A stretch of 30,367 nucleotides of DNA from a virus. This document shows positions 1 through 30,367 of this stretch, piece after piece. The position numbers and the translations under genes were made by a program. Each line of letters opens with the position of its first letter. The first letter of the stretch is position 1. The DNA lies in the IMG/VR virus record IMGVR_UViG_3300008113_000538, positions 1 through 30,367 of that record; one strand, 5' to 3'. The notes below the pieces were generated by a model. That model was given only the letters and a program-made list of their open reading frames with translations. It had not been told where the DNA came from and searched no databases.

Positions 1-4
1 ATGC

Positions 5-78
5 GGGGGTATAACTTAATGGTAAAGTAGCGGGCTTTTAACCCGTAAATCAGAGTTCGATTCTCTGTGCCCCTACCA
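5..78 (+). tRNA. tRNA-Lys(TTT)
   Basis: Cloverleaf with 7-bp acceptor (GGGGGTA/TGCCCCT, first pair G-U), T-loop TTCGATT and anticodon loop CTTTTAA giving anticodon TTT. The discriminator A and the CCA end are encoded. First visible gene of the tRNA cluster, which probably extends upstream of the window. Confidence 0.95.
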
Positions 79-140
79 TATAAAAGCACATCGTAAACGT
101 ATCGCGTACGAAAGCTGGCCAGGCTGGTGTGCTTCTATAT
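79..140 (+). ncRNA. structured spacer between tRNA-Lys and tRNA-Met
   Basis: This 62-nt gap contains an inverted repeat, AAGCACA near 84 with TGTGCTT near 128. It encloses a TCGTA/TACGA hairpin and a GC-rich AGC-CTGG-like part. It could be a small folded RNA or a decayed tRNA; no anticodon or T-loop is visible. Function unknown. Confidence 0.35.
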
Positions 141-215
141 GGTAATGTAGCATAATGGTAGTGCAACACCTTCATACGGTGCTCAGTGAGAGTTCGACTC
201 CCTCCATTACCACCA
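141..215 (+). tRNA. tRNA with CAT anticodon (elongator Met or Ile2)
   Basis: Acceptor GGTAATG/CATTACC, T-loop TTCGACT, anticodon loop TTCATAC, encoded CCA. One mismatch at the top of the anticodon stem. It lacks the C1-A72 mismatch of initiators (the initiator is at 8187), so it is either elongator Met or an Ile tRNA whose C34 would be modified to lysidine; the sequence alone does not decide. Confidence 0.9.
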
Positions 216-221
216 TAATTT

Positions 222-296
222 GGGCTTGTAGTATAGAGGGAATTACAGCGGCTTTGCACGTCGTTAATTAGGGTTCGAGTCCCTACTGGTCCACCA
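222..296 (+). tRNA. tRNA-Ala(TGC)
   Basis: Anticodon stem GCGGC/GTCGT with loop TTTGCAC (anticodon TGC), T-stem TAGGG/CCCTA, encoded CCA. The acceptor has wobble pairs and a T-T mismatch at pair 6. A second, better paired Ala(TGC) gene lies at 7162. Confidence 0.85.
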
Positions 297-302
297 AGTT
301 TC

Positions 303-376
303 GCCCTGTTAGTTTAATGGTAGAGCACCGGTTTTGTAATCCGGGAATGGCAGTTCGATTCTGTCACGGGGCACCA
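303..376 (+). tRNA. tRNA-Thr(TGT)
   Basis: Acceptor GCCCTGT/ACGGGGC, D-loop with GG, anticodon loop TTTGTAA (TGT), T-loop TTCGATT, encoded CCA. One of three Thr tRNAs in the window. Confidence 0.93.
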
Positions 377-383
377 AGTTAAT

Positions 384-457
384 GTATCCCTAGTGTAATG
401 GCAGCATTACAGTCTCCAAAACTGTCGGTCGGGGTTCGAGTCCCTGGGGGTACGCCA
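384..457 (+). tRNA. tRNA-Trp(CCA)
   Basis: Acceptor GTATCCC/GGGGTAC, anticodon stem ACAGT/ACTGT with loop CTCCAAA (anticodon CCA), discriminator G as in bacterial Trp tRNAs, encoded CCA end. Confidence 0.95.
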
Positions 458-475
458 AGTTAGATAAGTAGTATC

Positions 476-709
476 ATGATAGATTATATTTTAACATTTT
501 TAGCAGTATTCTTTTTAGATTTAATATACACAAGGTATCTAAAATGTGTACAAGATAACAAACCGTTCATGGCTAGTTTTTGGTCAATGTTTTGTTATCT
601 TGGTGCAAGTATAGCAATCATTAATTTCACAGAAAATCATTTACTTTTAATTCCTGCTTTAATAGGTGCATTTGTTGGTACCTATGTAGGAATGAAAATC
701 AAACGTTAA
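476..709 (+). CDS. small integral membrane protein
   Basis: Unassigned 77-residue protein lying between tRNA-Trp and tRNA-Ser. Hydrophobic segments at about residues 3-20, 34-51 and 56-73 predict up to three membrane helices, and the protein ends in a basic tail (MKIKR). The Lys/Arg/Asp loop around residues 20-30 separates the first two. No catalytic motif is visible. It sits within the transcribed tRNA array, so it is probably expressed from the same transcript. Role unknown; an inner-membrane location is predicted. Confidence 0.75.
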   Translation: MIDYILTFLAVFFLDLIYTRYLKCVQDNKPFMASFWSMFCYLGASIAIINFTENHLLLIPALIGAFVGTYVGMKIKR

Positions 710-713
710 TTTT

Positions 714-805
714 GGAAGTGTGGCAGAGTCCGGTTTATTGCAACAGTCTTGAAAACTGTCGAGTCAGAGATGGCTCCGTGAGTTCGAATCTCACCGCTTC
801 CACCA
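714..805 (+). tRNA. tRNA-Ser(TGA)
   Basis: Acceptor GGAAGTG/CGCTTCC, anticodon stem ACAGT/ACTGT with loop CTTGAAA (TGA), long class II variable arm, encoded CCA. It starts four bases after the stop of the membrane-protein gene. Confidence 0.95.
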
Positions 806-810
806 ATTAT

Positions 811-885
811 ACCCATGTAGCTTAATGGCCAAGCAACCGGCTGATAACCGGTAGATCTAAGGTTCGATTCCTTTCGTGGGTACCA
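811..885 (+). tRNA. tRNA-Ile(GAT)
   Basis: Acceptor ACCCATG/CGTGGGT, anticodon stem ACCGG/CCGGT with loop CTGATAA (GAT), T-loop TTCGATT, encoded CCA. Confidence 0.95.
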
Positions 886-893
886 ATGTCTAT

Positions 894-972
894 TCCGCAG
901 AATCCAAGCAAGGTGCAGGGACCTGACTGTTAATCAGTGGTTAGCTGAGTTCGATCCTCAGATGCGGAGCCA
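894..972 (+). tRNA. tRNA-Asn(GTT)
   Basis: Acceptor TCCGCA/TGCGGA, anticodon loop CTGTTAA (GTT), T-stem CTGAG/CTCAG, discriminator G, encoded CCA. The D-arm is unusual (TCC/GGG stem with a large loop) and acceptor pair 7 is mismatched. A more canonical Asn(GTT) lies at 7817. Confidence 0.85.
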
Positions 973-980
973 AATAAGAT

Positions 981-1036
981 GGGAGTGTCGCAGATGTCCT
1001 GCGTACACTTAAACGACCAAGAGGAGCCGGCGTCCC
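981..1036 (+). ncRNA. small structured RNA between tRNA-Asn and tRNA-Cys
   Basis: A strong hairpin at 985-1008 pairs GTGT-CGCAG with CTGCG-T-ACAC around a 5-nt loop, with one bulged T. GGGA at 981 can pair with TCCC at 1033 to close the whole element. The bulged hairpin resembles one at 1705-1728 between other tRNAs. No tRNA core is present and the function is unknown. Confidence 0.5.
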
Positions 1037-1049
1037 GTAGCTAATATAT

Positions 1050-1127
1050 GCACCGGTGGCAGAGCGGCCCAATGCAACAGTCTGCAAAACTGTAAAACCA
1101 CAGGTTCAAATCCTGTCCGGTGCTCCA
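1050..1127 (+). tRNA. tRNA-Cys(GCA)
   Basis: Perfect acceptor GCACCGG/CCGGTGC, anticodon stem ACAGT/ACTGT with loop CTGCAAA (GCA), T-loop TTCAAAT, discriminator T as usual for Cys, encoded CCA. Confidence 0.95.
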
Positions 1128-1128
1128 C

Positions 1129-1428
1129 TTAAACTTCGTTGCCTAATATTATTTTTGAGTCTTCACCAACTCCAATGATACAGGCTATTTTAGGTGTCAT
1201 TTGAAGTAACGTCCAGCTTTTTGTTTTAGAATTAACAAAGAGACCAAATCTAGTTTCGTCTACAGGATTCCTTGCAGTCCAAATAGGCTTCTCATCATAA
1301 TTTTCTGTAAGACTCTTAATAAGTGTTTGTGCATCATCACAGAGAACTGGTTTGCGGCTCTCGAATGGCTGGGCGTTAGCTATAGAGCTTAATAAGCAGA
1401 ATAGGAACGCCATGGTCATTGTACGCAT
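1129..1428 (-). CDS. small secreted protein
   Basis: Unassigned 99-residue protein with a signal peptide: basic start MRTMTM, hydrophobic core AFLFCLLSS, probable cleavage after IANA (about residue 19). The mature part of about 80 residues has two cysteines (near residues 30 and 83) that could form a disulphide in the periplasm. The ATG at 1426-1428 is supported by AAGGAG six bases upstream. It is the only minus-strand gene inside the tRNA array, opposing transcription of its neighbours, and its stop lies one base from the CCA of tRNA-Cys. Function unknown. Confidence 0.8.
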   Translation of the reverse strand: MRTMTMAFLFCLLSSIANAQPFESRKPVLCDDAQTLIKSLTENYDEKPIWTARNPVDETRFGLFVNSKTKSWTLLQMTPKIACIIGVGEDSKIILGNEV

Positions 1429-1463
1429 GGCATACTCCTTAAAATAGTATTTACAAATTTTTT

Positions 1464-1539
1464 GCCGCTTTAGCTGATGTGGTCATAGCACCGGTTTGAA
1501 GCACCGAGGAACTAGGTTCGATCCCTAGGGGCGGCACCA
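1464..1539 (+). tRNA. tRNA-Phe(GAA)
   Basis: Acceptor GCCGCTT/GGGCGGC, anticodon loop TTGAAGC (GAA) on a CGGT/ACCG stem, T-stem CTAGG/CCTAG, encoded CCA. The anticodon stem has one mismatch at its base. Confidence 0.88.
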
Positions 1540-1544
1540 TACAA

Positions 1545-1621
1545 CGGTCCTTAACTCAGCGGATTAGAGTGTCAGTCTTCGAAACTGAAGGTCGGGAGTT
1601 CGAATCTCTCAGGGCCGGCCA
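1545..1621 (+). tRNA. tRNA-Arg(TCG)
   Basis: Acceptor CGGTCCT/AGGGCCG, anticodon stem TCAGT/ACTGA with loop CTTCGAA (TCG), T-loop TTCGAAT, discriminator G, encoded CCA. First of four Arg tRNAs. Confidence 0.94.
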
Positions 1622-1622
1622 A

Positions 1623-1697
1623 CTCGCTATAGTTCAATGGATAGAACGATTCTCTCCTAAAGAATAAATGTAGGTTCGATTCCTATTAGCGAGACCA
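1623..1697 (+). tRNA. tRNA-Arg(CCT)
   Basis: Perfect acceptor CTCGCTA/TAGCGAG, anticodon stem ATTCT/AGAAT with loop CTCCTAA (CCT), encoded CCA. It begins one base after the preceding tRNA ends. Confidence 0.95.
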
Positions 1698-1702
1698 AAC
1701 AG

Positions 1703-1795
1703 AATGTCGCCTTTGCTGACGGCGTACAGTAGGACAAATTGTCAGCAGTTTTACAGACCCCGCTTTGTTGGTTGTGCGTTAACAACTAACACAAA
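1703..1795 (+). ncRNA. small structured RNA between two tRNA-Arg genes
   Basis: A hairpin at 1705-1728 pairs TGT-CGCC with GGCG-T-ACA and has the same single bulged T as the hairpin at 985-1008. A second hairpin near 1766-1793 pairs GTTGT with ACAAC and TGTT with AACA. The stems of the two bulged hairpins differ in sequence but keep the pairing and the flanking TGTCGC and GCGTACA-like bases, which suggests related folded RNAs. Function unknown. Confidence 0.5.
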
Positions 1796-1800
1796 TTTAT

Positions 1801-1875
1801 GCCCCGTTCGTTCAATGGATAGGATACGATGCTACGAACGTCGGGACGGTGGTTCGATTCCATCACGGGGTGCCA
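1801..1875 (+). tRNA. tRNA-Arg(ACG)
   Basis: Acceptor GCCCCGT/ACGGGGT, anticodon stem CGATG/CGTCG with loop CTACGAA (ACG; A34 would need deamination to inosine by the host TadA), T-stem GGTGG/CCATC with a wobble, discriminator G, encoded CCA. Confidence 0.93.
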
Positions 1876-1880
1876 ACAAT

Positions 1881-1954
1881 GGTGTTGTTAGTGTAGTGGT
1901 TGCACAGCTGTCTGTGAAACAGTTAGAGAGGGTTCGATTCCCCACTTCACCCCA
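1881..1954 (+). tRNA. tRNA-His(GTG), poorly paired
   Basis: Anticodon loop CTGTGAA (GTG) on a CTGT/ACAG stem, T-loop TTCGATT, and the His-specific extra G-1 opposite discriminator C, with encoded CCA. The acceptor (GTGTTGT/ACTTCAC) has two T-T mismatches and the lower T-stem has two mismatches. It is either a functional but weak tRNA or one that is decaying. No other His tRNA is seen in the window, apart from a doubtful GTG in the tRNA-like RNA at 12880. Confidence 0.75.
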
Positions 1955-1964
1955 AAAAATTTAT

Positions 1965-2052
1965 AGTGAGTTGGGCGAGAGGCTTATGCCGTTAGTTTGC
2001 TAAACTGATGATTCGAAAGGATCCGTGGGTTCGAATCCCACACTCACTGCCA
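1965..2052 (+). tRNA. tRNA-Ser(GCT)
   Basis: Perfect acceptor AGTGAGT/ACTCACT, anticodon loop TTGCTAA (GCT), long variable arm, T-stem GTGGG/CCCAC, discriminator G, encoded CCA. Its acceptor and variable-arm end closely match the Ser(GGA) gene at 3218, which suggests a duplication. Confidence 0.94.
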
Positions 2053-2059
2053 GTTTTAT

Positions 2060-2137
2060 CTGCGTGTAATGTCAATCTGGTAGACGGCCTGGTTTGGAGC
2101 CAGGAGGCTGTAGGTTCAAATCCTACTACGCAGACCA
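2060..2137 (+). tRNA. tRNA-Pro(TGG)
   Basis: Acceptor CTGCGTG/TACGCAG, anticodon stem CCTGG/CCAGG with loop TTTGGAG (TGG), T-loop TTCAAAT, encoded CCA. One of two Pro(TGG) genes. Confidence 0.95.
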
Positions 2138-2144
2138 ATTTTGA

Positions 2145-2218
2145 TCCGGTATGGTGTAATGGTAACACAACTGACTTTGACTCAGTCGTTCTAGGTTCGA
2201 GCCCTGGTACCGGTGCCA
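2145..2218 (+). tRNA. tRNA-Gln(TTG)
   Basis: Anticodon stem ACTGA/TCAGT with loop CTTTGAC (TTG), acceptor TCCGGTA/TACCGGT whose first pair is a T-T mismatch, in keeping with the weak first pair of Gln tRNAs. Discriminator G and encoded CCA. Confidence 0.93.
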
Positions 2219-2219
2219 A

Positions 2220-2293
2220 GCTCTTGTAGTTAAGTGGTATAACGCTATCTTGGTAAGATAGAATCACAAGTTCAATTCTTGTCTAGAGCACCA
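2220..2293 (+). tRNA. tRNA-Thr(GGT)
   Basis: Acceptor GCTCTTG/CTAGAGC with one T-T mismatch, anticodon stem CTATC/GATAG with loop TTGGTAA (GGT), T-loop TTCAATT, encoded CCA. It starts one base after tRNA-Gln. Confidence 0.93.
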
Positions 2294-2294
2294 T

Positions 2295-2369
2295 ACCGCT
2301 TTCGTATAATGGAAAATACAGCACTCTTCTAAAGTGCGAATATGGGTTCGATTCCTGTAAGCGGTGCCA
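2295..2369 (+). tRNA. tRNA-Arg(TCT)
   Basis: Perfect acceptor ACCGCTT/AAGCGGT, anticodon stem GCACT/AGTGC with loop CTTCTAA (TCT), discriminator G, encoded CCA. Confidence 0.94.
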
Positions 2370-2378
2370 AAATTTTAT

Positions 2379-2460
2379 GCCCCTCTGGCCAAATTGGTAA
2401 AGGCAGCTCTCTCAAAAGGAGTGTTAGTAAGTCCCGGTTCGAGTCCGGGGAGGGGTACCA
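2379..2460 (+). tRNA. tRNA-Leu(CAA)
   Basis: Acceptor GCCCCTC/GAGGGGT, anticodon loop CTCAAAA (CAA), class II variable region, T-stem CCCGG/CCGGG, discriminator A, encoded CCA. Confidence 0.93.
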
Positions 2461-2475
2461 AATAATAAGTACAGT

Positions 2476-3216
2476 ATGGATTTAGTTACTGTTACTTGTA
2501 TTCGTGATATTAATGCAATGATAAAGCAGGCTGAAAGCATTCAGAAGTTTGTAAAGCCTTGCACACATTGGGTTATTTTAAATGATGAACATGTTGATAA
2601 AGAGTTGTGGAATAATGTCCTAACTCCTTTTTATACCAATCATAATTTAAAATTAGTAGTGCCAAAATGGAAACAATGGGATTTCAATTTTTTAACTAGA
2701 CTATTTCATGTTCCATATCATCCTATGGGTTATAAAATTCAACAGGTACATAAGTTGTTGATTTCGGAAAAATTAACAGACGACTATTTGATAACTGATT
2801 CAGAAAATATTTTTATTAAACCAACTGATATTAATGATTGGCGAGATACAATAGGAAGTGGTACTACTATAGAGTTTTCTAAATTAGGAAGTTATAAAGA
2901 GACGATTCCTCATTATGCTAAAAAGATAGGTTGTGATATTCCAAATTTATTACTTGAACCAACCACACCATTTGTTATTAATTTGGAAGTGATGAAATCA
3001 GTAGAAAAACTTAGACCGTTATTAAAATGGTTTCATAAACTTAATAAAGTTCCGCAATCTGAATTCTTTTTATACTCATTACTAGCATATAAACATGGAT
3101 TGTTTGATGGATGCACACCAAAAACTTCTAGTAGGTCTAGAATATTTTTAAAAGGTGAAGAGCATACTTTAGAAGATACTTGTTCATGGATAGTAGTTCG
3201 ATATCGTTCCCGTTAA
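2476..3216 (+). CDS. DUF6492-like putative glycosyltransferase
   Basis: A 246-residue protein whose N-terminus (MDLVTVTCIRDINAMIKQAE) resembles the opening of DUF6492/glycosyltransferase-like proteins: a short beta strand, then a helix carrying charged residues. A second conserved-looking block, LITDSENIFIKPTD near residues 105-118, has the acidic centre expected of a GT-A-type nucleotide-sugar site. Such enzymes in phages may glycosylate DNA, virion proteins or host surface sugars; the substrate here is unknown. The gene fills the space between tRNA-Leu and tRNA-Ser and its stop lies one base before the tRNA. The family call is from motif memory and needs a profile search. Confidence 0.55.
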   Translation: MDLVTVTCIRDINAMIKQAESIQKFVKPCTHWVILNDEHVDKELWNNVLTPFYTNHNLKLVVPKWKQWDFNFLTRLFHVPYHPMGYKIQQVHKLLISEKLTDDYLITDSENIFIKPTDINDWRDTIGSGTTIEFSKLGSYKETIPHYAKKIGCDIPNLLLEPTTPFVINLEVMKSVEKLRPLLKWFHKLNKVPQSEFFLYSLLAYKHGLFDGCTPKTSSRSRIFLKGEEHTLEDTCSWIVVRYRSR

Positions 3217-3217
3217 T

Positions 3218-3305
3218 AGTGAGTTGGCAGAGTGGCTTATTGCACCACCTTGGAAAGGTGACGACCCGAAAGGATCCGTGAGTTCGAATCTCACACTCAC
3301 TGCCA
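3218..3305 (+). tRNA. tRNA-Ser(GGA)
   Basis: Perfect acceptor AGTGAGT/ACTCACT, CACC/GGTG anticodon stem with loop TTGGAAA (GGA), long variable arm, discriminator G, encoded CCA. Shares the acceptor and the sequence around the variable arm with Ser(GCT) at 1965. Confidence 0.94.
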
Positions 3306-3326
3306 TTTGTATTTTTTAAATACAGT

Positions 3327-3857
3327 ATGAAAAAAGAATTGTTAATTGGTTGCGGTTCTCAAAGAGATAAACGAATCGCATTGGACAACGACCATACATG
3401 GTCAAATCTAACAACATTAGACATTTATGACCATCATAATCCAGATGTTGTTTGGGACTTGTGTAAATTTCCTTTGCCATTTGAAGATAATACGTTTGAT
3501 GAAATTCATGCCTATGAAGTTTTAGAGCATACTGGGCAACAAGGCGATTATAAATTTTTCTTTGCACAGTTTACAGAATTTTGGCGTATATTAAAACCAA
3601 ATGGATATATGTTTGCTACATGCCCAGCCTGGAATAGTATTTGGGCCTGGGGTGATCCTAGTCATACTAGAGTATTACAACATGTGCAACTAAATTTTTT
3701 AAGCCAAAAAGAATACACAAATCAAATTGGCAAAACACCAATGTCTGATTTTAGGTATCTATATAAAGCAGACTTTGAAAAAATTTATGATAAAACAACA
3801 GATGAAACATTTGCATTTGTTATACAAGCCATCAAACCTTCTAGAATTTCAATATAA
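3327..3857 (+). CDS. class I SAM-dependent methyltransferase
   Basis: A 176-residue Rossmann-type methyltransferase. The SAM-binding motif I is LLIGCGSQ (residues 5-12), an acidic residue follows in LDIYDHH, motif PLPFEDNTFDEIHAYEVLEH (about 49-68) is the motif II to III region seen in methyltransferase-11-like proteins, and ILKPNGYMFATCPAW (about 90-104) is the post-motif strand. This is somewhat short for the family but looks complete. The substrate is not evident; small phage methyltransferases act on nucleic acid, protein or sugar. It ends just before the promoter of the large RNA. Confidence 0.85.
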   Translation: MKKELLIGCGSQRDKRIALDNDHTWSNLTTLDIYDHHNPDVVWDLCKFPLPFEDNTFDEIHAYEVLEHTGQQGDYKFFFAQFTEFWRILKPNGYMFATCPAWNSIWAWGDPSHTRVLQHVQLNFLSQKEYTNQIGKTPMSDFRYLYKADFEKIYDKTTDETFAFVIQAIKPSRISI

Positions 3858-3859
3858 AC

Positions 3860-3883
3860 ATTTGTTGTAAAAATACAACAAAT
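3860..3883. repeat. inverted repeat TTGTTGTAAAAATACAACA, copy 1
   Basis: Perfect 10-bp inverted repeat, ATTTGTTGTA and TACAACAAAT around AAAA. The inner 19 bases recur exactly at 10905-10923, and both copies sit just upstream of a consensus sigma70 promoter and just after a CDS stop. It may be a repressor or activator operator, or a weak terminator; the lack of a T-run and the conservation of the loop favour a protein-binding site. Confidence 0.7.
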
Positions 3884-3898
3884 ATCTTAAAAAAATCG

Positions 3899-3927
3899 TT
3901 GACAGTCAATAACTTAGAAGCTATAAT
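3899..3927 (+). promoter_or_regulatory. consensus sigma70 promoter of the large RNA
   Basis: TTGACA at 3899-3904 and TATAAT at 3922-3927 with a 17-bp spacer, a perfect match in both boxes. The expected start is near 3934. No protein gene follows, so it drives the large structured RNA and the tRNAs beyond it. Confidence 0.93.
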
Positions 3928-3933
3928 AGATGT

Positions 3934-5093
3934 ATAAGTTGTTAAAGACGACAACAGAAATTGTTCATTAAAAATTAAAATTGTATAAAGCAAAGCCTTT
4001 ATACACATGCACACAGAGGCGAACTAGACGCCTTTGGGAGGGACCCAGCCCTGCACCGTATGGAGCAGATAAGGTGGCCAGTTTCGGAGCTGGCGTGTGT
4101 GCAGTTGTATAAAGGTTTACGGGCAGTTTAATGTCCTGTAGGCGGCTTGCCGTTTACGAAGAATAACTGTGGTGACACAGCCAAAGATGGAATGCCTACA
4201 TACCATCGCTAGAAATAGTTCGCTTAAACAAGCCTGCTCACTACCGCGAGGTAGCGTTCACTGATCAGACCGGTGGATGTAACAATGACGCAAGTGTTAG
4301 GGAAAGAATGTGTATCGACTGGCCCGCAAGGGAACCAGGGTGCATGAAAAGTAACAGGTGGTGCTGACTTCCTAACAAAACCAACTTGTTAATTGGTATG
4401 AGAAAGGGTAGCATATTTGTCCGAGGTGTCGCAACTAAGGGCTTGTATGCAATGTTAACGGTTAGTGGGGGCTGTCGGCAACGGCGGGGTCAACACATGT
4501 CGTGAAACATCACTGAGTAGTCCGCGAGACAAAAGGTACATGGTGAGTTGTATTATGCAGTCCAAAAGATTGTGTAGCAACAGTGGCAGCTCATCGTAGT
4601 AGGTTTGATATAGCGTAATGGTAACGCAATTGCCTCTTAAGCAATGGACTGTTGGTTCGATCCCAACTATCGATTATAAAAATGCAAAGACTGCCACGGT
4701 CATGTGTGAAAAGTATCTAATACTTGAGCCGCAAGGTAATCAAGTTTAGTGAAGCTCGCAAGGTGACACTAATTTGTGGAGGGGGGTTCGTAACGGTTTA
4801 GCGACTGTGAATGGCTCGCAAGGTCAACGGAATGGAATCCGCAGAATAGCACATGATGACAAGTCTACTGCCTGACTTTAAAAACGGCGATACTGGTAGC
4901 AGACCGAGATACCGCAAGGGTTTCGGTGGATGTCGAGAGAAGGTATGCTCGCAAGGTGTACTATAATGCTCGAGGTGTTACTGGTTAAGATGTAATCTCA
5001 GTCTTAACACTTTTCTAAAACACATTAGACGAATGGATACAATCTGTAGGCATACAGAAGTAACAGAGCGGTTAGTGTGTTTTAGAAAAGTAT
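3934..5093 (+). ncRNA. large ornate structured RNA, GOLLD-class candidate
   Basis: A stretch of about 1.16 kb without a credible ORF and richer in G and C than the flanking genes. It begins at a perfect promoter and ends nine bases before tRNA-Asp. A 5' domain is closed by CCTTTATACA (3996) with TGTATAAAGG (4106), continued by TGCACAC with GTGTGCA. The 3' domain ends in a 16-bp perfect helix, 5009-5024 with 5076-5091. Many hairpins carry GCAA-type GNRA loops (CGCAAG occurs repeatedly between 4310 and 4960). A tRNA is embedded at 4604. Size, GNRA-rich helices, phage and tRNA context and the embedded tRNA are the published traits of GOLLD RNAs; ROOL or a new class is the alternative. The 3' end is probably made by RNase P cleavage at tRNA-Asp. 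Confidence 0.75.
4604..4675 (+). tRNA. tRNA-Lys(CTT)-like, embedded in the large RNA
   Basis: D-arm GCG/CGC, anticodon stem ATTGC/GCAAT with loop CTCTTAA (anticodon CTT), T-stem GTTGG/CCAAC with loop TTCGATC. The acceptor (TTTGATA/TATCGAT) pairs at six of seven positions. Unlike the other tRNAs here it has no encoded CCA. It lies in the middle of the large RNA, so it is either excised from it or kept as a structural module. Confidence 0.8.
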
Positions 5094-5100
5094 CTATATT

Positions 5101-5179
5101 GGCCCGTTAGCTCAGTCTGGCCTAAGGCGCCGCCCTGTCACGGCGGAGATCACCGGTTCGAATCCGGTACGGGTCGCCA
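5101..5179 (+). tRNA. tRNA-Asp(GTC)
   Basis: Acceptor GGCCCGT/ACGGGTC, anticodon stem CGCC/GGCG with loop CTGTCAC (GTC), T-stem CCGGT/ATCCGG-type pairing, discriminator G, encoded CCA. It directly follows the large RNA and probably defines its 3' end. Confidence 0.95.
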
Positions 5180-5182
5180 AGT

Positions 5183-5398
5183 TTTGTTGTAGTGTCAGCA
5201 AGAGAATGTCACGCTATCTAGGTAAGTTCGAACTACCAAAATAGTAAAAGGGGACGGGTTCAACTCCCGGGCGATCGGAAGATCGCCGCAGTATGGTTGC
5301 TAACTGGACTAGTATCCCAAGTGACTTACCGAGTCCTGCCCGGGCTAGTTAATCCAGGTGAATGGTGTCGATAACGATGGCGGCACTACTGCAACAAA
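5183..5398 (+). ncRNA. structured RNA between tRNA-Asp and tRNA-Glu
   Basis: About 216 nt closed by a long-range helix: TTTGTTG and TAGTG (5183-5194) pair with CACTA and CAACAAA (5384-5398) around a 3-nt bulge. Inside are a perfect hairpin GGCGATC-GGAA-GATCGCC (5270-5287) and a helix GGTAAGT (5221) with ACTTACC (5324). There is no ORF of note. The closed fold points to an independent RNA released when the flanking tRNAs are processed. Function unknown. Confidence 0.65.
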
Positions 5399-5407
5399 TT
5401 CATTTAT

Positions 5408-5483
5408 GCACCGTTCGTCTATCGGTCTAGGACACCGCCCTTTCACGGCGGGAAGAGGAGTTCGATTCTCCTACGGTGTACCA
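5408..5483 (+). tRNA. tRNA-Glu(TTC)
   Basis: Acceptor GCACCGT/ACGGTGT, anticodon stem CCGCC/GGCGG with loop CTTTCAC (TTC), T-stem AGGAG/CTCCT, encoded CCA. Confidence 0.95.
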
Positions 5484-5681
5484 GTTCCGGTTACTACTTT
5501 CCTGAAAGTAGCGTGTGGCGACGATAATGATCCCGGTGGCAGAAAACCGTTAGCGAGGCAACCCCTCAGACACTGCTAGGCAGAATCCTAACTGCACACA
5601 GACACGAGAATAAACGGGATGGACAGAGTAACAGCTCAGTCTAGGGGCTCGACTGGAAAACGAGTAGCCTGACACTAATTT
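5484..5681 (+). ncRNA. structured RNA between tRNA-Glu and tRNA-Tyr
   Basis: About 198 nt with a perfect 8-bp hairpin CTACTTTC/GAAAGTAG (5494-5511), a longer-range helix ATCCCG (5530) with CGGGAT (5615), a TAGG/CCTA hairpin near 5570-5590, and a 3' hairpin GGCTCG/CGAG-T-AGCC near 5645-5669. No protein-coding signal is seen. It probably forms a separate folded RNA; function unknown. Confidence 0.55.
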
Positions 5682-5766
5682 GGAGATCGAGAAGCATTGG
5701 TGACTTCAGCAGACTGTAAATCTGTCGCCTCCGGCATACGGGGTTCGAATCCCTGGATCTCCACCA
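5682..5766 (+). tRNA. tRNA-Tyr(GTA)
   Basis: Perfect acceptor GGAGATC/GATCTCC, CAGA/TCTG anticodon stem with loop CTGTAAA (GTA), class II variable arm, T-stem GGGGT/ATCCC-type pairing, encoded CCA. Confidence 0.95.
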
Positions 5767-5785
5767 AATTGTTTTAACAAGGTGC

Positions 5786-5814
5786 TTGACATCGTTAAAT
5801 ACTCTTGCTAAAAT
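5786..5814 (+). promoter_or_regulatory. sigma70 promoter upstream of tRNA-Leu
   Basis: TTGACA at 5786-5791 and TAAAAT at 5809-5814 with a 17-bp spacer; the start would be near 5821, leaving a short leader before tRNA-Leu. It gives the second half of the tRNA array its own supply of transcripts. Confidence 0.85.
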
Positions 5815-5848
5815 AAATGAAGTTAGCAAATGTTCTTTAAAAGTTTTT

Positions 5849-5931
5849 GCCCCGATGGTGGAATTGGTAGACACGCTGGTCTTAGAAGCCAGTGCTTAGG
5901 CGTGAGAGTTCGAGTCTCTCTTGGGGCACCA
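5849..5931 (+). tRNA. tRNA-Leu(TAG)
   Basis: Acceptor GCCCCGA/TTGGGGC, CTGG/CCAG anticodon stem with loop CTTAGAA (TAG), class II variable arm, T-stem GAGAG/CTCTC, encoded CCA. Confidence 0.95.
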
Positions 5932-6072
5932 TTAATTAGTAGCATAGCTCGTCGGGCTACGTACAAGCCTAACCTTGTCCAAAGCGGGAAGCCTATGATA
6001 CTAGTAACTAGACGGCATAGCGCAGTCTAACAATAGGTAGCAAAGAGGATAGTAAACTGTGCTACTAATTAA
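5932..6072 (+). ncRNA. structured RNA closed by a perfect 13-bp helix
   Basis: TTAATTAGTAGCA (5932-5944) is exactly complementary to TGCTACTAATTAA (6060-6072), and pairing can extend two bases into the CCA of tRNA-Leu. The 115 nt inside fold into successive short hairpins: TAGC/GCTA (from 5945), ACAAG/CTTGT (from 5973), CTAGT/ACTAG (6001-6011) and AGAC/GTCT (from about 6010, overlapping the last). This is a multi-branched RNA of about 141 nt between tRNA-Leu and tRNA-Ser, with no credible ORF. Function unknown. Confidence 0.7.
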
Positions 6073-6079
6073 TGGTTAC

Positions 6080-6174
6080 GGAGCGTTGGCCGAGTTGGTC
6101 GAAGGCACCTTCCTGCTAAGAAGGCATACGGGCAAAAACCTGTATCATTAGTTCGAATCTAATACGCTCCGCCA
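6080..6174 (+). tRNA. tRNA-Ser(GCT), second copy
   Basis: Perfect acceptor GGAGCGT/ACGCTCC, anticodon stem CCTTC/GAAGG with loop CTGCTAA (GCT), long variable arm, discriminator G, encoded CCA. Same anticodon as the gene at 1965 but quite different in sequence, so the two probably have separate origins. Confidence 0.95.
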
Positions 6175-6195
6175 AGTTTTTTAAATGAGGATATT

Positions 6196-6321
6196 ATGGC
6201 AAAAAGTCAAAATTCAACACACAAAAGAGTTCACAAAAGTACTTGCCAAAATGGTAGCAAGACATCTACTGTTAATAAGAGTAGAAAAGGTCATAAGAGA
6301 TATAGAGGGCAAGGACGCTAA
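6196..6321 (+). CDS. very basic 41-residue protein
   Basis: ATG at 6196 preceded by GAGG at the usual spacing. The 41-residue product is rich in Lys, Arg, His, Ser and Thr with almost no acidic residues, starts MAKSQNSTHKRVHKS and ends HKRYRGQGR. Such composition is typical of small nucleic-acid- or ribosome-binding proteins, but no named family is recognised. It lies between tRNA-Ser and tRNA-Thr and is probably translated from the tRNA transcript before or after processing. Confidence 0.75.
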   Translation: MAKSQNSTHKRVHKSTCQNGSKTSTVNKSRKGHKRYRGQGR

Positions 6322-6330
6322 TAAGTCAAT

Positions 6331-6405
6331 GCCGGATTAGCTCAGGGGTAGAGCAACCGCCTTGTAAGCGGTAGGTCGTCAGTTCAAATCCGACATCCGG
6401 CACCA
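6331..6405 (+). tRNA. tRNA-Thr(TGT), second copy
   Basis: Perfect acceptor GCCGGAT/ATCCGGC, anticodon stem ACCGC/GCGGT with loop CTTGTAA (TGT), T-loop TTCAAAT, encoded CCA. Better paired than the Thr(TGT) gene at 303. Confidence 0.96.
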
Positions 6406-6422
6406 ACATTGAGGTAATAGTA

Positions 6423-6683
6423 ATGGCACGTAAAAAGAAATCAGAAGAAGAAACAATTAAGGAAATTGCAAAGTTAGTTGCAGAAGTTACCTTGCAAGAT
6501 ACTGATCCTATAGTTATTAAAGTTGTCAAAGGAAGTCACTTGACAGTGACACATTATAGTGATGGTAAAACAAAACTTGAATGGGACGACGATGCACTAC
6601 TTCGTGATGTAAAAGATGCTATTGCTAGTGTTCAAGTAACTGAACAAACAGTTAAAAAAACACGAAAGAAAAAAGTTAGTTAA
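6423..6683 (+). CDS. small charged hypothetical protein
   Basis: An 86-residue protein of unknown function. It has a Lys/Glu-rich amphipathic start (MARKKKSEEETIKEIAKLV), a central predicted beta region with VIKVVKGSHLTVTHYSDGK (about 37-55), and a basic Lys/Arg tail. The ATG follows GAGGT with good spacing. No catalytic motif is seen; a nucleic-acid-associated role is possible but unproven. Confidence 0.75.
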   Translation: MARKKKSEEETIKEIAKLVAEVTLQDTDPIVIKVVKGSHLTVTHYSDGKTKLEWDDDALLRDVKDAIASVQVTEQTVKKTRKKKVS

Positions 6684-6689
6684 GATTTT

Positions 6690-6766
6690 CGGAGTGTAGC
6701 GCAGTCTGGTAGCGCACCTGGTTTGGGACCAGGGGGTCCAAGGTTCGAATCCTTGTACTCCGACCA
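6690..6766 (+). tRNA. tRNA-Pro(TGG), second copy
   Basis: Acceptor CGGAGTG/TACTCCG, anticodon stem CCTGG/CCAGG with loop TTTGGGA (TGG), T-stem CAAGG/CCTTG, encoded CCA. Confidence 0.95.
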
Positions 6767-6772
6767 AGACGT

Positions 6773-6955
6773 TCTGTCTAATCAACAGATACTGTGACCC
6801 GCAGGATGAGAAGTACAGTGATATGTACGGGTGGTAGTCTTTAAACCGAAAGGCCGCTGGCAGTGCGAGAACGGAACCCGTCGTGGAGAGGGTGGAGGCC
6901 GTGCGTGATGGTATGTAGTGTAAAGACTACTACTTGATGCGGTATAATTACCTCC
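6773..6955 (+). ncRNA. structured RNA between tRNA-Pro and a small CDS
   Basis: About 180 nt with TCTGT/ACAGA (6773-6789) and ACTGT/ACAGT (6791-6819) hairpins and a long-range 10-bp perfect helix GTAGTCTTTA (6834-6843) with TAAAGACTAC (6921-6930). The helix encloses a CC-GAAA-GG hairpin, a CGG/CCG hairpin and a GGCC/GGCC helix. A GGTA-TAAT-TACC hairpin follows at about 6941-6952. No ORF fits. The fold resembles the other inter-tRNA RNAs in style; function unknown. Confidence 0.6.
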
Positions 6956-6990
6956 GGGGTTCGCAGAGCATTTTGAATTAAGGATATTAC

Positions 6991-7143
6991 ATGCCAATGT
7001 ATGAAACAACTGTTAGAACACCACAAGGTGAAGAAAAGAAACGTATTTACGCTAAAGACGTAAAAGAAGCAAAACAGCTTTTCGAACAACTATATGGTGG
7101 TCCTAGAGCAGTTCCATATATACCTCATGTGGTACCAAGTTAA
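6991..7143 (+). CDS. 50-residue hypothetical protein
   Basis: ATG at 6991 with AAGGA upstream at 6980. The product (starting MPMYETTVRTPQGEEKKRIY) has a short beta hairpin followed by an acidic/basic amphipathic helix (KDVKEAKQLFEQLYGG), an arrangement common in small DNA- or protein-binding phage products. A Pro/Val tail ends it. No family recognised. Confidence 0.7.
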   Translation: MPMYETTVRTPQGEEKKRIYAKDVKEAKQLFEQLYGGPRAVPYIPHVVPS

Positions 7144-7161
7144 TCGCGTGTGAGACGATGT

Positions 7162-7237
7162 GGGGGTGTAGCTCAGTTGGGAGAGCGGCGGCTTTGCAAG
7201 CCGTAGGTCGCAGGTTCGATCCCTGTCACCTCCACCA
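7162..7237 (+). tRNA. tRNA-Ala(TGC), second copy
   Basis: Acceptor GGGGGTG/CACCTCC, GGC/GCC anticodon stem with loop TTTGCAA (TGC), T-stem GCAGG/CCTGT-type pairing, encoded CCA. Close to the bacterial Ala(TGC) consensus. Confidence 0.97.
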
Positions 7238-7254
7238 AATTTAAAGAGGATAAT

Positions 7255-7398
7255 ATGTCAGAACAAGTTCAAGAAAATACATGTGGGTGTGGTCGTAGTC
7301 CAACTGGTCAATGTTGTGGATGGCACAGCTTGACAGAAGAGGATTTTCAAGTTAAACTAAAAGAATATTTTGAATCACAAGACAATAAGTCTGAATAA
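7255..7398 (+). CDS. 47-residue Cys-rich protein with CDGSH-like motif
   Basis: ATG at 7255 after AAAGAGGATA. The N-terminal half contains CGCGRSPTGQCCGWH (residues 10-24), that is C-x-C-x2-S-x4-C-x-G-x-H. CDGSH iron-sulphur domains use C-x-C-x2-S-x3-P-x-C-D-G-x-H, so this is one residue shorter and lacks the Pro and Asp. The three outer Cys and the His could bind Fe-S or zinc. The C-terminal half is an acidic amphipathic helix. The motif is seen; metal binding is inference. Confidence 0.7.
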   Translation: MSEQVQENTCGCGRSPTGQCCGWHSLTEEDFQVKLKEYFESQDNKSE

Positions 7399-7403
7399 AA
7401 TAT

Positions 7404-7477
7404 GCGGGGTTCGTATAGTGGTAATACCTCAGCCTTCCAAGCTGATGCGGAGAGTTCGATTCTCTTACCCCGCTCCA
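7404..7477 (+). tRNA. tRNA-Gly(TCC)
   Basis: Perfect acceptor GCGGGGT/ACCCCGC, CAGC/GCTG anticodon stem with loop CTTCCAA (TCC), T-loop TTCGATT, discriminator T, encoded CCA. Confidence 0.96.
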
Positions 7478-7484
7478 AATAACC

Positions 7485-7809
7485 CGTTTACACTTGCCCG
7501 TTAATCAAGTGCGTAATTACAGTAACGAGAACTGTACGGTGCATTGGATCCACCGCAAGGCCCTCTTTAGGGGCGACTTGAAAAATCACAAAGGCGGGGA
7601 CATTGCCCGTCTAAATGGAAAAGAATGTGGACAGGGTAACCACCCAGTTTAGGGCACTTGTGGTGAGAGTAGCTAGACACTTTATAGATGCTCTTTGAGT
7701 AGCTACAGTGGAACACCGAAATACTTGTCAATGTCGACCATGTACAAGGACCGGCCATGAAGAGTAGGGCTACCGAGAATTCAAGCGTCACAGAGAGCAC
7801 CTATAAAGT
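7485..7809 (+). ncRNA. two-domain structured RNA of about 325 nt
   Basis: The gap between tRNA-Gly and tRNA-Asn has no plausible gene but strong folding potential. The 5' part has hairpins CACTTG/CAAGTG (from about 7491), CAGT/ACTG, GCCC/GGGC and CGGG/CCCG. The 3' domain is closed by ACTTTATAG (7679-7687) with CTATAAAGT (7801-7809), continued by GCTCT (7690) with AGAGC (7794), and contains a CTTGT/ACAAG hairpin. I looked for RNase P RNA signatures and did not find them. Unassigned. Confidence 0.6.
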
Positions 7810-7816
7810 AATTTAT

Positions 7817-7891
7817 TCCCTGGTAGCTCAGCGGTAGAGCAGTTGGCTGTTAACCAATTGGTCGTAGGTTCGATCCCTGCCCGGGGAGCCA
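7817..7891 (+). tRNA. tRNA-Asn(GTT), second copy
   Basis: Acceptor TCCCTGG/CCGGGGA, anticodon stem TTGG/CCAA with loop CTGTTAA (GTT), canonical D-arm AGCTCAGCGGTAGAGC, discriminator G, encoded CCA. Confidence 0.97.
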
Positions 7892-7908
7892 TTTAAAAAG
7901 GAAAATAT

Positions 7909-8181
7909 ATGCAAGTAAGAGCACGACACATTTTAGTAGAGAACTTAGAATTGGCTAATAAAATTATTAGTCAGTTAGATACAGGCGAAAGTTTTGCACA
8001 ATTGGCAAAAGCACATAGTAAATGTGGTAGCGCACACAGAGGCGGAGATTTAGGAACGTTTGGTCCTGGTCAGATGGTTAAGCCCTTTGAAGAAGCAACT
8101 TTTGCTCTAGCAGTAAATGAAACTGGCAAACAGCCAATACAAACACAATTTGGATATCATATTATCCAACGTACAGAATAA
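7909..8181 (+). CDS. ppiC: parvulin-type peptidyl-prolyl isomerase, PpiC-like
   Basis: A 90-residue single-domain rotamase with the parvulin signature: ARHILVEN at the N-terminus, GGDLGTFGPGQMVKPFEEATF in the middle (about 45-65) and the C-terminal TQFGYHIIQRTE. Length and sequence match stand-alone cytoplasmic PpiC, which isomerises peptide bonds before proline in folding proteins. No signal peptide. The gene sits alone between two tRNAs with AAGGAAAATAT before the ATG. Probably acquired from a host; it may help fold abundant phage proteins. Confidence 0.93.
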   Translation: MQVRARHILVENLELANKIISQLDTGESFAQLAKAHSKCGSAHRGGDLGTFGPGQMVKPFEEATFALAVNETGKQPIQTQFGYHIIQRTE

Positions 8182-8186
8182 ACTAA

Positions 8187-8260
8187 CGCGGGTTAGAGAA
8201 ACGGTAACTCACGAGTCTCATAAGCTCGAGATCCTGGTTCGATTCCGGGACCCGCAACCA
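8187..8260 (+). tRNA. initiator tRNA-fMet(CAT)
   Basis: Anticodon loop CTCATAA and, decisively, a C1-A72 mismatch at the acceptor end (CGCGGGT/ACCCGCA), which marks bacterial initiator tRNAs and permits formylation. The sequence CGCGGGT at the 5' end and CCCGCAACCA at the 3' end match bacterial initiators. The three G-C pairs usual next to the anticodon loop are not kept (stem CGAGT/GCTCG). Confidence 0.92.
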
Positions 8261-8277
8261 TTTTAGAAGAGGCAACT

Positions 8278-8691
8278 ATGTTAGAATGTTTAATTATTGG
8301 CGATAGTATAGCAGTAGGAACATCAATGGCACGACCAGAATGCGTAAGTTATTCTAAAGGTGGCTGGAACAGTTGGCAATGGAATAAAGATTATTTGAGT
8401 AAAGCATCAAGTCACTCTGCTAAAACTATTATCATTAGTTTAGGAGCCAATGACCATAAAGGTGTTAAGACAGAAGCAGAACTTCGTAAAATGCGTGAAT
8501 CCATTAAAGGTGACCGTGTATTTTGGATTGACCCTGGTCAAGAAAGAAAACCCATTCCACATGATGCTATTGTTCGAATTGCAAAAGAATATGGCGATGT
8601 GATTTTACCTAGACCAAAAGATCACATGAGTGCCGATGGTGTCCATCCTACCGGAAAAGGTTATAGAGTTCTTGCATCTCAAACAAAATAA
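8278..8691 (+). CDS. SGNH/GDSL-type hydrolase
   Basis: A 137-residue compact SGNH fold: block I IIGDSIAVG with nucleophile Ser10, a GGW turn near 28-30, block III SLGANDH with Asn58, and block V ADGVHPTGKGY with Asp120 and His123 as the catalytic pair. It is an esterase or lipase acting on acyl or acetyl esters. In phages such domains occur in host-surface or peptidoglycan-modifying proteins, but this one is stand-alone with no signal peptide. Start ATG follows GAGGCAACT. Confidence 0.88.
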   Translation: MLECLIIGDSIAVGTSMARPECVSYSKGGWNSWQWNKDYLSKASSHSAKTIIISLGANDHKGVKTEAELRKMRESIKGDRVFWIDPGQERKPIPHDAIVRIAKEYGDVILPRPKDHMSADGVHPTGKGYRVLASQTK

Positions 8692-8714
8692 TAGTATAAT
8701 AAAAAATATTAAGC

Positions 8715-8789
8715 GCATCGTTAGCTCAGTGGTAGAGCAGGGCCCTTACAAGGCCAAGGTCGGGAGTTCAACCCTCTCACGATGCACCA
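8715..8789 (+). tRNA. tRNA-Val(TAC)
   Basis: Perfect acceptor GCATCGT/ACGATGC, GGCC/GGCC anticodon stem with loop CTTACAA (TAC), T-loop TTCAACC, encoded CCA. Confidence 0.96.
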
Positions 8790-8816
8790 CTTAACACACA
8801 TAGAAAGGTCATCATA

Positions 8817-9089
8817 ATGGACATGGATCAATCCGCAATTTTTTTGGCGGGAAGTATTTTAACAATTTTGGGTTTTGTTGTAATTGCTATAGGTGTTATT
8901 GTAATTAATAATATAGCATCAAAATATTGGAAACCTGTTACTATTTTTACTAGGGAAAGTTTCAGTCTTTTTGGAAATCCTAGCAATCATACACCAATCA
9001 ATCCTCTTAATGATGAAGAGTACGAAGAATTGGTGAAACATTTAGAAACCATTCGTTCTGCAAAAGAACAAGAAAAGAAAAAGAAATGA
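8817..9089 (+). CDS. small single-pass membrane protein
   Basis: A 90-residue protein with one strong hydrophobic segment (about residues 7-31, IFLAGSILTILGFVVIAIGV) and a cytoplasmic-type tail rich in Lys and Glu ending EQEKKKK. It opens a four-gene run of overlapping genes (8817-10309): its TGA overlaps the ATG of the phosphoribosyltransferase. No family recognised. Confidence 0.8.
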   Translation: MDMDQSAIFLAGSILTILGFVVIAIGVIVINNIASKYWKPVTIFTRESFSLFGNPSNHTPINPLNDEEYEELVKHLETIRSAKEQEKKKK

Positions 9090-9553
9090 ACAAAGACATG
9101 TATCCACTCCCTGCCCGAGCAATTGGGTATGATGAAATGATGCGATACTGTGATAATCTAATGGTCAAAGTTGCAGCCTGGAAGCCAGATGAAATCATTG
9201 GAGTTGCTAGGAGTGGTATGCCTTTTGCAACGTTTATTGCACAGAAACTTAATTTGGATTTAGGTTACTACAATCCAAAATTTGAACATTTCCAGGTAGC
9301 CAATCCAAACTCAAAGCGTATAATGATCATTGATGAGAACTTTGTCAGTGGTGGAACCCAAAAACAAATTCATCAGTTTATGGAAAAAATCAAATACGAG
9401 CATGAGTACATGGTAGGTTGCGTAATGTTAGATTTGTTTTGCCCAGACAAAAATTGTCTATATGGAAAATTGTTAGACTTTTGGGCAGACGACATGGCTT
9501 GTTTTTTTAAACCTATTAATATTGAGGAACGTGGTGTCAGATTCCGTGATTAA
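9086..9553 (+). CDS. phosphoribosyltransferase-like protein
   Basis: A 155-residue type I PRTase fold. EIIGVARSGMPFATFIA (about 36-52) is the first strand-helix with the diphosphate-binding loop, and RIMIIDENFVSGGTQKQ (78-94) is the PRPP loop, in which the usual two acidic residues appear as D and E. The C-terminus has two Cys. Such proteins transfer phosphoribosyl to bases or regulate nucleotide pools. Substrate unknown. Overlaps its upstream neighbour by ATGA and a HAD-like gene downstream. Confidence 0.85.
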   Translation: MNKDMYPLPARAIGYDEMMRYCDNLMVKVAAWKPDEIIGVARSGMPFATFIAQKLNLDLGYYNPKFEHFQVANPNSKRIMIIDENFVSGGTQKQIHQFMEKIKYEHEYMVGCVMLDLFCPDKNCLYGKLLDFWADDMACFFKPINIEERGVRFRD

Positions 9554-9956
9554 AATTGCATTTGATTTGGATGGTGTCTTAGTGCCAGATTGTGATCAAA
9601 TTCCATTTATTAAAAGTTTAGATGACTTCTATGGTCTAACAATGTATATGAAACCGTTGTTTAACCCATCAGGTCCATATGCTATTATCACCGCAAGACC
9701 TGCTAGTCACAGAAGTACCACTTGGACTTGGTGTAATAGACACTTAATTGAACTTCCTAATAGATTGTTTCATGAATGTTTAGATGAAACTCCAGGTGCC
9801 TATAAAGAAAAAATTTTAAACGATAATCCAAATATTCAAACTTACGTGGAGTCTGATGAAGGAATCGTTAAATATCTTAGAAATAATGTTAAGACAGGAT
9901 GTGAAATAATATTTTTTGATGAATATATTTCAAGTCTTTTTAGAAAGGAAAAATGA
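9534..9956 (+). CDS. HAD-like phosphatase or nucleotidase
   Basis: HAD motif I is IKIAFDLDGVLV with the nucleophile and acid Asp pair, motif II is AIITARP, and an acidic FFDEY lies near the C-terminus. About 140 residues, like small 5'-deoxyribonucleotidase-type or PNKP-type phage proteins. I take GTG at 9534 as start because GAGGA lies five bases upstream; the frame is also open from a TTG at 9522 and GTG codons follow. It overlaps the PRTase gene, suggesting translational coupling and a joint role in nucleotide salvage. Confidence 0.78.
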   Translation: MSDSVIKIAFDLDGVLVPDCDQIPFIKSLDDFYGLTMYMKPLFNPSGPYAIITARPASHRSTTWTWCNRHLIELPNRLFHECLDETPGAYKEKILNDNPNIQTYVESDEGIVKYLRNNVKTGCEIIFFDEYISSLFRKEK

Positions 9957-10309
9957 CGCTAGATCAAATTCTGTATGCTAATTTAGCATTTTTTATTCTA
10001 ATTGGAATAGTATATTCTCATTCTAAATGGGAAAAAATTAAATCATGTTACGGAATGTGGTTTACTCGAGAATACTGGACTGATTATAATATTGTAGAAT
10101 TTGCCAGCTGGGCCGCTAAAGCAGTAATTATTGTTCCTAGTTTGATTTTTGGAATACAAGTTTGGTGGTTATTTTTCTTAACATTGTTTACTAGTCTTAC
10201 ACTAATATGGGCTAGTAACAAAAAACTACTTCCAACTCTAGTAGGATTTAATACTATATGGGTATGGATCAGTTGTATGGTATTAGCACAACATTTAGTG
10301 CGGGTATGA
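9953..10309 (+). CDS. membrane protein, three to four TM helices
   Basis: A 118-residue hydrophobic protein with segments at about 6-22, 46-64, 66-84 and 93-113. Aromatic residues, especially Trp, are abundant. It overlaps the HAD gene by ATGA. Its last ten bases, including the TGA, lie inside the tRNA-Gly gene, so processing of that tRNA would remove the end of the message. Function unknown. Confidence 0.75.
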   Translation: MTLDQILYANLAFFILIGIVYSHSKWEKIKSCYGMWFTREYWTDYNIVEFASWAAKAVIIVPSLIFGIQVWWLFFLTLFTSLTLIWASNKKLLPTLVGFNTIWVWISCMVLAQHLVRV

Positions 10310-10373
10310 TGTAAAGGTAACCTGAATCCTTGCCAAGGATTATTTGCGAGTTCGATTCTCGCTACCCGCTCCA
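10300..10373 (+). tRNA. tRNA-Gly(GCC)
   Basis: Perfect acceptor GCGGGTA/TACCCGC, anticodon stem AATCC/GGATT with loop TTGCCAA (GCC), T-loop TTCGATT, discriminator T, encoded CCA. The 5' acceptor strand is also the last codons and stop of the upstream membrane-protein gene. Confidence 0.95.
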
Positions 10374-10383
10374 ACTATTATGG

Positions 10384-10423
10384 CCTCAGTCACTAAGACA
10401 TAGTACTTACACTGAGGTTTTTC
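10384..10423 (+). terminator. rho-independent terminator after tRNA-Gly
   Basis: CCTCAGT and ACTGAGG form a 7-bp stem around a 20-nt loop, followed by TTTTTC. It closes the tRNA-rich transcription unit. Confidence 0.8.
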
Positions 10424-10466
10424 TTTATCTGCATATTTTTCTTGCAGTTTATATAAGTAAGATTAT

Positions 10467-10904
10467 ATGCTACTATTAATCCAAGACATTTCTAATCCAC
10501 TATTGCAGTACATTAAGGACGACCCAGTTCGCCCTGAATTACCTGTGGATTTTAGAATTGGTAAAAATAAATTTGTTAGTAGCTTAGTTGAAGACGAAAA
10601 GCCAAAAGCTATAGTGTGTGTTAGTCTTCATGACTTTGTTCCCAGTTCTGTTAACGAATTGATTAACGAACCAGACGTACCAACGACCGCCATTTTTTAC
10701 ACAATATGGAGTTACGCTCCAGGAGCAGGTGTAGAATTGTTAAGAGAAACGGTCAACCAAATTAAAAAAACTTTCCCTACCATTACAAGATTTGTAACAC
10801 TTAGTCCAAAAACCGAAATGGCTCGTAAGTTCCATTTGAAAAACGGTGCTATTATTTTCCGTGAAAATTTGGATACAGTTAATTACGAATATTCGGTCAT
10901 CTAA
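10467..10904 (+). CDS. hypothetical protein with acetyltransferase-like C-terminus
   Basis: A 145-residue soluble protein. The segment TLSPKTEMARKFHLKNGAI (about 112-130) resembles the strand-helix end of GNAT acetyltransferases, where a residue near the end of the helix closes the acetyl-CoA site, and the central YAPGAGVELLRETVNQIKK could be the pyrophosphate-binding region. The overall fold is not proven. It ends two bases before the repeated inverted repeat and promoter at 10905-10961. Confidence 0.6.
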   Translation: MLLLIQDISNPLLQYIKDDPVRPELPVDFRIGKNKFVSSLVEDEKPKAIVCVSLHDFVPSSVNELINEPDVPTTAIFYTIWSYAPGAGVELLRETVNQIKKTFPTITRFVTLSPKTEMARKFHLKNGAIIFRENLDTVNYEYSVI

Positions 10905-10923
10905 TTGTTGTAAAAATACAACA
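10905..10923. repeat. inverted repeat TTGTTGTAAAAATACAACA, copy 2
   Basis: Identical over 19 bases to the copy at 3862-3880: TGTTGTA and TACAACA around AAAA. Again it lies directly between a CDS stop and a consensus promoter, with nine bases to the -35 box. Confidence 0.7.
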
Positions 10924-10932
10924 CTTCTAGAA

Positions 10933-10961
10933 TTGACAAAACCGAACTCTGATGTTATACT
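10933..10961 (+). promoter_or_regulatory. sigma70 promoter of the small-protein operon
   Basis: TTGACA at 10933-10938 and TATACT at 10956-10961, 17-bp spacer. The start would be near 10968, with ribosome-binding AAAGGAG before the ATG at 10991. It drives the genes 10991-12819. Confidence 0.9.
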
Positions 10962-10990
10962 GTAAGTACAGTAAAAGAAAGGAGTCGAAT

Positions 10991-11194
10991 ATGCCTAGAA
11001 TTGCAAAACCAGTTGGTTATCGTGTTTCACTCACAGAGTATGAACGCGGTTGGGGTCAAAAACCTTGGGATGATGTGTATTTTGACAATGAAGCAGAAGC
11101 TCGGCAATATGCTATCGACTACAATCTAAAACACAACAACGAAAAAGTTGTTCCAGATTGGTACGTAATTGCTCGTTATGAAGGAGCAGTATGA
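10991..11194 (+). CDS. 67-residue hypothetical protein
   Basis: ATG at 10991 preceded by AAAGGAG. The product has VGYRVSLTEYERGWGQKPWDDVYF then a helix EAEARQYAIDYNLKHN, and ends in WYVIARYEGAV. The frame is open further upstream but the longer version would start upstream of the predicted transcription start. The strand-helix-strand order suggests a tiny alpha/beta domain. First gene of the operon, overlapping the next by ATGA. Confidence 0.8.
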   Translation: MPRIAKPVGYRVSLTEYERGWGQKPWDDVYFDNEAEARQYAIDYNLKHNNEKVVPDWYVIARYEGAV

Positions 11195-11568
11195 TGGAAG
11201 CCCTTAAAGAAATCACTGTTTGGAAAGACATAACTCATCAGCCTAATCACATCTATTTGATGGAAGGTGACAAGATGCATGCCTACATCAAATGGGGTCA
11301 AGGCAAACCTGAATATTTTAAAAACCCTATTCGAATTGAGAAGTCTGTGGTAACTAGAACCAGAGAAGTCGTTGTAGTGAACAAATGCCAATGTCGTCAA
11401 TGTGGCGACATTATTGAAAGCAAACACAGACATGATTTTGTGAGTTGCAAATGTGGTGCCATTTTTACTGATGGAGGCAAGGCCTATATCCGTCGTGGTG
11501 CTAAGGATTTTAACGACATTATTGATATGTCTGAGACTTATACAGAGGAGTATGAGTCTGAATGGTAA
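11191..11568 (+). CDS. zinc-ribbon phage protein, DUF7695-like
   Basis: A 125-residue protein. The C-terminal part has a four-cysteine ribbon, CQCRQCGDIIESKHRHDFVS then CKCGAIFTDGG (about 67-97), with C-x2-C and C-x-C pairs plus two His. The ribbon followed by AYIRRGAKD is a widespread phage module of unknown function. The N-terminal half is a beta-rich domain of 60 residues. It probably binds zinc; a nucleic-acid or protein target is possible. Confidence 0.78.
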   Translation: MMEALKEITVWKDITHQPNHIYLMEGDKMHAYIKWGQGKPEYFKNPIRIEKSVVTRTREVVVVNKCQCRQCGDIIESKHRHDFVSCKCGAIFTDGGKAYIRRGAKDFNDIIDMSETYTEEYESEW

Positions 11569-11577
11569 AGGATTTAG

Positions 11578-11778
11578 ATGTTTATAGTAGAAAGTAAAGA
11601 AGTAAGTAAAGAGTTTGTCACTCTTGATGAGGCAATGAAGTTTAGTAAAGAGCTAAACTGTTTTGTTAGCATCAAAGGTAGAGATATGGAATTGGTTGGC
11701 ATATTTGGTGCCGACGAAGTTAAGGATGGTAAACTTCCTAGCGGAGTAGATTATACTTGGAAAAAACGGAGAATTTAA
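11578..11778 (+). CDS. 66-residue hypothetical protein
   Basis: ATG at 11578 shortly after AAAGGATTT. Predicted beta-alpha-beta fold: FIVESKEVSKEFVTLDEAMK then helix, then a strand with VSIKGRDMELVGIFG, and a basic end WKKRRI. It directly abuts the next gene. No family recognised. Confidence 0.75.
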   Translation: MFIVESKEVSKEFVTLDEAMKFSKELNCFVSIKGRDMELVGIFGADEVKDGKLPSGVDYTWKKRRI

Positions 11779-11973
11779 ATGGAGATATCTGGAGTACAAC
11801 AAGCACAGATTCAAAGATACAATTTAGAACAGGTTCGTTTCCAAGAGAAAAGAGACGAAGACTATCGTAAACTTGTAGAAAAAAGAAATCTTGACAGGAT
11901 AGCTGAAGAAAGAGTAGAACGAAATATTCGTTTGGATTTGGACAAAGGTCGCAATATTGACATAAAATGTTAA
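11779..11973 (+). CDS. 64-residue charged helical protein
   Basis: Starts on the base after the previous stop, with GGAGA just upstream. Almost entirely charged and helical, rich in Arg, Glu, Gln and Lys, with heptad-like spacing that suggests a coiled coil. A single Cys at the C-terminus (DIKC). Function unknown. Confidence 0.7.
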   Translation: MEISGVQQAQIQRYNLEQVRFQEKRDEDYRKLVEKRNLDRIAEERVERNIRLDLDKGRNIDIKC

Positions 11974-11983
11974 GGAGGCACGT

Positions 11984-12451
11984 ATGCCTTGGATTGAAAA
12001 CGTAGCCGCAGATGATATCCCAAAAAGATTTCATCACGAGGCCGGGGAGAACAGTATGCTGATCAGCATTGTTGATCCAGCAAGTTGGCGTCCTACTCCT
12101 GCACACAAGTTCAAAGAAATTCATAACTTTGAATTTTTGGATGTAGAGGAAAAGGACGAAGTGTTGGAAGAAGCAATGAAATGCAGTCAAGAGCAGGCTA
12201 ACGAGCTTGTTCGTTTGCTACAACATGCAAAGGACAATCACATGAATGTTGTTGTTCATTGCTTCGCAGGCATCTGTCGTAGTGGTGCAGTGTGCGAAGT
12301 CGGAGTTATGATGGGTTTTCAGGATACTGGTCGTTTCCGTAGCCCAAACTTGCTAGTCAAGCATCGTATGATGAAGGCGTTGGGTTGGACCTATGATGAA
12401 AACGAAAAGCCCAACATTGATGATTGGAGAACTTTTAGGAGTGTTGAATGA
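11984..12451 (+). CDS. tyrosine/dual-specificity protein phosphatase-like
   Basis: A 155-residue protein with the HC-x5-R-S loop VVHCFAGICRSG (H92, C93, R99, S100), the phosphate-binding loop of cysteine-based phosphatases. A helix after the loop (AVCEVGVMMGF) and acidic upstream positions such as DPASW (about 31-35), where the general-acid Asp would lie, fit the family. AAGGAGG precedes the ATG by five bases. It could dephosphorylate host or phage proteins, or RNA 5' ends. Overlaps the next gene by ATGA. Confidence 0.85.
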   Translation: MPWIENVAADDIPKRFHHEAGENSMLISIVDPASWRPTPAHKFKEIHNFEFLDVEEKDEVLEEAMKCSQEQANELVRLLQHAKDNHMNVVVHCFAGICRSGAVCEVGVMMGFQDTGRFRSPNLLVKHRMMKALGWTYDENEKPNIDDWRTFRSVE

Positions 12452-12819
12452 GTTTGTATAACACACTTTTTGGTATGAACCCAGATACAGATAAAATTCT
12501 GGAGTTCCTTGGTAAGACTCGTGAGGACTTTGGACGTTTTCGTAATGTCTATATGGAAGATGGATACATCGTTGTCCATACTCGAAATGGTGGCGGAAAT
12601 CGAGAAGATTATGAGTATGTCTTTGATGAAATGAGTGAACACCCGTGGTACAGTCACGACGCAGATGACGATTTTGATTGTACCTACGCCAACATTTATT
12701 TCAAAGTTCCTAATGACTCTAATAAGACTCTTTTGGGACTACATACTTTCAATGAAGGCACCAATCCAAAAACAGAATGGGCAATGATGCTTGCTCACAT
12801 GGAAGCATTAAAAAAGTAA
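12448..12819 (+). CDS. hypothetical phage protein
   Basis: A 123-residue soluble protein opening MSLYNTLFGMNPDTDKILEF, an arrangement seen in conserved short phage proteins of unknown role. Central region is beta-rich and acidic with DADDDFDC (about 71-78), then a C-terminal helix AMMLAHMEALKK. Last gene of the operon that starts at 10991. Confidence 0.75.
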   Translation: MSLYNTLFGMNPDTDKILEFLGKTREDFGRFRNVYMEDGYIVVHTRNGGGNREDYEYVFDEMSEHPWYSHDADDDFDCTYANIYFKVPNDSNKTLLGLHTFNEGTNPKTEWAMMLAHMEALKK

Positions 12820-12844
12820 ATTGGTTAAATCGGCAGTCTGGAAC

Positions 12845-12873
12845 TTGACAGATAAGTAGTATGGCTATATAAT
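12845..12873 (+). promoter_or_regulatory. perfect sigma70 promoter of the tRNA-like RNA
   Basis: TTGACA at 12845-12850 and TATAAT at 12868-12873 with a 17-bp spacer. The expected start seven bases below the -10 box is G12880, exactly base 1 of the tRNA-like RNA. Confidence 0.93.
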
Positions 12874-12879
12874 TATAAT

Positions 12880-12989
12880 GTGGTCGTAAGCAAATCGGGA
12901 AAGCTCCAGGCTCGCTGTGAAGCGATGCTATGGGTCGGGCAACGTCTTAGACAACGCCTATGGAGGTTCGAACCCTTCCGACCACACCA
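12880..12989 (+). ncRNA. 110-nt tRNA-like RNA with CCA end
   Basis: A perfect 7-bp acceptor (GTGGTCG 12880-12886 with CGACCAC 12979-12985), discriminator A, CCA (12987-12989), and a canonical T-arm GGAGG-TTCGAAC-CCTTC. In place of normal D and anticodon arms there are 75 nt with a weak AGC/GCT D-like stem, a TCGC-TGTGAA-GCGA hairpin with six loop bases, and a GTC/GAC hairpin. No loop has U33 with a standard 5-bp stem, so it cannot be assigned an amino acid. It is either a tRNA mimic, an odd class II tRNA or a tRNA with an insertion. Confidence 0.75.
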
Positions 12990-13018
12990 TTTTTAACACA
13001 CACACACTGGAGTTTGAT

Positions 13019-13351
13019 ATGAAAAAGATTTTGTTATTTTTTGTTCTTTTTGGTTTCATTAATTACTCAGTTGCTGGCAATGATCCTTATCTGTCTGCTA
13101 CAGAAACATATGACGCCACTAAAAAATTAACAAACACTTCTAAAATAACTTGGATTACAGTTGACGAAAAAGATGTTTTAAAAACTTGCAGAGAAAAAGG
13201 TGTAGAGTTGAAGTCTAAAACAAACTTTATCGATCCTAGAGCATGTAGTTTTTGGACTAAAGATTTCTGTATTGTGATTACAAGTAAAACCCCAATTTTG
13301 GGTTCCTTAGAACACGAAATTCGGCATTGTTTTCAGGGACACTGGCATTAA
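13019..13351 (+). CDS. secreted protein with HExxH motif
   Basis: A 110-residue protein with a signal peptide (MKKILLFFVLFGFINYSVAG, cleavage near residue 19). The frame is open upstream but runs through the tRNA-like RNA, so I take ATG 13019, which follows CTGGAG. Near the C-terminus is LEHEIRHCFQGHWH, an HExxH zinc-site motif with further His residues. Four Cys in the mature part could form disulphides. A small periplasmic metal-dependent peptidase or a metal-binding protein is possible; no family certain. Confidence 0.75.
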   Translation: MKKILLFFVLFGFINYSVAGNDPYLSATETYDATKKLTNTSKITWITVDEKDVLKTCREKGVELKSKTNFIDPRACSFWTKDFCIVITSKTPILGSLEHEIRHCFQGHWH

Positions 13352-13397
13352 TTTCTGATGCTCAGTTCTCTCAAATAAATATTAATTTGAATAGAAG

Positions 13398-13961
13398 ATG
13401 AGCAAACCTTTAGATTACACCACCGCACAAGAACGAGTAGAATCCAAACTACTTAATTCACACGTACATTTTTTGACGGGTGACATTGATGAAGACACTA
13501 TTCGATCAGCAATTCAATGGCTTGTCTATGAAAATCTCAGTAATGAATCCAAAACACTGACGTTATACGTTAATACACAAGGCGGTGATTTATATCAAGC
13601 ATTTGCTTTGATTGACCTAATGCGAGTTAGTAAACATACCATTAGGACAATTGGTATTGGTAGTGTTATGAGTGCTGGATTTTTAATATTTGTTTCAGGA
13701 ACTCCTGGTAATAGAATAATTGCACCAAATACTGGTATCATGTGTCATCAATATAGTGACTGTACAGAAGGCAAGCATCATGACCTAAAAGCCACTATGC
13801 AGGAAGGCGAACATTGTAATAATCGAATGTTAGAAATAATTGAAAGCGCCTGTGAATTAGATGCCAAAACTATCAAAAGAAAACTTCTTTGTCCAACTGA
13901 CACTTATCTAACTGCCTCTGAATTATTAGTATTAGGTTTGGCAGATTCACTATTGACATAA
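13398..13961 (+). CDS. clpP: ClpP-like serine protease
   Basis: A 187-residue ClpP-fold protein: helix-strand start FLTGDIDEDTIRSAIQWLVY, LYVNTQGGDLYQAFALID (about 57-74), catalytic Ser92 in IGSVMSAGF, His117 in MCHQYS and Asp168 in CPTDTYLTA. The triad is complete. Length is close to bacterial ClpP though shorter at the N-terminus. Phage ClpP homologs act as prohead proteases or work with host ATPases; no partner is visible here. Its last codons overlap the -35 box of the next promoter. Confidence 0.9.
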   Translation: MSKPLDYTTAQERVESKLLNSHVHFLTGDIDEDTIRSAIQWLVYENLSNESKTLTLYVNTQGGDLYQAFALIDLMRVSKHTIRTIGIGSVMSAGFLIFVSGTPGNRIIAPNTGIMCHQYSDCTEGKHHDLKATMQEGEHCNNRMLEIIESACELDAKTIKRKLLCPTDTYLTASELLVLGLADSLLT

Positions 13962-13981
13962 TCTTAATTAATTGTTATAAT
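13953..13981 (+). promoter_or_regulatory. perfect sigma70 promoter overlapping the clpP stop
   Basis: TTGACA at 13953-13958 and TATAAT at 13976-13981, 17-bp spacer. The expected start is G13988, the first base of the first hairpin of the orphan RNA below. Confidence 0.93.
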
Positions 13982-13987
13982 TGTTTT

Positions 13988-14251
13988 GTTAGTTAGGCGA
14001 AAGTCAAACTAACCGGCGATGTAAAAGGTAGACGAGGATAGGCGCTGTTATCGCTTCGTGCGATGACGAAAATTACTGGCAAGCACGCCTTGAAAACGTG
14101 CCCGTGCTTGAGTGATCCGAAATCATATACCTTTGTCATTTGTACTCGGAAATATTCAAGCCTCTGTGCATTGTATTTTGTACTTTGGCTTAGGGCTAGT
14201 CCCGTTTGCATATTGTCCGGTCTATTACTTGACCTTTTACAGGACCGTTAA
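13988..14251 (+). ncRNA. orphan structured RNA of about 260 nt
   Basis: A region with no credible ORF directly below a perfect promoter. It starts with GTTAGTT-a-GGC-GAAA-GTC-a-AACTAAC (13988-14013), a hairpin capped by a GNRA loop. An ATCGC/GCGAT hairpin (near 14049-14064), a CAAGCACG/CGTGCTTG helix (14080-14110) and an AAGCC/GGCTT helix (about 14158-14193) follow. A weak CGGTC/GACCG hairpin and a T-rich run near 14219-14259 may terminate it. It is followed by the omega-like gene. I cannot assign it to a known RNA family. Confidence 0.72.
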
Positions 14252-14272
14252 CTTTTTGAATAGGTAAAAAAA

Positions 14273-14512
14273 ATGGAAAAGAAATTTCAAAGTCGTGGTC
14301 CCAATCTTGATACAGATTTGTGTGTTAAAAACTTTGGCGACAATAGGTTCAGTATGGTCATTGGCGCTTCGTTAAGAGCGAAAGAAATTAAACGTAATAA
14401 CAAAGAGAGTGAAAGATTTGAACACACTCATCCAGTTATGACAGCACTAATGGAAATCCAAGAAGGTAAAGTTGGGCCAGAAATACTTGACAAATTACGT
14501 AAGAAAAAATAA
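14273..14512 (+). CDS. rpoZ: RNA polymerase omega subunit-like protein
   Basis: A 79-residue protein with the omega core: NRFSMVIGASLRAKEI (about 24-39) corresponds to the NRF-x-LV-x2-A-x-RAR-x-I block, and HPVMTALMEIQEGKVG (about 53-68) to the P-x-V-x-ALREI-x-GKV block. In bacteria omega helps assemble and stabilise the beta' subunit. A phage copy could remodel host polymerase. The family match is from motif memory; length fits. The first 20 residues differ from host omegas. Confidence 0.72.
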   Translation: MEKKFQSRGPNLDTDLCVKNFGDNRFSMVIGASLRAKEIKRNNKESERFEHTHPVMTALMEIQEGKVGPEILDKLRKKK

Positions 14513-14538
14513 AATTAAAGAAACAAAGGGATACAGAT

Positions 14539-15114
14539 ATGAACGTTTCACTACGCAAAGCAAACGCTATTCAAAATTCAATTAATGATATCATCAAAGG
14601 TATCAAAATCAATCTAACTGCGGAGTTCAATGAATTCCAAGATCCAGCAGTTGAGCTTCAAAGACTAAACACAGAAGTGTTTATCAATGATCAACGTCGT
14701 AGCGATTTACTCACTGCTCAATTTAGCATTCGTGGTCTTGTTGGTGCGGCCAATGCTACCAGCGGTGTTGATGCTAAACTAACACAGGCTGCTTTCATTG
14801 ACAAACGTATTGCTCAACTGGAAACATTTGCCGGTGCAGAAGTGATGACAGATATGGCTGTGATTTCTGGCAAATTAGAAAAGATTCGAACCCGTGTAAA
14901 CGACAACAGTCGTGCAAGCATTTATGGTCGCGATGATACTGTACACACTGCATTGTTGACCAAAGCGCAGATTGATACTGCAAAAAGCATGATTCGTGAT
15001 CTTAGGAATCAAAAACAAAAACTCAATGATGAAATTCTTGAGTTGAATGTGCGTACAGAAATCACATTGACCAATGATGTTGAACAAATTCTTCGTACAG
15101 AAGGTTTGGTTTGA
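14539..15114 (+). CDS. coiled-coil hypothetical phage protein
   Basis: A 191-residue largely helical protein beginning MNVSLRKANAIQNSINDIIK, with a middle GLVGAANATSGVDAKL (about 66-81) and a long C-terminal helix DTAKSMIRDLRNQKQKLNDE that should form a coiled coil. This pattern occurs in conserved phage proteins of unknown role. ATG lies eight bases after AAGGGATAC. Its TGA overlaps the TTG start of the deaminase. Confidence 0.78.
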   Translation: MNVSLRKANAIQNSINDIIKGIKINLTAEFNEFQDPAVELQRLNTEVFINDQRRSDLLTAQFSIRGLVGAANATSGVDAKLTQAAFIDKRIAQLETFAGAEVMTDMAVISGKLEKIRTRVNDNSRASIYGRDDTVHTALLTKAQIDTAKSMIRDLRNQKQKLNDEILELNVRTEITLTNDVEQILRTEGLV

Positions 15115-15641
15115 AACAAAAGTATATTGAGCTGTATATGGATTGGGCCGCTCGTTCGGCTCAATTGAGTCATGCCAAAAGACTACAAGTTGGTGCAGTC
15201 ATTGTAAAAGATGACAGTGTTATTAGCTACGGCTATAACGGTATGCCTGCAGGTTGGGATAACAACTGCGAAGATAAAGAATACATGAGTCATGACGCAG
15301 GCGGATGGCTCAATCCAGATGAAATTGAAGAACGCTGGCCATTTGAAGAAGAGGAGCAGGGTCCTTACTACGAATCTAGTAGACGCTATCGACTTAAAAC
15401 TAAACCAGAGGTCTTACATGCTGAGTCTAATGCAATCGCTAAATTGGCAAAAAGTTCAAGCAGTGGTAACGGCGCTAGTATTTTTATTACTCATGCTCCA
15501 TGTCACGACTGCGCGAAACTCATTTATCAGAGCGGTATCAGTAGTGTATACTATCGTAGTGCTTATCGGGATAATGCAGGGTTAGAATTTTTAGAGAAGT
15601 CTGGAATAGAAGTTAAACAAATTAATAAGGAAATAAAATGA
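15111..15641 (+). CDS. dCMP/cytidine deaminase family protein
   Basis: A 176-residue zinc deaminase. VGAVIVKDD and SYGYNGMPAGWDNNCED (about 27-54) begin the fold as in dCMP deaminases, HAE (H103, E105) gives the first zinc ligand and proton shuttle, and PCHDC (C131, C134) the other ligands. An insertion of about 40 acidic residues lies before HAE. It converts dCMP to dUMP for dTTP synthesis. Start is TTG at 15111, which overlaps the upstream stop. Works with the NrdB and DHFR encoded at the other end of the window. Confidence 0.9.
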   Translation: MKQKYIELYMDWAARSAQLSHAKRLQVGAVIVKDDSVISYGYNGMPAGWDNNCEDKEYMSHDAGGWLNPDEIEERWPFEEEEQGPYYESSRRYRLKTKPEVLHAESNAIAKLAKSSSSGNGASIFITHAPCHDCAKLIYQSGISSVYYRSAYRDNAGLEFLEKSGIEVKQINKEIK

Positions 15642-15820
15642 AATCAGGTCCAAATTACAAAATGTCTAAAACACTGAAGGCAAGTCTTGCTCTTAGTTCT
15701 TTTCAAGATCCTCATAAAAAAGGACAATGGAAACGTGCAATGATTGATGCAGAGATTTCCGCGTCTTTCCAACCAAAGCGTGAAAAGGGTCGAAAAGACC
15801 AAACTGCATCGCAAGATTAA
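15638..15820 (+). CDS. 60-residue basic hypothetical protein
   Basis: ATG at 15638 overlaps the deaminase stop (ATGA) and has AAGGAAAT upstream. The product is strongly basic, with NYKMSKTLKASLALSSFQ and DPHKKGQWKRAMIDAE, a signature of short conserved phage proteins. Function unknown. Confidence 0.78.
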   Translation: MKSGPNYKMSKTLKASLALSSFQDPHKKGQWKRAMIDAEISASFQPKREKGRKDQTASQD

Positions 15821-15822
15821 AT

Positions 15823-15916
15823 ACTGTGACAGTAGAACCAGACGTGTAACGTCAGAAGGAGTGCAAGTCTACCTAGTTCGGGCGGAGAACATATAGTCTA
15901 CTGTATCCGTCACAGT
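15823..15916 (+). ncRNA. structured leader of the dioxygenase gene
   Basis: A closed 94-nt element: ACTGTGAC (15823-15830) pairs with GTCACAGT (15909-15916), and AGTAGA (15831) with TCTACT (15897) continues the helix. Inside are a GACG-TGTAA-CGTC hairpin (15841-15853) and a GTTC/GAAC hairpin (15876-15890). It ends 11 bases before the ATG at 15928 and just before the ribosome-binding AAGGAAAA. Position suits a riboswitch or other leader control element; no known class recognised. Confidence 0.65.
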
Positions 15917-15927
15917 TAAGGAAAATA

Positions 15928-16743
15928 ATGAACATAGATTTTTCAAATCTTGAAACACAAGGTTATATAGTGATACCTAACTTTTTATCAATTGAAGAAA
16001 TTGATATGTTCATTACTGATAAAAATACCAGTACAAGATTGTTTAATAGTTTTCATAGCATACCAATGCCATCAAAAACTATTCTTGAAAAAATTTCACC
16101 TAAAGTATTAGACCTAATGAATCAGATTGGTGACAATACGTCAATTAAAACCAATGTGATATCAATGTTATCCTTATATATGGATACGTCTAATTTTCAA
16201 ATGCCTTGGCATCAAGATCATGTGTCATGGTACATTGATCAACATCATGATAATTATTTAAATTTTTATATTTCAATTATTAAACCTAATTCAAATTTAT
16301 CAGGATTGAGTTTGATTCCTTACGATGTTATTGATAAAAATTTTCCTGAGTACAAAGAAAAATTTTTAGGGAAAGGGGCTAAAAGATTTTTCCCAAATAA
16401 TAACAAGACAACTGTATTTGATGACGAAACTGGTGAGGAATATGATTTACCTATCAATATTGACAATGTACAAGTGTCCCCAAAAATAAATCCTGGTGAT
16501 GCTTTGATATTGAGAGGTGATGTAATTCATAAAACACAAGACACATTAACCAATCGTTTATCTGTTACAATTAGATGTTTGGATGGTAACTTTGTTGTTA
16601 GTAAAAAGAAAATGTTAAGTACTGAATGTAAGACAAAAAGTTCAATTTTAACATCAAATTTAGATCTTTATAGAGCAGTGATAAATGCTTATGGTGATAA
16701 AGAAACTATGACCATTTTTGAACTGTATGAAAAATGGAATTGA
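15928..16743 (+). CDS. PhyH-type Fe(II)/2-oxoglutarate dioxygenase
   Basis: A 271-residue protein with the jelly-roll iron triad: HxD in WHQDHVSWY (H95, D97), distal His201 in GDVIHKTQ, and Arg210 in the 2-oxoglutarate-binding position nine residues on. The start GYIVIPNFLSIEEID is typical of the family. These enzymes hydroxylate or halogenate small molecules or nucleic-acid bases; the substrate is unknown. It is preceded by a folded leader and followed immediately by the tmRNA acceptor piece. Confidence 0.88.
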   Translation: MNIDFSNLETQGYIVIPNFLSIEEIDMFITDKNTSTRLFNSFHSIPMPSKTILEKISPKVLDLMNQIGDNTSIKTNVISMLSLYMDTSNFQMPWHQDHVSWYIDQHHDNYLNFYISIIKPNSNLSGLSLIPYDVIDKNFPEYKEKFLGKGAKRFFPNNNKTTVFDDETGEEYDLPINIDNVQVSPKINPGDALILRGDVIHKTQDTLTNRLSVTIRCLDGNFVVSKKKMLSTECKTKSSILTSNLDLYRAVINAYGDKETMTIFELYEKWN

Positions 16744-16811
16744 GGAATTGTTGTAATCCCTTCAAAGCGAAGGCATCTTGGACGGGGGTTCGATTCCCCC
16801 CGGGTCCACCA
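16744..16811 (+). ncRNA. ssrA: tmRNA acceptor piece (permuted ssrA, 3' part)
   Basis: T-arm GGGGG-TTCGATT-CCCCC (16784-16800), acceptor strand CGGGTCC (16801-16807), discriminator A and CCA (16809-16811), preceded by a CTTC/GAAG hairpin and a strand GCATCTTGG that can pair with the coding piece. There is no 5' acceptor strand or anticodon upstream; the partner GGGCCCG lies downstream at 16901. This is the order of circularly permuted, two-piece tmRNA. The 5' end of this piece is not certain. Confidence 0.9.
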
Positions 16812-16824
16812 TAAGGAGATTAGT

Positions 16825-16899
16825 ATGAACGACGATTTAACTCCCCTAGCAATAGGCGTAGTGGTTGTTTTAGTAGTTTTTGCTCTAGTCCTTTTATGA
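16825..16899 (+). CDS. 24-residue membrane microprotein in the tmRNA intervening segment
   Basis: ATG at 16825 with AAGGAG seven bases upstream; ends TGA one base before the tmRNA coding piece. The peptide has an acidic start (MNDDLTP) and then a 17-residue run of Ala, Ile, Val, Leu and Phe, a membrane segment. It lies wholly within the segment that must be cut out of permuted tmRNA. A real ribosome site and start make translation likely, though chance is not excluded. Function unknown. Confidence 0.6.
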   Translation: MNDDLTPLAIGVVVVLVVFALVLL

Positions 16900-16900
16900 T

Positions 16901-17123
16901 GGGCCCGACCGGTTTCGACAGGGTGAGATAGTAGAGACGGCAACACGGTAGGCGATGACCGTAAATCAAGCAAAACAAGTAAATGCAAATGCAAAAGCAA
17001 TTACAACTGAAGCAGAAGTAATGACTTTCACCTGGGATCTTCCAGCTAACGAAAGCCGTTACGCTCTAGCAGCCTAAGAAACTGCACTTCCGAGGTAGGA
17101 CTTACCTTGTTATCAAAACAACC
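16901..17123 (+). ncRNA. ssrA: tmRNA coding piece (permuted ssrA, 5' part)
   Basis: Starts GGGCCCGACCGGTTTCGACA, where GGGCCCG pairs with CGGGTCC of the acceptor piece and the rest is the conserved tmRNA D-loop. The tag frame ends at 17075-17077 (TAA) after residues ANESRYALAA. The most likely resume codon is GCA at 16985, by comparison with the A-rich lead-in of other tmRNAs, giving a 30-residue tag that is much longer than the roughly ten residues common in proteobacteria. Tag and CCA make it a ribosome-rescue RNA. The 3' limit is set by the terminator. Confidence 0.93.
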
Positions 17124-17150
17124 AAATAGCACCTTCGGGTGCTATTTTTT
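17124..17150 (+). terminator. rho-independent terminator of tmRNA
   Basis: AAATAGCACC and GGTGCTATTT form a 10-bp stem with a TTCG loop, followed by T residues. The symmetrical hairpin also serves the convergent lipoprotein gene, whose stop is three bases away. Confidence 0.95.
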
Positions 17151-17152
17151 GA

Positions 17153-17617
17153 TTATCTCGGATAAACTAGTACGCTTTCCTCAGTACCAACAATTGGATC
17201 AACAATAAGTTTGCCAAATCCCAACATTGTTTCGTTAGAGTTAATAGCAATTTCTTTATTGTTGTTACTGTTAGTTATGGCAAGATCAGTACTTTTCCCA
17301 ATACCATAAATTTGAGTAAGACTAGGTACAAGTACACTAGCCCACTTCAACGCAGTGTCGCCGACGCTGGTTGGCTGTTCAATTCTAGGACTGTTATTAG
17401 ACTGTGTTCCCTGCTGTAGTGCGATAACTGCTGCCACTCGAGCAGTAGTGTCTCCACTGTTGGCGATTGCTTGTAATGTTTTATATCGTTCAATGTCTGC
17501 TTGTGCTCGCGCAACTGCAATATTTTCTTGAGTTTGAGCATATTGTTGATAATTCCCAGATGCGCATCCGGTTAGAAAAATTAAGCCAATTGATATGGCT
17601 AGAACAGATTTGTTCAT
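17153..17617 (-). CDS. lipoprotein
   Basis: A 154-residue protein with a lipoprotein signal: MNKSVLAISIGLIFLTGC, with lipobox LTGC and Cys18 as the lipidated residue. The mature part is Gln/Ala-rich (IAVARAQADIERYKTLQAIA, about 33-52) then has a hydrophobic stretch around 88-105 (TALKWASVLVPSLTQIYGIG) and an Asn-rich turn. It will sit in the inner or outer membrane. An outer spanin component or a superinfection-related lipoprotein are possible, but no neighbouring inner spanin is seen. Convergent with tmRNA. Confidence 0.82.
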   Translation of the reverse strand: MNKSVLAISIGLIFLTGCASGNYQQYAQTQENIAVARAQADIERYKTLQAIANSGDTTARVAAVIALQQGTQSNNSPRIEQPTSVGDTALKWASVLVPSLTQIYGIGKSTDLAITNSNNNKEIAINSNETMLGFGKLIVDPIVGTEESVLVYPR

Positions 17618-17621
17618 GATG

Positions 17622-17657
17622 GTAGTTTCCTTATAAATGTTTTTATTTGGAAACTAC
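17622..17657 (-). promoter_or_regulatory. inverted repeat covering the lipoprotein ribosome site
   Basis: GTAGTTTCC (17622-17630) and GGAAACTAC (17649-17657) form a 9-bp perfect hairpin around 18 nt. On the minus-strand mRNA the arm next to the ATG contains the AGGAAAC ribosome-binding sequence, so folding would hide it. Could be an RNA thermometer-like or protein-bound switch, or a DNA operator. Confidence 0.5.
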
Positions 17658-17755
17658 TTAGATCAACTTACTCCCAATTTACATTGGCATAAGACTTAAC
17701 AGCGAAGGAATTGCTTTAAGCAGTCTCAAATGTATTTATTGCATTTAAATTCTCT

Positions 17756-17782
17756 AATAGTACTTTTAGGTGCTATTTTTTG
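17756..17782 (+). terminator. second terminator-like hairpin, related to the tmRNA terminator
   Basis: AATAGTAC and GTGCTATT pair (one wobble) around TTTTAG and are followed by TTTTTTGG. The right arm repeats GGTGCTATTTTTTG of the tmRNA terminator. The 100 bases before it (17658-17755) carry no ORF and no clear fold, so what it terminates is unclear. Confidence 0.55.
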
Positions 17783-17824
17783 GCTGAATTTTTGTAAATA
17801 TCCGTATAGATTCAGGAGCGATGA

Positions 17825-18598
17825 ATGGATCCAGTAACGCTGTTTGCCCTTGCTAATGGAGCAGTCAGTGCCGTTAAAGCAGGATGTAAACTTTATAAAG
17901 ATATAAAGAGTGCGGCAGGGGACGTCAAAGATGTTCTCAAGGATCTGGACGACCAATTCCACAAACGCTGGGAAGGTAAAGCTGTACCTGTTGAAGCCAA
18001 AAATCAATACATCAAAGAAAAAAATCGTGTCATAGAGCTAAACAAAAAAGACGGCGAGACTACCAACATCTATCAAGAAATTGGAAATCATTTGGGAGCC
18101 TATTACGACAACTACTATAAGTGTTTGGCTATCTTTGAAGAAGAGGAGCGTCGTAGTAAAACTGAAGTCTATCATGGAGATGATAGTTTGGGCAAACGTG
18201 CTCTACAACGTGTACTCATGCGTAAGCAATTAGAACAAATGAGTAGTGAACTTAGAGAGCTCATGGTCTATCAGAGCCCACCTGAATTAGGTGCTCTATA
18301 TACTGAAGTAGAAGAAATGATGAAAATCATGGGCAAGGAACAAAAAGTTGCTGTTGCCAATGAAATGAGAAGAGCTGAGATAGAAAGAAAAAGAAAAAAG
18401 GCTCGTAATGATAAAATGACAGAGCAAGCTGCTCTAGGTGGTGGTGTGATTATTACCATGTTTATTGTAGCTTATATTTTTATGCTTGTGATTGCTGGAA
18501 GGATTGAAAAACATCCAGAACTTGGAAACTGTGCAGTTCCAAAAGGTTCATACCTTTATAAAAAATGGACCAATACTGTTTGGTCTGAATGCGAATAA
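17825..18598 (+). CDS. membrane-anchored helical protein
   Basis: A 257-residue protein starting MDPVTLFALANGAVSAVKAG and LYKDIKSAAGDVKDVLKDLD, an Ala-rich amphipathic start common to conserved phage proteins. A long charged helical part follows (KRALQRVLMRKQLEQMSSEL about 122-141, then EMRRAEIERKRKKARNDKMT), then one membrane helix at about 201-223 and a short tail with two Cys. The basic helix would face the cytoplasm. ATG follows AGGAGCGATGA. Role unknown. Confidence 0.8.
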   Translation: MDPVTLFALANGAVSAVKAGCKLYKDIKSAAGDVKDVLKDLDDQFHKRWEGKAVPVEAKNQYIKEKNRVIELNKKDGETTNIYQEIGNHLGAYYDNYYKCLAIFEEEERRSKTEVYHGDDSLGKRALQRVLMRKQLEQMSSELRELMVYQSPPELGALYTEVEEMMKIMGKEQKVAVANEMRRAEIERKRKKARNDKMTEQAALGGGVIITMFIVAYIFMLVIAGRIEKHPELGNCAVPKGSYLYKKWTNTVWSECE

Positions 18599-18662
18599 TC
18601 TATTATTGATTTCTCCTATAAGCGTCATTGAAAAATACCATAGCAAAAATCTATTAATCTGC

Positions 18663-18691
18663 TTGATTTATAGGTTAAATAAATGTATAAT
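18663..18691 (+). promoter_or_regulatory. sigma70 promoter of ahpC-ahpD
   Basis: TTGATT at 18663-18668 and TATAAT at 18686-18691 with a 17-bp spacer; start near 18698. Ribosome-binding AAAGGAG lies just before the ATG at 18747. Confidence 0.85.
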
Positions 18692-18746
18692 ATTATACAT
18701 GGAACAATAGTTCTTAGGTTTTCAAACACACACAAAAGGAGATATT

Positions 18747-19286
18747 ATGAAAACAGTTGGACATAAATTAGAAAAATTCGCAATCACTGGTGTTAAACCA
18801 GGTCAGCCAGAAGATGCTTTCTTTGACATTACAGATGAAAGTTTTGCTGGCAAGTGGAAGGTAATCGTTTACTATCCAAAGGACTTCACATTTGTTTGTC
18901 CTACAGAAATTGTAGCCTATGACAAACTAGCAGGCGACTTTGCTGATCGTGATGCAGTATTGCTAACAGGTAGCACAGATAATGAATTCTGTAAAGTTAG
19001 CTGGCAGAAAGCACACCCAGATCTACAAAAAATCACTCACACCCAGTTCGCTGACACACAGCGTGGTGAGTTGAGCTTGATCGAACAACTTGGTGTATTT
19101 TACGCTCCAGCAGGTGCCGCACTTCGCGCAACATTCATTGTTGACCCAGACAACGTTATCCAACACGTTACTGTCAACAACTTAAACGTTGGTCGTAGCC
19201 CAGAAGAAACATTGCGTGTACTTGACGCATTGCAAACTGGTGAACTATGTGCTTGTAACCGTACAGTAGGCGGGGAGACATTATAA
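18747..19286 (+). CDS. ahpC: peroxiredoxin AhpC
   Basis: A 179-residue two-cysteine peroxiredoxin: peroxidatic Cys51 in YPKDFTFVCPTE with Pro44 and Thr48, and a C-terminal resolving Cys in ELCACN (Cys168 or Cys170). GSTDNEFCKVSW and RATFIVDPDN complete the fold. It reduces hydrogen peroxide and organic peroxides. Short compared with E. coli AhpC but complete for the class used with AhpD. Its TAA overlaps the ATG of ahpD by one base. Confidence 0.95.
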   Translation: MKTVGHKLEKFAITGVKPGQPEDAFFDITDESFAGKWKVIVYYPKDFTFVCPTEIVAYDKLAGDFADRDAVLLTGSTDNEFCKVSWQKAHPDLQKITHTQFADTQRGELSLIEQLGVFYAPAGAALRATFIVDPDNVIQHVTVNNLNVGRSPEETLRVLDALQTGELCACNRTVGGETL

Positions 19287-19792
19287 TGGCATTCATTGAC
19301 GCAATTAAAACTGCGTTGCCAGAATATGCAAAGGACACCAAGTTAAACTTAGACGCTGTCCTTTTGCGTAGCACATTGGATGCAGATGTGGCTATGGGTT
19401 GTGCTGTGGCCGCACTCGCCGCAACTGGTAACGGTAAGGTACTTGCTGTCATGTTAGCAGACGCACCTGTTCACTCAGAATCAGCAATGACAGCCGCAAG
19501 TATTATGGCACAGAACAATGTATGGTATCCATATGTTGAGATGGCAGATGACGAACAGCTAAAAGGTTTACCAGCACAATTACGTATGAATGCTATTGCA
19601 AGCCATGGCGGAACTACAAAAGCAAACTTTGAAGCATTTAGTTTGGCAGCTAGTATTGTTGGCAAGTGTCATTTCTGTGTTAAGGCACACTATGACACAC
19701 TCAAGAAGGAAGGCTACACAGTAGAACAACTTCGCGATATTGGACGTATTGCCAGTGTAATGAACTCAGTTGCCAAAGTTTTGAATAGTTAA
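19286..19792 (+). CDS. ahpD: alkylhydroperoxidase AhpD
   Basis: A 168-residue AhpD-family protein with the full catalytic signature E-x11-C-x2-C-x3-H: Glu116, Cys128, Cys131 and His135 (KCHFCVKAHYD). In actinobacteria and others AhpD recharges AhpC using lipoamide. Directly translationally coupled to ahpC, so the pair forms a peroxide-reducing system. The preceding 100 residues are the helical repeat of the family. Confidence 0.93.
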   Translation: MAFIDAIKTALPEYAKDTKLNLDAVLLRSTLDADVAMGCAVAALAATGNGKVLAVMLADAPVHSESAMTAASIMAQNNVWYPYVEMADDEQLKGLPAQLRMNAIASHGGTTKANFEAFSLAASIVGKCHFCVKAHYDTLKKEGYTVEQLRDIGRIASVMNSVAKVLNS

Positions 19793-19913
19793 TTCTGCGA
19801 TAGTAGATTAATGATTTTCAGTATGTTTTTCGTGGTAGTTTTCATGTAATATAATGATACATACTAGTGCAATAAAAAGTATGTTTATTTTATATTAACA
19901 AAGGAGAATTACT

Positions 19914-19985
19914 ATGTGGACAAAGCCAGAAGCAACTGAAATGCGCTACGGTTTCGAAATCACAATGTATATCGCAAATCGATAA
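19914..19985 (+). CDS. pqqA: PqqA, pyrroloquinoline quinone precursor peptide
   Basis: A 23-residue peptide starting MWTKPEATEMRYGFEITMYI, with the PqqA signature E-x3-Y (Glu15, Tyr19) and a basic C-terminal Arg. PqqE links the Glu and Tyr side chains, and the crosslinked pair becomes the cofactor PQQ. AAAGGAG precedes the ATG, and TATAAT at 19850-19855 with no clear -35 box is a candidate promoter. A strong terminator follows at once. No pqqB, C, D or E is seen nearby, so it would feed the host's enzymes. Confidence 0.9.
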   Translation: MWTKPEATEMRYGFEITMYIANR

Positions 19986-19988
19986 TAC

Positions 19989-20014
19989 AAATGCCCCGCA
20001 AGGGGCATTTTTTT
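19989..20014 (+). terminator. rho-independent terminator of pqqA
   Basis: AAATGCCCC and GGGGCATTT form a 9-bp stem with a GCAA loop and are followed by a run of T. It isolates pqqA as a single-gene unit. Confidence 0.96.
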
Positions 20015-20101
20015 GAGCAAATTTTCTGTCAACAAAAGTGTTATCTAATGCGTTATATGTATAGCACATGAACAATGTGTATTTTAAAAAGGAAAATTAA
20101 A

Positions 20102-20302
20102 ATGAAATTAATCGCAACTCTAGTAGCATCTATGTTTGCAGTAACAGCTTTTGCGGCAGAACCAGCTAAGAAAGAAGAAAAGAAAGTTGAAGCCAAGCCA
20201 GCCGCAACTACACCATCTGCTCCAGCGTCCAAGCCAGCTGAAAAGAAGGCTGCTGACGCCACCAAAAGCGACGCCAAAAAAGCCGAGCCTGCTAAGAAGT
20301 AA
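20102..20302 (+). CDS. exported Lys/Ala/Pro-rich protein
   Basis: A 66-residue protein with a signal peptide (MKLIATLVASMFAVTAFA, cleavage after AFA near residue 18) and a low-complexity mature region of Ala, Lys, Glu and Pro. I associate such short exported proteins with betaproteobacteria, so it may come from a host. AAGGAAAA precedes the ATG. It would be highly soluble and basic in the periplasm; function unknown. Confidence 0.75.
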   Translation: MKLIATLVASMFAVTAFAAEPAKKEEKKVEAKPAATTPSAPASKPAEKKAADATKSDAKKAEPAKK

Positions 20303-20303
20303 T

Positions 20304-20498
20304 CCTCATAGACTTGCTGTTCTAAATCTTGAAGATTGTGAAATTGAGTTCGTATTTGATGATGCGTTACATCGAGGATACAGTAGGCCAAGAATAGAAG
20401 AGCTAGATGAAGATGACGATCTTCCAGAATATATAAAATGGAGATTGTTTTTAGCTAGACAATTAGCATTATTGAAGTATAAAGAAAAGTGGGCTTAA
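20304..20498 (+). CDS. small acidic protein, start uncertain
   Basis: The last 60 or so codons before TAA 20496-20498 encode an acidic protein with DCEIEFVFDDALHRGYSRPR and DDDLPEYIKWRLFLARQLAL, resembling conserved short phage proteins, and the composition is protein-like. But this frame has no ATG, GTG or TTG after the upstream gene ends; the nearest is a TTG at 20151 inside that gene. Options are a +1 frameshift from the exported protein, a rare start codon such as ATT, or a start lost by mutation or sequencing error. Start given is only where the frame becomes plausible. Confidence 0.5.
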   Translation, partial: PHRLAVLNLEDCEIEFVFDDALHRGYSRPRIEELDEDDDLPEYIKWRLFLARQLALLKYKEKWA

Positions 20499-20513
20499 TT
20501 GCCCACTTTTTTT
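20486..20513 (+). terminator. rho-independent terminator
   Basis: AAAGTGGGC and GCCCACTTT form a 9-bp stem around TTAATT followed by T residues; it overlaps the end of the small acidic ORF. Confidence 0.93.
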
Positions 20514-20527
20514 GGTTAAATTTCTGA

Positions 20528-20556
20528 TTGACTTTTGATAAAACCTATGCTATAAT
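20528..20556 (+). promoter_or_regulatory. sigma70 promoter of the GIY-YIG gene
   Basis: TTGACT at 20528-20533 and TATAAT at 20551-20556 with a 17-bp spacer; start near 20563, 25 bases before the ATG. Confidence 0.9.
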
Positions 20557-20587
20557 AATCACATATTAAGTTAAAAAGGTGCTCACA

Positions 20588-21007
20588 ATGACTGTGGAAC
20601 AAGTTATCCAAAAAGAGCTTGATCATTTCAATATCAAAGCTGAAGTAATAACCAAACAGTTTAAATTTCACACTACCATTCCAGATAAGCATAATGGTGT
20701 TTATATCATTTCAGAAAATGATAAAGTAGTATATGTTGGCAAGGGTTGGATTCGTGCTCGTCAAAAGAAGCACTGGGAAAAGGCTCTTCATGAATTAAAA
20801 CGCGGAACTAATGACACCAAAGGATGGGCGTGGTTGCGTGAAAATTATTCGGTGTATAACCTAAATCCAGAAAATTGGGTAGTACGTTATATGATCCTTC
20901 ACAAGGAAACCGAACTAACTGCAATGGAGGGAGCATTGATCCACCTATTGCAACCGCTGGCAAATGATGAAACATTTGTTGATAACGCTCGTACTTTGAA
21001 AGGTTAA
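20588..21007 (+). CDS. GIY-YIG domain protein
   Basis: A 139-residue protein. The GIY-YIG core is GVYIISENDKVVYVGKG (37-53): GVY for the first motif and YVG for the second, then basic RARQKKHW (56-63), and the catalytic-type Glu114 in AMEGALIHLL with Asn126 further on. The family cuts DNA in repair and homing. It is short and stand-alone. ATG 20588 follows AAAAGG; an upstream GTG is less likely. It is a separate two-gene unit with the next ORF. Confidence 0.85.
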   Translation: MTVEQVIQKELDHFNIKAEVITKQFKFHTTIPDKHNGVYIISENDKVVYVGKGWIRARQKKHWEKALHELKRGTNDTKGWAWLRENYSVYNLNPENWVVRYMILHKETELTAMEGALIHLLQPLANDETFVDNARTLKG

Positions 21008-21009
21008 AA

Positions 21010-22221
21010 ATGAGCATTCAAAATTCTCTTCCTGGTTCTATTGTCAAGAAATTGACGCCTGCACAAGTTTGGAACGCACGATACAACACCAACGCCAGTG
21101 TGTTTGTTAGTGCTAAGAAACGTATTGATGAATATTGTAAGGCAGTCCCTGGTGCAATGACTGAACTGCAAAATGTTCTCAAAGATTTTAGGAAATTTAA
21201 TCCTAATCTTACACGAGCTAACATGAAACTAGCCAAAGCTCATACTGCCAAACTTGGCGACATTCGCATTGACGATACAATGAATCGTCCTTTGGATTGG
21301 GAACATGTTTTAAACATCCTACGCAATTACTCTGCGACACGTGTTCTTGCTATTAATGTATATGAAGATCCTGAATTGCCTGGCTGTTTGATTGCTTGGG
21401 ACGGCCAACACACTATGATTGTGTTGTATATTATCTACACAATGGTGTTTGAAGCATCAGCCAGCGATGTTGATGTGCCTGTTGTTATCAGTCCTACTAA
21501 TGATAAAGCAGAAATTCGAGAAAATTTTATTATCCTAAACACTAGCGAAAGCAAGGGTGGCGGTAAGAAAGACCTAGACCCATTGGACTTGTTTAGTCAA
21601 AAGGTTTTTGGTGTGCGTATGGATAATTCCAACAAACTGGATTGGTTGGCGGCTGAACGTAAGCAACGTCTGCTTGAAAGTGCAGACTTGTTCTTAACCA
21701 GTTCTGCATATCAGAATACCACTGATGATGGGGCTATTACTCATGTTAGTAACATCATTGATGAAGCTGAGCCAATTGTAGAACAGTTCTGCAAATATTG
21801 GAATCAACGCAAGACTTACGAAGTGCGTCATGTTGAAACTAAAGAAATCATCATGCTATGTGAATTCTTCCGTGCTTGTGCAGATGACCCCAGTGTCGTA
21901 GTTGATGACAAATTTATTGCAGACGTAACTAAAATCTTTTGGAATTCTTTTGAATGCGAGTTTACTGGTCAAAAAGGTCTTAACATTTTTTGGCGCAAAC
22001 TTGATGGTGCATATCAAAATTGGTATGACGCTGTTTATAAAGAGCCAGAAATTGGACAAGATGATCTGCGTCCCACACGTTATATCATGACCAATAACGG
22101 TAAATGGCAGAACACTTATGGTGTAACTTTCTTGATATTTTTGCTTAAGAAAAATGGCTTTAAGCAAACATTGCCTAAGCCACCTACTGAGTTTAAGCCT
22201 GCCAAAGCAGACCTTTGGTAA
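21010..22221 (+). CDS. ParB/DndB-like DGQH protein
   Basis: A 403-residue protein. Residues 113-140 (VLAINVYED then LIAWDGQHTMIVLY) resemble the ParB/Srx or DndB fold, where a DGQH(R) motif marks the nucleotide-binding or regulatory site: the DGQH is at 131-134. NFIILNTSESKGGGKKDLD follows at about 173-191 and is typical of DGQHR-type proteins. The remainder is helical and unassigned. It starts three bases after the GIY-YIG stop and is probably cotranscribed; it could act with that nuclease on DNA. Its stop abuts a minus-strand gene with no terminator between. Confidence 0.7.
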   Translation: MSIQNSLPGSIVKKLTPAQVWNARYNTNASVFVSAKKRIDEYCKAVPGAMTELQNVLKDFRKFNPNLTRANMKLAKAHTAKLGDIRIDDTMNRPLDWEHVLNILRNYSATRVLAINVYEDPELPGCLIAWDGQHTMIVLYIIYTMVFEASASDVDVPVVISPTNDKAEIRENFIILNTSESKGGGKKDLDPLDLFSQKVFGVRMDNSNKLDWLAAERKQRLLESADLFLTSSAYQNTTDDGAITHVSNIIDEAEPIVEQFCKYWNQRKTYEVRHVETKEIIMLCEFFRACADDPSVVVDDKFIADVTKIFWNSFECEFTGQKGLNIFWRKLDGAYQNWYDAVYKEPEIGQDDLRPTRYIMTNNGKWQNTYGVTFLIFLLKKNGFKQTLPKPPTEFKPAKADLW

Positions 22222-22482
22222 TTAACCTGCTGTAACGTCTGTGGATGCGTTAGCAATAGCGTGTCCACAGCTTGCAACATCACCTAGTCTTGCAACTGGT
22301 ATTCCTTCAGCAGTAACAGAGTTTGATCCGTTTGTTATAACATTTCCAGAGTGTGGTGATTTTCCATGAGGAGCAACTACACTGCCCAATTGGGCTAGAG
22401 GAATTCCATTAGCTGTAACTGTACTAGCACCATTTATAATTGTGCCACCTGCTACATCTCCAATCCTGGCTACAAATGGCAT
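22222..22482 (-). CDS. PAAR-domain spike-tip protein
   Basis: An 86-residue protein of repeated beta turns with ARIGDVAGGTIINGASTV, NGIPLAQLGSVVAPHGK and EGIPVARLGDVASCGH, the PAAR repeats that fold into a cone bound by metal ions. PAAR proteins cap the membrane-piercing spike of contractile-tailed phages and type VI systems. Length is that of a stand-alone tip. Two predicted structural genes (22483-23129) lie directly upstream in the same direction. Confidence 0.92.
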   Translation of the reverse strand: MPFVARIGDVAGGTIINGASTVTANGIPLAQLGSVVAPHGKSPHSGNVITNGSNSVTAEGIPVARLGDVASCGHAIANASTDVTAG

Positions 22483-22785
22483 TTAAATTCCAGGTGGAGT
22501 TGGAGGAATTGGGAACTGGTCTTCTGCACCTGCTAAAGTGTTTCTTCTTTCCAAAACTGCTTTATTGACAGAATAATTATTTCCCGCAGTTAAACTCTTA
22601 ACACCTACAGCCGTCCCCCTATTTGCTTTGAGTAATTGTAAATTGATAGCCTGAATTTGTAATGTAATGTTACCCAAAGCAGTGGCAACTGAACCTGCTT
22701 TTAATGCAACACTTGACATGGAAGTTACAAGCGTTTGTAACTCTACACTATTATCTGGACCAGTTGCAGGTGCTATTGATATCAT
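22483..22785 (-). CDS. putative phage structural protein
   Basis: A 100-residue protein of small aliphatic residues: the N-terminal two thirds (LVTSMSSVALKAGSVATALG and following) form helical or beta-prism-like repeats, then a Pro-rich tail PIPPTPPGI. It directly precedes the PAAR gene and overlaps the next by four bases, so a baseplate or spike component is likely by context. No family recognised. Confidence 0.65.
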   Translation of the reverse strand: MISIAPATGPDNSVELQTLVTSMSSVALKAGSVATALGNITLQIQAINLQLLKANRGTAVGVKSLTAGNNYSVNKAVLERRNTLAGAEDQFPIPPTPPGI

Positions 22786-23129
22786 GATGTTGACTCCGGT
22801 GTAACTGGTATTGGAGGAACATTGGAAGCCAATGCAGTAGTTACTAAAGTTGTATTAGCAACATCTTCTGGACTAACTGTCCTAAAATCACCAGTAGGAC
22901 TTTGTACTGCTAGAAGAAAATTTTGTATTTTAACCAATTCAGCACTGATTAGAGTTAATTCAGCACTCATAGCGGTTAGGGCCGTTGCCAGTAATTTGAT
23001 CTCAGCATCAAGTAGGCCAAGTTCTGCTTTATAATCGTATAAAGTCAAAGTCGCAGTACCTGGAACACCTGTTGCTTGTCCTGTAACTGACGCGATTGCT
23101 TGGAAGGTAATGACTGCTGGCAAACTCAT
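22782..23129 (-). CDS. putative phage structural protein
   Basis: A 115-residue protein with a beta-rich start (MSLPAVITFQAIASVTGQAT) and a helical middle with heptad-like spacing (LLDAEIKLLATALTAMSAEL and onward), then a Pro-rich end. Low charge and abundant Ala, Thr and Val. Upstream of two spike-associated genes, it may belong to the same baseplate assembly. ATG is preceded by AGGAGAATTT. Confidence 0.65.
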   Translation of the reverse strand: MSLPAVITFQAIASVTGQATGVPGTATLTLYDYKAELGLLDAEIKLLATALTAMSAELTLISAELVKIQNFLLAVQSPTGDFRTVSPEDVANTTLVTTALASNVPPIPVTPESTS

Positions 23130-23150
23130 AAATTCTCCTATGTAGAGTAT

Positions 23151-23447
23151 TTATACTACTTTAATTCCAGTGGTTCCTTGTATGTATTGATCAGAAGCGT
23201 TTTTCATAGTAGGAGTAGTAGCCAAAACTCTACGCTTTTCGATCTCAATAGTTGCTTCTGCTTCTGAAGTGATTAACCAAGGAGTTAATCCCACTCCTTG
23301 AGCACTATAGCTCAAAGTCATTGGGCGTTCCAATTTATATAATGTATCTGTTTCCTCAACTAGCTTCGCAATAACTTCTTCAGCGGTTTCTAGTTTAAAT
23401 GTAATAATATCCCCTGGTCTAGAGGGTTTTTTAATTAAAAATGTCAT
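23151..23447 (-). CDS. Sm-like small phage protein
   Basis: A 98-residue protein. GDIITFKLETAEEVIAKLVE then DTLYKLERPMTLSYSAQG (about 12-51) form consecutive strands with the spacing of an Sm/LSm-like barrel, as in conserved proteins of T4-like phages. Residues 54-98 are less regular. An RNA-associated role would fit Sm folds but has not been shown for this family. Its start overlaps the end of folA. Confidence 0.6.
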   Translation of the reverse strand: MTFLIKKPSRPGDIITFKLETAEEVIAKLVEETDTLYKLERPMTLSYSAQGVGLTPWLITSEAEATIEIEKRRVLATTPTMKNASDQYIQGTTGIKVV

Positions 23448-23940
23448 CTTTTTCCCATATTTCGTATGTAGTTAAAATGTCGTTGTCTAGTATATCATCT
23501 TCAATGTAATCTAGTACAAATCGACGTGTTAAGACAGCTTCTGGGAATTTGGTGTCACAGTTGAAATCACCATCAATACGTGTGATGTACACACTATGGC
23601 AAAAAGGTAAGAATTGACGGTAAATGTCTGCTCCGCCTATTATCCAAATATCCTTGTCAGTCTGTTGCTTTAACTTATTAATTATCGTTTTTGGATCACC
23701 AGATAGTACAATAACGGAATCGTCATCCAGTGTTCTACTAACAACAACGTTATCTCTTCCTGGTAGTGGTCTTTTTGGTAAACTTAACCAAGTATTTTTA
23801 CCCATAACTATCAAACTTCCGTCTGTTAGTTTTTTAAAACGTTTTAGATCTTCTGATAAAGTTGGCCAAGGCATTGTACCATCCTTGCCTATGCCCCAGT
23901 GTTCGTCCACTGCTACTATTGCGTTGATTCGTCGTGTCAT
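23431..23940 (-). CDS. folA: dihydrofolate reductase
   Basis: A 169-residue DHFR with INAIVAVDEHWGIGKDGTMP (5-24), WP in the substrate loop, LIVMGKNTWLSLPKRPLPGR (44-63) as the NADPH-binding strand-helix, IWIIGGADIYRQF (94-106) and a C-terminal strand. It makes tetrahydrofolate for thymidylate synthesis, alongside dCMP deaminase and NrdB in this window. No thymidylate synthase is visible here. Start ATG overlaps the upstream gene's stop (ATGA). Confidence 0.95.
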   Translation of the reverse strand: MTRRINAIVAVDEHWGIGKDGTMPWPTLSEDLKRFKKLTDGSLIVMGKNTWLSLPKRPLPGRDNVVVSRTLDDDSVIVLSGDPKTIINKLKQQTDKDIWIIGGADIYRQFLPFCHSVYITRIDGDFNCDTKFPEAVLTRRFVLDYIEDDILDNDILTTYEIWEKDDIFN

Positions 23941-24293
23941 TTGAGAGTGCCTTCTTCACCCCATTTTAATAGAAAGAAAGAATAATCCTTTGCTTTTAAT
24001 TTTGCTGTGATAGCAAATGCGTGTCCATAACTAAACTGATCTATATGCCTATGCCACATAGGAGTCTCCATAGCATGAGACATTACCCACTGTCCTTGTT
24101 CACTATTTTGCCATTCTAATAAAGGCTCTGCGGCATACAGTTCAGGATCTTCTACATCACCCATGTTAAATTTATGTACAATTACATTATGTATTTCGTG
24201 TACTCTGTCTTCAATTACCATATATTTTTGAATTTTCTTTTTGGGAGCAAAGCCCAAATATCCTTCATAGTAATTATCCACTATTGACCCCAT
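23937..24293 (-). CDS. FLLKW-family small protein
   Basis: A 118-residue soluble protein, member of the C-terminal F-x-L-[RK]-W set encoded from here to 26147. It ends AKDYSFFLLKWGEEGTLK, with the common motif followed by a short extension. The middle has charged helices and WQNSEQGQWVMSHAMETP. No catalytic motif. Function unknown. Confidence 0.7.
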   Translation of the reverse strand: MGSIVDNYYEGYLGFAPKKKIQKYMVIEDRVHEIHNVIVHKFNMGDVEDPELYAAEPLLEWQNSEQGQWVMSHAMETPMWHRHIDQFSYGHAFAITAKLKAKDYSFFLLKWGEEGTLK

Positions 24294-24469
24294 GTCATTA
24301 AAAAGAAAAAATGATCTCTTTCATTTTCAAAGTAAATGGTTTGTCCGCCGATTGTTCCTTTTATAAACCAACGTCCTTCACCAATTTTTTCATCGAGCCA
24401 TTTTATAACATGTTCTGGTATAGAATAGTTTTCTACCTGTACTCCATGATATTCTTTATCTGCTATCAT
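24281..24469 (-). CDS. FLMTW-family small protein
   Basis: A 62-residue protein ending YFENERDHFFFLMTWGQ. Strands around GRWFIKGTIGGQTIYF lead into the terminal motif, so the short chain is basically the family's C-terminal alpha/beta domain, with a small helix (EHVIKWLDEKIGE) before it. It overlaps the downstream neighbour by 13 bases. Function unknown. Confidence 0.7.
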   Translation of the reverse strand: MIADKEYHGVQVENYSIPEHVIKWLDEKIGEGRWFIKGTIGGQTIYFENERDHFFFLMTWGQ

Positions 24470-24472
24470 TTA

Positions 24473-24793
24473 TTAATAACCATGTCCTAGAATTTCATCG
24501 TCTGCTCGTATTATCTCAAATATGTCAGCATACTGTACAATTGGTTCCATATGAAACCCTGTGCCCCAAACAGCCCAAACTTTTCTTTTATAAATTTTTC
24601 GCCACCAAGCATAATTTCCGGTAACCGTTTTAACAGGAATCCAAGCAAATATTTCATGCCATGGATAACAGTCACAACCATTTGTAATAATACTGGTAAT
24701 TTTCATAGGACTCCATGTATCTGGGCTAAATTTTTCTACACCGTTAAGACTCATATTCCAACCTATACTTCTTCCCCACACTATTTTAATCAT
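24473..24793 (-). CDS. Trp-rich hypothetical protein
   Basis: A 106-residue protein with many Trp. EIFAWIPVKTVTGNYAWWRK (about 47-66) resembles the FAWLPTKMTSGKTIWLK segment of the 30117 gene, suggesting a shared fold. It is the only member of this gene run that lacks the terminal F-x-L-W motif. I take ATG 24793, which overlaps the upstream gene's TGA; the frame is open from a TTG at 24799. Confidence 0.72.
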   Translation of the reverse strand: MIKIVWGRSIGWNMSLNGVEKFSPDTWSPMKITSIITNGCDCYPWHEIFAWIPVKTVTGNYAWWRKIYKRKVWAVWGTGFHMEPIVQYADIFEIIRADDEILGHGY

Positions 24794-25050
24794 CGCCAAT
24801 ACTTTATTTGAAATAGTAAGAATTTTTTACTATCTGTTACTGTATAGTTGGCAGTATAATTGCCATCTGTATCAGTCTCCATGAGAAATCCATACTTTTT
24901 CTCTGCCCAATGATGTATGCTAAGTCTTACAGTTAAGTCATGTATACCCTTAAATTCTTCCATATATTCTGGACGCATGGCATGTATTGACTGCCAATAT
25001 TGATTTCGTTTATCAATAAATGATTGATTTAAATACTCTTCATTAGTCAT
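24790..25050 (-). CDS. FQIKYW-family small protein
   Basis: An 86-residue protein ending TVTDSKKFLLFQIKYWR, a divergent form of the family motif. The N-terminal half is helical (FIDKRNQYWQSIHAMRPEYM), then a Trp/Lys-rich centre. ATG 25050 overlaps the upstream stop (ATGA). Function unknown. Confidence 0.7.
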   Translation of the reverse strand: MTNEEYLNQSFIDKRNQYWQSIHAMRPEYMEEFKGIHDLTVRLSIHHWAEKKYGFLMETDTDGNYTANYTVTDSKKFLLFQIKYWR

Positions 25051-25307
25051 GACCATCTTAGTGCAAATAGCACTGCATCTTGTGATTTTTCAAACAGCCA
25101 AATATGTTCGTGAGCTCTATAATGTCCTGTTAAATTTTGTTCACGCCATTTGTGTAGTTCTACACCAGATACAGGTAAAAACTTATTTGGTAGTTCAATT
25201 CTTGTCCATCCTATCTCGACTAATAGATCAAATAAAATTTCTCTATCAATCTCTTCTTTTATTTGTCTACCTAAATCTTCAGCAATAGTATCTTCTATGT
25301 AATCCAT
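25047..25307 (-). CDS. FALRW-family small protein
   Basis: An 86-residue protein with an acidic helical start (IAEDLGRQIKEEIDREILFD), strands with WTRIELPNKFLPVSG, and the terminal motif WLFEKSQDAVLFALRWS. Helix then WxxI pattern also occurs in conserved phage proteins of unknown function. Two bases separate it from the neighbour with the P-loop. Confidence 0.72.
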   Translation of the reverse strand: MDYIEDTIAEDLGRQIKEEIDREILFDLLVEIGWTRIELPNKFLPVSGVELHKWREQNLTGHYRAHEHIWLFEKSQDAVLFALRWS

Positions 25308-25308
25308 A

Positions 25309-25644
25309 TCATCTCCAACGCATTAGGAACCAAGTTCTATCTTTATCATTACGAAACCAAAAACGTCGATTGTTTTTATACCAACGCTGATCTGGCTCTG
25401 GAGCTGTTTTTTCCTCCCACATAGGAGAACCAGCTGACCCAAACGTATCTAAACACCATTGTTCCATTTCTTTCCAATTACCACCAATAGGTTCTACGCA
25501 GTAATATCTACTACCGTAGACTTTGCCTTCACTAAGTATTAACTCTTCTATTGGACGGTTACACAAATCATCCATTAGCCGTTTGATAGCTTGATTAGTC
25601 CAATAACTTTTCCCTGCACCCCGTCCTGATAATATAACTTTCAT
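25309..25644 (-). CDS. P-loop N-terminus with FLMRW C-terminus
   Basis: A 111-residue protein that begins MKVILSGRGAGKSYWTNQAI, with a P-loop-like GRGAGKS (7-13) right after a first beta strand, as in some terminase or NTPase Walker A motifs. No Walker B or sensor is visible. The rest carries WxxEMEQWCLDTF then WFRNDKDRTWFLMRWR, the family motif. It is either a truncated NTPase fused to the family domain or a nucleotide-binding microprotein. Overlaps the upstream gene by one base. Confidence 0.7.
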   Translation of the reverse strand: MKVILSGRGAGKSYWTNQAIKRLMDDLCNRPIEELILSEGKVYGSRYYCVEPIGGNWKEMEQWCLDTFGSAGSPMWEEKTAPEPDQRWYKNNRRFWFRNDKDRTWFLMRWR

Positions 25645-25910
25645 TAACAGTCCTCATTGTCCAATGTATCATACAGTTTAGTATGGTATTTGAGCAAAAA
25701 CATAGTTTTAAATTTTTCGTCGTAGAAATCTAAATGTATAAGAGTTTTGTACCTAACCATTCCAGGTTCCCATGCAGTATGTTCTCTTGTGGTAAATCCT
25801 AATTTTCTACGCATTTTTTCTCTTATCATATAGATACTAGGTGGATGATCTCTTTTAATATTTTCTAAGATTTCATTCCATTCTTTTTTAGTATAGATAA
25901 GGGGTTTCAT
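25644..25910 (-). CDS. FLLKY-family small protein
   Basis: An 88-residue basic protein from ATG 25910 (a TTG at 25931 is also open). Helical start IYTKKEWNEILENIKRD, then REKMRRKLGFTTREHTAWEP, then strand YKTLIHLDFYDEKFKTMFLLKYHTK split across the family motif, and an acidic tail. The motif sits internal here, 14 residues before the end. Weak ribosome site; start uncertain. Confidence 0.65.
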   Translation of the reverse strand: MKPLIYTKKEWNEILENIKRDHPPSIYMIREKMRRKLGFTTREHTAWEPGMVRYKTLIHLDFYDEKFKTMFLLKYHTKLYDTLDNEDC

Positions 25911-25940
25911 ACTATATTGTAGCAAAAACAAAAAGTTAAA

Positions 25941-26147
25941 TCAAGAACTCCAACGCAATAAAAATAATGTGATTTGTTCAGGATTTACAAAGCGAAACAT
26001 ATCCCAACTTGTTCGTACTCCGCAATTATTGGCATTGCACCAATTTTGTATTTCAGTGATGACTTCATCTTTATAAGTTCCTCCGTCAACGATTCGCAAT
26101 GTCAACGGTTTAACTTTTTCAAATTTCAAGTCCGTTGTCTTTGGCAT
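25941..26147 (-). CDS. FLLRW-family small protein
   Basis: From ATG 26147 the product has 68 residues: MPKTTDLKFEKVKPLTLRIV, a helix with ITEIQNWCNANNCGVRTSW and the terminal FRFVNPEQITLFLLRWSS. Longer starts at 26171 or 26228 overlap the upstream gene more and lack a ribosome site. The strand-helix-strand plan with FRFV then FLLRW matches the rest of the family. Confidence 0.68.
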   Translation of the reverse strand: MPKTTDLKFEKVKPLTLRIVDGGTYKDEVITEIQNWCNANNCGVRTSWDMFRFVNPEQITLFLLRWSS

Positions 26148-26550
26148 ATTGTGTAGCACGTTCTTCTTCATGTTTGTCACACAAAGTACGTATCCATCCT
26201 CTGCCTTGTCGAGTTCCAGGAGAGCCACAACTTTCGCAAGTTACACCACTCATAGATTCTGCCATTGCAATTAGACCATGAATATAATCGTCACCGCCAG
26301 AGATATAAAAACGAAGTGTTCCAAACTTTTCTTTAACTTGTTTGACTACGACTTGTGTGATAACTTCTTCGTTTTTATTTTTCCAATCAATATGACTTTG
26401 AATATTAGCACATAAATTATCAATTATATTAAACCAACCATCCCCACAGGTGAAACCCCAACACATTGCAGTTTGAGACATTGGCAAGTCTCTTTCAAAA
26501 AACAGCTTTGGATACTTTTTACACAATAGTTCATCAAGCTCTTTTTTCAT
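26119..26550 (-). CDS. conserved phage protein with C-terminal zinc motif
   Basis: A 143-residue protein starting MKKELDELLCKKYPKLFFER, followed by WGFTCGDGWFNIIDNLCANI (about 31-50) and KEKFGTLRFYISGGDDY (about 73-89), a pattern common in widespread phage hypothetical proteins. The C-terminus has CESCGSPG then WIRTLCDKHEEE, C-x2-C and C-x2-H, probably binding zinc. Function unknown. Confidence 0.8.
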   Translation of the reverse strand: MKKELDELLCKKYPKLFFERDLPMSQTAMCWGFTCGDGWFNIIDNLCANIQSHIDWKNKNEEVITQVVVKQVKEKFGTLRFYISGGDDYIHGLIAMAESMSGVTCESCGSPGTRQGRGWIRTLCDKHEEERATQYAKDNGLEI

Positions 26551-27058
26551 GTTTCTTTTTTCCGTAATATCTTTTTGGTTTTTCAGATAATGTATTCACT
26601 CTATACATTTCTTTGTTCTGCCGTATGGATCTTTCAATTGCGGCATTAACTTCTTCTGGGGTTGGGTCGTAAATGTCTAATACTTCAGTAATCTCTGTTT
26701 TAGTTTCTTCAATGTCTACTATTGTATTTTCTGGTAAAAATTGAACTTTTTCAATTTGAGATTCTGGTGGAATTTTTATACCAACTTTTCCTAAAAACTT
26801 TTTAGTTGCAATTTCTTGTCTAATTGATCTGTATGCACCAATAGGTCCTTTAGGATCTTGGCTTATCTGTTCCCATGTTCTAACTTCTAATAGAGGTTCA
26901 ATTTCTGTTGGTATCTCAATAATATAAAATTCTATATCTTTGCTATATCCAGCGTGAGCCAAATCAAAAATATCAATTACCTTACCTTTAGACAATCTAT
27001 CACCACCAAGATGTATCCACGCATCTTCATTTAATTCATATTGTTTTTTTATTTTCAT
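26534..27058 (-). CDS. hypothetical protein
   Basis: A 174-residue protein from ATG 27058, which follows a GAGAG ribosome site; a longer frame would overlap the DUF3307-like gene. It has a beta-rich start (AWIHLGGDRLSKGKVIDIFD, then IEFYIIEIPTEIEPLLEV), then acidic and basic helices and a Lys/Arg-rich C-terminus. No catalytic motif. Unassigned. Confidence 0.72.
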   Translation of the reverse strand: MKIKKQYELNEDAWIHLGGDRLSKGKVIDIFDLAHAGYSKDIEFYIIEIPTEIEPLLEVRTWEQISQDPKGPIGAYRSIRQEIATKKFLGKVGIKIPPESQIEKVQFLPENTIVDIEETKTEITEVLDIYDPTPEEVNAAIERSIRQNKEMYRVNTLSEKPKRYYGKKKHEKRA

Positions 27059-27069
27059 ATCTCTCAGCA

Positions 27070-27438
27070 CTATATTGCTAGTGCTATTAATCCTATATAT
27101 GTTAAGTAGTGCATCAACTGATCTAAGCCTAACCAAAACCAAAATGGTTCATCAGATGGTGTTAGGTTTCTGTTCTTGTTGATGTTCATTTTGGCCCAAT
27201 CAATGTGATAGTGGACCACCCCGTCAATAAATGCCATCAATAACACTGATATAACGTCAGTAAAGACGGCATAAAAAACTAGACCAGTTAAAACAGCATG
27301 AACAAGAGAATGATATATACCCCACTTGGCTCCATAATTCCCTTTTTCCATTACCATGTTATTGGTCTGAAAAACAAAATCAGCTAGAAAATGTTTTAAT
27401 ACTAGAAGAGTAAAAAGAGTTAGAATTGTAGATTCCAT
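27070..27438 (-). CDS. DUF3307-like membrane protein
   Basis: A 122-residue protein of several hydrophobic helices. LLVLKHFLADFVFQTNNM (about 11-28), WGIYHSLVHAVLTGLVFY (about 39-56), DGVVHYHIDWAK (about 72-83) and FWLGLDQLMHYLTYIG (about 101-116) carry the conserved His and Asp of the DUF3307 family. Cytoplasmic-membrane location; function unknown. A promoter with TTGACA lies just upstream. Confidence 0.8.
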   Translation of the reverse strand: MESTILTLFTLLVLKHFLADFVFQTNNMVMEKGNYGAKWGIYHSLVHAVLTGLVFYAVFTDVISVLLMAFIDGVVHYHIDWAKMNINKNRNLTPSDEPFWFWLGLDQLMHYLTYIGLIALAI

Positions 27439-27450
27439 AGAAGCCCCTGG

Positions 27451-27479
27451 GTTATGCCGTAATTTTACAACAATGTCAA
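27451..27479 (-). promoter_or_regulatory. candidate sigma70 promoter of the DUF3307-like gene
   Basis: Minus strand TTGACA (27479-27474) and CATAAC (27456-27451, a four-of-six -10) with a 17-bp spacer. The spacer contains TTGTTGTAAAA, part of the repeat found at 3862 and 10905. Confidence 0.55.
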
Positions 27480-27486
27480 GTCAAAG

Positions 27487-27882
27487 TCAACCTGGAAGCT
27501 CACCAGATTTTGCCAATTTAAGCATTAAGCTATAATGCTCGTAGGCTTTTTTGACTGCGGGGTATTTTTCCTTAAGATACTGCTCTTCTTCTTTTTGTTG
27601 CATCAAAGTTTCAAACATATTGTAATGACCCTTCTCTGCCATATTATTAAACACCTGCTGTTCAAATTTAGCAATTCTGTCTAATTCACTTTCAGCAATT
27701 TCCACTGTGTATAATGGTTCAGTTTCAAAAGTCATCCTATCAGATAGAAATTTATTGTAATCATTTGAAAAAGCAAACATTTCTATATTTGCTTTACTTA
27801 AACGATGAGCACGTTTATTGGTGTCAATAACTTTAACACCGTGCCTACCAATAAAATCCCTTACTTCTTTACTTGGATTCAT
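27487..27882 (-). CDS. hypothetical protein, helical C-terminus
   Basis: A 131-residue protein from ATG 27882 (an upstream GTG is possible). It has a mixed start with DFIGRHGVKVIDTNKRAHRL, an acidic centre, and a charged helix ending KKAYEHYSLMLKLAKSGELP. This last helix resembles the KAYKHYKMLEALC end of the neighbouring gene, so the two may share a C-terminal module. Unassigned. Confidence 0.72.
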   Translation of the reverse strand: MNPSKEVRDFIGRHGVKVIDTNKRAHRLSKANIEMFAFSNDYNKFLSDRMTFETEPLYTVEIAESELDRIAKFEQQVFNNMAEKGHYNMFETLMQQKEEEQYLKEKYPAVKKAYEHYSLMLKLAKSGELPG

Positions 27883-28339
27883 CTTCGTCTTTTCTTTCTT
27901 CACACAATGCTTCTAACATCTTATAATGCTTGTATGCTTTTTGTAATGCTTCATATTGTTCTAATTTTTTAGGATCTGGAACAAGTATTGCTAATCTACG
28001 TTCTAATGTTTCCATCCACTCACTTAAATCTTTGCCTTTAACTTTGATGTTGCCTTTAAATTCAGCATCACCTTCAACGCTAATACCTGGATTGGTTGTT
28101 GTAGTAATATATGGAGTTGTGCTCCAAGTACCGTTAGAAATAGTGTAACTAGAACCTGATGTTGTACTTACTGGTAGTGAATATGTGTTGTAAGTTGAAT
28201 TATAAGTTGACATGTCAATTGTACCAATTGAATCCCAACCTGTATTTAATGTTATTGTATCAACACTAGATCCGCCACTAATATGATCACTGCCTAAATC
28301 AATTGTTATATCTTTTATATCAAGATCTTTATCATCCAT
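27869..28339 (-). CDS. Ser/Thr-rich putative virion-associated protein
   Basis: A 156-residue protein with an acidic, Ser/Thr-rich beta-prone half (about 1-85), then GISVEGDAEFKGNIKVKGKD (about 84-103), a beta-helix-like turn, and an amphipathic helix LSEWMETLERRLAILVPDPK with a KAYKHYKMLEALC end. This C-terminal module is common in phage structural or tail-associated proteins. Function unproven. Confidence 0.7.
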   Translation of the reverse strand: MDDKDLDIKDITIDLGSDHISGGSSVDTITLNTGWDSIGTIDMSTYNSTYNTYSLPVSTTSGSSYTISNGTWSTTPYITTTTNPGISVEGDAEFKGNIKVKGKDLSEWMETLERRLAILVPDPKKLEQYEALQKAYKHYKMLEALCEERKDEDESK

Positions 28340-28574
28340 TTAACACCTCATTGTTGGTTAGATACTGTTTTAATTCAGTAAAGCCGCCAATGAGTTTTTC
28401 GTCTAAGAAGATTTGTGGAACCGAACGTGCTGTTGGAACTGATTCTAGTAAATCTTCCTTGGTGTAGCCATCACCAATTTTCTTTTCTGTGTATTCAATA
28501 CCTTTTGATTTCAATAACGCCTTTGCTTGGTCGCAGTAAGGACAGTTATATTTGCTCCAAACGATTGCTTTCAT
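28332..28574 (-). CDS. grxC: glutaredoxin
   Basis: An 80-residue glutaredoxin: active site CPYC (11-14), TARSVPQIFLDEKLIGGFTE with the cis-Pro VP motif and GG for glutathione binding. It reduces disulphides with glutathione and can supply electrons to ribonucleotide reductase, whose beta subunit lies just upstream in the same operon. Gene symbol is by family only. Confidence 0.93.
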   Translation of the reverse strand: MKAIVWSKYNCPYCDQAKALLKSKGIEYTEKKIGDGYTKEDLLESVPTARSVPQIFLDEKLIGGFTELKQYLTNNEVLNG

Positions 28575-28576
28575 TT

Positions 28577-28762
28577 TTATACCTTTATCTCTCTCGGTGT
28601 ACCCACTACAGCACCTTTGCCATACTGAGCTTGCAATAATTTTTTAGCCATAGCTGAAGTGGTAGATTGTGTGATAGTTTTTATTTGTAACACACTACCG
28701 TTATCTTGTTTGACTCTTATTATTGCTTCAAACGATTTGATAATATCAGAGGCTCGTACCAT
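28577..28762 (-). CDS. 61-residue hypothetical protein
   Basis: A small protein starting MVRASDIIKSFEAIIRVKQD, then a strand VLQIKTITQST and a helix AMAKKLLQAQYGKGAV. It lies between nrdB and glutaredoxin with two-base spacing to the latter. Alpha/beta plan; no family assigned. Confidence 0.72.
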   Translation of the reverse strand: MVRASDIIKSFEAIIRVKQDNGSVLQIKTITQSTTSAMAKKLLQAQYGKGAVVGTPREIKV

Positions 28763-28774
28763 TTGTTTTCCTTA

Positions 28775-29875
28775 TTATAACGCAGGCAATGCGTTATAGT
28801 CAATGCCTTCACTCATAACACCAATTACATAATTGGTACTTTCACTTTCCTGTAAGGCAGTTTGTTTCTTGCTAGTGTCACTATGTTTGTTAAACCAAGG
28901 AATAGGAGTACTCTTTGGTGATGTATTCCAGTATTTAATGCCAATCTGTTTTAAAGCATCAGATGCTGTATAATCAACAAAGTCTTTTAAGATGTTAGCA
29001 TTAAGACCAATCACAGGGCCCTTTTGGAAAAGGTAATCTGCCCAGGCTTTTTCTTCACGAATAACATCTCTATAAATCTGCAAAACTTGCTCTTGACATT
29101 CTTGTGCAATTTTGGAAAAACGCGGATCTTCTTTAACAACTTGATTAATCAAATAAGCAGTCCAACCTTTGTGTAATAGTTCGTCTTGCAGAATCAAGCT
29201 AATGATGTTTCCGTTACCAATAAAAATCTTATTCTCTACCATAGCAAGACTAGTAGCAAATGAAACCATAAAGCGGAATGCTTCTAATGCGTAACTCGCA
29301 TGTAAAGCGAGCCAAATGGCCTTGATATGAACCTCTTCAGGTACCACTTCGCCAAGCTCTTTCCTGCTGTTGATGATATGCAACTCATCGTAATAACGTC
29401 CAATACTTGATGCCATATCGACAATTTCTTTAGTGTCATGGATTGTGTTGAATACTTCTTTGGGTACATTATATATGTTCCTAATGATGTGACTGTAACT
29501 ACGACTATGAATGTTAGTTTCAAAAAATGTCCAGTTATAAACCAATGCTTCTAATTCTGGGAGAGAGACTACAGGGGCAAATACTTGGCTTGGTCCTCGA
29601 CCTTGCAAACTATCTAGTGCTGTTTGACGCAAAAGGTTTGAAGTGAAGATATGCTTAACTGCTTCACTAGCATCTTTAAAATCGTTAGCATCTTTACTCA
29701 ATGTAATTTCTTCCGGGACCCAAAAGAACCCACGTGCTGTTGTTTCAAAGTCTGCAATCTTTTTATACTTTACTTCTTCAAAACGCTGAATAGTAACTGG
29801 ACCTGCTGGGTCTAGAAACATCTTGCGGTTTAGGTAGTCTGTCTTTGTGTTTAAGTTATATTGTTGTTTACTCAT
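28775..29875 (-). CDS. nrdB: ribonucleotide reductase class Ia beta subunit
   Basis: A 366-residue ferritin-like R2 protein. The di-iron ligands by alignment to E. coli NrdB are Asp88, Glu119, His123, Glu198, Glu232 and His235, with the radical Tyr127 in HSRSYSHI. The helix that holds the Glu-His pair reads FFETNIHSRSY, so the spacing between Glu119 and His123 is four rather than the usual three residues. It reduces ribonucleotides with NrdA, which is not in this window. Glutaredoxin follows in the same operon. Confidence 0.96.
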   Translation of the reverse strand: MSKQQYNLNTKTDYLNRKMFLDPAGPVTIQRFEEVKYKKIADFETTARGFFWVPEEITLSKDANDFKDASEAVKHIFTSNLLRQTALDSLQGRGPSQVFAPVVSLPELEALVYNWTFFETNIHSRSYSHIIRNIYNVPKEVFNTIHDTKEIVDMASSIGRYYDELHIINSRKELGEVVPEEVHIKAIWLALHASYALEAFRFMVSFATSLAMVENKIFIGNGNIISLILQDELLHKGWTAYLINQVVKEDPRFSKIAQECQEQVLQIYRDVIREEKAWADYLFQKGPVIGLNANILKDFVDYTASDALKQIGIKYWNTSPKSTPIPWFNKHSDTSKKQTALQESESTNYVIGVMSEGIDYNALPAL

Positions 29876-30117
29876 TGTTTATCCTGTTTTGTTAGTGTTG
29901 GATCATTCCAAATATTTCTATTATATACAACTGACTCTTTTAAAAGTCTCCAAGTTTTTTCTTGCGGTGTTTCAGTCCATTCAAAAAATAAACTATTCAT
30001 TGGCGGTCTACCAGTTGACTCGTCATATAAATTACGATGAAGGATATATGACTTTAGCCATATTGTTTTCCCACTGGTCATTTTAGTAGGTAACCAAGCA
30101 AACTTAATATTTTCCAC
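29872..30117 (-). CDS. 81-residue hypothetical protein
   Basis: Starts with GTG at 30117 and overlaps nrdB by four bases. It begins MENIKFAWLPTKMTSGKTIW; the FAWLPTKMTSGKTIWLK core resembles FAWIPVKTVTGNYAWWRK of the gene at 24473, so the two seem to share a fold. An ATG at 30081 would give a shorter product. Function unknown. Confidence 0.7.
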   Translation of the reverse strand: MENIKFAWLPTKMTSGKTIWLKSYILHRNLYDESTGRPPMNSLFFEWTETPQEKTWRLLKESVVYNRNIWNDPTLTKQDKQ

Positions 30118-30367
30118 TAGCTAATACTATTTTACAAATATGCTCTAATCTTTCAATATGCTCGTAAGCACGCCATGGACTAGTATCAATTGCTACAACA
30201 CCGTGACCTTTAATTCCTACGATATCATAGTCAATGTTGCCGTAGTGGTCTAACTTTAGATTTTCGTGGCAACGATCTGCAAGCTCTTGACTGATAGGGG
30301 GAACATCGCCTACATTTGGCGCAACCTTAGTATAACGACTTAGTTCTGGAAAACTATCAACAATGGT
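30104..30367 (-). CDS. class II aldolase/adducin family protein, partial
   Basis: The last 87 residues of an ORF cut by the window end: IVGIKGHGVVAIDTSPWRAY then EHIERLEHICKIVLASGKY. The GHGVVA block holds the third metal-binding His and the helix after it is typical of L-fuculose-phosphate aldolase and L-ribulose-5-phosphate epimerase relatives. The N-terminal metal ligands lie outside the window. In phages this fold is rare; the substrate is unknown. It overlaps the GTG of the next gene by 14 bases. Confidence 0.82.
   Translation of the reverse strand, partial: TIVDSFPELSRYTKVAPNVGDVPPISQELADRCHENLKLDHYGNIDYDIVGIKGHGVVAIDTSPWRAYEHIERLEHICKIVLASGKY

What the first reader, a model, noticed from the sequence alone, without database searches (positions are those of the whole stretch)
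3934..5093. Large RNA with its own perfect promoter and a tRNA embedded in it
A stretch of about 1.16 kb lacks a credible ORF but has a perfect sigma70 promoter at its head, a 16-bp perfect helix at its end, a 17-bp helix near its start and many GNRA hairpins. A tRNA-Lys(CTT) without CCA sits inside. Published GOLLD RNAs share this size, style, phage and tRNA context and embedded tRNAs. It is either a GOLLD-class RNA or a new relative.
Basis: partly seen in the sequence, partly recalled or inferred. Interest (0 to 1): 0.85.

Follow-up and report, generated by a model that had tools for sequence, protein, structure and literature searches.

The report
Phage GOLLD RNA with embedded tRNA mimic
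This stretch of an uncultured phage encodes GOLLD, a known giant cage-forming RNA, and comparison with about 80 related copies shows that the 'tRNA' inside it keeps a tRNA's L-shape but has lost the end that carries an amino acid, so it is probably a built-in tRNA look-alike rather than a working tRNA.

Summary
Rfam's GOLLD model (RF02032) matches 4540-5004 over its full length (206.7 bits, E 3e-57). In 73 aligned homologs the conserved RNA runs from about 4108 to 5022, closed by a covarying hairpin at 5009-5091. The leader 3934-4107 is not conserved. A perfect sigma70-type promoter lies at 3899-3927; strong promoter matches recur upstream of homologs (49 of 89 at 11/12 or better, against 1.3% of shuffles).

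The 'tRNA-Lys(CTT)' needs reinterpretation. Sixty-five distinct elements from the same linker keep the cloverleaf, with strong covariation, and L-shape tertiary contacts. All lack CCA, whereas 97% of 1,243 free tRNAs in the same loci have it. Acceptor pairs 1-3 are mostly lost (43/60/40% against 93/99/100%); pairs 4-7 are kept. 'Asn' elements carry G73 in 1 of 35 cases, against 42 of 42 free tRNA-Asn. A second GOLLD clade (17 elements) shows the same 4-bp stump with drifting anticodons. It is therefore most likely a tRNA-like domain retained in the cage-facing linker, not a released tRNA. Its function is inferred only.

GOLLD and pseudo-tRNAs in GOLLD were already known. The population-scale anatomy is the added value.

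The parts
3899..3927 (+). sigma70-type promoter TTGACA-17-TATAAT; predicted start of transcription about 3934
   Evidence: promoter matches of 11/12 or better within 400 nt upstream in 49 of 89 homologs vs 1.3% of shuffles
3934..4107 (+). transcribed leader with an interrupted hairpin domain (arms 3993-4015 / 4096-4118); not conserved in most homologs
4108..4539 (+). GOLLD 5' domain (432 nt; not covered by the Rfam model), conserved and covarying in 73 homologs
4540..5004 (+). GOLLD 3' domain, full-length match to RF02032
4599..4605 (+). near-invariant 5' linker flank GTAGGTT; overwrites acceptor positions 1-2 of the tRNA-like element
4604..4675 (+). tRNA-like domain in the linker (ARAGORN: tRNA-Lys CTT); cloverleaf and L-shape core kept, acceptor stem cut to 4 secure pairs (4-7), no CCA
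4679..4691 (+). near-invariant 3' linker flank AAAANGCAAAGAC leading into the pseudoknot/3' core
   Evidence: columns 4679-4691
5009..5091 (+). terminal hairpin closing the RNA; arms 5009-5027 / 5073-5091, variable loop

Best explanation
The locus is a phage GOLLD RNA. It is transcribed from its own strong promoter inside a tRNA array, with a variable leader, a 5' domain (about 4108-4539), a 3' domain (4540-5004) and a terminal hairpin (to 5091). Between the first helix of the 3' domain and the following pseudoknot, its linker carries a tRNA-fold domain that stays part of the RNA. The tRNA core and anticodon arm are under selection. The parts needed for processing and charging (outer acceptor pairs, discriminator, CCA) have been replaced by conserved GOLLD linker sequence, which should make it a poor substrate for RNase P, CCA addition and aminoacyl-tRNA synthetases. 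If this GOLLD assembles like the published env-38 14-mer, where the linker points into the lumen, each cage would hold up to 14 tRNA-shaped domains as internal bait or docking sites for a tRNA-binding partner. Shown here: GOLLD membership, the conserved anatomy, and loss of charging features with retention of the fold. Inferred from a homolog's structure: the cage and interior placement. Inferred without direct evidence: the bait/docking function (about 0.35).
For: GOLLD: (206.7 bits, E 2.8e-57, full model). Extent: 73-sequence alignment, identity to the window rising from about 0.3 to 0.75 at about 4108 and falling after about 5022, with covarying pairs throughout. tRNA fold selected: 41 diverse elements have 91.2% of cloverleaf cells paired vs 65.9% in shuffles; covariation score 0.713 vs 0.230; slid controls at most 0.160. 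L-shape core: 13-46 C-G 46 / T-A 24 with 2 exceptions; 15:48 A-T 51, T-A 7, T-G 7; 8:14, 18:55, 19:56 kept. Charging features lost: 65 distinct elements, 0 with CCA; acceptor pairs 1/2/3 in 43/60/40%, pairs 4-7 in 95-98%. Same parser on 1,243 free tRNAs of the same loci: pairs 1-3 93/99/99.7%, CCA 1,212, G73 in 42/42 tRNA-Asn vs 1/35 in embedded GUU elements. A second clade agrees: 17 elements, pairs 4-7 100%, pair 2:71 6%, no CCA. Flanks GTAGGTT and AAAANGC near-invariant. Cage and interior linker: Kretsch et al. 2025, PMC12286853. A pseudo-tRNA inside mycobacterial GOLLD with no separate expression detected: PMC6582537.
Against: No transcript, assembly or binding data exist for this phage. 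Lys-type elements (CUU/UUU) keep A73 in 13 of 19 and the anticodon loop is well kept in clade 1, as a working tRNA would. A short acceptor stem does not by itself exclude unusual processing. Many GOLLDs have an AU-rich linker and no tRNA (about 40 RF02032 matches span only 393-416 nt), so the domain is not needed for GOLLD as such. The elements are related by descent, so counts are not independent events.
Confidence: 0.8

Rival explanations
1. The embedded element is a working phage tRNA-Lys(CUU) gene that happens to sit in the GOLLD linker and is cut out of the transcript, given CCA and used in translation.
For: ARAGORN and Rfam tRNA models score it as a tRNA (62.5 bits); anticodon CUU; the loop U33-NUU-A37-A38 is kept in clade 1; bacteria can add CCA enzymatically (general knowledge).
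Against: In this window 33 of 34 tRNAs encode CCA and only this one does not. Outer acceptor pairs, discriminator and CCA are lost across 65 + 17 elements. Position 73 is T in the window, whereas 60 of 62 free tRNA-Lys(CUU/UUU) have A73. Clade 2 has 8-nt anticodon loops and UGA/GCU anticodons without the long arm of tRNA-Ser. Excision would cut GOLLD in two.
Confidence: 0.12
2. The tRNA is a recent, neutral insertion (pseudogene) decaying in a linker that tolerates any sequence.
For: The linker is variable and disordered in the env-38 structure (PMC12286853); tRNA genes are abundant around GOLLD; a mycobacterial case was called a pseudo-tRNA (PMC6582537).
Against: Stems covary strongly and the tertiary core is kept in dozens of diverged elements. 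Elements match free tRNAs of the same loci at no more than about 84% over part of their length, so they are old. The flanks are near-invariant.
Confidence: 0.05
3. The tRNA fold is only a compact, stable spacer that fills or orders the cage interior or helps folding, with no partner.
For: Fold kept while anticodons drift in clade 2; other GOLLDs use AU-rich linkers of about 50 nt.
Against: In clade 1 positions 33 and 35-38 of the anticodon loop are nearly fixed (0.1-0.5 bits) while stems reach 1.8 bits, and no covarying partner for the anticodon is found inside the RNA. A pure spacer does not need a fixed anticodon loop.
Confidence: 0.3
4. The tRNA-like domains are decoys for host enzymes that act on the anticodon loop of tRNA-Lys/Asn (anticodon nucleases such as PrrC or RloC, PARIS-type effectors).
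For: The anticodon arm is kept while the chargeable end is lost; NUU anticodons in 55 of 63 seven-base loops of clade 1; phages are known to counter tRNA-Lys cleavage (PrrC/RloC, PMC2610378, abstract seen; otherwise general knowledge).
Against: No anticodon nuclease or binding tested; clade 2 anticodons vary; a closed cage would hide the bait unless it opens.
Confidence: 0.15

Closest known systems
GOLLD RNA (Rfam RF02032; Weinberg et al. 2009; cryo-EM Kretsch et al. 2025)
   Same: Full-length match to the 3' domain model; separate 5' domain of similar length (432 vs 420 nt); phage and tRNA-array context; tRNA in the linker, a location already reported
   Different: 72-nt tRNA-like linker instead of the disordered linker of env-38 (nucleotides 497-538); additional non-conserved leader
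Pseudo-tRNA inside mycobacterial GOLLD (PMC6582537)
   Same: A tRNA-shaped element inside GOLLD, judged a pseudo-tRNA, not seen as a separate transcript
   Different: Here quantified in 82 distinct elements of two clades from viral metagenome contigs, with the fold shown to be maintained by covariation
ROOL RNA (nanocage, octamer)
   Same: Works alike in outline: large phage RNA near tRNA islands, cage, interior linker
   Different: Unrelated sequence and structure; no ROOL match here
tRNA-like domains of other RNAs (tmRNA, Y-RNA/YrlA tRNA-like module)
   Same: tRNA fold built into a larger RNA
   Different: tmRNA keeps a chargeable acceptor end, this element does not (comparison from general knowledge)

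Membership tests
GOLLD (RF02032) | Match to the curated covariance model above the gathering score | tested here: met
   206.7 bits vs 150, full model 1-416, E 2.8e-57
GOLLD (RF02032) | Conserved 3' region plus a less conserved, structured 5' region, total over 800 nt | tested here: met
   Conserved from about 4108 to 5022 in 73 homologs with covarying helices in both halves
GOLLD (RF02032) | Phage or prophage and tRNA-array context | tested here: met
   Virus record; 34 ARAGORN tRNAs from 5 to 10373 around it
GOLLD (RF02032) | Assembly into a 14-mer nanocage | not testable with these tools
   Known for env-38 only (PMC12286853)
GOLLD (RF02032) | Expression rising during phage lysis | not testable with these tools
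   No RNA data; only promoter evidence
Functional tRNA-Lys(CUU) | Cloverleaf and tertiary core | tested here: met
Functional tRNA-Lys(CUU) | 7-bp acceptor stem | tested here: not met
   1:72 is T-T in the window; pairs 1-3 in 43/60/40% of 65 elements vs 93-100% of free tRNAs
Functional tRNA-Lys(CUU) | A73 discriminator and CCA end (encoded CCA is the rule in these phages) | tested here: not met
   Window ends T + ATA; 0 of 65 and 0 of 17 elements with CCA vs 1,212 of 1,243 free tRNAs
ROOL | Match to the ROOL model | tested here: not met
   No ROOL match even at E up to 1

The most novel reading that the evidence does not exclude
A phage-encoded RNA nanocage carries, inside its lumen, up to 14 non-chargeable tRNA mimics with a selected anticodon loop (mostly NUU), used as bait or cargo docking sites for host tRNA-binding machinery such as anticodon nucleases or ribosomes.
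Probability: 0.2. Interest if true: 0.85.

Novelty: new member of a known kind. Interest (0 to 1): 0.5.

Why it matters
GOLLD's function is unknown. Showing that its embedded tRNAs keep shape but not chargeability, across two clades, turns 'sometimes there is a tRNA in the linker' into a testable statement: the cage displays tRNA mimics. It also warns that annotation pipelines count these as phage tRNA genes, although they very probably do not decode.

Tried and rejected
Protein-coding explanation: no ORF of 60 aa or more on either strand across 3858-5357. Relatives in isolate phages: blastn of the 3' domain found none, and the listed best matches of the longer query were all to the neighbouring tRNA-Asp. 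Anticodon pairing with another part of GOLLD: no covarying partner found for positions 34-36, although an invariant partner cannot be excluded. A general motif search mixed true GOLLDs with chance matches; these were separated with the covariance model. Parser bias against outer acceptor pairs was checked by running the same parser on free tRNAs. The original GOLLD paper (PMC4140389) and the mycobacterial survey (PMC7549688) are not held, so what they say about embedded tRNAs was taken from citing papers.

Full report
Observation. A 12/12 sigma70-type promoter lies at 3899-3927, and such perfect sites are rare by chance (3 found, 0.11 expected). No ORF of 60 aa or more lies between 3858 and 5357 on either strand. 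A hairpin with 16 perfect consecutive pairs closes the region (5009-5027 / 5073-5091), and a less perfect one sits near the start (3993-4015 / 4096-4118). ARAGORN finds tRNA-Lys(CTT) at 4603-4676. It is the only one of 34 tRNAs in the window without an encoded CCA.

Identity. Rfam's GOLLD model matches 4540-5004 from its first to its last position (206.7 bits, gathering 150, E 2.8e-57). The window is a virus record. The Rfam model covers only the 3' domain. To find the true extent I collected relatives from IMG/VR through the neighbouring methyltransferase-like gene and through motif scans. I confirmed the relatives with the covariance model. In an alignment of 73 distinct homologs, identity to the window rises at about 4108 and falls after about 5022, with the terminal hairpin arms also kept. 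Mutual information shows covarying, base-pairing columns in the 5' domain (for example 4167-4171:4176-4180, 4241-4245:4250-4254, 4452-4458:4503-4510), in the 3' domain and in the terminal hairpin. The 5' domain is 432 nt, close to the 420 nt of env-38, whose cryo-EM structure is a 14-mer cage (PMC12286853). The leader 3934-4107 is not conserved, but a strong promoter upstream is: 49 of 89 homologs have a match of 11/12 or better within 400 nt, against 1.3% of shuffled sequences.

The embedded tRNA. In the GOLLD subfamily found by the motif nearly every linker holds a tRNA-shaped element, whereas about 40 other GOLLD matches have short linkers (spans 393-416 nt against 460-471 nt). I parsed 65 distinct elements. 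None ends in CCA. Acceptor pairs 1, 2 and 3 form in 43, 60 and 40%, and pairs 4 to 7 in 95-98%. With the same parser, 1,243 free tRNAs of the same loci form pairs 1-3 in 93-99.7% and 1,212 have CCA. Elements with an Asn anticodon have G73 in 1 of 35 cases, against 42 of 42 free tRNA-Asn. In the window, position 73 is T and pair 1:72 is T-T. A second clade (17 distinct elements) has pairs 4-7 in all, pair 2:71 in 6%, no CCA, and anticodon loops that drift in sequence and length. The lost outer acceptor is overwritten by near-invariant GOLLD flanks, GTAGGTT on the 5' side and AAAANGC on the 3' side.

The tRNA fold itself is kept. On 41 diverse elements the cloverleaf has 91.2% of cells paired and a covariation score of 0.713, against 0.230 in shuffles and at most 0.160 in slid controls. 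Contacts that make the L-shape are kept or covary: 13 with 46 (C-G 46, T-A 24, two exceptions), 15:48 (A-T 51, T-A 7, T-G 7), 8:14, 18:55 and 19:56. In clade 1 the anticodon loop is nearly fixed at 33 and 35-38 and free at 34, giving NUU in 55 of 63 seven-base loops. No covarying partner for the anticodon was found within the RNA. The elements match free tRNAs of the same loci at no more than about 84% over part of their length, so they are old parts of GOLLD.

Mechanism. Most likely the element is not cut out and charged. It stays in the linker, which in the env-38 structure points into the cage, as a tRNA mimic. Erasing the acceptor end would also protect GOLLD from being cut in two by RNase P and the 3' processing enzymes (inference from how those enzymes recognise tRNAs). 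What the mimic binds is open: a partner with affinity for the tRNA elbow and anticodon arm, an anticodon nuclease, or ribosomes (Kretsch et al. cite pull-downs of ribosomes with GOLLD), or no partner at all (spacer).

Known and new. GOLLD, its cage, its tRNA-array context and tRNAs in its linker are published; one mycobacterial case was already called a pseudo-tRNA (PMC6582537). The population-scale demonstration that fold and charging ability have been uncoupled in two clades was not found in the papers I could read. The founding paper was not held, so this claim is limited.

Noticed in passing
window 5180-5407: Spacer between tRNA-Asp and tRNA-Glu is a conserved structured RNA: 24 distinct homologs, 36 of 61 consensus pairs with changes on both sides; no Rfam match at E up to 1. 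It contains a T-arm-like GGGTTCAACTCCC.
   Followed up: partly
window 6767-6985: Spacer after tRNA-Pro is another conserved structured RNA: 12 distinct sequences, 20 of 57 pairs with changes on both sides; no Rfam match.
   Followed up: partly
window 5484-5681, 5932-6079 and 7478-7816: Three more inter-tRNA spacers look like conserved structured RNAs (4-5 distinct sequences each, covarying pairs well above slid controls); none is in Rfam. The array may hold a set of at least five undescribed RNAs beside GOLLD.
   Followed up: partly
window 3981-3990 and 4105-4115: TTGTATAAAG(G) occurs twice in the leader, and both copies can pair with CCTTTATACA at 3996-4005: two mutually exclusive helices at the 5' edge of GOLLD.
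   Followed up: no
window 16694-17168: Phage-encoded permuted (two-piece type) tmRNA with predicted tag ANAKAITTEAEVMTFTWDLPANESRYALAA.
   Followed up: no
window 5-10373: Array of 34 predicted tRNAs (33 apart from the GOLLD element), many with small genes or structured RNAs between them.
   Followed up: no
window 12845-12873 and 13953-13981: Two further perfect TTGACA-17-TATAAT promoters on the + strand.
   Followed up: no
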